Shown here one piece after another: positions 1 to 64,000 of a stretch of DNA of 64,000 nucleotides. The DNA is from Anaspis maculata. Taxonomy: Eukaryota; Arthropoda; Insecta; Coleoptera; Scraptiidae. The notes under the pieces were generated by a model that saw nothing but the letters and a program-made list of their open reading frames with translations, ran no database searches and had not been told where the DNA came from. The position numbers and the translations under genes were made by a program. The stretch's first letter is position 1, and each line of letters opens with the position of its first letter. Where the stretch lies: NCBI GenBank assembly GCA_949128115.1, contig OX421962.1:10553262-10617261 (forward strand), in the 5' to 3' direction.

Positions 1-922
1 CTGTGCTCACTGAACAGTATGTATGTCCATTGTATGTCGTTCGTTTGCATTGTGAGAAGTAGGTAACGTCAGAAGTCAGAACTTCACTCAAGAGGCATTT
101 TTGTTATCTTGGCTTGGCATCTTGTGCGGTGCTTGCGCCATCTCTCCCATAATAGTTAAACCTGAAATACGCCGCTGGTTCTAGCCTGAGAGTTGGTACT
201 TTCCAGGAATTGGTAGGGTAGAACCCGCTTATGGTGGGAACTATTAACGGTGGGAAATTTGTGTGGTGGGTATGTAGAGTAGGTTCCTGTTGCAGTAGGA
301 ATTTTTGTGGTCGGTATTTGTATGGTAGCAATCAATATGGTGGTGAACATGTATGGTAGGCTTTTTTTTGTGGTGTGCTGCATGTACGATAGGATGACTT
401 TACGGTAGATTACAACGTGCGTCCCCTTCTGCGTGCATTAGGTTTCTACGAAGTCGATGATAAGTACCTGCATATTTTATTGTGATTGTATTGTTGTATT
501 GTTGCGCTGTGTAGGCATCAAATATCATGAAGTTGAATCATTTTATTGGACATGAAATTATCGTTATCAATTTAATAACGTAATATAATCACGAAGGTAG
601 GTAATTGAAAAAAGTCCATCAGAAGTTTCCCTTGTGTTTATTGATAATCCAGTACTTATGCCTACCACAACATACAAAATTTTATTTGTTCCTGTGAAGC
701 CATGAACATTTTGATATATCACTAGTGTCCATTTCTCATCTTGAATCTCCCAACTCACCCTCCCTTGTTAACCAACTGACCGATAGTTTGAAAACTTGTT
801 TCAGGTGTCTCGGTTTTATTTTGCATGGACTTGGGAACATGTCCATTGTCCACCACACATTCTTTCAAATGAAAGAATATTCATTTGGAAATCTCATGTC
901 TTGAATTGCGTTTACCGAAGCC
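1..922. other. Intergenic, no gene recognised
   Basis: No coding region is convincing here. Positions about 190-385 are G/T-rich on the plus strand and contain many degenerate copies of a TGGTRGG-like word, which keeps short minus-strand frames open by composition alone. An in-frame stop at 902-904 separates this stretch from the receptor gene that follows. Confidence 0.6.
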
Positions 923-2208
923 ATGTTCGGGTTGTCGCGTGAAAACATTCACTTTTTGCAACCCATATATTTTTTTGGAGCCCTGCTCACGGTAGTACCT
1001 TACTATAGTTTTCAAAGTTGTTCCATTCCCTGTTCACGATTGTTTAAAGTTTATACTGCTGCTGTAGCCTGCGCGTACATTTTCCTTCGAATCTTCGTGT
1101 TGTACAGGAAACACGCGGAATTAGTACTTGATGCTGTCGTGGTAATGGATGCGATACAATACGTTCTTCTGTCGGTGATACTACTTTTTGCCCAGTCGAT
1201 TTCGTGGAGACCAAATAAATGGATAATTTTGAACAAGAATCTTCAAGAAGTTGACGGCGCTTTTGGGAAAACTAAAATAAAAGATAATTTCGTTCAAAAT
1301 GCAAGCACTCAATTTGTGGCTTTGAATATTGCCTATTTTTCTTTTGTGATTTACATCTCGGCTTACACCACGGCTCACAGTGATATAAGAATGGGCTTGA
1401 TTGGAACAGCGATATTTCAGAGGTTGTCGGAGTATTCCTACTTCCTGGTCAAGTTTATCATTGGCAATCTAACGGCCGCGTTCAAATGCAGATATGAAAA
1501 ATTGAACAAGTTACTCAAGAAAAATACCAGAACTCTCAGTGGGATTAGAGATGGTCGTAGAATATCTAGCAAGTTAAACAAGAATCTTCAGCTTTTCAAC
1601 AGTATTTTTGGATGGAGTTTAACCCTCAGTTTGGCTTGGGACACTTTAGCTATCTCAGAATCTTTGTATTTAATGGTGAGCAGAGGCAGTTCCAATAATC
1701 CAAAAGAAAGGGACCTGATTTACGTTCATCTGCTTGCAACAGCGTTGGTTGTGGTAAGTATATGAATCATTACTCTTTAGTTTTCACAGTATAGAGATCA
1801 AAAATTGCCCCAGTCAAAAGTGGTCTTGGAATGGGAGAACTGCCGTATACCCAGCTTAAACGACGTCCAAGACCCCATTGGACTAAGATAATTTCTATCG
1901 AACTGCATCATTACTTGCTAACAGATTTTTAACGAGGACTATTTTAGATTACAACAGTGACATTGGTGATGACCTGTGACTCACTCAAAGAAGAAAGAGA
2001 GACGACCATCTGTCTTGCCATCGATTGCCAAAAAAAATTTGCTTTTGGTTCCGAAGAAGTTTCAGAGCTACAGGCTTGGATTCAAGAGAATAATCTTGTG
2101 CGAGTATCAGCTGCCAAATTTTTTGAAGCAGATCGAAGAATCCTTTTGGGAATTCTATCCACCACAACCACGTATTTCATACTTTTGATGCAATTTTCCA
2201 GGTTTTAG
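923..2208 (+). CDS. Gustatory receptor (7tm_7 family), two exons
   Basis: Predicted insect gustatory receptor, a multi-pass ligand-gated channel subunit of chemosensory neurons (family knowledge). Exon 1 is 923-1753 (277 codons). It starts at ATG 923, with an in-frame stop seven codons upstream, and holds several long hydrophobic segments. A phase-0 intron with a GTAAGT donor at 1754 and an AG acceptor at 1946-1947 gives a 194 bp intron. Exon 2 is 1948-2208 and encodes 86 residues including the family's C-terminal signature TY-(hydrophobic)5-QF, seen here as TYFILLMQF three residues before the stop. The total of about 363 aa fits the usual 350-450 aa. A short phase-0 last intron before the final helix is typical of the family. 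No frameshift or internal stop is seen, so the gene looks intact. The ligand cannot be inferred. An odorant receptor is less likely because of the TY...QF motif. Confidence 0.88.
1754..1947 (+). other. Intron of gustatory receptor gene
   Basis: Donor G|GTAAGTATATGA and acceptor ACTATTTTAG|ATT. The intron is phase 0. Reading through it would stop after a few codons, and splicing joins two frames that together give a full-length receptor with the correct C-terminal motif. Confidence 0.85.
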
Positions 2209-2640
2209 GGTTGCTACTATGTATTTTTATCTGTGTATGACCTCCCGTATGTATTTTCACTCCCACTTCATTTCTGAGCTAGAACTACTGAAAATACTTT
2301 TGACTTTTGAGCTTTCAAGCCAGCTTGTAACTGCAGCCTGCAAATTCTATAATGGTTCAACTATCTATGGGAAAACATTTATATGAACGTACGAAGTAGC
2401 CTTGGCAAACTCTAGATTGTGTTCAAACCAAATCAATGTTCACGAAATTTTGAAAAAATAATAAAAATGATTGGAAAAAACCTGATAAACATACATTTTT
2501 CTTGAAGTCCTTGAATGACGGGGGGACTGGCTGAAGTTGTTTCCAAAAAAAAATCGACTTGTCAACAAAACTCAACGTTGTGATAGCTGGTGGGATTTTG
2601 CTCCAGTTTGAGTTGAAGGTGAAAAATGAGTCTCATTATT
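2209..2640. other. 3' flank of receptor gene
   Basis: No gene seen. An AATAAA hexamer near 2459-2464 could serve as the receptor's polyadenylation signal, about 250 bp after its stop codon. Confidence 0.4.
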
Positions 2641-2812
2641 CGCGATTTCAGTTATTTTTCCCGCCACAAGATTGCTCCCAAGTGCGGATTAAAATGAACA
2701 GTAACAACTGAACTGCCATTGACAATAAAGTAACATACAAAACGGCAGCCAATCATTATTTGGTACGCTTTTGGCAGCCATCTTGTGGCGGGAAAAATTA
2801 ATTCAAATCGCG
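2641..2812. mobile_element. MITE, 172 bp, long terminal inverted repeats
   Basis: The ends form an imperfect inverted repeat of about 35 bp. The left end runs CGCGATTTCAG...CCCGCCACAAGAT and the right end is its reverse complement, ATCTTGTGGCGGG...AAATCGCG. There is no coding capacity. A DNA-transposon superfamily cannot be assigned because no clear target duplication is visible. Confidence 0.8.
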
Positions 2813-4956
2813 GAAAGCTTTAAGACGACTTCAAAAGCAATTACGGACAATAATTATTGATGCTTCTACTCTTCTAGTTAAGTAACAATAGTCTATAGAA
2901 TTATTCGACTATTCATCTCTGAAGCTGGCATTACTGAAGCTCATTTTCTCTTGACGCCATAAGCTGTTGGAAACAAAGAATGTCTCTATTTCTTTTTCTT
3001 AATCAGAAAGCGCATATTTCAGGAAATTGAGCACAAAAAAAAAATAGGGTCATATACAACCTTTCAAAAGCAGGCGATAGAAAAAATCTCGGATTTTTTT
3101 TTCGAAAGTTGCAGAAGGTGAAAGATTGCTCATATCTGCACGCTCTACGTTGGCACCCTGTATATGACAAATTGTGCAATCAAACATCATCAATACCAGC
3201 ACTCGATAGTCAAAGAAATGATCTTTCCTCACATGCCTGAATTTCTGGAATCCGTCAAATATTTTTCGAGCTATCTTAATTTGAAAACGCACCTAATTTT
3301 TAGGTGTTGCAGTTCAATTGTCAAGCAGTTTAGAAGCGATAGTTTCTTTCTCACCTGTCAACTTTGAAACTGACATTACTGAATGTAACTTATGTCACTT
3401 TTTCTCGAGATAACATTGAAACCGAGATAATGACTGTGATATAATCTGACAAATCAATAATTCCATAAGCAATTACCTAATTCTTATGGATGCTTAGCGA
3501 TGCTTCTAGTCAACAACCTATGGTTTCTAGAGATATTTTGACTATCAACTTTGTAATTTGTAACCTGCGAAACTGGAATTTTCTAGCTTTTCTTCCTCAC
3601 ATATCCACTGATACTTACGTTTTCTCATGCGTATGCTCTTCTCCAAACATTTAATCGCAAACAACACTTTTCACAATCATAATGAAGCCCGAAATCATTC
3701 ACGGAATTCAGAATCGAGTCTCATTCTCAAAGGGTAAAAGCTGTTGAATTGTTTGACTTTTCTCCTCGTTTGTGCGAATTCTCATTATAGGCGATTGACC
3801 TTATTGGGGAAAATGGCCGTTTTGTAGAGGAAGTTTTAGGGAATTAATTGTCAGAAGAGGTGTAAGTTGTCGCAGGCAACGTCGGCTTTTACGTCAACTG
3901 GTGAAATGTCAAAACTGTCACTTTGCTGTCTTGTGCAGTCCACTGCAAGCAAACTTTTGTTCCTGTGAACCCTTGGGACCCCGTAGGCTCTTTACTGGGC
4001 CCCATGTTGATGACCAGCGTCGTCGCAGACCGTTCTCTAAATCATCCATAGCTTCCGCCCAAGGAAGAGCAACAGACTCTGTCACATCCGCACGGAGGGA
4101 AACACACAAGCCCGTCGACCAGCCTTGCAACAAAGTCAGCCTGCCAGCCAAGAAAAAATCACCTCGGGCTGGCCGTGCAGAGTCGACCACCACCTACCTT
4201 TTTTCCTCGCTTTTTTCTAAAGATTTTCTGCTTGGACTTCGGCTGGAGATCCGCATTTTTTATTCTAATAAGCTCGCCATAGCTACCTTTGTGTTCGAGG
4301 CGTAAACGTTATCTTTTTTTTACCGCAATGTAGTGCATTGCTGGGGGCGTAGTCTTTCAGCTGCGCACCTCTGGAGCTAGATCTACTACAAGCCTGTTAA
4401 ATACGCTAACCATAACATGAAATAAGAGACACAAATGCAAACCCTTTTTCACATTATTTCTACTTGTCAAATGTCAATAATGTGGGTATTGCAGGTATCC
4501 ACTAGTGCCCACCTAGGCTACTAGACGTCGGATTATGTGTTCCTCTCATAAAATTCCTCTACGATCAAGTACCGAGCTCTACACCAGGTGGCGTGTTTTC
4601 AATGTAAATGGCCTATACCCTACGCTTAAGTGTAGTTATAGTTCACACCGCTCGAATTGTTTCCCGGGCAGGCTCTCGATTGGGCCATTCACCTACTAGA
4701 AGTGGCTAGACTCGGCAGACGTCACTCCTTTTTGGCGAGGAGTGCCGAAACGCCTTCCCGAGGCGCGAAAACAGCGAAACTTGCGTGAGACGGGTATTTT
4801 GTTATCTTGTGTCATTCTTTCTTCTCTCCCTGCCTTGAGGTTGTAATTAATACGACCTATGAATATGACACTACTTTGCGAAACATACTCGAGTATTTTT
4901 CTGTAAAAAGCAGATATGACTTTGATAAGGGGGTTATTTGGGAAGAATAGTCCTTT
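2813..4956. other. Intergenic; 3' part may be LINE leader
   Basis: No recognisable gene. The 134-codon frame at 3901-4305 has no family resemblance and mirrors an open frame on the other strand, so it is treated as chance. From about 4800 the ORF1 reading frame of the I-type LINE is open upstream of a TAG at 4948-4950, but without an ATG. The LINE's 5' region therefore probably begins here, either mutated or truncated. The exact 5' boundary cannot be set. Confidence 0.45.
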
Positions 4957-6111
4957 TTGGGACTCGGGTGCGGTGATGTTATCAGCATCAAAGTAATCAG
5001 TGATAATAAATGGATAGCATATATCCCGAAATTTTTCGTGCAGAGACGAGGGGTCATCCACCAGGTGGATACCTTCTTCGATGAGCAATACTTGAAGGAG
5101 CATATGATGGTGGATAACGGTTCTAAAGTCATTGATATCAAAAGATTCATGAGAAGGATTTTGGGTGATGATGGTAAGCTAGTCAAAGAGGTACCTCGAC
5201 AAACTGTTTGTGTATCCTTTTTGGGATCTGAATTACCTAATGAAGTAATAATAAACAGCGTACTGTTCCGAGTGGAACCCTACGTTGCCCCAGTGGTACA
5301 ATGTAGGAGATGTTTCAGGTACGGCCATGTTTTACAGCAATGTCGTGGGAAAGCGAAATGTGAAAATTGTGGTGAGGAGCATGAAAATGCCGAAAATTGC
5401 AGGGAAATTAAGTGCATTTTTTGCGAAGTAAGTGATCATAAATCGTCATCTAAAAATTGCCCCGAATTTATAAAACAACAAAGCATCAAAAAGATTATGG
5501 CAGACAAAAACTTATCTTATAAAGAAGCAATTGAAGCGTCTAAAAACCCGTCATTTGCTAATGCTGTGACCAAAAACCCTTTTATTTCAAATAATCGTTT
5601 TTCAGTGCTAGCTCTTGATGATCCTAGTCAATTTCCACAGATAAATAACACCAGGTATAACTGGAACACAAGACCTAGGGTCCAAATAAATCATAGTAAT
5701 AAGCGCTATGCCTCAACAAGTCAAAATGAAAGGAAAAGAAAAAATGAAAACTCTCCTCCACAATCCCCCTTAACTGTAACTCCAAATACGATCAAAAAAC
5801 ATAAATGCCTGACTCCCCCGCAGGAAAAGGAAGATAGTATTCATCAAGCTAAGCCTGTGAATCAAGAGTCTGTCAACATACATCAAGTCGTTTTGGAATT
5901 TATAAATTCATACACTGAAAGCTTGTTGGATGTCATGCCCTTGAGTCAAAGGCAAGCTATAACCAAAGAAATTAATTTGGAAGAATCACTAAATCAATTT
6001 TTACAATCAAAATTCAAAACTTCATCTGTATCTTTATTTAGGAATACCCCGGAGGATTCTGATGATCCTGACAGTAAATCTGATGATGAAATGTCACAGG
6101 ATGAATACTAA
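4957..6111 (+). CDS. LINE ORF1, Gag-like nucleic-acid binding protein
   Basis: ORF1 of the I-type LINE, an RNA-binding protein that packages the element's transcript (family knowledge). It has 384 codons as open from a TTG; the first in-frame ATG is at 5104, and a TAG lies at 4948-4950 with more open frame upstream, so the N-terminus is probably mutated. Residues about 10-110 match the RRM-like region of such Gags. Three knuckles follow: C116-C119-H124-C129, C135-C138-H142-C148 and C153-C156-H161-C168. The tail is Lys/Ser/Pro-rich and ends in an acidic stretch of Asp and Ser. ORF2 follows after 123 bp. Confidence 0.82.
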   Translation: MGLGCGDVISIKVISDNKWIAYIPKFFVQRRGVIHQVDTFFDEQYLKEHMMVDNGSKVIDIKRFMRRILGDDGKLVKEVPRQTVCVSFLGSELPNEVIINSVLFRVEPYVAPVVQCRRCFRYGHVLQQCRGKAKCENCGEEHENAENCREIKCIFCEVSDHKSSSKNCPEFIKQQSIKKIMADKNLSYKEAIEASKNPSFANAVTKNPFISNNRFSVLALDDPSQFPQINNTRYNWNTRPRVQINHSNKRYASTSQNERKRKNENSPPQSPLTVTPNTIKKHKCLTPPQEKEDSIHQAKPVNQESVNIHQVVLEFINSYTESLLDVMPLSQRQAITKEINLEESLNQFLQSKFKTSSVSLFRNTPEDSDDPDSKSDDEMSQDEY

Positions 6112-6234
6112 AATCATAGACCTAAAATCAATAAGTTTAGGTTTTTTTTTTTTTTGTGTTATTGATAAAGGAAGTCAACGTGCTATACAAGACCTCGCTA
6201 GTTACCTATAAACTCTCTTACCCCCACTCTAAAA

Positions 6235-9200
6235 ATGGCTAATTCAAAAACAAACAAAAATATCAAAAATTTTCAGTGGAATGCCCGTTCAGCGGTGTAC
6301 AATAAAAACAGCCTTGTCAAATACTTATTCGATAATGATATTGACATTGCTTTAATAAGTGAAACATGGTTTAAACCGGGGATTGTAATGAAATTCAATG
6401 GATACAATTTGGTAAGAAGGGACAGATACGATGGAAGCACTGGTGTAGCCATTTTGATCTCTAAAAAATTCAAATTTCGAGAGATTATGGTTTCAAATGA
6501 TTTTAACGAGGAAATTCAAGTCTGTGCTATCCAGCTATTGAACACCGAAGATAAAATCACATTTATGTCAGTTTATAGACCACCGAATGTACAGACTACT
6601 AGACAGGATTGGAATAATCTGTTTCGTAATGCCCCACACCCGGCCCTTATAGGAGGTGACTTCAACGCCCATAATATGATGTGGGGATCACATGGATCCA
6701 ACAATAGCGGTGATCAAATTGTGGAAGTTCTAAATGATTTCAACCTGGTTGTATTGAACAACGGTTCACCTACAAGGCTGTCACCCTATGGCCAGCGCAG
6801 ATCTGCTGTTGACATTTCATTGGCATCTGATTCAATTGCAGCTAAAATTGATTGGAGTGTTCTGTCTGACACACTTGGCTCGGATCATTTCGGCATCAAC
6901 CTCATAATTCAGTCTAGTATGGAATTCATAGGCCCTTCCCTTTCCAGGTCCAAATGGAACTGTAAAAAGGCCAATTGGGTACATTACTTTGAACTTACAA
7001 GGCAGAGCTTCCATGATGATACTCTTTCTCATCTTACTTCAGCTGATGACAAAATGGTACATTTTCTAAACAAAATTAATTCTGCTGCAGAAGTTATTAT
7101 TCCAAAAATCAAGCATTATAAAATTCAAAAGAGAGCACCTGCTGTATGGTGGGATGTTGAGTGCGATGAGGGTGTAAACGCAAGGAAGCAGGCGCTGCAT
7201 AATTATAAAAACAATTGCACTTTGGAAAACTATTTGGAAGTTAAAAGGATCTCAGCTAAAGTGAAACTACTGTTGAAGAGAAAAGCGAGAGTAAGTTGGC
7301 AAAATTATTGCTCAAAACTCAACAGTTCTACTCCAGCAACGGAGTTATGGAGGCAAGCTAAATTGATGCAAAGAATCCACTCAAAACCAAAAAACCCAAC
7401 CTGCAACGATTCTGCTTGGGCCGAAGAGTTGCTAACAAACATTGCTCCGTGCTCGGTTGAGCTATACCCTCCTGATAGATCTAATAATGCTTGTGATAAC
7501 AACCCGACTAATGCATTTTGGTTGAAACCATTCCAATTCCATGAGCTTGAAAAAGCAATCAAAGATTCTTCAAATACATCTCCAGGTCTCGATGATATCA
7601 GATATCCAATGTTACAGCATCTGTCCTCCGAGGGCAAAAAGTTTCTTTTGAGCATTTATAACGATGTCTGGGTCCGAGGAGAGGTTGTAGAGGTATGGAA
7701 GGAAGTCGTCGTTATTCCTTTATTAAAACCTGATAAAGATCCACACTTGGCATCATCATATCGTCCAATTTCTCTCTTGTCATGCATCTACAAAACTTTT
7801 GAAAGGTTGATCAAGGGTAGACTGGAATGGTGGCTTTTCAAGAAGAGATTGCTTCCTCCAAACCAATTTGGCTTTAGGAGAGGCATGGGTACTGCTAATG
7901 CAATAGCAAGAATAGTCACCGACATACAGTTGTGTCACACAAAAAACAACTACCTGGGAGCCGCGTTTTTGGACATCGAGGGTGCTTATAACTCTGTCAT
8001 TCCCTCAATTTTGCTAGAAAAATTATGCAACTTAGGCATTCCTACTCAATGCGCAAGAACTATGATCGGTCTGATTACTGACAGAAAAATCTTCCTACGT
8101 CAACCGGACGGTAAAATTCTGGGTCCCAGGTTGGTGTCACTCGGTCTTGCTCAGGGAGCAGTCTTGAGTCCACAGTTTTTTAATATCTATACATGTGACA
8201 TACACCAATATATCCCTGCGGCAAATATTGTGCAATATGCTGATGATTTTTGTATCTATAGCGAACACAAAAAATATGAAAACTGCATCCAAAATCTAAC
8301 TCGAGCAATTTCATCTACAGCAACCTGGTTTACGAAACATGGGTTCACACTATCTGTTCAAAAATCAGTAGTAACCGTCTTTAGTAGACATAATACTCCG
8401 AGACTGGATCAAATCACTCTTGGAGAGTTTCGACTGCCTGTAAGCAACTACACAAAATACCTTGGTGTCATTTTAGATAAAAAATTAAATTGGAAAAACC
8501 ATATTCAACATATAGTCGCCAGATCTTTCAACGGACTTAATTTTCTCAAGATGGTATCCAAAACTTGGTGGGGAGCTGATCCCAAAAGTGTGCTTCTTTT
8601 TTATAGGTCATATATTAGGTCCGTAATTGACTACGGAAGCATTTTCTATGGTTCAGCAACTGATTCGGCTCTCAAAAAATTGGAGGTAGTCCAGAATAAT
8701 GCTTTGAGAATTAGTTTGGGTGCAATGAGGTCATCCCCCATCGTTCCATTACATCTGGAGGCATCAGAGCCCCCTTTGAGTTTAAGACGTGATGTGCTGG
8801 CTGGTAAATTTATCGTAAAATCTCAATTGTACGACCCATCAATAGTTACGTCCATTAGTCAGCTTAGCATACTTGATTTGACTCATAAGTACTGGGAAAA
8901 AAAGAAATCTCCACCCTTATGTTCTGGTTTCCGTAATGCATCGTCGATAAGTTCCTTAGATCAGCTGAAATACGACGCCTTTAAATCCTTTCAAATCGAA
9001 GATTATTTTGACATGCTCAAACGACCATCTGTTACAGTTCCATCCTTTACAAACAATCAACAACAGAACTCGGCTACTCTATCAGAAGTCCTCTCTCACC
9101 ATTTAAATGCGCTCCAGATTTACACGGATGCGTCCAAGTCCCCCGGAGGTACAGGTTTTGCAATCTACAATCCTTCCGAGAAAGAAGAAATAAAGTATAA

Positions 9201-9975
9201 ACTCCCAGAGTTCAGTTCCATTTTCTGTGCAGAAGCTTTTGCCATCGCAGTGGCCTTAAAGACCTTTCGAAGGTCCGAACACAACGTCGCTGTTATTTTA
9301 TCCGATTCCTTAAGTGTACTCAAGGCGTTGAAAGAAAACGAGCTCTCTGCTCAGCACTATTGCATATCCAAGTGTAATACTGAACTGCTGCACTTGAGGA
9401 AGATCAACAAAAGTGTCCAGCTGGTATGGGTTAAGGCTCATGTTGGTATAAAAAATAACGAACTCGTCGACTCCATGGCAAAGGCCAGCGTCCTGGAAGG
9501 CACTGAGTATAAGTGCCAACCTTGTTTATCCTGGATGTTTAATAAGCTCAGGAGCAGGTCGAGGGAAGATTGGTGTCATCAGTATAGAGAATATTGCTCA
9601 GCAAAACAATCTTGGTATACGTCGGTTCAACCTGACATTCCCAGTTATCCATGGTTCCAGGACGTCCATTTACCTAGAACTTTTGTGACAAATATCACTA
9701 GAATTCGCCTGGGACATGGTTCATACCCAGCCCATTTAAATAGAATTGGTGTAATATCTTCGGATCAATGTGACGCTTGTCTAACCCGTTGCGACCTTGA
9801 TCATATATTTTTTGGCTGCAGCAAATACCAGGTGGAAACAGAAAATCTACTTAGGGAATTAGCAACCCTAGGGATGCAATTCCCACTTAATTTAACAACG
9901 GTGCTCAACACTAGGGAAGTCGAGAAATATTCGGCTCTTATACGCTTCCTGAAAAATGTCGCCTTGAATATTTGA
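6235..9975 (+). CDS. LINE ORF2: endonuclease, reverse transcriptase, RNase H
   Basis: Polyprotein for target-primed reverse transcription, 1246 codons from ATG, uninterrupted. Residues 12-225 form an apurinic-like endonuclease (N16; E43 in ISETW; D142 and N144 in GGDFNAH; SDH at 216-218). Residues about 480-760 form the RT, with the first catalytic Asp at D580 in FLDIEGAY and the YADD box at 668-671. Residues 960-1085 form RNase H (D965 in YTDAS, E1000 in CAE, D1024 in LSDS, H1069, D1079). A C-terminal C-x2-C...H...C zinc motif near residues 1165-1190 is usual for I-like elements. All catalytic residues are present, so the enzyme could be active. It lies on the same strand as ORF1, 123 bp downstream. 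Confidence 0.93.
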   Translation: MANSKTNKNIKNFQWNARSAVYNKNSLVKYLFDNDIDIALISETWFKPGIVMKFNGYNLVRRDRYDGSTGVAILISKKFKFREIMVSNDFNEEIQVCAIQLLNTEDKITFMSVYRPPNVQTTRQDWNNLFRNAPHPALIGGDFNAHNMMWGSHGSNNSGDQIVEVLNDFNLVVLNNGSPTRLSPYGQRRSAVDISLASDSIAAKIDWSVLSDTLGSDHFGINLIIQSSMEFIGPSLSRSKWNCKKANWVHYFELTRQSFHDDTLSHLTSADDKMVHFLNKINSAAEVIIPKIKHYKIQKRAPAVWWDVECDEGVNARKQALHNYKNNCTLENYLEVKRISAKVKLLLKRKARVSWQNYCSKLNSSTPATELWRQAKLMQRIHSKPKNPTCNDSAWAEELLTNIAPCSVELYPPDRSNNACDNNPTNAFWLKPFQFHELEKAIKDSSNTSPGLDDIRYPMLQHLSSEGKKFLLSIYNDVWVRGEVVEVWKEVVVIPLLKPDKDPHLASSYRPISLLSCIYKTFERLIKGRLEWWLFKKRLLPPNQFGFRRGMGTANAIARIVTDIQLCHTKNNYLGAAFLDIEGAYNSVIPSILLEKLCNLGIPTQCARTMIGLITDRKIFLRQPDGKILGPRLVSLGLAQGAVLSPQFFNIYTCDIHQYIPAANIVQYADDFCIYSEHKKYENCIQNLTRAISSTATWFTKHGFTLSVQKSVVTVFSRHNTPRLDQITLGEFRLPVSNYTKYLGVILDKKLNWKNHIQHIVARSFNGLNFLKMVSKTWWGADPKSVLLFYRSYIRSVIDYGSIFYGSATDSALKKLEVVQNNALRISLGAMRSSPIVPLHLEASEPPLSLRRDVLAGKFIVKSQLYDPSIVTSISQLSILDLTHKYWEKKKSPPLCSGFRNASSISSLDQLKYDAFKSFQIEDYFDMLKRPSVTVPSFTNNQQQNSATLSEVLSHHLNALQIYTDASKSPGGTGFAIYNPSEKEEIKYKLPEFSSIFCAEAFAIAVALKTFRRSEHNVAVILSDSLSVLKALKENELSAQHYCISKCNTELLHLRKINKSVQLVWVKAHVGIKNNELVDSMAKASVLEGTEYKCQPCLSWMFNKLRSRSREDWCHQYREYCSAKQSWYTSVQPDIPSYPWFQDVHLPRTFVTNITRIRLGHGSYPAHLNRIGVISSDQCDACLTRCDLDHIFFGCSKYQVETENLLRELATLGMQFPLNLTTVLNTREVEKYSALIRFLKNVALNI

Positions 9976-10323
9976 TCTTTTAGTGAGTTCTTAGATTATG
10001 CTTGTGTTCTTGAATAATTTGTATATCTTGTAGCTTGTATAGCTTAGCTTTGTTGCCTCATGTAATCTACCCCTATTATGTATAATACCTACCTATCCTA
10101 TCTCCGTGGTGTTCTTGTTTGTGTCTCAAAGTCGCCTTGAATCACCCCTTGGCGTGAAGAATTGTCTAAATGCGTCTAACCCTTGATTTGTCATCATATT
10201 TTATATTCTTTTGCGTGGTTAGTTTGTTTTTTATCTTTTGTTTTTTAGTTTTTTCTTGACTCCTATTTAATAATTCAGTGGCTAATTGGTACAAATGTAA
10301 CCAGAAGCCAAAAAAAAAAAAAA
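9976..10323 (+). other. LINE 3' UTR and A-tail
   Basis: Noncoding, T-rich, ending in 14 consecutive A at 10310-10323. This marks the 3' end of the I-type LINE and confirms its plus orientation. Confidence 0.75.
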
Positions 10324-10835
10324 TATCCGTTGTACTAAGTTTTGGACCCTAGGATGGTTCGAGATTAGCAAATTTGAATATTGTGTTGTCACGTAGAGCA
10401 ACTGCCTACGTTTTATTGAATCTATTTGTGTACTTCATATATATTTTTTTAATTAGTTTATTCAGTTTAGGACTTGAGCCTAACCCAGTTCCGCTTCCAT
10501 TCAACTCCAACTCTCAACCTTTTGTGATTTTCTAGAACGTGTTGGTGATTACGTGTCATATTTCTCAGTGCAACCTGACGAAACTTTCTTGTAAACAAGC
10601 ACTGTATTTTGAAATCTTCGCAAATCTTTTTTCTCGGTTTCGTCAAAAGTTTTCTTTAGAGTACAGCGTCGGTATTAGCAGGATTACGGCTCACGAAACC
10701 GTGGCGCCCGTTTACCATCTAATCGAACCCAGCCTTCTCCACTGGCAGCTGGCGGGCCGTGTTCCGAATAAGTCGGACCGACACAGGTACAGGTTAAGGC
10801 GCAAGGAAAAGTACACGTAGCCTTTTTGGCATGTA
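10324..10835. other. Intergenic, nothing recognised
   Basis: AT-rich flank between the LINE and the next LTR element. The 93-codon frame at 10539-10820 has no family resemblance. The last bases, ACAAT, are the target duplication of the following element. Confidence 0.5.
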
Positions 10836-10840
10836 ACAAT

Positions 10841-10980
10841 TGCTGTATACTCAATTAATGAAGCGAGCTCTTTCAATGTACGTCGTTTATTCTCAAGAGT
10901 CGGTGGTAAAGTGATGACTTTTTACATGATATAAAATATGGTAGAAACCTTATCACTGACTTCTTATACATACACAACAC
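10841..10980 (-). repeat. 3' LTR of Mag-like element
   Basis: 140 bp, beginning TGCTGTATAC on the plus strand. It matches 16306-16443 except for two substitutions and two extra T in a T-run. The duplicated target ACAAT lies just outside at 10836-10840. A purine-rich stretch (minus strand, 10981-10990) abuts it and may be the polypurine tract. Confidence 0.9.
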
Positions 10981-11211
10981 CTCCACACTTAAGCTTTTAA
11001 ACACAGATATAAACAATAACAATAAACAATACAATTTTAAAATTCACAATTTATAAAAATGTAAGTTTGCTCTTCTAGTGTGACAATTATACAACGCAAC
11101 AATAACATACGTACATAAATGTATAAAGTATAAAAACCTATTCATCATGTATTACCTTTCACATCGGTAATCGTCTAAATACTTTGGTTTGGCTATCATT
11201 CTTTTCGGTCT

Positions 11212-12129
11212 TTACCTTTGCGTTGCAATTTTTGTTTCCTGTGAAATTGGTGGAGGAACTGTCAAAATTTCTTCATCTTGTGTGCCTCCCGGGACCGCAA
11301 TCCGCTCATTACCGTGCCGGGATGGTCGCGTCATGTCTAAAACAATTTCATTAACAATATCATCGCCGAGAAGTGGCCCCGTCACGTCTAACACATCAGC
11401 ATTCCCACCAACATTACCGTTACCGACTTTATCCGCGTCAACAGAATACGGTGCGATTTTCACCTTCTGCCTCGGCCCCTGGGTGTCCTCTGTCTGCCCG
11501 TCACTGAGCTCCGTCCTCCCGATAAGCTGGTTTACATGCCTTTTAATGTCACCATTTTTTGTCCTGCAAAGATAAACGCAGTTTCCCAATCTTGACGTAA
11601 TCTCGGCTTCTATCCACTTCTTCTTGTTGACCGCTGTATAGTCTCTCGCCATCACCAAATCTCCCACCTTGAAGCTTCTCGGTATCTTCGGATTCTCTCT
11701 AGGATTTTCTACTGGTCTTTCACTTCCACTTCGCCCTCTTTCTGTTACCAAACTCAGAGTTGTGCGTATCTTTCTACCCAACCTCCTCTTTGCTGGTGTT
11801 TCTTTCGTTGTTCTGTGAATCGTATTTCTGTAAGAGATAAGGTAACGAGACACTATAGTTGATGCTGGTCTTCCATCGTTCTCCTTGTCTAACATTTCGG
11901 CATAGATCTTCGATTTAAATGTCTCCACGACATTTTCCGCCAATCCATTACTCTGTGGGTGAGCCACTGGTGATGTTTTATGAATCACTCCGTTTGCTTT
12001 CAAAAAAGTCTCAATCTGCTTTGAAACAAAGGAACTTCCATTGTCTGTCACCACGATCTCAGGCAAACCAAACCTTGAAAACATTTCTCTCAGCCTTTCT
12101 TCAAGAGCGTCGGCATTCATTGATCTCAT
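11212..12129 (-). pseudogene. Integrase C-terminal part of Mag-like element
   Basis: Same reading frame as the block upstream, separated only by the TGA at 12145. It carries the second and third catalytic residues of the DD35E core, D29 in VTDNG and E65 in NGLAE, 35 residues apart. A basic C-terminal domain with GDLVMARDY follows, then an acidic tail that ends about 230 bp before the 3' LTR. Confidence 0.85.
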
Positions 12130-12144
12130 GGGGAAAATTTCGGG

Positions 12145-13842
12145 TCATTTACTATATGCGTCCACTGCTATCAGATACATGGTACCTTTGATTGGCCCTA
12201 AGTAATTTAGGTGTACTCTTTCCCATGGTCTCGTCGTTGCTTGCCACGGCACTGGCTCTGCCTTAGGAGGATCTTGTCTATTATGCAAACATGGGACACA
12301 GCTGCTCGTAATTTGTTCAATGTCTCTATTGATGTTCGGCCACCAAAACAAAGCTGAGGCCCTGCTCTTCATTCTGACTATTCCGAAATGGCCTGCGTGA
12401 AGCTCTTTCAGCAATTTTGTTCTCATTGAAGTTGGTATTATTATCCGATGACCCCACAGTAAAGTTCCCTGTTCGAACTTTAGCTCGTTGCGTTTTCCAA
12501 AATAAGATTTCATATTTTCTGGAGTCTTCTTCGGCCATCCCTTTCTAATGTACTTCTCAACCTTCATGAGAGTGGTGTCTTTTTCCGTTTCTTTCGCAAT
12601 TTCGTTTCCATCCAACGGCCACTCTTCCTGAGAACTAGCAAAATTCACAAAATTACCACGCTTGTCTTCAATCTCGGGTAAAATATATTTTATTTCGGCT
12701 GGAACCCTCGAGAATGCATCCGCTATGATGTTGTTCCTTCCTCTGATAAATTCGATTCTGTAATTAAATCCGGATAAAAACAAAGCCCATCTCTGAATTC
12801 TACTTGCGTGCATCTGTGGAATTCCTCGCTCTTCTCCAAATAGATTTATTAATGTTTTGTGATCTGTTTGGATGGTAAATTTTCGACCAATTGAATAATG
12901 TTGAAATTTGTAAACCCCGTAGTAGATTGATAAAGCCTCCCTGTGTATTGTGGAGTAATTTTTTTCTGCCGGCATTAGCGTCCTTGAAATGCACCCTATC
13001 ATTCTTTGCTCTCCATTGGGCATCAGATGGCTCAATACAGCCGATATTCCCAACTGGGATGCGTCAGTCGTCAAAATCACAGGTCGATTTGGATCGTAAT
13101 GCACAAGTATCGCATCCGATGACAAAATTTCCTTGATCCTTTTGAACGCTCTGGCACATTCTGCATTCCACTTGAAACTTACATCTTTTTTCAGTAACTG
13201 GTACAAAGGACTCAACTCTGCCGCAAGGTTTGGCACAAACCTAGCGTAATAATTTACCATTCCACAAAAAGCGCGAATCTCACTCACGTTGCTTGGAGTT
13301 TTTGCCAGCTTGATTGCTCGAATTTTATCTTCCGACTTATTTAGTCCATCCTTCGATATTACATGGCCTAAATACATTACTTCCTTCTTAAAAAATCCGC
13401 ATTTTTCTCTGCTTACGGTCAATCCTGCATCGCTCAATCTTTTTAGCACCATTCTCAACACTTCCACATGTTCCTGCATGTCTCGTCCGGTAATTAAGAT
13501 ATCATCTTGAAAACAAACTACTTTTGGCACTCCTTGGAACAATTGTTCGATATGTCTCTCAAAAACTGAGCTAGCCGGAGATATCCCGTACATCATTCGA
13601 TTTACTCGATACAGACCTCTATGTGTACCTACTATATGTTAGTAATTTTGAGGATTCTTCGTCCACTTCAAATTGCGTATAGGCCTGATTTAAATCGATT
13701 TTTGTAAACAGCTGCCCACCATGCAGTTTTGCGAACAGTTCATCAATCCTTGGCAAAGGATAATTTATATCCACGAGATAATCCGCCATTGTTTTTCACT
13801 ACAACCACCAAAGGTGTACCCCATTGACTTGTTTCAGTTGGT
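12145..13842 (-). pseudogene. RT-RNase H-integrase part of Mag-like element
   Basis: The RT resumes at 13842 after the insertion. Between about 13595 and 13800 it shows a deletion with frameshift in the early RT motifs and a second frameshift with a TAG. From 13596 a 483-codon frame is clean: FQDD at residues 29-32 (the RT active site), RNase H with D178 (TTDAS), E220 and D245, then the integrase zinc finger H400-H403-C433-C436. The integrase core begins but reads VHLNYLGP, with Asn464 where the family has the first catalytic Asp. The frame then meets TGA at 12145-12147 where a Trp codon is expected. Confidence 0.88.
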
Positions 13843-13850
13843 GTTATGAC

Positions 13851-14813
13851 TAGAGACCGGATTCTAGGCAAAATGCCTTTTTGTTTCTGTTCTAGACATG
13901 TGTATGAGACCTTGAAATAAATATTAGTCTTGAAAAAACATGGCTTTTGACACCCCTTTGTTTTTGCCTAAATGCCTAAAACTGGCAAAATCGGATTTAC
14001 TGTCCTGAAAAGACCTTTTTAACGGCTTAAAATAGGCTTTTTCAAGTTTTTGGTGGAAATGATCCACAATGTTGAAAAAAAAATCCATTTTTTGATTTGT
14101 TCTATTCAAACTGTGGGAGTAAATTGATTTCAACACTAATATTGATTTATTCACTCCAATTCATTTGAAAATGTATTTGGCCTATATTGCCAATTTAAGG
14201 TCGTTACGGCCTTTTTTAGGCTGTTGCGTGAAGTACAGTTTTTATTCACCTAAACGAGCACTTAAACAATGTGAACATAACGTCTCAGGGCTCGATACCA
14301 AGTTGCAGGCGAGGCGCAAAGTTTGGGATGGCATCACTCGCCAAATACAGCAGTCTGATTGGTTGGTATCCGCCGTTGCTATGGTAACCGCAGTTACAGC
14401 GGTCTCAGCCTCAACTTGGTACTTGTTGCCTGCATCATTTTTCAGCATGAGCTTTCCAAACACCAATTTGTGTCCTCTATATCGGCCATAGTGAAGTTGC
14501 CTATTTTGTAACAATGTACCTAACTACAACAACTAAACTTCTAAATCAACAATGCAACACCGTGACAAAATCTTCCAGGTAGGTACAGTTCGCAAAAATT
14601 CGTGTTTTGTGGACTTGAAACAGTCGGCAAAATTACTATTTCGGGAGACAATACTAAAAAATAAATAATTTGCTTTATTACATGAGAAAACTGTTTTCGG
14701 TCTATTTTGCCTATTTTAGTCGTTACAGCCTAAAGCGTCCTAAAATAGAGCTTTTATTTGCCTAAACATGTGTTCTAATTTCCACTTTTTAACGGCCTAA
14801 AATCCGGTCTCTA
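13851..14813. mobile_element. Non-autonomous hAT-type DNA transposon, 963 bp
   Basis: Inserted in the RT of the Mag-like element. It has perfect 13-bp inverted ends TAGAGACCGGATT and an exact 8-bp duplication GTTATGAC at 13843-13850 and 14814-14821. An 8-bp duplication and a YARNG-type end are hAT hallmarks. Interior copies of GCCTAAAA and GCCTATTTTAG recur near both ends, like subterminal transposase-binding repeats. No transposase frame is present, so it needed help in trans. Confidence 0.92.
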
Positions 14814-16276
14814 GTTATGACATTGAGTTTCTCGAGTCTTTCCAACTCTTGATCCAACTTTTCGCGATAGGCGAACGGAACCTGTCGAGGCCGACAGAAC
14901 ACAGGTCGGGCGTCCGGCTTCAATCGCAACGAAATTCTGGAATACCTAAAACATCCCAACGCATTAGAAAAAACAACAGGAAACTGACGGACCAACTCAT
15001 CGACGATGCCATCGCCATTCCGAGCTACTACCGCGTTGACGGCTTCCAATTTCAATCTGAAGGTTTCAATCCAATCCCGGCCAAGCAACGGAGGACCACC
15101 CCCAGGAACCACACAGAATCTGCACACATTACAAACATTATTGAATTCTACATTCATATTAAAATATCTTTTTGGGATAACACATTCACCAACATAAGTC
15201 TTTAAAGTCATGTAATCCTTCCTCAACCTGTAATTCGCGAACTCTTGAGCGTACATTTTTTCGCTTACACAACTGATGGCGGCGCCAGTGTCAATTTGCA
15301 TTGAGTTCTTCTTTCCACCTACTCCTACAAGGATGGAAAAAGGATTATCTGACTTATTGCTAATTACAAATAAATCGTGATCATCTTGTTTACAATCTTC
15401 TATTTCTGCTTTCGCTTCCACGTTGTTGACTTCTTTTCTTCTTCTCGGACATACACGAGATATGTGACCTTGGAAGCTGCAAGAACTGCATCTATACGCT
15501 TTGTATCGGCATCTTGCATCGCCACCTGGATGGGCGTAACCACATCTGTTACAACTGCTGGTCTGGAACTCATCATCTAGCTGGCGGCCATTTTGTCGTT
15601 GCTGCGGCGGACCTTGCTGGAGTCGCCGATTTTGACCTTTATGACGTTGCGCCAGCGCTTGCTGCTGCGCTGCGCATCGACCATTTGTGCGCACGCATTC
15701 TAGTTTGTTCACGACAACCTGCAAAGATGCTTCTTTTTGTAGCGCTATTTTCAGGAGTTTTTCTAGCGTTTCTTCTGCTTCTTTTTCACACAGCCTGCCC
15801 TGGATTTTTCCTTTTCGCATTCCGACTACAAATTTTTCTCTCAGCATGGAAGTTAAACGCGCGTCAAATTTGCAATTGACCGATCCCTGGCGTACCCTTG
15901 CGTACCATTCGCTTATGGTTTCGTTTGCTTCTTGGGTCAATTCGTGGAATTTTATGCGTTCCATCCATACTGATACTTGCGGTCCAAATTGCGTCATCAA
16001 CAGCTTGCAAAGGTCTTCATAGCTCTTCGTTTTAGGCAAGTCTGGAAAGCAAAGATTGCGCAATACCTGGTAGGCTTCACTGCCGGCTACCGTTAATAAC
16101 GTGGCTACTCTTCGTTCGTCTCTGGTTATGCCATTTGCTTCGAAATACTGGTCTAGACGTTCCATGTAGATAACCCAGTCGTCCTCTTTATGGTTGAACT
16201 CGCTTATATGCCCAATAGTTCCCATAGCCACGACTGTTCTTTCTTCAACGACTTCGACTTCGACTCCGGTAGACAT
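14789..16276 (-). pseudogene. Gag-protease part of Mag-like element
   Basis: 495 codons from ATG 16276. Residues about 20-190 are a retrotransposon capsid-type domain. Two zinc knuckles follow, at C242-C245 to C256 and C263-C266 to C276. The aspartic protease carries DTGA at 329-332 and its second motif LLGRDW near 397-402. The C-terminal 70 residues enter the spacer that leads into RT. The last seven residues and the stop come from the terminal repeat of the inserted hAT-type element, so the polyprotein is cut off at the start of RT. The fused gag and protease in one frame suits Mag-like elements. Confidence 0.88.
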
Positions 16277-16284
16277 TGTGGTAG

Positions 16285-16302
16285 CAAGTTACTTCGTCGC
16301 CA
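16285..16302 (-). promoter_or_regulatory. Primer-binding site of Mag-like element
   Basis: On the minus strand, TGGCGACGAAGTAAC starts three bases after the 5' LTR and would pair with a tRNA 3' end (the TGG complements CCA). The gag ATG at 16276 follows within about 27 nt, a very short leader. Confidence 0.65.
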
Positions 16303-16305
16303 AAT

Positions 16306-16443
16306 TGCTGTATACTCAATTAATTAAGCGAGCTCTTTCAATGTACGTCGTTTATTCTCAAGAGTCGGTGGTAAAGTGATAACTTTTTACATGATATAAA
16401 ATATGGTAGAAACCTTATCACTGACTTCTTATACATACACAAC
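16306..16443 (-). repeat. 5' LTR of Mag-like element
   Basis: 138 bp partner of 10841-10980. Followed outside by ACAAT within 16444-16450, the matching target duplication (the exact base depends on where the LTR end is set). Confidence 0.9.
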
Positions 16444-16468
16444 AACAATGATACCTACAATCATACTA

Positions 16469-16599
16469 CCGGGTGTTTATAAATGTCTGTGATCGCGGCA
16501 GGCTTTGGTCAGGCCAAAAGTCGCGGTGAAAGGCACGATTTGAAAGAGTGATAGGAGATTCCAAAGGCGATATGATTATAGACATTTATAAACACCCGG
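16469..16599. mobile_element. MITE, 131 bp, TA target duplication
   Basis: Inverted ends CCGGGTGTTTATAAATGTCT, perfect over about 20 bp, flanked by TA on both sides (16467-16468 and 16600-16601). TA duplications point to the Tc1/mariner superfamily. The interior has no coding capacity. Confidence 0.88.
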
Positions 16600-17551
16600 T
16601 ACAATGAATCTTCCAGAAAACTAGAAAAGCTGATGTTCAAAAAAAGACTAGTGTTTTGAAAAACTTACAGGTAGGTACCTCTAGATAACAAGCACCTCTG
16701 ATCCGAAATCACAAACACGAGTTGTGGATCATACCGTGCTACAGAACGCAATACATCATGCCAGATTGGAAATTAGTCACACTAGAAGGGCACAATCAAT
16801 CGGCATGCCGTTCCCCTCTCCTCCTGCACATCCAAGCGGCGACCGCGCGTGCAATTGAATCCACACCGCTCTCATCCTGAGGGATTTATGAATGTATCTG
16901 ATTTCCCTATGCCAGAGGCGACCGTCCAAAGGCCTAAAGGGGGTTGTCACCCTTGACTTGACGTTACAACTTTTACTTTTTTTTTTCTTTCGTCGCCTTA
17001 TTCATCATCAACATTATCCCTGTTGGCAGTCCTCTTCTGTATGACGACGGCAAACACTGGAGCGACGCGCTCTCGGCGCTCATTTGCATACACAAATCTA
17101 AGCGAAATTCCTGCACGCGCTCCAGAAAAACGAATATTGATTTTAAATTAATTTTATGTGTGGGAAAATGCCGGATAAAGGCGCGAAAAAGGGGTGGCGA
17201 TACGCCGCGCGGCGTGAAAGAGGGATGAGGGATTGATAGACAGCTCACGAGTGGCTCCGCACAGATTGCGACGCGGCGATGATGATCGGGGTGTGTGTGT
17301 GGTGTGTATGATTCCACCCACATCGTTGCTTTCGGCATACAGGGTGGATCTTTATGGAGCAATAGGGCGATTACATCTAGAGAGCGCTTTTGCATAAGCC
17401 AAGATTTATTGTCAGTAGTGTCAATGACTGGCGCCAAAAAAATGTCACTAATCCTTCATCGCTGTCACCCGTGACCTGTGCCTGACCTAACTTCACAATC
17501 GTGATCGTGACTGTCAAAAATCGAAAATGGCGATCGAAAAATACGCTCAAC
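16600..17551. other. Intergenic, no gene recognised
   Basis: A 154-codon minus-strand frame (16973-17437) runs through a GC-richer patch containing a short GT repeat, but shows no domain and no conserved motif, so it is not called as a gene. Confidence 0.5.
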
Positions 17552-17857
17552 TAGTGTGAGGTAGGCTGGTGTAGGTCAAGGCGCCGTTGCCACGGCGACC
17601 AATGGATACAAACCCGAAATGACAGAGCTGACGTTGACCACAATTGACTTTTAAACAGCACTTGATCCTTCTTGCACGGTGTTTCGCTGAGATAAGGGTG
17701 ATTTCTACCTGGAACGCGTTTTATACGTTTTGGAATTAACGTTCCAACGTTAACGTTTTGACGCAATTGATGTCAACGTCAACTGTAATTTCGGGTTTGT
17801 ATCCATTGGTTGCCACAGCAACGGCGCCTTGACCTACATCAACCTACGTCATCACTA
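17552..17857. mobile_element. MITE, about 305 bp, long inverted ends
   Basis: Arms of about 75 bp. The left arm reads GTAGGTCAAGGCGCCGTTGC and on through AATGGATACAAACCCGAAAT; the right arm is its reverse complement. The outer ends start TAGTG and finish CACTA, consistent with a TA duplication. No coding capacity. Confidence 0.85.
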
Positions 17858-18335
17858 ATGAAGTGTTATATTGGGAAAAAAAGTGGTTATTTTTATTGAT
17901 TATTCTCTCTGATTGTTTATGACCTAATTAAGCCTTTCATGTCATGCAAAACGCATGTTAAATTTTTGTTCGCATTTTCTTATTAAACTATGACGTTACT
18001 CGGTCGACCTCGCGCGCAAACCAAACGTGACCTACTTTACCGACATTTTGGTCTCTTCAAGTTTGGATCACGTTTTGTCACTTCTGACGTGTAAGTGTGA
18101 TTGAAAACATCAAATCACATGACATCTGTGACATTTGTTTGAATTTGAAATGACTGCACCAGCACGATACACTATAGGCCACTCCACTCGAACCAGCTAG
18201 GCAGCAGACCGGCCGACTACAGACTACCTAAAACTTGACCCAGGCTGCAGACCAATGATATCTTTTGGTGGCAAACATTGATGATGGTGTTGTCTTACTC
18301 GGTTTTCCGGAATAAACAACAATTACAGTACTATA
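17858..18335. other. Intergenic, nothing recognised
   Basis: No gene or clear repeat. Composition is ordinary for the window. Confidence 0.4.
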
Positions 18336-18436
18336 CTGTAGTATCCTGGTCACGGCACCACTCTGTAATGTACCAAGGTCTTGGCACCACTTCTGTAGTG
18401 TATCCTGGTTTTCGGGACCATTTCTGTAGTGTAACC
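18336..18436. repeat. Degenerate tandem repeat, unit about 30 bp
   Basis: Roughly three and a third copies of a unit beginning CTGTARTGTAYCCTGGT and continuing through GGCACCACTT. Copies are 27-31 bp and diverged. No LTR could be delimited around it. Confidence 0.7.
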
Positions 18437-19084
18437 CTTTTTTATGTTTGGCTGCGACCGTCGTTGTTCCTTCCCTTCCCCACGTCGTTTACTTTTTACC
18501 TACGTTGTGTTGAGTTCTTACTCGAGATGAGAATGTGTCGTTGGGGATGAGGTTTGATTCTTGAATGAAACGCGAATGAAATGCAAGCAAAATGAATGTT
18601 TATTGTAAATCAATAGCAAAGTTTTTGAATGGATTTGTTTCTTTTCTCAAAACACCTACTGACAGTGATAAAATGACACAACATGGATGAAGAACACAAA
18701 TGAAGCAAGACAAAGCATTACAAATTATTTAGACAATGCAGGAATTTACAGCAATAAAAGGAACACAAACTCAGATTAACAAAACAAAACAAGAAATCAT
18801 GGAACATGTTAAACTGTCAATTTAATCGCAAAGGAAAAGTGACGTGGGAAGAACACGTCAAAGAAACCCCTGCGTATTGCCTGGTTGATTGCTGAAAAAT
18901 CCTTTCCCAAATGATCTGAACAAAAGTCGAGTGAGAATGAGTCATGATGAAATGACAGAGAAGTCACTCCTGTGATGCATTGATCAAGTCAGTGAATCGG
19001 TGCTTGAACCTCTTTGGAAGTTTGTTTCGTTTACAAGTTACTTACGTAACAACAAAAGGAAACTTTACGCTCAGCAATTTAATT
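18437..19084. other. Intergenic, nothing recognised
   Basis: AT-rich sequence without open frames that resemble proteins. Confidence 0.4.
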
Positions 19085-19345
19085 TTACATTTTACAAACA
19101 AAAGAAGTCCGATTGATAGATAAGTAAACAATAAAGAAATAATCGATGAACAAGTACATAAATCAGCAAGAAACAAATGATCAGTAAACAAGTAAATAAA
19201 TCAGCAAGAAACAAATGATTAGTAATGTTGTAGGTAAACGAACAAGAAACAAACGATAAGTAAAGGTGTAAGTAAATAAACATCAAGTAAATTTCAAATG
19301 AGACAATTGAAATAAGATAATTGAAAAAACAAGAAACAAGAGATA
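19085..19345. repeat. A-rich degenerate tandem repeat
   Basis: Variants of an A-rich unit built from AACAAGAAACAAAYGAT and AGTAAATAAATCAGC recur with spacing near 40-45 bp. Two adjacent copies (about 19150-19220) are almost identical. The open frame on the minus strand is a product of this composition. Confidence 0.65.
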
Positions 19346-21478
19346 AACAGGTAGATAAATAAACAAGAAACAGGTGAAAGAAGTAGAGAATAATAATAAG
19401 TGAATACTAATAAGTAGAGAAGCTGGAGTTGGTCATACTTTTAGTAAGCAAACGGAAAGAAGAAGTATTTTAGACGCATTCGCCCGGAATTCTCCAGAAC
19501 TTACTCATCACAAACCCCACAGATACATACACACAAAACAGAAGAAGAATTAGTAAACAGTACAGGCAAGAGTGCGACGACTCGAGCCAACCTGTGGCCC
19601 TCTCTTCGTCGCCGACTTAGTTGGAATTGAACCCCAACGTGAATCGAATAGGTAAATTTGGAGTCAGATGTACTTTAATGATATCCTGATGGGATGGACA
19701 AGGAATTTTCATGAAGCCTATTTTCGATGGAGTACACACGTGGGATCAACCCACTCAGTTGCCTGCCGGTGAGAGGGCCGGACAGTTCGTCCAAGGTACT
19801 GATCAGAGCGAAGTAAAAGCAAAAGAAGTGAAAGCACTCCTTCAAAATTGAGTGTGTTTACATTCGTTACCGAAGGAAAACACTTATTTTCGTTAAATGC
19901 AAGATAAGTGACATTTACAGTTGAGCTTGTGAATTGACATTGTCGGTATTATCGAGGAATGCGAATTGCAACCACAATCATTGAACATTTCATACTTCAT
20001 TCGAGTTCCAACATTCAGCGTACACATTCCTAGTGAGGAGATTCCGTGATACTACCGAATATGTTCATAAATGACTATACCCGTCAAACAGGGCAGTAAA
20101 AAGAAACAAACCCGAGTCTGAAGCAGCGGCAAAAGGATGGGAAACTAATGTGGCGATTCCCAAAAAACACCATTCCATAAACGCTCCATTACACTAGGCA
20201 AACCAATAGCCGACAGGATTTCTTTTGAATAACAGAGTATCTACAGAATGTCATCCTTCACAAAATTGCATCATAAGTAGGAACAGCAAGGGATCACTTT
20301 AGACATTATGAAAACAGAGATGGCATAATTCCCCCCGAAATAATAAAATGTTAGTAGACTCAACAAGGCAAATTCACACAAGCAGGTGGATTCCCCCCCA
20401 GGACACGGAGAAGCGTGCAAGTCTTCTTATCTTCGTTTACTTCCATGTATAACCCGACAATGAACAATGAAACGTGAATGAATCATAAAAAGTACTGTTC
20501 TGTACTTAGCGGCTGATTTGGGCGTAGCAGAGTTTCTTTTTGTCATCTTACTGTTTGTGACGTAACTTGTGGAAAAAAAAACAATCAATGAAACCTCGAA
20601 ATACGCGCGACAGCGCAGTTCGGAGGTCAAGTCGTGAGTGCGCCAAGTGCACACTCACTAGATTTACGGAATTTGCCATCAACATTGAAATCATTTGGGA
20701 AGTAGATAAATTACACACAATTCAAAGCAGTGCAAAGCACCTTGATTTCAAAGAGGGAAAACTGCGGGCTATGCAATCCCGTTGAGAACAAAGAGAACAA
20801 AGAGTTTCGGGTTATGTACAATAATTTTGCGGAAAAAATATGTATCGAAATGCATGATTAGGTGAGTGGGTGGAGGCCAAAATTACGGTACAATAATCAA
20901 AAAAGGACCGACCTTTAATTAGGAGAAACCGACGCACAGTTGGACTGAAAAATCACGTGTTTTTCACCACAGCTGATTCTCTTCTCTGCCTGCGGCTGCC
21001 GCTCGCGCGCCCAGCGCCATCTCTCTCTCCCATCGGCAAACGCTACGAACGTCAACGACCGTACCTACTTCAGGTACCAACGTACAATCAAAACAAAGGG
21101 GGAATACCACAATACCTATCTCAATCGACAGGCTAAAATAGGGAATATGTATGCTGGTACCTCATGCTTGAATCTTTCATGGTAAGTCAAACACTACATA
21201 CAAAATTCAGGATTGGTTTGAAATTGGGTATCAGGAACAAGCAACTGACGCACTCCATCATGAATCACTTCAGTGGGACGACTAGACAGCAGACTTCTTA
21301 ACTGCTTGTTTATGACTTGTTTTTATTTATGTAGGGAAGGCAACCATAACCTTAGACAGACTTCTCAAGCTAGGTTAGGGCTGCACCGCTGCAGACTGCA
21401 GACCAAATTAAAGCTTCTGGCGGCATTCTTGAATTGTTCTGTTGGAATCCCAAGGTTCGAGTTGGGCTGAATCAGTTT
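19346..21478. other. Intergenic, nothing recognised
   Basis: About 2.1 kb with no supportable gene. Short open frames (for example 20427-20654 and 20567-20785) overlap on opposite strands and show no family resemblance. Confidence 0.4.
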
Positions 21479-21505
21479 TCTTTCTTTCTTTCTTTCTTCC
21501 TTCAG
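21479..21505. repeat. (TTTC)n microsatellite
   Basis: Run of TTTC units on the plus strand. Confidence 0.8.
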
Positions 21506-21603
21506 TACTGTTGTATATGTGTATTTTCAATATTTTTATGGATGTTCGAAAAAGAACGTTATCACAGACGCGTTATCAAAGACATGTACTTCTAGAATTT
21601 TTT

Positions 21604-23211
21604 ATACAGGGTCCTGCAACAGTGCGTCGGGCTTTCCTAGCGCCCTTCCCTTACAAGATAGAGACAAAGGTGTAATACATAAGGCTTTCCTAGCGCCCTT
21701 CCCTTACAAGATAGAGACAAAGGTGTAATACATAAAATTATTGATTTGAATAGTTCTAACCAGTAGAATTATTTTTAACTATACAGGGTGTTCCATCTTT
21801 GCGCTATAACAAAAACAAAGATTTTTCAAATGAAATGCCCCACTTTCGATTTTATTTCCTTATTTAGCTTTTCAAGCTCTATTAGGAGCGTATTTTTGTT
21901 TTCCCAATTTGTGGCAGTGCTACCAACTAAAAATAAAAAATTGAAATTTTTTGTAATTTCAAGGTTCGTTTCAAAAAGTCGTAGGAGCCGCGTTTTTCGC
22001 AATCATGGAATGAAATTTGGCACAACAATAGTCGAATAGGAAGTGAATAATTTCATGACAAAAAACTTCAGAATCAGTGATACAGGGTGTTCAGAATTTG
22101 TTTTCGAACTTCGCAAATTTCAAAATGCCATAAGTCATTTTTTCAAATGGAATGCCCTCTATTTTATTTAACTATTCAACGGCTTTTTTTCTCCTCTTTC
22201 ATTTTTATCAGGGGTACACCCTACCCCTAAATCTGATAATTTCCGAGATAATCGATAATTGTGATAAAAAGTGCTATTTATTAAAATTTTTCACGCCGGG
22301 CAGGCCATAGTGATCGTCAACAAATGTCTGACTGACACATTTTGCTTGATTTGATGCTAAGGACAATTTTTTTTTTATTGAATAGCTGCGCTATATTCCA
22401 ATTTGAAGAAAATTCTCAAAAAAGAATTTCGTTGCCCGATGGAAAAAAGAAAATTCAAATTGAGCTTGGTAAAGCGGTTTTCTCGACTCCAAAAACCTTT
22501 AAACTGTCAAATTGAGAGGTGCGTTTATTTTGACACATGATTTTCTGTATCAGGACCTACTAAGAACATAAAAAATCCAAACAAACGACAAAATCTATCA
22601 AAATTATCGATTATCTCTGAAACTATGGAATTTAGGGGTAGGATATTCCTAGTAAAAATGAAAGAGGAAGAAAAAAGCTATCGAATGATGAGATGAAATA
22701 GGGGGCATTCTATTTGAAAAAAATGACTTATGACATTTTGAAATTTGCGAAGTTCGAAAAAAAAATTTGCACACCCTGTATAATAAAGCCTCAAGTTTTT
22801 TATCATGAAGTTATCCAGCTTCTGTTTGACTACCGTTATGCCATAGTTCATTGCTCAATCCCAAAAAACGAGGCGTCTACGATTTTTCAAAGTGAACCTT
22901 GAAATGACAAAAAATTTCAATTTTTAATTTTCAGTTGGTAGCACTGCCACAAATTGAAGAAACAAAAATACACTTATAATAGAGCTTGAAAGGCCGAACA
23001 ACAAAATGAAATCAAAAGTGGGGCATTTATTTCAAAAAAATCTTTGTTCTTGTTATAGCGCAAAAATTGAATACCCTGTATAGTTGAAAATAATTTTACA
23101 AGGTAGAACTTTCCAAACTAATAATTTTATGTATTACACTTTTCTCTCTATTTTGCAAGGTGAGGGTGCTAGGAAAGCCCGACGCACTGTTGCAGGACCC
23201 TGTATATTCAC
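21604..23211. mobile_element. Concentric foldback element, 1.6 kb
   Basis: The whole stretch can fold into one long imperfect hairpin with its centre near 22400. Outer ends are TACAGGGTCCTGCAACAGTG and its reverse complement. Inside each arm, at matching distance, are two more terminal-like motifs TACAGGGTGTTC (21783 and 22081; complements near 22770 and 23073). The left arm only has an exact 53-bp direct duplication (21630-21735). TA flanks both ends. No protein is encoded. The ends resemble Tc1/mariner-type MITEs, but superfamily assignment is tentative. Confidence 0.82.
21630..21735. repeat. 53-bp tandem duplication in foldback left arm
   Basis: Two adjacent copies of a 53-bp unit beginning GGCTTTCCTAGCGCCC and ending near GTAATACATAA. 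The right arm has one copy. Confidence 0.9.
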
Positions 23212-23377
23212 TCTTGAATAAAGAAACGTATAAGCAAGTTGAAAACGGACAATTTAATTCGAAGCTGCTAGACGAAAATCCCAATTGAACCTGAATTTTT
23301 GAACCCTTATTTTTTTCGGGGCCTGAATGAACGCAAAAAAATCAAATGAAAAAACATGAGGGCTCTACGAAGGCTCT

Positions 23378-24000
23378 AGTCTCTATAGTCGGAGAGCTAG
23401 CGACAAAAAAAAGTGCAACAGTTTTCTAAAGGCTGAAACTCTGTAATATGTTAGATTACTCTATTACATCCATAAAATAAACAGTCAGACACCGGTTCAT
23501 TAGAACCTGCTCAATCGGCAGCCAAAAGAAGTCCGAAATGCCCGAACGGACAGTTCTGACAACGCACAGCTTTGTTGTCTGACGCACAACTCTGTTGTCT
23601 GACCCACAGCTGTCAACTGTTGTCTGAGTTACGGCTATGACCGCACACCTAGGTACTTACCTCTCTTCATTAGATGGTTCCATTACTTGATTTTTTCCCC
23701 AAATCTGTATGTCGCTACTGGCGATTCATTTGAGCCGTAACTCAGACAACAGCTGCAACTGTTGATATATTTGCATCAGACAACAGAGCTGTGCGTCAGA
23801 TAACAATGCTGTGCGTTGTCAGAACTGTCCGTTCCGGCATTTTGGACTTCTTTTGGCTGCCGATTGAGCAGGTTCTAATGAACCGGTGTCTGACTGTTTA
23901 TTTTATAAATGTAATTGAGTAATCTAACATATTCCAGAGTTTCAGCCTTTAGAAAACTGTTGCACTTTTTTTTGTCGCCAGCTCTTGGACTACTAGTATT
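23378..24000. mobile_element. Foldback MITE, about 620 bp
   Basis: Arms of about 250 bp (23390-23643 and 23733-23990) are reverse complements at high identity. The ends read GAGCTAGCGACAAAAAAAAG and the complement TTTTTTTTGTCGCCAGCTC. Each arm contains several copies of a short word, ACAACAGAGCTGTGCGTC and variants, so the arms are internally repetitive. No coding capacity. Confidence 0.85.
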
Positions 24001-24100
24001 AAAATTCATTTTTTCCAAAACCCGTGGAACATCCCTGTTTCGTCCCTGCCGAATACAGTTTATGCCACAATTCACGTTGGCTATGACAGTAAAAAGTGGT

Positions 24101-24442
24101 TGTTAGGCGTAACCATGGGGCGTAACGTAATAATAATAGGAGAAAAACCGAACGCGAGACCGAACGTCAGACCTGACAGGTCGAATCTCCGCGCTCCTGG
24201 TTGCTGCATCGCCGTTGGTCCTCGCCGTTCTGCGCGTCCGCAGGCCACACGCCAGGCACTTCTAAAACCGGTCGGTGTCGAACCACTCATATTTATTCTC
24301 ATTTGTATCCCTATTCATTCCGTCATATATATTTCTTTTGTCAATCAATCCTTGCATTAATGCGTAATTCCTCCCTGCACGTCCCTTAATTTTGTGTTTT
24401 GTGTGATCGCTGAGCATCGGAGCTCTTGGGGGGTATTTTACA
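24101..24442 (-). repeat. Candidate LTR with adjacent polypurine tract
   Basis: 342 bp starting TGTTAGGCG and ending ATTTTACA (TG...CA). Immediately to its right, the minus strand reads GTGGGGGGTGTT, a polypurine tract placed where a minus-strand element's 3' LTR would need it. No partner LTR was found in the window, and the LTR at 25688 is of a different family. An element fragment is likely but unproven. Confidence 0.45.
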
Positions 24443-25440
24443 AACACCCCCCACATCTTTGTGTCCACGCGGACCTTTACGTAGCGACAATTCCATTGAG
24501 CGCATCGATTGCAAGGTAAATTACATGAAAATCATAAACACGACAGTCACGACACCTGGCATCTTGATCGGCTTTTCTTTTGCCGGCTTGTCCTCGAAAA
24601 CTGTTACCACCCAACAAACTAATCTTCGCAACAAACCAATGTCGCTACGCTAATCCCAACTCCAGCCTGTCGGCGAAGAGGTGAACTGATGTAATCGCCC
24701 TATCCCAGGAAATATTAGGTGCTTTCCTTTTACAACCTGAACTAAGTATTCTGACCTAAGTTGTTAGTATCTCACTTTCGCGCATGTAACTTTAGGCAAG
24801 CAGTTATAAACCTTGCAAAACGAGTCTCGATTTTTCGATATTTCTTCGAGGTGTATGACCGGTTGCATATGGACGTTGTCACGTGGCCTGATGAGAGCTC
24901 TCTTCGTCGAGTTACAATCAAACAAAAAATACTAGCTGAGAAATGTGACAAGTCGGTTTTGGAGCGGAAGCAAAAGAAAAGCGAACCACCCTGTAAACGT
25001 ACAATACTTACATCTGTATTCCGTGCTCTCACTGCGATCCCCGTCCTCTTTCAGTGATATGTAAATGAGATAACACCCTGCTCATTGTGCATGATGACGT
25101 CTTCTAAAAACCGAACAAATCCAGCCGATTTAACACGAACACGACACGCACGAATCCTTATGATACGCCAATCCTTTCAGCAGGATCACAATGAGCGTGT
25201 GAGCACATTATGTTATGATTTTCGTTGTTTGGAGTTACATTATTGAGATTATCTCTCAGTGTTATTTTCGAGGTTATTTTCGTGATGGCTCGTTTTGGAG
25301 TTGTTGTCAAAATCGGATGAATGTGATGTGAAGAGGTCCTTTCGTGAGATAGTGGCGCAGGGAAAAGGAAAGTAGGCAATAATATATTGGTAAAACTAGT
25401 GTTATAATAATGACGACTTCTGTAATACAAGCCTGGAAAG
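24443..25440. other. Possible decayed LTR-element interior
   Basis: About 1 kb between two LTR-like blocks with no recognisable pol or gag motif. A 98-codon plus-strand frame (24761-25057) is rich in Lys and Arg but matches no family I know. Confidence 0.35.
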
Positions 25441-25904
25441 GTGCCTTATGACGGCATGGTGCCGATACTGCCGATGTATGAAATTGCGCGTTATATGGCA
25501 TGCCCTCCAAGACTGTACCTATGTCCGTTCAAAAGACGCAATTTTGCAGATTTTCGGACAAAATGCGTGTTTACTTCTCCGTTCTCCATCCGTTGTCCAA
25601 CGAGCCGGTGTGCTCCTGCTGTGGGCGTCGTCTTGGAGAGTCTCGGCGATCTCTGGAGTCGTCTTCGGCCCCACGTTGGGCGCCAATTGTTACGATTTTA
25701 CACTTTCTTATTAACGAAAACTTTAGTAAAACAGATGTTGAACAATATTAGTAGAAATGATTGATGTGAAGAGTTCGAGCGGCAACGGCACGCTTGCTTT
25801 TTGACTCCCATCCCATGGAGAATGCCGGCCCGCCGACGCGACGGGTCGGTTATCGGTGCTCTCTCTTAGCGCCCAGTGGTGACGAATGATGGGCGCTCGC
25901 TACA
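25441..25904 (-). mobile_element. LTR, primer-binding site and leader fragment
   Basis: The LTR is 25688-25904 (217 bp, TGTTACGATT...CTCGCTACA). Next to it on the minus strand is TGGCGCCCAACGTGGGGC, a classic LTR-retroelement primer-binding site (about 25670-25687), followed by a GC-rich leader to about 25440. This is therefore a 5' LTR plus leader of a minus-strand element whose body is missing. A partner LTR is not seen. Confidence 0.7.
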
Positions 25905-27858
25905 GATGAAATTAAAATATCTGATTATTTTCGAGGACATTGCAGGAAGGATTCTACGATTAGAAGACCAGCGATAGACATGACGGTGCTTATTTTGAAT
26001 ATGACGCGACTTCGTCGACTTTTTGCCTGACACGTGACAGTTGCTCCCGTCAAAAAAGATGATCGATACGTACCTATAGCTGGTTGCACAGTAGGTACCA
26101 GGGGCAAATCATCCATTTCCTCTAATTGGAAACGTGTATTCCAATGTGTGAACTGTGGACCAAAAGAAACACTTCGCAAAAGTCATTATGTAACATTGAT
26201 GTAACATTATGAATCATGACATCTTTATCAATGTGCTGAAACTCGCTCACGATCCTATGATTGCAGTCATAATTGACAGCTGGCACTTGCTAGCTAGCGT
26301 AGCATATTTCTGATAAATTATGAAATGAGTTACTGTAATAAATCTTAGTAACTCGCCCGATTCCTACATGAATTGCAGACAATGTGAATCTTGTGCAGAA
26401 GGGCCATACGCCAAACCAAGAACTGTATATGGCATTCGGTACGCTGAAGGAATAACGAAAATTGATTGGTATAACACACACATACAGCGAAAAACGGCTC
26501 GATCGGAAAGGTCTAACGGCCTCTAATTTGGTGCCCGGCCCTAAACAGATTAGCCACCCCTGTGTGACATTAACACCCTGCGGGCCAGAAATGTAATAAT
26601 CTTTCCTCTCTGCTGGCCTGGCCCTGCCGGGCTCCTCGCAAACATATTGTATAAAACCAACCGCAAGTGTTATTGACGTGGCGTGCCCCCTTACGGGCTC
26701 ATTATCGCTATGCGTGCCCTTTTCCTTTAACACCCCTGCTACAAATGTGATGCCCCCGATGGTAACGGGAGATCTGTGTGTGCTGCTATATGCTGAATTA
26801 GTGCGCGCTCTTTCTCTTCACTTTTCGTCCTCTTACCCCCGCGCCGCCACCCTGTACCCCCGTCGGCCTGCCAATCAACATTTCAATATGACCGAAAACA
26901 GAAGAGCTAGAGAGAAAACGCACAATGGGAGAGAGGCCTTTATGTGATAGCCCTATATTATTGATATTATTGCACTTTCCACAAGCCATAATTCATCCGC
27001 CAAACCGCTGAGTTTTGTTTTTGTGGTTTGTGTGTGTGTGCGCTGATGGGGTAGGGGGTAGTGGTGTGGCGGTGGGTGTATTATAGAGCGCGATACACAG
27101 TCGGCAGTCTATATACCCTTTTATCAATTATTTAACAAAATGTATTGTTATGTGTGTTGTCGACATTTAATAATCCAATCGGACGATCTTTTTGGCCGAA
27201 TTCGAAACGTATAATTCGCCAGCAAATAGAATGGATGGATCGATGAGTTACTGCTAATAACGTGTATAGGTACCTACCCATCATTAATAGTAATTGTATT
27301 TAATTATTTATTGAAACGCGAATAACAAAAATTCTCGGTAGAACTAGTGTTATAATGACGACTATTGTATTACGAGAGCGAAGCGGTGAGTTGAGCAATA
27401 TGTATTAGGTACAAGAAGGAATTGTAACGTGTGTTTTTCATACTACCTACTTGTAGTGTCCTATTCGGGCTAGAAAGTGACAGCTGACAGAGCGCCAGTA
27501 AGTGAAAAATGTTGAGACTGTTGAAAATAGTGAACGTAATAATATTGTAACAAGTTGCTAAACGGGCCAGTACGGCTCTGTGCTCTAATTGTTTGGCCAA
27601 AGCCACATTTGTCATGTCAATGGATACGTCACTTCACTTAACAAGACGCAATGTGTACCACGTGGTCATTTATTTCCTGAACAGAATAGTAAATTGTTTC
27701 GTTTAAAAGTAAACCGTGTATTTTTACTCATCAGGTTATGGGCCCAGACCACGTCCGAACAGGTGAACGTAAAAAGTTTCTCGGGATTACCGCGCGTTTT
27801 CAGGATATTTTAGGAAACGGGAAAGTCAACCTAAAAAGACAAAGGCACGGCTCAAGCA
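25905..27858. other. Intergenic, no gene recognised
   Basis: About 2 kb. Contains a short GT-rich/G-rich run near 27030-27085. A block of about 40 bp around 27337-27375 (ACTAGTGTTATAATGACGAC) repeats at 25397-25435 in the same orientation. No protein family is recognisable, including in the 147-codon minus frame at 26290-26733. Confidence 0.4.
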
Positions 27859-27999
27859 GGTGCTCCGTCGATCGCAAAGCTATTAGGCCGAGAGAACTTC
27901 AGCAGCTGGAAGTTCGCCATGCAGGCCCTGCTAGAACATGAGGATTTGTGGGGATGCGTGAATGGTGATGCGGACTATACCTCTTCGTTGATCCGTTAA
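27859..27999 (+). pseudogene. Copia Gag N-terminal fragment
   Basis: 46 codons then TAA. It contains NFSSWKFAMQALLEHEDLW, which matches the conserved start of Copia Gag (L-x-G-x-N-[FY]-x-x-W...L...LW). The rest of gag is deleted and the integrase region follows within 50 bp. Confidence 0.8.
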
Positions 28000-28039
28000 A
28001 TTATGTACACATCCAAGAAACAAAAACTGCCAAAGAAGT

Positions 28040-28733
28040 TGAAGAAATGTAGTACAGAACCGTGCCCATCTTGTGTGAAAGGCAAACACCAAAGAAGTCC
28101 GTCAAGCTAAGCAAAAAGCGATCCGAAAATCTGCTCCAAATGGTCCATTCCGATGTCTGTGGTCCCATGGAAACATCTTCGATTGGTAGGGCTCGCTACT
28201 TAATCACGTTCATAGATGACTGTTCCAGAATAGTATTTGTCAATTTTTTGAGAAACAAGAGCGACGTTCCGAAAATTTTGGAGATATTCAAAAATAACGT
28301 AGAAAATCAGAAGAGTCGAAAAATGAAGTGCTTGCGTACCGATAATGGAACAGAGTATCTGAACAGACAAGTCGAGTCGTTGTTGCAGGAGTCCGGTGTC
28401 CGCCACGAGACCACAACGCCGTATTCGCCTCAGCAAAATGGTCTAGCTGAGAGGTCCAATTGAACCATTGTTGAAAAAGCAAGAGTGATGTTGGTCGAGG
28501 TAAATCTCCCAACCGAATATTGGACTGAGGCTGTTTCGACAGCTGTTCACCTAATAAACCGATCTCCAACAGCACGTACAGGAAAAACTCCAGAAGAAGT
28601 TTTGTCAGGCAAGAAACCAGATTTTAAAAATTTGAAAGTTTTTGGCTGCAAAGCCATGGTGTATACAGGGTGTCCATTTTTCGAGGCTAAGCATGGGTAT
28701 CTCGCTTATCTTGAAAGATACAAAGTCGGTTAA
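28040..28733 (+). pseudogene. Copia integrase fragment
   Basis: Starts with the pre-integrase zinc motif CPSCVKGKH, then a frameshift, then the catalytic core. The first Asp is in VHSDVCGPM, the second in RTDNGTEY, and the Glu follows PYSPQQNGLAE. A TGA at 28462-28464 interrupts the next helix where an Arg codon is usual. The frame reopens and continues to FGCKAMVY at about 28663, where a foldback element is inserted and adds a meaningless tail. Confidence 0.85.
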
Positions 28734-29870
28734 ATTAGGAAAAAGTTGCGCTTTTTCATGACGATCAATGATCCAAAAAGAAATTTGACGTATCGATTTT
28801 AGTTTTTGAGATATCGTGGAAAAACAGGAATTTGAATTTTAGTTTTCATTTTTTATTCAAAAAACGGTTGAAGGTGGCCTTTTCTAATCTAGACATTGTC
28901 AGGGCACTTTTCAAGGGGAATTCAAAGCTGCCAAAATCTTTATTCTAGCTTTCAAAGCAACCGAGATACGACATTTAACTTTTTTCTCTAAAGGGCGCCA
29001 TATTGGATTTTAGTACTTTTGAATACGGTATATTTTTCTGGTAACAACGATGTGGCACATGTCACTGTTGAATAAATGTTCAACATTTACGTTTTTTTAT
29101 TGTCGGTGCTGATTTTGTTTCCAAAGCACTCTTTGCAAAATAAAAAAAAATTTTTTTGCTTAAAAGCAATCATTAAACAGTGACATGTGACACATCGTTG
29201 TAACCAGAAAAAAATATTGTATTCAAAAATGTCAAAATTCAATATGGCGCCCATAAGAGAAAAAAAGTTGGATGTCATATCTCGGTTGTTTTGAAAGCTA
29301 GAATGAAGATTTTGACAACATTGAATTCATCTTAGAAAAGTGCCTTCATAATGTCTTAATTAGAAAAGGCTACCTTCAACCGTTTTTCAAATAAAAAATA
29401 AAAACAAAAATTACAAATTTCTGTTTTTTCTCGATATCTCGAAAACTAAAACCTTTCCAAGAAATGCTCTTGGAAAAGAGGTGCTGAAGAGGTCACCACT
29501 TCTCACTTCTTTGAAAAATACCATTACAAGAAAAATTTCTTTATAATTAGGTTTAGGGAATGCGATTTAGTTGGGAACGCAATAGAACATATGAATTTAT
29601 CGTCTCCTTGCATAGAAGAAAAAATAAAAACAGTTTTTTTGACCTCTGCCAAAAATTTTTTTTTCAAGTGTGAAGAATGAATCGAACACAACGACAATTG
29701 ATGAAAATATTTTCAATAGACCCATAAGCTTCATTTATGACATACATGACGATACTCAATGATCGTCATGTGAAAGTTCTTGCATCTTGAAAATTTGGAG
29801 GGCCCCCATTGACCCCCTAAGGGACAAAATATCGAGTGCTGCGGGTCAAATCGCTTGTCTTGGTATAAAG
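28665..29870. mobile_element. Foldback element inserted in Copia remnant, 1.2 kb
   Basis: Begins with the TACAGGGTGTCC end seen on other foldbacks in the window. Arms about 28790-29075 and 29160-29455 are reverse complements (for example AAACGGTTGAAGGTGGCC against GGCTACCTTCAACCG). The Copia integrase reading resumes right after it at about 29871. The right terminus is not clear, and GTAT on both sides may be the target duplication. Confidence 0.75.
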
Positions 29871-30317
29871 TATGCCCATACCAAATCTCGTTACTGCACT
29901 CCAAAATGCAGTATCGATGTGTTTTTAGGTGTGTACCGCTTGCACTATAAAGGGTATCGAGTAATCGATCCTGTTACAAAGTCAAGAGATGTCGTGTTTT
30001 TTGAAAATGAATTTGTCTTTAAGAAGAATGTACTGATGACGACTAGTAATGAAGTTCATATTGAGTTTGAAAAAGAAGAAGTTTCACAAGATGCGAAAGA
30101 GTTGGAAGAAAAGTGTCAGTTGTCAGAGAACCAATATGGTTTTAGGACGGGAAGATCAACGATAGATGGCATGGAGAAAATTAAACAGATAGCCAGAAAA
30201 GCAAACGGAGGGAAATACAGGAACCGGAAACTGTGTCTATTGCTGACGTTGGATGTACAAAACGCATCCAACACAGCGTCATGGGAGATAATAGTCTATA
30301 GCCGTCGTTGTTTCTAG
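29871..30317 (+). pseudogene. Chimeric frame: Copia piece fused to LINE RT piece
   Basis: A single open frame joins two unrelated transposon fragments. To about 30070 it is the Copia segment after integrase: SIDVFLGVYRLHYKGYR and SRDVVFFENEF, matching the conserved phrase for that region. From about 30108 it is a non-LTR reverse transcriptase fragment with LSENQYGFRTGRSTIDGM and LLLTLDVQNASNTASW, closest to R1/Loa-type RTs; the usual Phe in NAFN reads Ser. It ends in a stop at 30315-30317. The junction has no element end, so this is a deletion or rearrangement breakpoint rather than an insertion. Confidence 0.8.
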
Positions 30318-31010
30318 TTATAGCTACTTGTGTCCACCCTTTTTGTGTTTGGCCGACAGAGCCCTGGCTAGCCCAATGGTGCTAATGGGGTGGTTGGATG
30401 TTATTTGGCGCCACAAGTTTTGTTTCTGTCGGAGAGGGTGTCGTGAAAGGGGGTTAAACTTGAGAGGCAAAATTTAGTGGTTTTACAAAAAGGCTTTGAT
30501 GCCGTAGTAGGTACCTACTGGAGTACACAACAAGTAAGTAAGTGCTATATGAATAAGTGATACAGAAAAGTGATTTGGGTGCAAGGTTTTTAACTGTATT
30601 TTCAGACGAAACGCAGCACAACAAGGGAAGTATTGCTCGGCAAATTCACCACGCAAACAACATTGCTTTGTACTTCGTCAACCAAGTACTCTCGGGATGA
30701 AGTTGAACTACCAACAGCTGTATAAATCGAAACGTTTCGTACTATAGGCCGTCGTATATACTCCGTGCTGTCGAAGCTGAACTGAAGTAGGCGACGCAAA
30801 GTTGTCCAGAGTCCAGGAGCCAGACATAGCTGACAATAGGAAGCTGTGTTGGTCCGGATGGTGATTTGTGACCGATTTTCTTCAGCTCCCGGTCAAGTCG
30901 CGTGACGATGGCGGTTGAATGACTTCAAATTCTAACGAGAAGTACAGCGGAAGCTGCACTGGTACAGATGATGATGACGGAACGATAATTTACAGCTGCA
31001 GGTAGGCAAA
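30318..31010. other. No gene recognised
   Basis: Possible LTR-related sequence: it lies to the left of the candidate LTR edge at 31569 and includes TTTGGCGCCACAAG near 30404, which could be mistaken for a primer site. No boundary can be fixed. Confidence 0.35.
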
Positions 31011-31128
31011 GATGAAAATGCTGGACGGGATTCTGCAGCTCCAGGTAGTTGAAGATGAAATGCTGGACGGGATTCTGCAGCTCCAGGTAGTTGAAGATGA
31101 AATGCTGGACGGGATTCTGCAGCTACCA
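31011..31128. repeat. 42-bp tandem repeat, about 2.8 copies
   Basis: Unit CTGGACGGGATTCTGCAGCT followed by CCAGGTAGTTGAAGATGAAATG. Starts at 31021, 31063 and 31105, and copies are nearly identical. Probably part of the LTR or flank of the gypsy remnant. Confidence 0.9.
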
Positions 31129-32113
31129 GCGGCTACAGTTGAAAGTGCGGAGTGCAAAAATGCAGTTTAAGATAGATAAGAAAAACCATAGAAATTCGAG
31201 AAAACTACGATTTGGAACAGGAACGACTACGAAAAGAAATCACTACGATTTGAAGACTTACCCTTGCTCTTCGTTTATCTCGTACGTTTTTCTCACTGAA
31301 CGGAGATTCGGAACGTAGTACATACAGTTCACTGGTAAACCTTCTCATCAAAATTCCTGCTAAACAGTAGCGAAAAGGGGTTCAGTTGTCCGCACCGACT
31401 TGGAAAACTGACGTTCTCCAGTTTTTTGTTTCAACGAGATCACGAAGCGGAATCGAAACTAGTTCGTGTGGCGGAAACACCGGGCAGGCAGCCTGCAAAA
31501 AGCGAAATTCCCTAACAGCGGTCACAGTAAAAATGCAGAGCCGTCCTAAGAGAATTTAGGACCGTTACACACCCCCGCTACTTCAAGAGATTTATCCCTA
31601 AATCTTGAGAAGATACATGAAATGGTGAGGAAACAAACTTACTGAAATTGAGGAAATGATGTATAATATAAACCCTATTCAAACTAAAGATTTTCCGTCA
31701 AGCGGAGAGGTTGCACCATCAACCACAGAGAGAATTTTTAAAAGACTAGGGACCTCCAAACTAGCCAAAAGAAGAGGTAACAAAAACAGTTGCAATGTCC
31801 AATATACGATTAGCACAAAAATGACGATAGAGAGAACTACTAGCGAGAAAGACAATCGTTACAACCCTGACATGAGTTTTGAACTAACACAACGACAAAA
31901 CATACCGAGAGCTACAGCAGTTTCTGGCTAACTAACCAACTGAAGAGTGAGGAAAATACAACAAGCGCACTTAGAAATTTTCCGGCAACAACCCAACGCT
32001 TAGCTGAGTATTGTATTTGACGTTACAGATGATTTCGCGCTCCCAGGCTGATAGAGGGCTTGTACCTCTGGTTGGGCTAGCCCTTGAACTATCCTAAAGC
32101 CCGCTCAAGAGGG

Positions 32114-32269
32114 CTAATTGTCAGCAAACGCTTCAAAATCTCTCGCATGCCATGCTCCCGCTGTCTGTCCATTCTCTCGCCGTAATTCGTACGTCCATGG
32201 CGATAGTTTTTTCCCAATCACGAACGGTCAAACATATTTTGGGGCCAGCTTCGCCATGAAGTTTATGTC
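32114..32269 (-). pseudogene. Gypsy integrase C-terminal tail
   Basis: Continues the integrase beyond the SINE with KLAPKYV and then, after a TGA at 32228-32230 where Gly is expected, PFVIGKKLSPWTYELRR, the typical GPF-x-I-x-K-L tail of such integrases. The frame ends in a true stop at 32114-32116. A 545-bp noncoding stretch then leads to the polypurine tract. Confidence 0.82.
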
Positions 32270-32270
32270 T

Positions 32271-32305
<35 letters not shown>

Positions 32306-32811
32306 TTTTATTTAATAGAGTATTATACTTTTGAAAAATTTTCTTTTTTTCGATGGAATCAGAAACTATATTGAAAAATAACTGACCCGTATTTTTTTAT
32401 TCAGCCAAAAATCGTATCGTTTGGCCGCAATAAATGAACGAAATTCCTATATTCTGCCTATTTCTGACGTCATTTTCATAGGCAGTATAGGCGGTGACTC
32501 GCTGTGACGTCAGAACTAGTTGATGTTATTTATTTATTGCGCCCAAACGGTACGATTTTTGACTGAATAAAAAAACACGGGTCAATTATTTTTCATTGTA
32601 GTTTCCATTTCAATAAAAAAATTTTTTTAGTATAATACTCCATTGTCTTATTTTACGAGGCGGCATTCAGCTATAAGCTGCTCTACCATGCAACCTCGGG
32701 GACAGCACAAAATATCCATGGATGAAGTAGGATTCGAACCCACACAGGGCAGCGCGAATGGTTTGGCTTGCCATCACCTGTACCACTCGGCTACCACCGC
32801 TCCTATTTATT
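32270..32811 (-). mobile_element. tRNA-derived SINE with (TAAA)n tail
   Basis: On the minus strand its 5' end is tRNA-like. An A-box-like TAGCCGAGTGGT and a perfect B-box GGTTCGAATCC (plus positions 32730-32740) mark an internal RNA polymerase III promoter. The 3' end is a (TAAA)n tail at about 32270-32310. TTTATT at both sides (32270-32275 and 32806-32811) is the likely target duplication. The cloverleaf cannot close properly, so this is not a functional tRNA gene. Confidence 0.82.
32318..32640. mobile_element. Foldback MITE inside the SINE
   Basis: 323 bp with ends GAGTATTATAC and GTATAATACTC. Long imperfect arms match (AAAATCGTATCGTTTGG against CCAAACGGTACGATTTT). It lies between the SINE body and the SINE tail. 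It may be part of the SINE family itself rather than a later insertion; no target duplication is visible. Confidence 0.7.
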
Positions 32812-33660
32812 CGAAAGTACTGTGTTCCTTTTCCACACTTGGTCACCTACGTTATAATTTGGATCCCGTTTTCTCAAATCGTAACCGTGCTTTTGCTTTG
32901 TCGAAGCCTTTAGCAACCGATCTCTCACTTCGCGATATATTTGAGGGTAGATTACATTTCGTCGATTTTGGTCCACGGTGACATCATCTTGGAGCTCAAT
33001 GCGATCCTCTCCGCTGGACAATTCTCGACCGAAATTCACCATGTAGGGAGTCATTCCGGTAGAGTCGTGTACCTGAGTCCTTATGGCACAAGCGATCTTG
33101 GCTGAATTGCTGTCCCATTTCTTATGATTTTCCTGGACGTAGCATCGCAGCATGGTGCCAATCGTCCGATTGACACGTTCCGTCGGATTGGCCTGCGCGT
33201 GGTAGAATGCCGTAAACGGAATCTCAAACCCATAGGTCGCGGCCAGTTCGGTGAAAACTCGACTCTTGAATTGCACTCCGTTATCGACGATGAGTTTTTT
33301 CGGCACCCCAAAGAACAACAGCAAGCTTTCTTCGATGACTTTACAAACGAAACGAGCCTCTGAAGGAATGATGAGAGGGAACTTAGAAAAGCAGTCCAAT
33401 ATCATCAAGATGAACTTGTGTCCGTTCGTCGAACGAGGAAAAGGACCCATCAAATCGCAAGAAACCACTTTCCACGGAACGTCAGCAATTTCGTTTGGGA
33501 CCATAAACCCTTCAGCGGGTCGCTGAGTTGGCTTGCTTCCACCACACGTGAGACAACGACGTACATAACTAGTGACGTCAGCGCGCAGCTTTGGCCAGAA
33601 GTATCTTTCCGAAATACGTGCGTAGGTACGTTTTGTGGATTCCTGCGTGACCTGCACGGG
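32806..33660 (-). pseudogene. Gypsy integrase fragment
   Basis: In frame from about 33650. It has the zinc-finger cysteines in RRCLTCGG, then the DDE core: Asp in SCDLMGPF, Asp in IVDNGVQF and Glu in NPTERVNRT. A GDQVWKRN motif of the C-terminal domain follows. The frame runs into the SINE at 32805. The tail resumes at 32269 on the far side, in the same frame if the SINE is ignored, so the SINE was a clean insertion into an integrase gene. Confidence 0.87.
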
Positions 33661-34198
33661 CATCGTCGTGACAACGAAATAAGATCCGAGCGCGATCCTC
33701 CTTCGGGACGACCAACTTCCAATTATCGGAATCTTTCGGGACGTACATGACGTTGGGTCGCTGGTCCACATACTTGTAAAGCTTGCCGTCCTGGATTCTC
33801 CACGTTCCGTAGGTTAACGGATCAGCTTCCACTTTTGCCAACATCCTGCGAAACCACGGATCTCTTGGGGTGTCTTCTGGTGGTTGTTGGGGTGCTTCAT
33901 CGACAACATCAATCGGAGCTGGGACGGTTCGAGAGAGAAGATCAGGCACGACGTGTTCGCGGCCCTTGCGATGGGTGATGGTGTAGTCGTACTGTTGCAG
34001 CTTCACGGCCCAACGAGTTAAACGACCAGATGGCTCCTTCAGGCTGCCCAACCAAAGCAGAGAATGGTGGTCCGTGACAGCCGTGAAATGGGCCCCCTCC
34101 ACATATGGGCGCAGCTTCTCAATAGACCACACCACGGCCAAGCACTCTCGCTGCACTGTGCTGTAATTTCGTTCAGCACGGGACAGAGTCCGGTTCAA
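33578..34198 (-). pseudogene. Gypsy RNase H fragment
   Basis: 206 codons. Starts within RNase H at NRTLSRAERNYSTVQREC (the Glu of the active site), continues with VTDHHSLLWL (next Asp) and the conserved end PDLLSR, then the integrase zinc-finger start with HAGIHKTY. Near 33625 an extra four bases shift the frame, so the last 15 residues are out of frame and the true product continues in the next entry. Confidence 0.85.
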
Positions 34199-35644
34199 TT
34201 ACTAATTGGTATAAAAATGTGGCATTTTGAATTCAAAAATCGACCTGTCCGATGTTTTGCGAAATGTTTTTTGTAATTTGATTATTACTGAATTTAGACA
34301 AGTTAAAGTTTTCACCCTGTATAATAAAGCTGGATTTCGAAGGATTGTTTTCATTCCACATTTGGAGGGGGGTCTCCACTGCCAGTGAGGGGGCGGCAAT
34401 TTTTCGCTGGCACGCAGGCGGCAAATAGGCCAGGCCCGGGGATTACATGTGGGAAATAAGGATATAGCGGACAGGATTCCTAAAATTTGGGTCATTTATG
34501 CGGGAAAAACGAACCGGTAGATAGGCTTCACTTCAACTCACCGTAGCTCCTCAGCAGATGACCCGATTTGATTGGTTGCGGTCTTGAATTGACAAGGGAG
34601 GTCTATTCGTTCATAATAATCATTGATTTTGACTTTCTGCTAATTTTTATTAAAAAGCAATGAGGACAAAAGAAATTCTATTTTCAATTGCTTCCGCCAT
34701 CTTAGATATTGACATGTACGTCATTTTCTTGAATGAAAAAGGGAGCCTGTCCAATTGGCTAGCCATTGATACCAAAGAATACAATCGAAGTTGTCGAGGT
34801 TTTGGGCCTCACAAGGCCCTTATGACTGTTTCACCATTTTTTTGTCATATATTGGAAAGGTGCCAATCTTCAAATAGGCAAAGTTACAAAAAACAGTCAT
34901 GTGGGGATCATCATCAAAAAAATTTTTTTCTTCTCCACTATCCCAGGTTATTATGATCCTATGAATCGAACAGATGTTTTCGCTTGGAATGGCCTGAAAG
35001 TTGCTTCCCGTGGTATCGCGATGCCATCCGGCAGGATTGTAATACGGACCAATGCCCTTATTTCGAACTGGGTCTCTACGATCGTAACTCTTTTGCAGAT
35101 GCCTACAGGGTGATCAAAAATCGAGAAATTCTGTTTTATGAACCAAAATAGGTCGGAACATGAAAATTAGCACACATACTCCTCATCCGATGCTCATTGG
35201 TGTGGAACAAACCACTTTGAGATATCTCGAACTGTTTCTCAAATGTACCTGAAATACAAGTGTTACTCATCATAAAAGGGACGTACCTACTGGGTGGGCC
35301 TAGCAAAAACCTGACTGCTTTATTTTCCTCGCCAAATATTTGTTATTCCTCCGATTTCAGCAAACTAAGTATCACTGAATAGTCAAATGAATAGGTTGTA
35401 AAAGTCAAGCAACAAAATGGACGAAACGTCAAGATTCAAAATGGCGGAGCCAAGTAAAAATATACCATTTTTTGAGGTCGTTCATTTTTTATAAACGCTC
35501 TTGCGATTCTTGCGATGGTAGCTATAATGATGGTTTTGGGAAGAACAGATTTCCTCTAACAAACCAAAACAACAACGACCCAAATCGGTTCATCCTGTAC
35601 AAAGATATAGCGATTTGAAATAAAGGTTGATTACTTATTTTATT
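34199..35644. other. Repeat mosaic, no gene
   Basis: No coding sequence. About 34520-34830 is a diverged copy of 51060-51330 (shared CTCCTCAGCAGATGACCCGA and GACAAGRRAGGTCTATT). TACAGGGTGATC at 35103 resembles foldback ends seen elsewhere. A unit of about 330 bp begins near 35420. Confidence 0.6.
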
Positions 35645-36720
35645 GACTGCGTTTCTATCGCAGCGTTCGATCCGCTCGAGTTTCGATCGGATCCAGAGTG
35701 GCCCCAGTCAAGCGCGTTTTTATCGTCGCACGTTCGATCCGCTTCGCTGAATCCTATTTCACTACTTTAGAATTAGGTTAGAATTTATGAGAAACAACAA
35801 CATGGTTTAAAACGCGTCAAACTGCGCCAACCGGAAAAGATATTAATTTTGAATTTTCTTGGTGTATTTTATTCACAATTACTGGAAGGCATCCCTTGAT
35901 TTCGTGAAAATAACGCTTTGTTTACAAGTTGGTCATCTGTCACTTCAATCCCATCCCGTTCACATTGGGTGAAATACGAGCGGATGCAAGCCTCGATCCG
36001 CTCGACTCAAGTCAAGCCGGCCAAAGCACCGGATCAACTTAAACTCCTCGATCCGATTGAAATCTCAATCCCGACAGTTTATATTGGCTGTTTCAAGCGG
36101 ATCGACCCGATCGGATAGAGTTTCGATCGGATCCAAAGCTGCGATAAGAACGCAGTCATTGATTAGTTTCTCGCCTGCCATTTTTATTTATTTGTCAATT
36201 CAAACTATATTTGCTTCAGTGCCTATCTAATTGAATCCAGTTCCACCAGTCCACCAGTTTTGAAATGGTCAAAATGTCAGAATTCAAAATGGTGGTTGTA
36301 AGACGGAACACTGCCGACCACGACGCTTGGTCAAGAAATATCAAAAAACAAAACAATAGACAGAATTGGGAAGAATGAACTTTGCCTTGCATTTGAGGAT
36401 CACATCGAGTTTAATCGGTTCATCAGTTGTGAAGATATATCGATTTCAAATAGGTTTGTTGATCACTTTCTTAGATATGCATCGACTATTACTTAGTTAC
36501 ATGTTAGTTTCTCACCTGCCATTTTCACTTATTGATCGATTTTAACGATTTTTTTTTGTAACAGCAATCTACTAAGTTCAGCAGGTTATAAACACCAGTT
36601 TGGAAGTCGCCAAAATGTCAAAATTAAAAATGGCGGATAGGAGACGGAACATTGGCGAAGTTCTCTTTGGTCAAGAGATATGAACGTTTGTTATATTATG
36701 TAAGTTATATCATATTATAT
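35420..36720. repeat. Three diverged tandem units of about 330 bp
   Basis: Units start near 35420, 36265 and 36603. Shared words include AAAATGTCAGAATTCAAAATGG, GACGGAACA, AATCGGTTCATC and TTAGTTTCTCRCCTGCCATTTT. The first unit is lengthened by the inserted MITE; without it the spacing agrees. Confidence 0.7.
35645..36157. mobile_element. MITE, 513 bp
   Basis: Inverted ends GACTGCGTTTCTATCGCAGC and GCTGCGATAAGAACGCAGTC with ATT on both sides. The interior repeats short words around GATCCGCTCGA and TCGATCGGATCC several times. Inserted in the second half of a 330-bp tandem unit, which confirms the boundaries. Confidence 0.85.
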
Positions 36721-36729
36721 TGTTAATAT

Positions 36730-36768
36730 TGTAACGATTTTTCGCGTACGGGATCGCCGCTCGTAACA
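36730..36768 (-). repeat. 3' terminal repeat of outer gypsy element (39 bp)
   Basis: TGTAACGATT...GCTCGTAACA. Differs from its partner at 48690-48728 at three of 39 bases. The minus strand immediately upstream reads AGAGGGGGGCAG (36769-36780), a polypurine tract, which fixes this edge. Confidence 0.78.
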
Positions 36769-36780
36769 CTGCCCCCCTCT
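36769..36780 (-). promoter_or_regulatory. Polypurine tract of outer gypsy element
   Basis: AGAGGGGGGCAG on the minus strand directly before the TGTTACGAGC start of the 3' terminal repeat. It would prime plus-strand DNA synthesis. Confidence 0.75.
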
Positions 36781-36859
36781 TGAGCCTGTTCGTCCCGAAT
36801 AGGCTCATCGTTACTCCCGGAGTAACGTGCAAGGTGATCAAGGTGGGCGACTTTTATCT

Positions 36860-37260
36860 TGGCTTTCGGGGCCCGCTAGATTCTGTACACGACGTCAATA
36901 ATCCTCTTGACTACCGTGTACGGTCCTTTCCACGACAGATGCAACTTTGGAGACCTTCCTTTCTTGCGCTGAGGATTGTACAACCAGACCAGGTCACCTG
37001 CTTGAAATCCCGTGGAGTTCGTCTTTAAGTTGTAACGCGTTTTTAACTCTCCTCGGCTGCGAGTTCTTGGTCCTTGCTGACCGCACAAACCTTGCACTGA
37101 CGACACCATGTTTCCACGTCGTTCCGGTAGTTCACCCAGTAGAACCGCTCGCGCACCTTGTCCAACGTCTTGTTCACCCCAAGGTGCCCCCCAGTGACGC
37201 CATTGTGCATTTTTTCCAGGACCTCCTTCACTCTCTTCTTTGGAAGCACTAATTGAGCCA
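36860..37260 (-). pseudogene. Outer gypsy integrase, core deleted
   Basis: From 37255 leftwards: the integrase zinc finger (HNGVTGGHLG then CRQCKVC), then at about 37045-37060 an abrupt shift to the C-terminal domain (GFQAGDLVWLYNPQRKKGRS, and SWKGPYTVV). The entire catalytic DDE core, normally about 170 residues, is missing and the two parts are out of frame. This proves an internal deletion. Confidence 0.85.
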
Positions 37261-37468
37261 AATTAAATGTTCGTTCACGAGAATCTTCGAAAAAAATGTT
37301 TTTATTCGCAAAAATACAATAATGAATACATGCGAGCTCTAAGCGTGCAATGTCGTAACTGGTGTTCGCTTAGGGCGTTGGAGTCTATATAATGTTAAAA
37401 GAGCTAAGCTAAGCATAATATGTAATAAGCGGTGTAAGCTAAATCCGGAGGAAAACTGGGATATAATT
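37261..37468 (-). repeat. Errantivirus 3' LTR
   Basis: AATTAAATGTTCG...GGGATATAATT. One substitution (CTTCG against CTTCA) in 208 compared with the 5' LTR. AATT-type ends rather than TG...CA are usual for errantiviruses. A purine-rich TGGAGG precedes it on the minus strand as polypurine tract. Confidence 0.93.
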
Positions 37469-37502
37469 CCTCCAGGGCGAGTGTGAGGCTCCGACGAACT
37501 TT

Positions 37503-39107
37503 TCAGAATTTCGCCATATTCGGGAAATGCTGGTCTTCAGGGACGCGTTCTTGTTCTGTTGTCGGTGCATCCGACGTTGTCATCTTCTTCTGTCTCTTCT
37601 TAATCACACGATATGTGATTATGCAGGCTGCAGTTATTATTATCAGATAGACTATGATAATAGATGACGTGTGGAAATGTGATGTCGTGGGTACAGCCTG
37701 GACGGGGGTCAGCGGCTGGATGTTGGTCTCCAGTTTCTTGAGGGTCAAATGCTTGATCTTCAGCTCGGGTAGTTTTGACTGTTCTTGTTTCTTGAAGTCG
37801 AAGTCGAAGTCTTGTAGGTGGAGTGGTTGGCCACTGCTTTCATCGTTGAAAATCAAGGGTCTCCCTTGAATGAAGATGGTACAAGACGAATTCTCGAACA
37901 GGAATGTTCCGGTCTTCTTGCGGGTGTTCCAAGACTCGGCACAATGTTCTTTGACGAGCTCTTATTTGACGAAGGTCCCGAGGTAGCTTTGTAGTTCGGG
38001 TATGAACTCTAAGGCGTTTTCTTCGAGGTGTAGTTTTTGGTAGGAACAAGTCGAAAAGTCGTTTTCGAGTAGAATGTTGCGTTCGCAAGTGTTGTTGGCG
38101 AGCGATATCAGGCTCCGTTGGCATTGATAGATACCGTTCAGCAAGACACAGTTGTCTACTAAGGGCAGTAACTCTGATCCTTTTTTTAGACCGAATTTCG
38201 AAGAAGGTATAATCGTATACGAGTGTTCGTTAGGCAAAGGCAGAAAGTAGTATAATTCGTAATAATTTGGATTCAGCAAGGGGATTGGCATAAAGAAAAT
38301 TATTTGTTTTCCTTTAATGGCACACCTAGGCTTTATTAGGGATTCGTAGTTATGAATTTGAGACAAAGTTACTGGAAAAGGTAATTGGTTTCCATAAAAT
38401 TCGGAAATTCTATTGAGTTCTTTTAAAAGTTCTTCACTTGTTACTATGCTGGGGTGTAAAATATTCAACTTACAAAATGTTATTGAATTCTCTGTATCTT
38501 GAAGGATATGTAGAATTATATTAAAAAAGTTTATTAATTGATTGATTATGTCTTTTGCGAACAGTATGTCAGTATGGGTTATGGTTGTCGTCATTAGTGA
38601 TTCTAATTGTTTTATTCGAGAGACCATAAGTAGTTCGTTATGTTCGATGTCCTGTATGGTTTTATTGAAATTTTCTCTAATTTCCTTATTGATAGAATAT
38701 TGTTGGTTGATTTGGTTTATAATCGAATTTTGATTTTGTTGTAAGTCATTAATGACTGCATCAAAATGTTTGCCATCTTCGGCATCTAAATTGCCTGAAA
38801 TTTGTTTAATGATAGAACCTAATCCATCGATTAGTCCTCGTTTCTTTCTTGGTAGTTTTTGAAATGGTCTTAATTTTTCGTCTATTAGATTTTTGTAATA
38901 TTGGACAATATTATTGTAATTTCCTAATTCGCGTTCGTACACTTGATTTGTTTTAGTCAAGTTTGATACCGTGAGGTATTGATTTTTTAGTCTTTCGTAT
39001 TCGTTGATTAGGTTAGTTAAGTCGTAATAATGTATGAACGTGTGAGTAGAGGTTTGAAGTCTTGCGGGTCCCGTTTTTATTGGTAGTATTCCGGGGTTGT
39101 TTGTCAA
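37503..39107 (-). pseudogene. env: Errantivirus envelope glycoprotein gene, one in-frame stop
   Basis: Envelope gene, homologous to baculovirus F-type fusion proteins (family knowledge). Frame is continuous for about 535 codons apart from TAA at 37962-37964. The first part (381 codons) carries a furin-like site RKKR at residues 87-90 and then a hydrophobic Gly-rich fusion-peptide-like stretch starting at residue 91, coiled-coil-like Gln/Asn-rich sequence, and Cys pairs later. After the stop, the second part has a single membrane anchor (IIIVYLIIITAACIITY) and a short basic cytoplasmic tail. The open frame begins without ATG and without a signal peptide. The env message of errantiviruses is spliced, so the N-terminus may come from a 5' exon; an AG at the pol end (about 39123) could be the acceptor. 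This copy would give a protein cut off before its membrane anchor. Confidence 0.85.
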
Positions 39108-39124
39108 ATCTTTGTAACATTGTC

Positions 39125-42100
39125 CTAGTCCGAAGTGGATGGACCTGGAATAGGAGGTGTTGTTTTAGTAGGGCGTTTGATATTGGAAATATGTAGTTTG
39201 TGAAATTTACGTCCAGTTTTATTGGACAAAACTCTGGGTTTTATGGTTTTCCTAATGGGATTTACACTGATGATTTTTTCTGGTTTAAATCGATTACGAA
39301 GTTTCGATCTGAAATTGCTTTTTACGAAAACTTCTTTTGGTAAAGTGGGAATTTCTTCTCTATTTTCGTTTGCTTTAGAAATGACTTTCTCTTTTTTATT
39401 TGAAATATTAGCATTGACGATTTTATACAAAACTGACAATTTGTTTTTGTGGTTTTGAACGTAGTTGTTTGCCATTTGTTTTTCTATGTCTAGATCAATG
39501 GTTTGCTTTGGATCCGGGTGACCGTTTAAAATTTCGAATGGGGTCATCTTAGTGACTGAATGAGTAGAGTTATTATATGCTATCAGGGCATATTTGAATT
39601 TAGTGTTGATATCATCCCTTTTGAAATCAGGTTGATTATTTATCAAGTTGACGTGTTCTAAAATAGTGGAATGAAATCTCTCAATTATTCCGTTACTTTC
39701 TGGGTGATGGGGTGAACAAAAATGGACTTTGATTTTGTGAAGATTTAGGAAATCTTTCACTAGACCGTTGTCAAATTCTGAACCGTTATCGGTGATCAAT
39801 ATTTCGGGTACCGAATGGTGTGAAAAGTATTGCAACAGATTTTCGGCAATTTCTGAAGCTTGGGTGCTAGATAGCATGTATGCCTGAGCGTATTTGCTGA
39901 AGGCGTCAATGATTGTCAAAAATTTGGAAGTATTATAAGTTAGAACGTCGATGTGGATAATCTCGAATGGTTTCACCGGCGTGGGAGTAATGTTGTATTT
40001 TATTTTCAAGGGTTTTCTGTCATACTTGACGACTTTACAGATTTCACATTGATTAATGAAATTTTGAATAGTTTTCATTTGATTTGGCCAATAGTATTTT
40101 TTGGATAGTTTTGAATGGGTTTCGGTCATGCCACGATGATTGGTTTTACCTTCGTGGTAGCCTTTTACAATGTTTATCTGTTCATCGAGGGTTTCGATGT
40201 CTATTAAAGTTTTGGTGCATTTCTTGAATTTGAAGGAATCATTGAAATGAAGCTGTACGACATTACTGAATTGTTCGTACATTTTATCGTTTGAAAAGGT
40301 GACACTGTAATTGACATTGGGGACAATATATTCTTTTAGAAATTCTTTGATTTCCTCTTCGTGATCCTTTTCTGAAATTTGGACTGTGTATCTGATTTTT
40401 GAATTCTCAAATAATCTGATCACTGTCGGGGGTAATGGGTTCATTTTAACTGAAATGAATTCGATTTGGTTTTTCCCAAAATTTATGGGGTCTTCTGAAA
40501 TCGGAATTTCAGCGACTGGGTTTTCAAAATTGGAGTGCACGGTTACGTCGTCAGGGATTATGTCTGGAGTGTCGTCAGGGGGATCGTCAATGGGATCGTC
40601 AGGAATATCGGTCCTGTCGTCACCGAGCTCGACAATCATTGACTGACTGTCGATTGGTGGTTTTGTGTTTAAATCTTCCATAAACTCGAAGAAAGGGTTA
40701 TTTTCTTCGGTTTCTTCGGGAATCTCATTATTCAAAATGTAAATAAAGACGTCCATTTTTGCGCCTTTGAAAACTGATATTATCATTGGGAACACTTCTT
40801 CCCAATTTAGTCCATCCAAACCGCATCCTAACTTTGGTATGGCTAAATTTCTGACACTATGTCTCAAGCAAATTTGTTTTAAAGCAATTAAAGAATTTTT
40901 TAGGTCTTCGTAAGTGGGCTTGTCATAAAAGTTTTTCTTTGTTATTAAATAGTAGATATATCTGTCCAATAGTTTCAGGGAAGCCACATCTCCTACTGTT
41001 TTATGCTGACTGACAAGTGTTAGGACGTTGCCGAATTTTTCTTTAAAAGTCCTGGCTATGCCAGAATTCATGATTAAGTCTTCTGAGACACAGTGCGCCA
41101 GGGAGAAGTCCTCTGGGGCTTCAAATAAATCGGCATTTAATATGTGGACATTGCTGAATTCTGTTTCTGTCAACAGATTTAGGTTGGGAACCCGCGAAAG
41201 GGCATCAGCGTTGGAATTTAATTTCCCTTTTTTATAGACTACTTCGTAGTCGTATTCCTCCAGCTTCAGTCGCCAACGCACTAATTTTGAATTAGGCTCT
41301 TTGAGTGACATTATCCACTGAAGGGGCTTATGGTCGCTGATGACTTTAAATTTTCGGCCAAATAAGTAATGCCTGAACATTTTGGTTCCATAGACTACGG
41401 CAAGTAGCTCCTTTTCTATGGTCGAATAATTGATTTCGTGGGCATTAAGGGTTCTTGATGCGTATGCAATTGGTAGGTCCGACCCTATTGGACCTTGGGA
41501 TAAAACTGCGCCTATAGCGTAGTTGCTTGCATCGCAGGAAAGTAAAAATGGGGATTCAAAATTTGGGTATTGGAACAATGGCTCATTTGTTAAAAGTGTT
41601 TTACATAGGTTAAAACATTTGGAGTAATCTTCGTCCTTGACGTTGATTTCTGTATCTTTCTTTAATCGTGACGTAAGTGGTTTTGTAATTTTTGCAAAGC
41701 CTTTGATAAATTTCCGGTAATATCCAACTAGTCCCAAAAATCCCTTTAGTTGTTTTTTGGTTGTTGGAATTGGAAAATTTTCAATTGCCGAAATTTTGTC
41801 TGGATTTGGTTTAATACCTTGTGGAGTGACGACATGTCCTAGGTATTGGACCTCTTTTTTGAGAAACTCTGATTTGTCCAGCTGGATTTTCAAATGGGCT
41901 CTTCTGAGCCTTTCGAAGACTTCCCGGAGTCTGACAATATGCTCTGGGAGTGAAGTACTGAATATTATTATGTCGTCCAGATAAACAAAGCAGGTTTCAT
42001 TCTGAATACCTCTCAAAATGTTGTCCATAGCGCGCTGGAACGATGAGGGCGCGTTTTTTAACCCGAAGGGCATACGTCTAAATTGGTAATGGCCATTGTC

Positions 42101-43300
42101 CACGCTTAAAGCAGTTTTTTCGACGTCGCTAGGGTCCATTTCGAGCTGGTGAAAACCACTAGCCAGGTCGATACATGAAAAATATTGACTTCGGCCCAAT
42201 TTGTCCAATATATCAGAAATATTTGGCAAAGGGTACCGATCATCTACAGTATTTTCATTTAATTTCCTGTAGTCTATGACTAGACGCCATTTTCGTTTAT
42301 TTGTTGCATCCAATTTTTTTGGAACGACCCAAATTGGTGCATTGAAGGGTGAATTTGAATGTTCAATAATTCCTTGGTCAAGCATGTCTGAAATTTGTTT
42401 ATTAACTTCCTCCTTATGCACGTAAGGGTAGCGATAACTCTTCGTGTATATGGGTTTATCGTCTTTCAGTTTTATAGTATGCTTGGCGGAATTTGTGAAA
42501 GTCAATTTCTGATCTGGGAAATGAAAAATGTCTTTATATTCCACTAAGAGTTTGGTTATCTCTCTTTTCTCTTCTTCGTTCATGTGTTCGGTTCTGACTT
42601 TGGACAAGTCGAAGCTAAACTTCTCGCAATCAAAGCTGTTTAGATTTCCGAAATCATCGGTTTCAGATTCCGAGACCTCAATGGCTTCAAAAGCTTGTGA
42701 TTGGTTGAAAGAAATTTCGCTTTCTGTCGCATTCAAAACGGAACAGATGGTTTCGTAATTCTTAATTTTAACCAAGCTCTCAGGGATTTCTAGATTTGAG
42801 AATTTTTGGTATGGCAAAATTCCAATACCATTGGAGATATTTTTTATGTTGAGTTTTACAATTTTCTGTGTACGTGGTTCGATCGTATGAAAATTGTTAC
42901 ACTCGTTCACAATATTTTCGTGATGCAATTTGATTTTTGTTTTGGGAGTCGTGAGCTCCCCTTTGCTCGCGTCAATAACTGCTCCTAATGCTTTGAGGAT
43001 GTCCCATCCTAGGAGACAGTCGAAATATTGATGAAATTTAAATAAATAAAATTTGACGGTTGTGTCCGATTTAAAAATTTCAGGAGTTTTGATTATCATG
43101 CTGAAATTTTCCTGCGTCGTGCCATGGGCGGTTTTTATTTTCAGTGGGTCCCTTTTAATGTTTCTGGGGAAGTGTTTTTCCGCAATTTCGGGGCTTACGA
43201 AGCTCTTCGTGGCCCCAGTATCGACTAGACATCGCAAAGTAAAATTTTTATAGGGTATAAGGATATAGGGTAAGGAAGACTTTTCGTGGTCCAATGTCAA
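39125..43300 (-). CDS. pol: Errantivirus Pol with inserted macrodomain
   Basis: Uninterrupted 1391-codon frame. Protease: DTGA at 27-30. RT about 270-500: YLDD at 440-443. RNase H 585-705: D590 (SCDAS), E in STIEKELL near 630, D656 (ISDHK), ending ADALSRV. Macrodomain about 715-858. Acidic Asp/Pro linker 862-945. Integrase: zinc finger H1049-H1055-C1085-C1088, then DD35E core D1118, D1171, E1207, all present. A basic tail closes the frame, ending 18 bases before the open env frame. Pol sits -1 relative to gag; a T TTT TTA slippery heptamer 37-43 bases before the gag stop would give a Gag-Pol fusion. The frame opens from TTG, which fits expression by frameshifting rather than separate initiation. 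All enzymatic residues are intact. Confidence 0.95.
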   Translation of the reverse strand: MTLDHEKSSLPYILIPYKNFTLRCLVDTGATKSFVSPEIAEKHFPRNIKRDPLKIKTAHGTTQENFSMIIKTPEIFKSDTTVKFYLFKFHQYFDCLLGWDILKALGAVIDASKGELTTPKTKIKLHHENIVNECNNFHTIEPRTQKIVKLNIKNISNGIGILPYQKFSNLEIPESLVKIKNYETICSVLNATESEISFNQSQAFEAIEVSESETDDFGNLNSFDCEKFSFDLSKVRTEHMNEEEKREITKLLVEYKDIFHFPDQKLTFTNSAKHTIKLKDDKPIYTKSYRYPYVHKEEVNKQISDMLDQGIIEHSNSPFNAPIWVVPKKLDATNKRKWRLVIDYRKLNENTVDDRYPLPNISDILDKLGRSQYFSCIDLASGFHQLEMDPSDVEKTALSVDNGHYQFRRMPFGLKNAPSSFQRAMDNILRGIQNETCFVYLDDIIIFSTSLPEHIVRLREVFERLRRAHLKIQLDKSEFLKKEVQYLGHVVTPQGIKPNPDKISAIENFPIPTTKKQLKGFLGLVGYYRKFIKGFAKITKPLTSRLKKDTEINVKDEDYSKCFNLCKTLLTNEPLFQYPNFESPFLLSCDASNYAIGAVLSQGPIGSDLPIAYASRTLNAHEINYSTIEKELLAVVYGTKMFRHYLFGRKFKVISDHKPLQWIMSLKEPNSKLVRWRLKLEEYDYEVVYKKGKLNSNADALSRVPNLNLLTETEFSNVHILNADLFEAPEDFSLAHCVSEDLIMNSGIARTFKEKFGNVLTLVSQHKTVGDVASLKLLDRYIYYLITKKNFYDKPTYEDLKNSLIALKQICLRHSVRNLAIPKLGCGLDGLNWEEVFPMIISVFKGAKMDVFIYILNNEIPEETEENNPFFEFMEDLNTKPPIDSQSMIVELGDDRTDIPDDPIDDPPDDTPDIIPDDVTVHSNFENPVAEIPISEDPINFGKNQIEFISVKMNPLPPTVIRLFENSKIRYTVQISEKDHEEEIKEFLKEYIVPNVNYSVTFSNDKMYEQFSNVVQLHFNDSFKFKKCTKTLIDIETLDEQINIVKGYHEGKTNHRGMTETHSKLSKKYYWPNQMKTIQNFINQCEICKVVKYDRKPLKIKYNITPTPVKPFEIIHIDVLTYNTSKFLTIIDAFSKYAQAYMLSSTQASEIAENLLQYFSHHSVPEILITDNGSEFDNGLVKDFLNLHKIKVHFCSPHHPESNGIIERFHSTILEHVNLINNQPDFKRDDINTKFKYALIAYNNSTHSVTKMTPFEILNGHPDPKQTIDLDIEKQMANNYVQNHKNKLSVLYKIVNANISNKKEKVISKANENREEIPTLPKEVFVKSNFRSKLRNRFKPEKIISVNPIRKTIKPRVLSNKTGRKFHKLHISNIKRPTKTTPPIPGPSTSD
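40721..41158 (-). other. TARG1/OARD1-type macrodomain inside Pol
   Basis: Residues about 715-860 of Pol. It opens with a beta-strand like that of macrodomains (VHILNADLFEAP), then SLAHCVSEDLIMNSGIAR, the ADP-ribose-binding loop of the TARG1 class, then YIYYLITKKNFYDKPTYEDL and IPKLGCGLDGLNWEEV. In human TARG1, Lys84 (in ITKK) attacks ADP-ribosyl-glutamate and Asp125 (in GCGLD) completes hydrolysis; the matching residues here are K788 (40937-40939) and D829 (40814-40816). The fold is therefore likely active on ADP-ribosylated substrates. It lies where standard gypsy Pol has only a short spacer, after the RNase H end and before an acidic linker to integrase. Assignment comes from motif recognition, without a search. 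Confidence 0.9.
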
Positions 43301-44566
43301 TAATTCAACGATTGGTGATTCGAGGCTTGTTCCTCTAAAAAATGGTTTCGTCCGTCCTGCACTGTATTTTCGGCAGAGGGCTCGATTACATTCTCTGGAG
43401 GATTTCCTTCTTCTATATTGTGGTGAGTTATAAATGGCTTATTTTTATATTTTTGAAAATTGTTATTATTTATCGTTGAGGTTGACATGGGTACCGGTTT
43501 GTTTGCTGGTACATAATTTGGGTTTGGTTGAAACGCGTTATATGGTTTCGGATTTTGATATTGTTGCCTTTGCGTTGTCTGATAATTTTGAAATTGTTTA
43601 TTTGGGTACTGAAATTGGGGATTTTTCCCGAACCTTGGCGGGTATCGTGCTTGATAGGGAGCCGCTGGCACGACGGGGTTTGTTTTTTGATTTACTTGAA
43701 AATCATTGGTTAAAATACTTAGCGCTTCTTGAAGCGTCGCCGGATTGCGCGTGGTGATATAGTCACCGACTGGTTTATTTAAATATTTAAGGAACACCCT
43801 AAGCCCTAAATCCTAAATCTGTGGCATTTTCTATCAGGTGAACTTTTTTGTCGTTTGGAAAATGATTTGTGCAATAGGCTATTTGTAAATTTAAGTTTTT
43901 TTGTATAGCGTTAAAGAATTCAATAGCCGACATACGAGCTTGTCTGAGTTCGCACAACTCCAACGTTAATGACTGCAGGTCGCGCTTATCTGCATAAGTT
44001 GCTAACAAGGCGGATTTTAAGTCCAGCCAACAATCTATTGTGTAGGTTGAGATATCGCTTTTCGCTTTACCTGTAACTTTGTTTTTCAAACAATTTAGGA
44101 TGTATTTGTTCTGAAAATCATCCGGATTTTGATTGTTATAAAAACTTACAATTATATCTTCTGCGAGGCGTAAATAATCGCCTAATAAAGCCTGGTCTCC
44201 TGTAAACTCAGGGACCATATTAAGGTAGGCATCTTTAAAAATTTGTGGCACAACATTCGGAGGGTTCCCAAGGGGTACTTGCTGCATTACTTGTTGTACC
44301 GTGGGAGCTGCTCCTGTTGCCATGTTTGCTAGAATTTCGGCTGTGCGTAATTCTATTTCGTGATTTCTATGAGGGGACCGTGATCTAAACCTTCTGCCTT
44401 GACCCAAACCTAACAAGCGGAGGGACAAGATAGCGTCTTCGACCTTCGCGTCTAAATTCTCCTCTGAATCTGAATCTGAACCGGAGTTACGGCCGCTTAC
44501 CCCCGGTTGCAAGAAACTAAAATTTGCTCCGTCGCAAATTAGCTTCGGTACCAAACTCGGTATCAA
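43297..44566 (-). pseudogene. gag: Errantivirus gag, one frameshift
   Basis: Two adjoining frames make one gag. The N-terminal part, 44566-43799 (255 codons), has a Ser/Asp-rich start, an Arg/Ser-rich patch (RRFRSRSPHR) and a capsid-type domain ending near ENATDLGFR. The C-terminal part, 43797-43297 (166 codons), continues with KYLNKPVG and a Pro/Gln/Asn-rich tail. At the junction (about 43797-43806) an extra 7 bases, GCTTAGG, look like a slip-duplication and place a TAG. There is no CCHC knuckle, as in other errantiviruses. The N-terminal frame lacks an ATG at its opening; the first in-frame ATG is at residue 82, so the true start is unclear. Confidence 0.82.
43336..43342 (-). promoter_or_regulatory. 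-1 ribosomal frameshift slippery site
   Basis: Minus strand T TTT TTA in the gag frame, the canonical X XXY YYZ pattern. After a -1 slip the Pol frame is open from here through the protease. The gag stop is at 43297-43299. A downstream pseudoknot or stem was not modelled. Confidence 0.7.
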
Positions 44567-44828
44567 ATGGTAGGCTATTTGTAGGCGTAAAAAAAGGAGT
44601 GTCTAGGGTGACGACTGACATAATATGTCAAACAAAAAATTGAATGAAATATGGGAATGGAAAGCTGAGCTGATATTGTGAGTGAGAAAAGCACTGGTGT
44701 GCCTAATTCAAACCGAGTATACGTTGGGGTTTACATTTTGTGCTCATAAATAGAGAATTTTGGCTGATGGGTGCAGGCAATCAGTTATACAGGTTTGTTT
44801 GTATGAGGACATTTGAAACAGTTGAAGT

Positions 44829-45113
44829 CTAGCTGTCAAGAGTCACGCAAATTTGAAGAGTGAAAATGGTGCGCGGAAAGAAATACACCGAAGAAGATAG
44901 CTCTAGGTCTTCAACTCCGATGAGATCCACGATCCGCAACACATTGTCCTTCGTGAACCTATATCGCTCCTTAAATTCCTTGTCGTTGTAAAACTCGAAG
45001 AGGTTTTTCCGCTCAGCATTTACACGACGAACTGCACCTGCAACGTCTTGCTCTTCTTCAGAAGAGGAAAATTCGGAGACTTCAGAAAATTCTGAAAGCG
45101 CCGAGTCAGACAT
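44829..45113 (-). pseudogene. Harbinger-transposase-like N-terminal fragment
   Basis: 94 codons from ATG. After a Ser/Glu-rich start it has NLFEFYNDKEFKERYRFTK and then DNVLRIVDLIG, matching the helical region that precedes the nuclease of HARBI1/Harbinger transposases (pattern F-x-x-R-[YF]-R-[FLM]-[ST]-K-x-x-x...L). The nuclease itself is absent, and the last 20 codons are unrelated. A second, weaker copy lies 0.9 kb away. Confidence 0.6.
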
Positions 45114-45954
45114 TTTAGATACGCATACAGCGTGACATATTGTGACGGCCCGGTCAACAACAAACCGTCCACCACACGTTTCGATCCGGTTAACTCTTTA
45201 TTGCAGTTGCCGAGTCGTGTGTCGTGTTGGGACCTGATGGGCAAGGGACCTAAACTACCTAAATGTGCACATCTAAGGGTTAGGGCAAGAGACAATAAGA
45301 CAAGAGAAAAGAGGCAGCCATTTTCAGTGTGTGAGGTCTATTTTTGTACCAAAGAAAAACTTGACAAATCCAGAATTCAGTTTCATTCCTTTCTCTCAAT
45401 TTCTTTGCTGTTGCTCATGCCAACGACTCCTGCAGTATTTCCTGTCGTCAAAAGCTGTTCTGGAGCTACTGAATCAGCACTGGATATCACCTTGACACAT
45501 GCTTGATACCGTGTCACTAGCGGCCCAAAATTGTTCAAGTTTCGTCACGGGATCACAGTCCCAGTACTCCTGTAACTCATCGTTGTCACCGAAGCACTCA
45601 TACTTTGACTGAGCAATACTTTGCAATAAAGAGCTCCGCGTTCTTGGTGTAAACAACAGCTTTGTTTCCGCCGTACAGGTACAGGGCTCGTGGAGGCACC
45701 CAGCAAGTGTTCGCAATTTCAGTCGGTAACTCCCATCGCCTGAACCTGGAATTGTTGATCGACATAATAGCATTTACGGAGGCAGTTTGTCATATTCACC
45801 TGATCGACAGCCTGTGCATGGATTTATGCCTCAATTCGGCACAATGATTTGCATATTATTCTTCAAAACTCGAAGAAATAAATGATGCTGTTAACCTCTG
45901 AAATTCCTGACGCTTCTTTGACTTTGACAGCTCGCGACGCGAGGTAGGTACATC

Positions 45955-46194
45955 TTATCTACGAGACGGTTTTTTTTGATCGGCAATGACACAACGAACT
46001 GCATCGTCTACTTCTTGTTCTTCTTCAGAAGAATAAAAATCGGAGACGTTGGAAAATTCAAAATAAAGTGTCGAATCAGACCTTTTAGCGCTTTTAGGTA
46101 CGTGCATACGCATAAAAAGATGCAAGTAGTTCAAATGCGTGATAACCTTAGCCACAGCCTGTTTGCTACCTCGTTTGATACCCTGTTCCTGCAA
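45955..46194 (-). pseudogene. Second Harbinger-like N-terminal fragment
   Basis: 79 codons. Shares with the copy at 44829-45113 the acidic block around SSEEEQEVDDAVRCV and the DNA around it (TCTTGTTCTTCTTCAGAAGA). Its 3' part is missing. Two diverged copies in one leader imply a duplication or two captures. Confidence 0.5.
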
Positions 46195-46532
46195 CCCGAT
46201 TCAATTTGCTACGTCGCAAAATTTGCTACCACGTTCCTGCAACCGGGCATTAGAGACATAAAGTGTACTTACAGCGTGATCAGGTATATCGCTGCTGTGG
46301 ACATCGGTTCGATTTGGTTTGTAGTCGTGTTGATCTCGGACTTGTTGTTCGGAACTTTGGTGTGGAAGGCCTCAATTATTACGATTGGATCCACACTCGA
46401 AAGTTCGTCACTATTTCTTTGTAGGTTGTAGGTTCGTCTGTCGGTTTAAGGCATAAAAATGCTCCGTGTCTTAGGGCGTTTTTTGGAACTTAGACGCACT
46501 ATTTTAGAACACGTTTTTGACAGAGTGATTCT

Positions 46533-46550
46533 ACCAGAAGTACTGCGCCA
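46533..46550 (-). promoter_or_regulatory. Errantivirus primer-binding site
   Basis: TGGCGCAGTACTTCTGG on the minus strand, overlapping the last base of the 5' LTR. TGGCGCAGT starts the primer site of several known gypsy/17.6-type elements. Confidence 0.75.
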
Positions 46551-46757
46551 ATTAAATGTTCGTTCACGAGAATCTTCAAAAAAAATGTTTTTATTCGCAA
46601 AAATACAATAATGAATACATGCGAGCTCTAAGCGTGCAATGTCGTAACTGGTGTTCGCTTAGGGCGTTGGAGTCTATATAATGTTAAAAGAGCTAAGCTA
46701 AGCATAATATGTAATAAGCGGTGTAAGCTAAATCCGGAGGAAAACTGGGATATAATT
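46550..46757 (-). repeat. Errantivirus 5' LTR
   Basis: Partner of 37261-37468. Followed outside by GCCA (46758-46761), matching GCCA at 37257-37260. Confidence 0.93.
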
Positions 46758-47302
46758 GCCATCTCTTTCTTCCCATCGGGACTCTCCTAGACTCTCTTCA
46801 GCAACCCGTTCTCTATTCTCAGAGAATTCCACCGAGCCCAAAAAGCCTTGAAGTGGGGCCCTTCACCAGATATCTCGGCCCATTCTGGTCTTTCCTGGCC
46901 AAGTTCTTTTCTTTAAGCAAGCAAACCGATGGCTGGGTCCTTACGCTGCTCTTTCTTGAGCTCAGCCGTAGTCCAATTTCTCGGGGTTTCAAAGACAAGT
47001 GCTTTGATTTCGACGTTCCCATTCTGCTGGTCTACCCTCTTGTCGTGCCTCCAGTCCTCGGTGCGTGGTCTTCGAGAAAGACCATCTGTGTTGCCATTAT
47101 CATGACTCCTTCCAGGACGATGTTCACTTCCTTGATCAGCAGCTCCCCGTTCCAGCCTGGAGCGATCTGCTGAACGGTACGGTTGCCAGCAATCACGCTG
47201 CAGATGGCCATTCTTTCCACAGTTGGAGCAACGCAGCCTTCCTCCTGTGCGATTGCTTTCTTTCGACTGATGACCTCCTCGATCAGCAGCTTCCCGTTCC
47301 AA
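46758..47302 (-). pseudogene. Outer gypsy: last zinc knuckle joined to RNase H end
   Basis: From 47302: the third zinc knuckle CSNCGKNGHLQRDC, then after about 30 residues DGLSRRPRTEDWRHDKRVDQ, the phrase that follows RNase H in this gypsy group, then WTTAELKKEQRKDPAIG. Protease, RT and most of RNase H, normally about 900 residues, are missing between them. Stops interrupt the frame before 46819. The errantivirus breaks the sequence at 46758. Confidence 0.78.
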
Positions 47303-47570
47303 AATGAAGTCTGCTTAAGCGTATCGTCGCCTGCAGTCGCGTTGCAGATGTCCGTCCCTTCCACATTCAAAGCAACGTGATCTTCCTCCTCTACGATTGC
47401 TTTCTCTTGGTTGGTGACTTTCTCGATCAGCAGTCGAGATCGTTCTCCGTTCCGCTATGAAACAGTCTGCTGAACTCGACCATTGCCTGCAGTCCCGACG
47501 AAGATGTCCCGTTCTTCCACAGCCGAAGCAACGCGGTCTTCCTCCAGCTCTTGGCTCGCCTTGGGGTCTG
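47140..47570 (-). repeat. Tandem zinc-knuckle repeat, about 160 bp, three copies
   Basis: The DNA encoding a CCHC knuckle plus an Arg/Ser-rich linker is repeated three times (knuckles CFGCGRTGHLRRDC, CFECGRDGHLQRDC, CSNCGKNGHLQRDC). Copies share GCAGATGGCCATTCTTTCCAC-like words on the plus strand. Frameshifts now separate the copies. Confidence 0.8.
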
Positions 47571-48464
47571 TTCCGAGACATGGCGCTGAGAAGTTCCTCA
47601 AACATCTCCTTCAACGACTTCGGAAGCATGTGATGCTCTGGATTCGTCAAAGTTCACCTCCCTAAAACGATGAGGGCGCGAAGCATCCTTGGCAGCCTCG
47701 ATGCGAATAGCTTGGATAAGTGCGTCGCTGATGTTGGCTGGATTGCTGATCATGACCATCTGACGCAATTCTGGATGTTTTATTCCGCCCATGAAAGTTT
47801 CCTTGGCGATGTCGGTCAAAACATCCGCTGGATGAGCTGGATAGGCCAGGTGAACCAGCCTCAAGACTTTGGATTCGAATTCCTGAAGGCTTTCTCCGCT
47901 CTTTTGGGTTCTGGCCTTTAGCTGGGTTTGATGGATCTGCCGCACATGATTGTCCCCATACCGAAGCTCCAGGTCCCTCGTCAGCTTGGCAAAGTCCTCC
48001 TGCTCACTCTCAGGAATCGTCTGGAGCAGCTCCAATGCTGAGCCTATGAGAGCCAGCACTAGAGCTGTGGCTCTCTCATCGTCGCTCCATCCGTTTGCTT
48101 CGGCAGCGGCATCGAACTGTCTCTTATAGGTTGTCCATGGGCTTTTCCCATCGAAGTTTGGCAGCTTCACACGTTGGACACCCGCTGAACTGACCATCGC
48201 AGCACTGGCGGCGGTTTTCTGAACCTGTTGCTCCAGCTTCGTCATGTTGGCCTTCACCGCTTCCACTTATTTTTCTAGCTTGCTCACGCTGCCGTCAAAA
48301 TACCGCGTTTGTTGTTCCACAACGGCTAATATTTCTTCCATTTTCTCCAGGCGTATCTTTTCCTGTTCTTCCAGCAGGTTTCTCAGTTCTTCTTTGTCTT
48401 CTAGACGCTGTTCTTGTAAAAGATTTTTCAATCCTTTTTCCTGTCCTTCTAGAAGATTCTTCAA
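47315..48464 (-). pseudogene. Outer gypsy Gag
   Basis: Starts with a Glu/Lys/Leu-rich coiled coil (repeats of LLEEQE-type heptads, 48464-48267), a TAA at 48267-48269, then a capsid-type domain with LPNFDGKSPWTTYKRQFD and LELRYGDNHVRQIHQ, ending at 47598. A frame change leads into a linker and two zinc knuckles (47650-47315). The order coil-capsid-knuckles is complete but carries at least one stop and two shifts. Confidence 0.82.
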
Positions 48465-48668
48465 TCTTCTTTATCTTCCAAACGCCTCTTCTCCTGTTCT
48501 TCTTTCTCTGCCTGGCGTTTCGTCTTTTGTTCTTGCATCATCGCCATGATGCTCGCCAAAGCGTCTTCGACTCCTTCCTGTCTTCGACATGCTTCTCGTC
48601 TCCGGCATTTACCAAATCACGAATGTTCCGAACGTCCTGTAGTCGCAGGCCGAATTACTCTCAATTAT

Positions 48669-48687
48669 ACCGCTTTCTGACACCAAA
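48669..48687 (-). promoter_or_regulatory. Primer-binding site of outer gypsy element
   Basis: TGGTGTCAGAAAGCGG two bases after the 5' terminal repeat, minus strand. TGGTGTCAGAAG-type sites are known from related gypsy elements. It proves that the 39-bp repeat ends exactly where an LTR should. Confidence 0.72.
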
Positions 48688-48689
48688 TG

Positions 48690-48728
48690 TTACGATATTT
48701 CGCGTACGGGATCGCCGCTGGTAACAAT
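48690..48728 (-). repeat. 5' terminal repeat of outer gypsy element (39 bp)
   Basis: TGTTACGATA...GCTGGTAACA, near-palindromic at its ends (TGTTAC / GTAACA). Followed outside by ATAT. Confidence 0.78.
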
Positions 48729-48732
48729 ATTG

Positions 48733-49165
48733 TTATATTGTTACTAAACGAAAGTTTGGCAGACCTGAGGATGAGCCAATAACCGTTTCAGAATACAAGG
48801 GATCCGTATTGTGACCGACGGATGAAAACGCGAATAACGCTATACAACTTGGAAGCCAACTCTGGAGGATTTCAAGAAGGTAACATTATATGACTGTACA
48901 ACCACAACGCAAAAAAGGAGTGGGAGGAACCGTACACCGTGATCAAAAGTAAAAACGTCCAAGAATAACGAAGTGCTTGCTCGGGACGAACAGATTTTAG
49001 GGAGGGGAGTCAGTACTACGAAACTCGCTGGAGATCACGATGCGCAAATAAGACAGATAATGCATTATTGGTGGAGGAGCCGTTATTTGAGGGATACCAA
49101 AATATTCGCAAAGCTGATGAAAGTCTCTAGAGCTTCCGCGATCGGGCTATCAGGTAAACTGAAAC
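48733..49165. other. No gene recognised
   Basis: The first 65 codons of the frame at 48973-49377 are not RT-like. The stretch is flank between the gypsy element and the LINE end. Confidence 0.4.
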
Positions 49166-49531
49166 CGTGTCGAAGGCACCGACATTCTTTAGTCACATCT
49201 AGTCATAATTCTAGTCAGTATGAAAGGTCTCCCAGTTACAGGGGTATACAAATGTATAATAAGCTACCACATGAGTTCAAAACTATGACCTCCAAAGAAT
49301 TTCCTAAACATGTCAAGGATCTGCTGCTGTTCCATTGTTTCTACTCTGTCGACGAGTATATGTTATGTGATTTGTAATTTTATCTGTGATAGTATGTTAC
49401 TGTCGAATTAACATTGTTCATGATGTTAATTATTTATTTATTTATTGTTTGACGTGTACATCCGACACTTTGGCCCCGTACAAATAAAATTCTATTCTAT
49501 TCTATCCTATTCTATTCTATTCTATTCTATA
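49166..49531 (+). pseudogene. 3' end of a Jockey/CR1-like LINE with (TTCTA)n tail
   Basis: Encodes the last about 70 residues of a LINE ORF2: RGIQMYNKLPHEFKTM, then HCFYSVDEYM, stop at 49375-49377. The same C-terminal phrase occurs in the RT at 53663-55585 (LYNHLPQEYKSM, CFYSVNEFL), but the two belong to different families. The 3' UTR ends in a TTCTA microsatellite (49485-49530), the tail of this LINE. Everything upstream of the C-terminus is lost. Confidence 0.78.
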
Positions 49532-51395
49532 TGAAAACAGTTCTACACGACGCCCAATGAAATCTACTTTAGATATTGGTTGAAATTTTTTGAAAAGAGT
49601 TGATGTAAAAGCAGAAAAGAACAAATTGAGTAGAGTCCTGCACCAAACGCGGGTATTTCTAGTCAAAGCCAGGGTGAGCGGCCGTCTCGGGTAGTAACGG
49701 CCAGGAAAAATACGTTTTTTGTGTAAAGGCATGCGGACAGCCTTTGATGGATATGATTTTTCACACGTAATGTAACGGATTTCCCTTGTTTCTTCTTCAA
49801 GATTGAAAAAGAATTATTCAAATATATTGAAAAATTTAAAAGTTATCTACATATCTACCTACTCTGCTATCTGAAAATCCTACAATAACAATTCTGAAGG
49901 ACCAAGCGACATGAAGATAGGCAAGCTGTGATTAATAATTGAAATCAGATGCAAACATGGGACAATTTTGCTGAAAACCACGAAGCTTTTCCAAATAAAA
50001 CCATTGTAAAAATCGTCAGTAGTTGAGGCTTTATTCAAGTTTATCATTTGAGTCCGGCTCCGATAAGCTAGGCCAGTTTTGCATTTTCTAATGGGAAGGA
50101 GACTCTCGGAAAATTAAGAGAATTTTGACAGAAATTGTCGGAAAAGTTCAAGAACCAGTAACGCCTCGTTAAAAAAACAATTGATGAAAATCTGATTACG
50201 GGTCGAAAAGTTGAAAATATGCAGTTATTCTAAGGAGGAAAACTCGAAATCCGTTAGTCCGATTTCAAAAATTTTTCTCACGAAACTCAATTCAACCTTT
50301 TCCCTAACTATGACTTGCAGCAAGTCTGTACCTGAAATAAATATTTCGTGTGGCTTACCGCAGGTCGAAATTCGCATTGCATTTTTTCTAATTCACGAAA
50401 TGTTCAAGTTTCATTTTGAACAAATCACCGTCGGAAAATGGAAACCGTGTCGAATTCGAAAATAGGGCACGACGCCCAATGCAATCTACTTTTGATATCA
50501 GTTGAAATTTTCTGAGAGAAAGCGATCTACGAGGAGAAAAGGGCATCTGAGTAGAGTTCTGCACCAAACGCGGGTATTCCTAGTCAAAGCCAGGGTGAGT
50601 GACCGTCTCGGGTAATAACGGCCAGGAAAATGGCGTTTTTGTGTAGAGGCATGCGGACGACATTCAATGAATATGATCTTCTACACCTTTCATGACAAAT
50701 TTCCCATGTTTCTCCTTCAATATTAGCAAAGAATTATTCAAATATTTTGAAAAATGAAAAAGTTATCGACATTTCAAAACCTACCTACTACCTACCTGAT
50801 GTGAGTCCAGGCCCAGTTATGAGCTTTTTTTCTTCTTGAAATTAATCACTTCGAAAACAACCGGGAAGTGAAAAATCATGCATAATTGTTCAAAATCACT
50901 ACCTCAGTAACATTTCGATTTGATATAAGCAAATACGGCAGCTAATCGACCACAATTTGAGAAAAACCTATTGCGCCGGGCCCAAAATTCGCCCAATCCA
51001 GATAGTGTCCTTTGAGAAAATCGGTTGAGAAATGAGCAAATAGCGGATTGGCGGGCAGGATACAGTAGGCTTCGCTTCCACTCGCAATAGCTCCTCAGCA
51101 GATGACCCGATTTTACTGGTTGTGGTCTTGAAATGACAAGAAAGGTCTATTTTCTTCATAATACATCATTGGTTTTGACTTTCTGGTAACTTTCAATTGA
51201 AAGCAACGAGAACAAAAGAAGGCCTATTTTCAAGTGTTTCTGCCATCTTGAATTTTGATATGTCGGCCATTTTGAAATACGGAGGTGATAGCCTATTCAA
51301 TTGGCTAGTCAATGCTGAAAACTTCGATAAAATCGGTGGCGAAATAAAAATTTTAGAAGGAAAAATTCAAAGCACGGTTTTTTATGGCCCACCCG
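49532..51395. repeat. Dispersed repeat mosaic
   Basis: No coding sequence. Two direct copies of a block starting ACGACGCCCAATG (49547-49745 and 50467-50665) share CAAAGCCAGGGTGAGYGRCCGTCTCGGGTA in pieces and GTGTARAGGCATGCGGAC. Further relatives lie at 59790-59945 and 60946-61090. About 50050-50290 matches 59380-59610. 51060-51330 matches 34520-34830. Function unknown. Confidence 0.7.
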
Positions 51396-52246
51396 GTACA
51401 CTAAACTTATACTTAGGTACTATAGTATGGGGGCATAGGTCGTGCCGTGTGCAGCTTCGTGAAGATATATAGAGATATGTCCTAATCGATTCCTGAGCGA
51501 TCAAGGACCATGAAAAATTATGGTGGAATGTTGACATCTGCTGCAGGCAAATATGGTGGAGGCGCCAAAATGGGCTTCATCTGGTAATAAGAAACTGGCT
51601 GTAGCTCGTTTATTTTTCAACGGATTTCAACATCTGGTACGTCATTTTGCAGATGAAAAAATTCTCTTCTTATTTCACACCTAAATTTACAAACGTCATT
51701 CCGTGAAACTGTCAAAATTGTCTTTATAAGATATGCTAAATTCCGCCATTTTTTTAAGGTTATCCGATATTTTTGAAACCTGGCAGTATCATAGTTCTTG
51801 AGGTGCCCTTTCCGAATTTCTACTTTTCCATTTCGTATCTTTGCCGTTTTGGCCGCCATATTGAAAAGATGGCGCTCAAAAAACAGTTTTTTGTCAATAT
51901 CTTGAATTTAAACGACTCAAGATTGAAACGTGTATATGCGGAGGAAAGTCCATTCAAATCTCTACAATTTGACATATCCGTCATTTATGTACGATTTACG
52001 GTTCTTGAGTTAGAGCTTTCAGAGCTTCCGGAAGCATCAACTTTCGGCATTCAATCAGCATGTTAAATTGATACCACCGTCATGTAGTAAGCAAATTAAC
52101 CATAAATAGCTCTTGGCCATTAACCATAGATGATAAAAATTTAGAAAATCGATCATGATGATGTGATTTGTGTAATTACAGGGTGAACTGTGAAAGCAAA
52201 CTGACTTTAGAAAGAAATAAAGGTAATATAGCATTTGAAGGATATC

Positions 52247-53210
52247 CAGTGGCGGCTGGTGAGGGAGGGCTCAAGGGCGGCGCCCCCCCAACGCTAAAGG
52301 CGGCAAGAGGTTTTTATCGGTAGGAAGACATGGAATGCATTGTATTAATTATACTCATTCCAAAGATTTGGTTTAGTGCAAAAACTTTCAGTCATTAGTC
52401 AATTAATAGTTTAACAAAATAATTCTAAGCGATCGCACGGTCGAAGAAGTTCGTCTTGGGCTCCGCATTCGGCGCCCACCGCCGATGCGGTGATGCCGGG
52501 ATGCACCCGCGCAAAACATGTCCGTAACCATGGCAACGCGAGACGCGGCTCCCGCTCTATACTGCAGATATGGGCTCCGTTTCTCGAGCCCCCAGCCGAT
52601 TGAAATATTCGATATAATTATTTATGTACTCTTCGATTAGTCAACAGTTTTCAAACATAAAGATAGCTGACCTAAAAAAGGTACATTTAGGTCATCAAGC
52701 CTACAAGAAGAAATAAATGCAACAAAACAACGGACGTCCGATTACAGCATTGATTTACTGAATATAAAGCAAATCGAACCCGCAAGAATAAATTCGTGGT
52801 GCATTAACTCACACGTAATTTTGACAAAACAGTAAATGCTAAAACTCCATATGGTTGTGATGCGGATACGACAAAAAAGTTTTTGTCTCGAGTTTCGTCA
52901 TTTCGCGAACTGAGAACTGTTATATCTGCACTCTTTGTAGAAAATGTTTTTCGAACTTCGAACCAACAAAACATGGACGAAATGTTTCATGATTTGAACA
53001 ATTAGATCAGAAACGGAAAAGGAATAAAAGCCTCTTTCTCTAGTTACTGATCTAATTGTTTATATCAGGAAACATTTTGTCCATGTTTTGCTGGTTCGAA
53101 GTTCGAAAAACATTTTCTACAAGAAGTGCAGATAAAACATTATAGTTCTCAGCTCGCGAATTTGTTATTAACTTGAGCCCTCCTTGCAAAAAACTCACGA
53201 GCCGCCACTG
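52247..53210. mobile_element. Non-autonomous hAT-type element, 964 bp
   Basis: Ends CAGTGGCGGCTGGTGAG and complement CTCACGAGCCGCCACTG. An exact 8-bp duplication AGGATATC lies at 52239-52246 and 53211-53218. CAGTGGCGGCT ends are common in hAT elements. An inner inverted repeat (52890-53010 against 53040-53150) suggests it has foldback structure too. No transposase frame. Confidence 0.92.
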
Positions 53211-53464
53211 AGGATATCAGATACATTCGAAACTCATTATTATGATGAAATTTGGGGTCATCATTCAGAATATCCACTTTTGCATTTCGTATCTCTCCTG
53301 TTCTGGCCATAATTTTGAAAAGATAGCGTCAAAAAACATATTTTCAAAAAAAAATTGGAAAATTTGTCATGAAATTTTAAGATTCATATCAAAAGTGGAG
53401 GTCTATTCAATTTTCTAGAATTTGACATCTAAATCAATCCTGTGGGACTTACGGTTCTCGAGGT

Positions 53465-55632
53465 ATACAATACAATACAATCTTTATTCAGCGCAAGAAG
53501 ACCTTACAAGGTATATCGCTAAGTCATTTTTAACAAAATACATGAGTACGATAAGACACACTTTGTAACACTCAAGTATGTACAAGTAGAACACTACAAC
53601 AAACAACGAATAATAAATTCACATGTACTTCAAAAAAAGTGAAGTCATTGCACAAGATGGAGTCAAAATACAAAATTCAAAAATTCATTGACAGAATAAA
53701 AACATTTTTCAATCAACATGGTCTTTACGGCTCTTCTGAAGGTTTGATACGCGACCATGCTCTTATATTCCTGAGGGAGATGATTATAAAGCCTGAGAGA
53801 GCTGACAATGGGCCCCCTCGCGACCTGCGTCAAGGCAAACCTGGGAATTACCAGCTTATCAGCATTTCTCGTCCGATAGCGGCTCACCTCACCCTGTCGC
53901 TGGAAGCGTCCAACATTTCTCCTTACAAAACAGACACATTCGAGAATGTAACAACAATATACATTGAGGATGCCATACTCCACAAAATATGGCCTACATG
54001 AAGTTCTACAAGGAAGTGACAGCATGCACCTGATTATTCTTTTCTGGGCAACAAAAACTCTCCGGACACCAGAAGAACCTCCCCAGCACAATATGCCATA
54101 TGTCAGCAGAGAATGAACGGAGGAACAGTAAAACATCCTTAAATGACCGAGAGAAATTACACCCCTCAACTGAATTACCATGAAACACATAACCCCGAGA
54201 CTCCTGGCCACCCTCCCCGTGTGCTCCACCCAGGAAAGACCGGAGTCCAATTCTACTCCAAGGAACCTTACCTTTTGACTTTGCTTGACGCTCTTTGCTC
54301 CCAGTCTCACTAATAAGCTACAGTCTGAGCGGCCGCCCAACGGCGTGAAGGCTATCATCTCAGTTTTGCCGGAATTGGCAATTACACCGTTGTCCGCAAA
54401 CCAGGATAAAATCCTGTTTGCACTTGTAGTTGCATTAAACGCCACAGCGTCGTTATTTTCACCGCGTACAACCATGGATGAGTCATCGGCAAAGAGCGTA
54501 ATTGACTCATCAGTGATCAGATCGTTCACAAAAATTACAAAAAGAAGAGGACCCAGAATACTTCCCTGGGGGACACCAGTCGCTACACTTCTCGCCCCCG
54601 ACAAATACTTGCCATCCTCCCGCATAATTCGCACCACCTGACTTCGTTCCGACAAGTAGGATCTCAGCCACCGCCAAGGTGACCCCCTTACCCCATACGA
54701 ATAAAGCTTATCGAGCAACAAAGCATGGTTGACAGAGTCGAAGGCCCGCGACAAGTCGAAAAACACTCCCACTGACTTATATCTCTTATTGAAACTATCC
54801 AGTACCTTCTCGCAAATAGCCAAGATCGCGTCCTGAGTACACCTCCCCTTCAAGAACCCGTACTGCTGTGACGACAGCAATTTATTGTCATGAAGAAACG
54901 ATAGCAAGCGGGCGCTGAAGGCTTTCTCGAATACCTTCGATATCGCCGGTAACAACGCTACAGGCCGATAGTTACTGACGTCACTCGGGTCTCCCTTTTT
55001 CAAAATCGGCACAATTATCGCTTTTTTTAACTGAGCTGGAAACCTTCCGACTTCAAAAGTTCTGTTGATTAGGTGAGACAGAGGTGAAGATAACTCTCGA
55101 GCCACACGCTTCATGATAAAGCATGGGACATCATCCACACCTGCTGACTTTTTATTCGCTAGCTTACTGATTATATCAAAAATTTCCTCACTGGAGCTTT
55201 CAAACAAGAACATGGAAGATGGATTCTGTTTGATGTCACAAGACTTATTGACGGTCAGTCCCCCGATTAGGTCCTTCACACTGTCAACAAAATAATCATT
55301 AAACATGTCCGCTACACGGTGGCCATCCCTTTCCTCCCTCCCCTCACCTAACCTGAACGAAGATGGAAGGTCGGCCGTAGATTTTTTTCCTGCATTAGTT
55401 TTTATTACTTTCCAAGCTGTTTTAGTTTTGTCGTCAGAACCCGCTATTTGATTTCCATAATAAATTTGCCTTGATTTCTGTATATTCAGTTCGTGAGCTT
55501 TTTTCAATTTGTTATACAAGAGACCGAAATCCGGATCGTCACAATTAGCTCGACCCTTGTGCATCTCCCTGACCAGTCTGCCCACCTCTCTTAACTTATC
55601 AGTGATCCATACCTATACCTATACCTATACCT
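53465..55632 (-). mobile_element. 5'-truncated Jockey/CR1-like LINE
   Basis: Minus-strand LINE keeping RT and 3' UTR. The 3' end is a (TTGTA)n tail (plus: ATACAATACAATACAATC, 53465-53488). The 5' end is cut within ORF2 at about 55605, with a CTATAC microsatellite at 55608-55632. The endonuclease and ORF1 are gone, as in normal 5' truncation. Confidence 0.85.
53663..55585 (-). CDS. LINE reverse transcriptase, truncated ORF2
   Basis: 640 codons, open throughout; the frame also extends a few codons upstream of the first Met. RT palm: FFDLSRAFDSV (first Asp at 277), GVPQGSILGPLLF at about 338-350, and FADD at 365-368, where YADD is more common. The usual thumb region follows. The C-terminal phrase LYNHLPQEYKSM...CFYSVNEFL is shared with the fragment at 49166. 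No RNase H, which fits Jockey/CR1-type elements. It cannot retrotranspose because the endonuclease is absent, although the RT has no stop. Confidence 0.9.
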   Translation of the reverse strand: MGRLVREMHKGRANCDDPDFGLLYNKLKKAHELNIQKSRQIYYGNQIAGSDDKTKTAWKVIKTNAGKKSTADLPSSFRLGEGREERDGHRVADMFNDYFVDSVKDLIGGLTVNKSCDIKQNPSSMFLFESSSEEIFDIISKLANKKSAGVDDVPCFIMKRVARELSSPLSHLINRTFEVGRFPAQLKKAIIVPILKKGDPSDVSNYRPVALLPAISKVFEKAFSARLLSFLHDNKLLSSQQYGFLKGRCTQDAILAICEKVLDSFNKRYKSVGVFFDLSRAFDSVNHALLLDKLYSYGVRGSPWRWLRSYLSERSQVVRIMREDGKYLSGARSVATGVPQGSILGPLLFVIFVNDLITDESITLFADDSSMVVRGENNDAVAFNATTSANRILSWFADNGVIANSGKTEMIAFTPLGGRSDCSLLVRLGAKSVKQSQKVRFLGVELDSGLSWVEHTGRVARSLGVMCFMVIQLRGVISLGHLRMFYCSSVHSLLTYGILCWGGSSGVRRVFVAQKRIIRCMLSLPCRTSCRPYFVEYGILNVYCCYILECVCFVRRNVGRFQRQGEVSRYRTRNADKLVIPRFALTQVARGPIVSSLRLYNHLPQEYKSMVAYQTFRRAVKTMLIEKCFYSVNEFLNFVF

Positions 55633-56432
55633 TTTCAAAGTCAATTTTCCCTTAGAGTTCACCCTGTAGTTGCATAACAACCGTTACCATGATTGATTTT
55701 CTGGATATTATTGGTCTGTGGCTGACAACTTATCATTATTTATGGTCAATTTGACTGCCATGTGGAGCTAAGATCAACTTGATATGCTGATTGGATGACA
55801 AAAGTTGATGCTTCAGCGAGTTCTAGAAGCCATAACTCAAGAACCGGAAGTAGCACGTACACGAGTAAGGTGTCAAATTGTAGATAATTGAATAAGCTTC
55901 CATTCGCATACAAACGCTTTCACCTCACATCGACTGAAATGAAGATATTGGGAAAAAACTGTTTTTTGGGCGCCATCTTTCCAATATGGCGGCCAAAACG
56001 GCAAATACACGAAGTGGAAAAGTGGCAATTTGGAAAGGGCACCTCAAGATCTATAATACTGCCAAGTTTCAAAAATATCAGATAACCTTCAAAAAAAGCT
56101 GGAATTCAGCATATCTTATAAAGACAATTTTGACAGTTACCCGGAATGACGTTCATAAATTTAGGTATGAAATAAGAAGAGAATTTGTTTGTCTACAAAA
56201 TGACGTGCCAGATGTTAAAATCCGTTGAAAAACAAACGAGCTACAGCCAGTTTTTTATCATCAGATGAAGCCCATTTTGGCGCCTCCACCATATTTGCCT
56301 GCAGCAGATGTCAACATTCCACCATAATTTTTCATGGTCCTTGATCGCCCAGGAATCGATTAGGACATATCTCTATATATCTTCACGAAGCTGCACACGG
56401 CCAAGCCTTTTTTGACCCTATGCCCCCAGACT

Positions 56433-57655
56433 ACTAAATTTGTCACACCGATGACACAAAGTTCACAAGTTTGGTTGACAAGGATGTGGAATAGGCCAAA
56501 AGGCATACTCAGGGGCCGCACCCGGCTGATATCGGCTAGAAAAAAGAGTGAAAACCTACATATAGCGTTTGTCCGGGAAACTCGCCGGGAAATGGTTTAT
56601 CCAACTTCAGCGGTTATTCGACTTTTTTGTTGTGCTGCTTTTTGAATAATTGAATGGTAAAATTTTGAACTTTGACATTTTTTATTATTTGACACATTTG
56701 TGTTGTCATTACAATACTCATGATAGGTCAATACTTTCAACTGTTCCGAATACAGTTTTTCAAAGACTTTTAAACGACATACTGCAAGTCAAGTTCCGTG
56801 AGATATAGCTTCTTACATTTGTTGATAGTGACACTTCTGTTCGACAAATGACAGCCAAACACTAATGGGCTAATTCTACAGATAAATCAATATGCGATAT
56901 TCAAAGGCACGACTTGCGCTGTAGGTTCGCAAAGCTAGGGGATGGAACTCATGCGTCTGCGCGAGCTAGGAAAAGTCAAAACCTGCAGATTTTTAGCCAT
57001 CGATTCAACAAAGGAAAATGGATGACAAGAAACTCCTGATTTCCATGCTAGATTATGCGGAATGATGTTGTCCATGTGCATTGCTGTCGAAAAAATTAAT
57101 TCCGCGCGTATAGTGCTCCGAAAAGAACGAAAAAGCCGTTTTCAGTGTATAACTGGTTGCCTAGAAGGTGATGTTTTTTAGGAACACATGAAATAGAACT
57201 GTAATGTTCTTTTCGTACGGTTTTTGCAGCCAGGCACTCAACAAACTGCCTGTCATTTTTGAAAAAAAAACAGAAAACACAAAACCTCTGATATATTATA
57301 CATATAACATGATATAACCCGATAAAATTTTAGTTACCATTTGTTTACATGCAGTTTCATGCCATTGACAGACAGGACGGCAACCGTAAGGCAGAGAAGA
57401 ATACTAGAAGTAGGGCGGTATTTTCAAAAACACACCAACTGATAAACACGTCACCATATTTTCGCTCCTTGTGTATCTAAAACTGATCCATCATTGCTGG
57501 TCTTGAACACAATGAAAGATCAAGAAACACTCTTTTTTCCATAGCTTATTTGAAAGTTTCATTTACGGCCGTTTCAATAATATACAATGTTGAAATTACG
57601 CTTTTTACATGTGTTAGGATACGGCACTATTCTCAAATCCCCTAGCATGGTTGCG
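56433..57655. other. Intergenic repeats, no gene
   Basis: AT-rich. Several stretches resemble the dispersed repeats of 60.0-61.6 kb (for example GTTGATAGTGACACTTCTGTTCGACAAATGACAG-like words near 56820-56860 and 61370). No coding sequence. Confidence 0.5.
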
Positions 57656-57905
57656 CCAGCGCAGAAATGGCACTGAATTTCGCCTATTCCGCATACCAAA
57701 TTTCAAGTCGATCGGATCAACGGTTCGGCTGTTATCGTGGAAGGTTACAGACAGACAGACACACAGACAGACATCATTCTGGAAATCGTCTTAATCGTCT
57801 TGGCGGACCTCAAAATGGATATATCCGGCGAAATCTCAAAACTTTTCTTCTGCACGATTACAGTAGGTACTTTCCTTTCCGCGTTCGTGGGGGGCTGGGA
57901 AAGTA
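57656..57905. repeat. Dispersed repeat with (CAGA)n
   Basis: TTTCAAGTCGATCGGATC, GGTTCGGCTGTTATCGTG, then CAGACAGACACACAGACAG and TCTTAATCGTCTTGGCGGAC. Relatives are at about 60305-60420 and 61425-61605. This phrase recurs in arthropod repeats in my recollection; its class is not clear here. Confidence 0.65.
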
Positions 57906-57927
57906 AAAGGTATGATGACTCGTCTAA

Positions 57928-58093
57928 AGGTGCGTTCAGTCAGCTTATTTAGCCGCAAGTTTTAATTTTAGTCGCAAGCGCAGCAACGCCCATTGGCTCT
58001 TATGAACCAGCCTCCTCAGAACAGCCAATAAGCGATGCAGCGCTTCCAACTAAAACTAAAACTTGCGGCTAAATAAGCTGACTGAACGCACCT
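57928..58093. mobile_element. Harbinger-type MITE, 166 bp
   Basis: Inverted ends AGGTGCGTTCAGTCAGC (about 38 bp each) flanked by TAA at 57925-57927 and 58094-58096. A TAA/TTA 3-bp duplication and such ends fit the PIF/Harbinger (Tourist) group. No coding capacity. Confidence 0.9.
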
Positions 58094-58439
58094 TAAGATC
58101 CGTCGTATGATATCTGACGATCACAAACAATCCACGTAGGGGAAGATCAAGTCAGTAGTCGGCGCGCGGGCAAGTCTACAAGAGATTTAGTACTTACGAA
58201 AAGCCGCACATCTCATTTGCCAGATATATCATATCCGAGCTTCAAGCTGAGCTCTCACACACACAGAATTGATTGTTTCAGTTTCAAGTTTTAAACTTCC
58301 AAGACCTGCCGGGGGGTGCACGGAGGATGCTGTACAGATAGAGCGATTCGACAACTTCGCCTCTGGCTCGTGCGCCACTTCAGACAACGTAACAAGTGTT
58401 CCGTGAGGCATTACGGGTGCAATGTGTGTTTGTAAAGGT

Positions 58440-58845
58440 GTCGCGGTGGTGTAAGGGTGCCTCCGTCACCTGTGGAGACCGCCCCACGTGCGTACGGGCG
58501 CCCCACCCCCGTCATTATTATCGCATTTAGCGTCCCCTCATTGCATGCCTCGCTGTCAGTGAGCCAGCACGTGGTCCCCATTCTCTCTGCTACTACACAT
58601 CACCACCCCGACTCTGCTCCAACCGCCAAATGCTTGTTGCCGTCGCGACGCCAACAACACCGGACGACGCACCGACCGACGACATCATCATCATCATCGC
58701 TGTCATATATCAAACTCTCGCGGGAAACGCTCACGCACGCGACGCTCTCTTTTGACTTTCTTGTTGTGGAAGAACAATAAAAAGTGATTTTTGAAGTGCG
58801 ATTTTCTGTTTCGTCTTCTCTGGTCATCGTGAAGAAAAGTTGAAG
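58440..58845 (+). promoter_or_regulatory. Possible first exon of a host gene
   Basis: A GC-richer block unlike its surroundings, with CA/CG-rich sequence, a CATCATCATCATC run and then TTGTGGAAGAACAATAAAAAG. It ends at AAGTTGAAG|GTGAGTTTTTT, a strong splice-donor match at 58846. This could be a 5' UTR exon and its promoter for a gene to the right of the window. No start codon can be assigned. Low confidence. Confidence 0.25.
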
Positions 58846-59340
58846 GTGAGTTTTTTAACTTTTGTAACTTTTAAGTATCAACTTTTTCTAAAAGTTTACT
58901 GTTGTTCAAGTTGGGTGTAAACGAGGGTGTAAAAGTGGAAATGGTATTTTGTTTTATTTTAAATAATGTGTAACATGTGAAAATGAGGCTTGAAATTTTT
59001 TGGAAATTTTCCTTCTAGTCCGACCGGCTAGTTGCTAAAATTGTAAGGGACCTTGAATTTTATGATGTCGCAATGCCGTTTGACAAAAATGTTGAATGGA
59101 CTGGTCTCCTTGGACCTAGACGTGGGGTCCATACAGAGAGAAGAAAAAAATCTGTTGTGGGCGACACCAAACTTTCCCGAGTGGCATCCAGGAACCTACG
59201 GAAATTTTTGTTTCGGTCGTGCTTTCAGGTGGGCACTTGGAGTTTAAGACATAGATAGATTCAAGTAAAATTTGCAGGAAACTGATGATTTTGTCAAAAA
59301 GTTAAACTCAAAACTCTCTTCTCCAATTCCATTGTGAAAA
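58846..59340. other. No gene recognised
   Basis: Two overlapping short plus-strand frames at 59053-59258 do not resemble any family. It could be intron sequence if the donor at 58846 is real. Confidence 0.35.
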
Positions 59341-61605
59341 TCGTCAATTAGGGGCTTCCTTTTGAGCTCTATCATTTGAATCAGTCCTTGGCGATAAGCA
59401 GATTTTAAATTTTCAACTGGGAAACTTTTGGAATTTTGGGAAAAGAAATTATTAGGAAATGTTCAAGAACCAGTTACTTCTTGTTTAAAAAAAAAAGTTG
59501 GTGAAAATCTGATCACGGTATAAAAAGTTGAAAATTTGCAGTTTTTCGAGACTGGAAAGATCGAAAACCGTTCGTTCGATTGCAAAAATTTTCTTCTCAA
59601 AAATTAATTTAATCCTCTCTCAAATTATGACTCGCAGTAAGTTTGCACCTAAAATGAATATTTCGTGGAGCTTACCGCATGTCGAAGTTTGCTCTGCAGT
59701 TTTTTTGGAAATTACGGAATGTGTAAGTTCCATTTTGAAAAAATCACCGTCGGAAAACCGGTACCGAGTCGCATTTGAAAACAGGCCTACACGACGCCCA
59801 ATGCAATCTACTTCTGATTTAAATTGAAATTTTTCGAAAAAAGTCGATCCTCAAGCAAGAAAGCGCGTCCGACTGGAGTCCTGCATCAAACGCGGGTCAT
59901 TCTGGTCAAAACCCGGGTGGGTGGCCGTCTCTGGCGGTAACGGCCCAATAGAAAATTCAAAAATTCGTAACGGCCGACTAGAGAATGGTGAAAAACTCGA
60001 ACTGCAATCTTAGTTTGGGTCATATGTTATATATTGCTTCTAGTCAAATTTGGCTCCAATCCATAGGATAGATTCTGAATAATTAAATGGCAAACTTTTA
60101 AACTTTGACATTTTCTAATTATTGACAAGTGACAGTTGAAGAAATATTCCAAACTGTTCTGAAAACAGCTTTTTCAGGGCTTTCAAATGTATTGCAAGTC
60201 AAGTTTGGAGAGATAAACCTTCTGTCATTTTTGATAGGACACTTCAGATTGACAGATGACAGCTAAAAACTAATTAGCTCATTTGACAGCAAGACCCTGT
60301 CTGTATGCCCAATTTCAAGTCAATCGGGTTGACGGTTCGGCAGCTATCGTGTCAGAACGGTTTCCTGCATCATCACATAACTTACCCTTCCGAGTAAGGG
60401 GACGGGTCGGGAAAGTAAAACATGAAAAAATTGTATTTCGTAAACGAGAACCGGCGAAAATCTGCAAATCGACACATTTACTCCTGAATGATTGCCCAAA
60501 TATGTGCAATATGCCATTTTGAGATATCTTCAACCGTTCCTGAAATATCCTGAAAAACATTGATTTGTGTAAAAAAAAACAAAATTTTCAAATAAATCGA
60601 TTAAGTAATAGAACGAGTAATAGAATATTGACGTGCAATTTGGTATTCCTTTATTTTACAATAGGAAAATGAAAAATGGAATAGGTGGCAGGCCTGCTAT
60701 TTTCAGAGATTATGGCATACAACTTTTTCTCAAAATGGTGGGCGGACATCTTGGACAGGATTTTATCACCATGATGGAGTAGTTGGTGAAGTGACTTGGT
60801 TTTGTAGAAATGATGTTTTACGACCATTTTATCACCAAAAAGTCTGTTTTACTATTGAGGAATAGAGGCCTCTTCACCAAAAATATTGTTTTTTCTTTTG
60901 AAAATAATTTGCAGGAAATTGGAATTTTGTCAGGAAAATTCAAATTCTACTTTCGATATCAGTTGGAATTTGTCAAAATAAGTCGATCCCCGAGGAGGAA
61001 AGACTTATGGAGTGGAGTCCTGCATCAAAAACGAGTCGTCCTGGTCAAAACACGGGCGAGAGGCCTTCTCGGTTGGCAACGGCTAGGAGAAATTTTGAAA
61101 ATTCATAACGCCTGAGTGGAAAATGGTGAAAGATTGCAACTACAAACTCGATTTGACTTTTTTGTTCTGTTGCTCCCCGCCAAATTTGGTCCCAATCCAT
61201 TGGATAGATTTCGAATAATTAAATGGTGAAGTTTTGAACTTTGAAATTTTTTATTATTTGACAGATAGGGCTATACTTTTTAACTGTTCTGAATACAGTT
61301 TTACAAGGGCTTTCAAATGATTGCAAGTCGAGTTCCGTGAGATATAGCTTCTGACATTTGTTGATAGTGACAGATGACAGTCAAAAACTAATGGGCACAT
61401 TCAACGGAAAAACAATGTCCGCATACTAAATTTCAAGTCGATGGGATCAACGGTTCGGAAGTCATTCTGGAAATAGTCTTTATCGTCTCGGGGGACTTCA
61501 AAATGGATATATCTATCCGGCGAAATCTCAAAACTTTTTTTCTTCACGATTACCTACAACCTACAATACTTTCCCTCCGGGTTCGTGGGGGGCCGGGAAA
61601 GTAAT
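59341..61605. repeat. Dispersed repeat block
   Basis: Related to 49.5-50.7 kb and 57.6-57.9 kb. Contains two relatives of the ACGACGCCCAATG block (59790-59945, 60946-61090) and two of the CAAGTCGATSGGATCAACGG block (60305-60420, 61425-61605). Copies are diverged by perhaps a fifth to a third. No open frame of note. Confidence 0.65.
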
Positions 61606-61833
61606 TGTAATTTTCTGAAGAAAATGTGAATTCAGCCAGGCTTTTGCCACATTCTTACATATTATATTCTTGAGGAGGTTCTGGAGAAAATCTCTATCAT
61701 GAAGCTGAACGAAATTGTACAGGTTCGCTCGAATGCTGCCGAGAGGACGAGAAATACGTTCCTGCGGTGGATAACTCAGAAGAGCACTACAGCAAGCTGA
61801 TCCTGAATGGTTTGGAAACTGCAGAAACCTTAT

Positions 61834-62011
61834 TGCCTTGACGGCCTCGTGGCGCAGGTGGTTGCGTGGCTGCCTGCGACCTCGAGAGTCCCGGGTTCGA
61901 TTCCCGGTTGAAATTCTGGGTGTTTGTACTGTCCAATATGCAATTTTTCACGCTTGTATTAGTAAATTAATAAAGGCCATTTTGAGCCGAAAAGGAGAAA
62001 AACATTAAAAC
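61834..62011 (+). mobile_element. tRNA-derived SINE, 178 bp
   Basis: Plus strand. The head has an A-box-like TGGCGCAGGTGG (about 61850) and a B-box GGTTCGATTCC (about 61894), the internal RNA polymerase III promoter. A short tRNA-unrelated body and A-rich end follow. An exact 15-bp target duplication CTGCAGAAACCTTAT lies at 61819-61833 and 62012-62026. The acceptor stem cannot close, so it is not a working tRNA gene. Confidence 0.9.
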
Positions 62012-62057
62012 CTGCAGAAACCTTATACTTAGCAGTGAAATCATCTGGTGAGGTACT

Positions 62058-63116
62058 ATACAGGGTGTTTCGCAATTACGGTTACAAACTTCTAGGGGAG
62101 ATTCTCCATCAAAAATGGACGAAGAAAAAATATAACTTCGATGTCCTAAAATGCTCCGTCAAAAAGATACAGGGTGTTCAAGTTGACTTTTTGAAATCGA
62201 TTTTTCTACATAACTTTTGAACCGTTCAACTGATTTAGTTTAAATTTGAAACAAAGTTAATCAGAATAGGTTTTCATCACGATAGTTTTCATCGAATGAT
62301 AGCAACGTGTTTAGAAAAAAAATACAGGGACGTAAATAATGGGGGGTGTCTTAATATTTCCCCCCCTATTTTTCACTTCATTGAGTATTTTCCTAAATTG
62401 TTCTGATTTTTGGATTCTACGTCCAATTTAGAAAAAAAGTTACTCTTGCAAAATTTTGATTAGAGGCTCCATTTCTGAGATATTTGGGTTTGAAACTTTG
62501 GAAAACATCTCGAAATCGCCACTTTCAATGAGCCCAATTTTTTTGTCCCTGAAAACTTCCCGTTTCTCAGGAAAAATGGTGGTTTATCAACTTAGAAATT
62601 CTAGAGAACCTATTTCTGCTGAGAAATCATGAGTTTTTTAGATTCTAATTTTTAGGCCTTTGAAAGTGGCAATTTCGAGATGTTTTCCAAAGTTTCAAAC
62701 CCAGATATCTCGAAAATGAAGCCTCTAATCAAAATTTTGCAAGAGTAACTTTTTCCTCCAAATTGAACGTAGAATCCAAAAATTGAAACAATTTGGGAAA
62801 ATAGCTATGGGGTGAAAAATAGGGGGGCAAATATGAAGACACCCCCCATTATCCACGCCCCTGATTTTTGTTTTCTGAACGCGTTCCTATAATTTGATAG
62901 AGACCTATTCTGGTTAACTTTGTACCAAATTTGAACAAAATCAGTTGAACGGTTCAAAAGTTATGCCAAAAAATCGATTTTAAAAAGTCAACTTGAACAC
63001 CCTGTATCTTTGTAACGGAGCATTTTAGGACACCGAAGTTATATTTTTTCCTGGTCCATTTTTGATGGAGAATCTCCCCTAGAAGTTTGTAACCGTAATT
63101 GCGAAACACCCTGATG
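62058..63116. mobile_element. Foldback element, 1.06 kb
   Basis: Ends ACAGGGTGTTTCGCAATTACGG... and the complement CGTAATTGCGAAACACCCTG. The arms extend almost to the centre near 62590, including a repeated inner ACAGGGTGTTCAAG / CTTGAACACCCTGT (62169 and 62997). The centre holds a purine/pyrimidine run of G and C (TGGGGGGTG...). No coding capacity. Confidence 0.85.
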
Positions 63117-63957
63117 TTTCAGCGATGGTAACAAAAAATTCAACTTTGGTGAAATATCGTCAAAATATGACGAAAACCTTCAAGTGTCCCAATTTTAATC
63201 GCGATTTCAGTCGGATCGATCGTAAGCATATCCATCTTGTCAATTTATAACTCGATCGCAACGATCGTATCTGTCGGAAGCAAGAAATGATCGAGGGAGG
63301 AAAGCTAGGGACTTTGGGGGAATTTGCCTGTCACTAGTGTCACTTCAGTGCTACTCACCTCTCAGCCTGTCTAGTCAAAGCATAAGTATTGAACGAGGTA
63401 CCGAAGTATTTGTACCTTTAAGGTTATCAATTATTATCAGTAGCTGTTGATTATTGCCAGTGGTCACTCGTCATGGATAGAATAAGTGTGGCTTGTGCGA
63501 GTTTTATTTTCTGAAGAAAACTAAAAGTCCCCAGAAAATCCCCCAACATAACCTTGCTAATCAAGAAGACTACCGTGCTAATTTTCGCTAATCTTGATAT
63601 GATCTTGATTCTCATTGGTCGATCGTAAGGATCGGATCGCAAGAGTTATTGGATGTTGGCCAACTATTTACTTAAAATCCTTGAAATCGTTGCGATTGCG
63701 TCTTGCGCTTAAAATCGAGTTATAAAAGGTACAGAGGTAATCGTATCTTTTAAACTCGTTGAATTATAAATCGTCTTTGCATAATTTTGCAAAATTTGGC
63801 CTGATGACGAAGATACAGCCCTTCGTAGTTCACCTTTTTTGGTTTTTAAAAACTTGTAACTCAAGAACATTCCGACGAAATTAGTATAAGTTTTCGTCAT
63901 ATTTTGACGGGATCTACTCACAGGTATTTTTTGCTACCATCGCTGAAACACCCTGTA
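63110..63957. mobile_element. Foldback element, 0.85 kb, abutting the previous one
   Basis: Ends TGTTTCAGCGATGGTA and complement TACCATCGCTGAAACACCCTGTA. Matching arm words include GTCAAAATATGACG / CGTCATATTTTGAC. It shares the CACCCTG at 63110-63116 with the end of the previous element, so one has inserted next to or into the end of the other. Confidence 0.75.
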
Positions 63958-64000
63958 TGGAGCATGAGTAATGATTGCGGCGCGGCGGTTGGGCCAGACA

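What the first reader, a model, noticed from the sequence alone, without database searches (positions are those of the whole stretch)
40721..41158. A TARG1-type macrodomain is built into the Pol of a recently inserted errantivirus
Standard errantivirus Pol is protease-RT-RNase H-integrase. Here about 145 residues between RNase H and integrase match the TARG1/OARD1 macrodomain, with the class-specific SLAHCVSED loop, ITKK (catalytic Lys, K788) and GCGLD (catalytic Asp, D829). TARG1 removes ADP-ribose from glutamate and makes a lysyl intermediate (established). Viral macrodomains of alphaviruses and coronaviruses counter ADP-ribosylation-based defence (established). A retroelement with one could be countering host PARPs, or acting on ADP-ribose made during DNA repair at integration (inference). 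The frame is uninterrupted in a young copy, so the domain is not decaying faster than the enzymes beside it.
Basis: partly seen in the sequence, partly recalled or inferred. Interest (0 to 1): 0.92.

Follow-up and report, generated by a model that had tools for sequence, protein, structure and literature searches.

The report
ADP-ribose-removing enzyme inside insect retroelements
A young virus-like jumping gene in what looks like an insect genome carries, between its copying and inserting enzymes, a well-kept copy of the animal enzyme TARG1 that strips ADP-ribose tags, and the same enzyme turns up at several other places in other jumping genes, which hints at a contest with the host's tagging system.

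Summary
Confirmed, and wider than reported. The Pol ORF (minus strand, 39125-43300) of a complete LTR element (37261-46757; LTRs differ at 1 of 208 sites; 4-bp duplication) holds a TARG1-class macrodomain between RNase H and integrase: human TARG1 E=1.5e-40, AlphaFold pLDDT 94.9, TM 0.93-0.98 to TARG1 crystals, catalytic Lys and Asp kept. Of 84 RNase H copies of this family, 83 have it. Variants shared by copies show purifying selection (dN/dS about 0.12; second family 0.28). Relatives without it exist in the same genome and are 116 of the 120 best-scoring Pols examined. In 17 of 17 retroelement macrodomains compared Lys and Asp are kept, yet the domain sits at six places in Pol (before protease, protease-RT, two sites in the RNase H-integrase linker, beside the integrase zinc finger, after integrase) and, in one more family, in ORF1 of a non-LTR element. 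Best reading: an active ADP-ribosyl hydrolase, recruited repeatedly, probably to undo host PARP marks; activity and substrate are inferred. Macro-domain genes in fish retroviruses are prior art.

The parts
37257..37260 (.). target-site duplication GCCA, left
37261..37468 (-). 3' LTR (element on minus strand), 208 bp
   Evidence: 1 mismatch to the other LTR
37962..39107 (-). env-like ORF, 381 aa
   Evidence: Baculo_F 1.9e-15
39125..43300 (-). pol ORF, 1391 aa from the first listed start (1437 codons stop to stop, 39125-43438)
42974..43240 (-). aspartic protease
   Evidence: PF13975 2.1e-7 and PF00077 3.5e-4, Pol residues 21-109
41831..42319 (-). reverse transcriptase
   Evidence: PF00078 3.7e-38, residues 328-490
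41252..41632 (-). RNase H
   Evidence: PF17917/PF17919, residues 557-683
40727..41158 (-). TARG1-type macrodomain, Pol residues 715-858
   Evidence: PF01661 6.2e-6; human TARG1 1.5e-40; model pLDDT 94.9; TM 0.93-0.98 to TARG1 crystals
40937..40939 (-). codon of Lys 788 (TARG1 Lys84 position)
   Evidence: conserved 17 of 17
40814..40816 (-). codon of Asp 829 (TARG1 residue 125 position)
   Evidence: conserved 17 of 17
40667..40693 (-). short linker motif FFEFMEDLN, Pol residues 870-878, after the macrodomain here but before it in family B
40451..40666 (-). acidic linker, variable in length among copies
   Evidence: sequence; insertions or deletions in 20 of 41 well-covered copies over residues 859-950
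40025..40177 (-). integrase zinc-binding H2C2
   Evidence: PF17921, residues 1042-1092
39701..39973 (-). integrase core
   Evidence: PF00665 1e-11, residues 1110-1200
43297..43812 (-). short ORF between gag and pol, no Pfam match
43799..44602 (-). gag-like ORF, 267 codons
   Evidence: Retrotrans_gag 0.0062, below cut-off
46550..46757 (-). 5' LTR, 208 bp
46758..46761 (.). target-site duplication GCCA, right

Best explanation
The segment is a captured TARG1-class (ALC1-like) macrodomain, translated as part of Pol. It most likely works as TARG1 does: Lys 788 attacks C1'' of ADP-ribose joined to Asp/Glu (or to a nucleic-acid phosphate) and Asp 829 assists, releasing mono-ADP-ribose or whole chains. 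By erasing marks that host PARPs put on the element's proteins, nucleic-acid intermediates or chromatin, it shields the element from a host restriction or damage response. Shown: homology, predicted fold, conserved dyad, clean absence in a close relative, purifying selection, repeated occurrence at different sites. Inferred: catalytic activity, packaging with Pol, substrate, benefit to the element.
For: TARG1 as top match in sequence and fold; Lys/Asp in 17 of 17 retroelement macrodomains though other parts of the loop vary; selection on variants shared by copies, family A 5 non-synonymous to 11 synonymous (p=4e-5) and family B 15 to 15 (p=6e-4); A versus B pS 0.87 (saturated) with pN 0.30, like integrase 0.31; six sites in Pol and one in a non-LTR ORF1, so the enzyme rather than a position seems selected; close structural match in Kadipiro virus VP8 (46% identity, TM 0.96) and weaker ones among other viruses, iridescent viruses of invertebrates included; 16 PARP matches in the genome; in Drosophila parp-1 nulls 5 of 8 significantly changed mobile elements are up, springer of the gypsy clade about 2500-fold (PMC7712786, passages); TARG1 chemistry and its action on nucleic-acid ends (PMC7050489, passages).
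Against: No activity was measured. The macrodomain is less constrained than RT and integrase (0.12 against 0.00 and 0.06 in A; 0.28 against 0.08 and 0.09 in B). Phosphate-loop residues G111 and C112, invariant over the 63 rows of A1, are changed in family B, P0003, P0011 and P0017 and in the non-LTR copy (sequence). Most related elements examined do without it: 116 of 120. Copies used for dN/dS were found through a macro match, which hides badly damaged ones, and the ratios are not tree-based. In the Drosophila study 3 of the 8 elements are down, ten further increases are statistically weak, and its authors allow an indirect effect. Chikungunya macrodomain mutants replicated unaffected in mosquito cells, with mixed effects in live Aedes (PMC12632316, abstract).
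Confidence: 0.6

Rival explanations
1. Integration helper: the domain removes ADP-ribose that PARP1 writes at the nicks and gaps made by integrase, or from DNA ends, so that repair of the new insertion proceeds.
For: It sits between RNase H and integrase in the window family; TARG1 removes Asp/Glu-linked ADP-ribose and acts in the DNA damage response (PMC10933786, abstract) and on nucleic-acid ends (PMC7050489, passages).
Against: P0010 has it before the protease and P0017 between protease and RT; a non-LTR element has it; the closest viral structural match is in an RNA virus.
Confidence: 0.2
2. One reading: the macrodomain binds ADP-ribose on damaged or active chromatin and steers where the element integrates, as chromodomains do in chromoviruses (recalled).
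For: Near integrase in A and B; P0005 is listed with both a chromodomain and a macrodomain.
Against: A reader would not need the catalytic Lys, which is kept in 17 of 17; the sites of the domain vary widely.
Confidence: 0.12
3. Hitch-hiking cargo without function, or a chimeric reading frame.
For: Retroelements can pick up host transcripts (recalled); only 4 of 120 Pols examined carry it.
Confidence: 0.03
4. One ancient gain in the ancestor of these elements, then many losses and shifts of position, rather than repeated capture.
For: A single clade of the non-fish retroelement macrodomains is not rejected (14 rows, AU p=0.233); A, B and P0003 macrodomains are sisters (100/99); A+B+P0003 as one RT clade is not rejected (p=0.19).
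Against: Insertion points differ: after the linker motif in B and P0140, before it in A and P0003; carriers are scattered on the RT tree (one clade of 7 rejected, p=0.00014); the Danio-type macrodomains fall with vertebrate TARG1 (97/89, 82/75, 83/77).
Confidence: 0.3

Closest known systems
Human TARG1/OARD1/C6orf130 (ALC1-like macrodomain hydrolase)
   Same: Sequence (50% identity in the structural alignment), fold, catalytic Lys and Asp
   Different: Here a segment of a retroelement Pol, not a free protein; a probable exon of the host's own TARG1 gene is separate and more distant (C5:69433486-69433797)
Fish endogenous retroviruses with macro-domain genes (Basta et al. 2009, cited in PMC4977317; one passage read, original not held)
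   Same: A macrodomain carried by a retroelement; P0013 (Danio aesculapii) and its tree neighbours P0012, P0015, P0016 may be of that kind (second RNase H domain in P0012 and P0013)
   Different: In those four the domain lies after integrase and falls with vertebrate TARG1; here errantivirus-type Pol with the domain between RNase H and integrase
Viral macrodomains of alphaviruses and coronaviruses
   Same: Same fold, ADP-ribose binding or removal, counter-defence role in vertebrates
   Different: 14-18% identity in the structural alignments listed; no TARG1-type Lys/Asp dyad (recalled)
Kadipiro virus VP8
   Same: TARG1-like fold at 46% identity, TM 0.96
   Different: Part of an RNA virus protein, no reverse transcription (recalled)
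Orchid Ty3/Gypsy elements with an AlkB-type m6A demethylase domain (PMC9289625; listing, passages)
   Same: Ty3 element that captured an enzyme which removes a chemical mark
   Different: Plant, additional ORF, different enzyme
dUTPase between RNase H and integrase in non-primate lentiviruses (recalled, no call)
   Same: An accessory enzyme in the same slot of Pol
   Different: Unrelated enzyme and viruses

Membership tests
TARG1 (ALC1-like) macrodomain hydrolases | best sequence match to TARG1 rather than to other macrodomains | tested here: met
   1.5e-40 against 2e-6 for the next sequence outside TARG1
TARG1 (ALC1-like) macrodomain hydrolases | fold | tested here: met
   predicted model, TM 0.94/0.98 and 0.8 A to 4j5s chain C
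TARG1 (ALC1-like) macrodomain hydrolases | catalytic Lys84 and residue 125 | tested here: met
TARG1 (ALC1-like) macrodomain hydrolases | GCG phosphate loop before the Asp | tested here: inconclusive
   kept in the window, changed in family B, P0003, P0011, P0017
TARG1 (ALC1-like) macrodomain hydrolases | hydrolysis of ADP-ribosyl-Glu/Asp | not testable with these tools
   needs an assay
Errantivirus-type Ty3 elements | LTRs, short target duplication, PR-RT-RH-IN order | tested here: met
Errantivirus-type Ty3 elements | env of the Baculo_F kind | tested here: met
   1.9e-15
Errantivirus-type Ty3 elements | RT placed among reference errantiviruses in a tree | not tested
   no reference set was loaded; nearest named relative by identity is annotated transposon 297, Tribolium
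   macrodomain present; RNase H-H2C2 gap 359 in the sister P0003 against a median of 201 over 117 Pols
MacroD-type viral macrodomains (alphavirus, coronavirus; class recalled) | closest relationship to that class | tested here: not met
   far below TARG1 and DarG

The most novel reading that the evidence does not exclude
TARG1-type hydrolases are a recurrent anti-PARP module of animal retroelements. In this one genome at least four separate placements exist (two sites in Ty3 Pol linkers, one at the N-terminus of another LTR-type Pol, one in ORF1 of a non-LTR element) beside a clustered set of PARP-like genes, so that ADP-ribosylation would be a front in the conflict between an insect genome and its retroelements, comparable with PARP/macrodomain conflicts of vertebrates and RNA viruses.
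Probability: 0.42. Interest if true: 0.92.

Novelty: new variant of a known kind. Interest (0 to 1): 0.82.

Why it matters
Fixation of an extra conserved domain is called rare in LTR elements (abstract start of PMC9289625, listing), so an enzyme that is kept under selection and appears at many different sites points to a strong, shared pressure. If the domain is active, it says that insects restrict or respond to retroelements through ADP-ribosylation, a defence known mainly from vertebrates (recalled), and gives an enzyme with which to find the marked substrate. Macro-domain genes in fish retroviruses are already reported. In nine literature searches no listed title or abstract start, nor the passages I read, named a TARG1-type domain in Ty3/errantivirus Pol or in a non-LTR ORF1; the lists were capped (20 of 27, 20 of 368, 30 of 879), and subscription papers are mostly not held.

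Tried and rejected
Chimera or one-off: rejected by the copy counts. Recent capture of this host's own TARG1 gene: the host exon L172 is nearest Hermetia TARG1 by path; one clade of A, P0003 and host is rejected (AU p=5.5e-5) and of A, B, P0003 and host weakly (p=0.04). One clade of all retroelement macrodomains: p=0.036 with 55 rows, 0.085 with 37 rows, after leaving out P0017 and P0016 and some cellular and phage rows and adding P0140 and P0236; so independent capture by the Danio-type elements is likely, not proven. Host species: not identified; the named near relatives are beetles (Tribolium, Callosobruchus, Rhynchophorus, a record named after Psylliodes) and bugs (Clastoptera, Diaphorina). 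A fold of the RNase H-macro-integrase stretch was prepared and not run. A scan of IMG/VR gave 127 stretches that encode a relative, 80 kept; 6 were used as tree rows and none was examined in context. Macro hits L001 and L002 are not TARG1-like. Several far carriers score below Pfam's Macro cut-off (P0008, P0012, P0017, P0236) and P0013 is not matched by that model at 0.01; their assignment rests.

One search scored 7942 candidates, reported 6989 and listed 120; one search examined those 120, some truncated or only 38-44% identical. In one search, 150 of 5039 RNase H candidates were scored, and the macro list is 150 of 496 candidates, so absence in the 22 of 66 non-A rows without a macro match is sure only for the three looked at (L169-L171).

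Full report
What is there. The finding lies in a complete LTR element on the minus strand, 37261-46757, with 208-bp LTRs that differ at one site and the duplication GCCA at both ends. Its Pol ORF (39125-43300) reads protease, RT, RNase H, macrodomain, acidic linker, H2C2 zinc finger, integrase; an env-like ORF with a Baculo_F match follows. The gag region is spread over two short ORFs (43799-44602 and 43297-43812); whether that is damage or design was not settled.

Identity of the segment. It matches human TARG1 at E=1.5e-40 and Pfam Macro above cut-off. The AlphaFold2 model made from a 63-row alignment has pLDDT 94.9 and pTM 0.90 and overlays TARG1 crystal structures at TM 0.93-0.98 and 0.8-1.2 A, with DarG next at 25-26% identity and alphavirus macrodomains at 14-17%. 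Lys 788 and Asp 829 correspond to the TARG1 dyad; the mechanism is described in PMC7050489 (passages, where residue 125 is written Glu). So this is the TARG1 class, not that of alphavirus and coronavirus macrodomains.

Kept by selection. In the same genome a search with the segment listed 150 matches of 496 candidates, 15 of them, the window's included, in open frames of 1437 codons. Of 84 RNase H copies of this family 83 have a macro match within 3 kb downstream (the script counted 81, two more have a truncated match that its filter missed, one has none). A second family, B (38 loci), has it too. Variants shared by two or more copies, which should mostly predate insertion, are 5 non-synonymous to 11 synonymous in family A (dN/dS about 0.12, p=4e-5) and 15 to 15 in B (0.28, p=6e-4). 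For comparison RT gives 0.00 and 0.08, RNase H 0.04 and 0.30, integrase 0.06 and 0.09; variants seen once give 0.37 (A) and 0.60 (B) for the macrodomain and 0.44 and 0.56 for RT. Between A and B synonymous sites are saturated (pS 0.87) while pN is 0.30, like integrase at 0.31. These copies were found through a macro match, which biases against damaged ones, and no tree was used. The domain is under constraint, though less than RT and integrase.

A clean insert. Locus L169 in the same genome is a relative with RNase H 71% and integrase core 67-78% identical to A but no macrodomain: its sequence passes from the residue matching Pol 711 straight to that matching 864. L170 and L171, about 1.8 kb each from RNase H onwards, show none either. 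Of the 120 listed best-scoring Pols by RT-RNase H, 4 carry it (P0003, P0140, P0236, P0243; the last two from Rhynchophorus ferrugineus, P0243 cut off within the domain), and the RNase H-zinc finger distance is 359, 370 and 414 residues in the three measurable carriers against a median of 201 over 117.

Recruited more than once. A search with the macrodomain found fifteen Pol-type proteins with a TARG1-like segment. Mapping puts it between RNase H and integrase in P0003, P0004, P0006, P0007, P0009 and P0011; after integrase in P0005, P0008 and P0012-P0016; N-terminal to RT in P0010 and P0017, before the protease in P0010 and after it in P0017, whose macro match is the weakest. Within the linker the sites differ as well: a motif common in relatives without the domain (FFEFMEDLN in the window) follows the macrodomain in A and P0003 but precedes it in B and P0140, and in P0009 and P0011 the macrodomain abuts the zinc finger; in P0004, P0006, P0007 and P0236 I could not place the motif (read by eye). 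On the RT tree seven errantivirus-like carriers are not one clade (AU p=0.00014), while A, B and P0003 alone could be (p=0.19). On the macrodomain trees A, B and P0003 are sisters (100/99), Danio-type elements fall with vertebrate TARG1, one origin for all is borderline (p=0.036 and 0.085), and one origin for the non-fish set is not rejected (p=0.233). The data favour several gains or exchanges without fixing the number. In 17 of 17 of these macrodomains Lys and Asp are kept.

Beyond this element. A search with a fly TARG1 (P0115, Hermetia) found further carriers in the genome (150 of 513 candidates scored). Family D: eight listed matches, grouped by identity (45-48%) and frame length; one copy was read. 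There the domain lies inside an ORF with C-terminal zinc knuckles (L173; TARG1 E=3.2e-26) and 0.4 kb beyond that ORF an endonuclease of the non-LTR kind begins to match (L176, 4.1e-15): a non-LTR element with a TARG1 domain in ORF1. Three of the eight lie within about 21 kb of a contig end, two of them at the same end. Family E: ten listed matches in frames of 1341 codons; in the copy looked at, the domain starts at most 57 open codons into the frame and an RT segment lies about 1.2 kb beyond it (L175, 2.3e-13). A probable exon of the host's own TARG1 gene is at C5:69433486-69433797. The genome also shows 16 PARP catalytic-domain matches (two of them neighbours on C3, probably exons of one gene), seven at C4:72.20-72.50 Mb; their intactness was not examined.

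How it most likely works. An active hydrolase made with Pol, removing host-written ADP-ribose. Because the domain also occurs away from integrase, in a non-LTR element, and with a close structural match in Kadipiro virus VP8 (insect dsRNA virus, recalled), a function tied only to integration is less likely than general erasure of PARP marks. Drosophila gives a reason for such marks to matter: without PARP-1 five of eight significantly changed mobile elements are up, springer about 2500-fold, three are down, and the effect may be indirect, as the authors note (PMC7712786, passages). Against a simple counter-defence story stands the report that chikungunya macrodomain mutants replicated unaffected in mosquito cells (PMC12632316, abstract).

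Known or new. Macro-domain ORFs in fish retroviruses are mentioned in PMC4977317 (one passage, citing Basta 2009, which is not held). Enzyme capture by Ty3 elements is known from orchids (PMC9289625, passages), and accessory domains such as chromodomains from other LTR elements (PMC6338049, passages). A TARG1-type domain in errantivirus-type Pol, at several sites, and in a non-LTR ORF1 did not show in the nine searches named in Why it matters. I file it as a new variant of a known kind.

Noticed in passing
L173 (G000:C7:62946700-62948700) and L176: Non-LTR retrotransposon whose ORF1 carries a TARG1-like macrodomain upstream of zinc knuckles; eight matches listed, three within about 21 kb of a contig end, which may mean a telomere-near element (a tankyrase link is speculation).
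   Followed up: partly
G000:C1:125492578 and other copies, L174, L175: Another family with an RT and a macrodomain at the N-terminus of a 1341-codon frame; ten such matches.
   Followed up: partly
G000:C4:72198149-72498837 and elsewhere: 16 PARP catalytic-domain matches in the genome, seven in a 0.3-Mb cluster; many for an insect if Drosophila is the yardstick (recalled).
   Followed up: no
window 44603-46549: 1.9-kb leader between 5' LTR and gag; the longer ORFs tested have no match over cut-off, and about 118 bp recur at 76% identity.
   Followed up: partly
window 4957-9975; 11212-16276; 32803-34198; 53663-55585: Other retroelement pieces: a non-LTR EN-RT-RNase H ORF with an ORF carrying zinc knuckles before it, a gypsy-type element in several pieces, an integrase fragment, an RT fragment.
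   Followed up: no
L009-L088 (IMG/VR): TARG1-like macrodomain stretches in 80 kept viral contigs, many over 50 kb; contexts not read.
   Followed up: no
P0204: A Pol of this insect group is filed under a Wolbachia endosymbiont of Psylliodes, probably host contamination.
   Followed up: no
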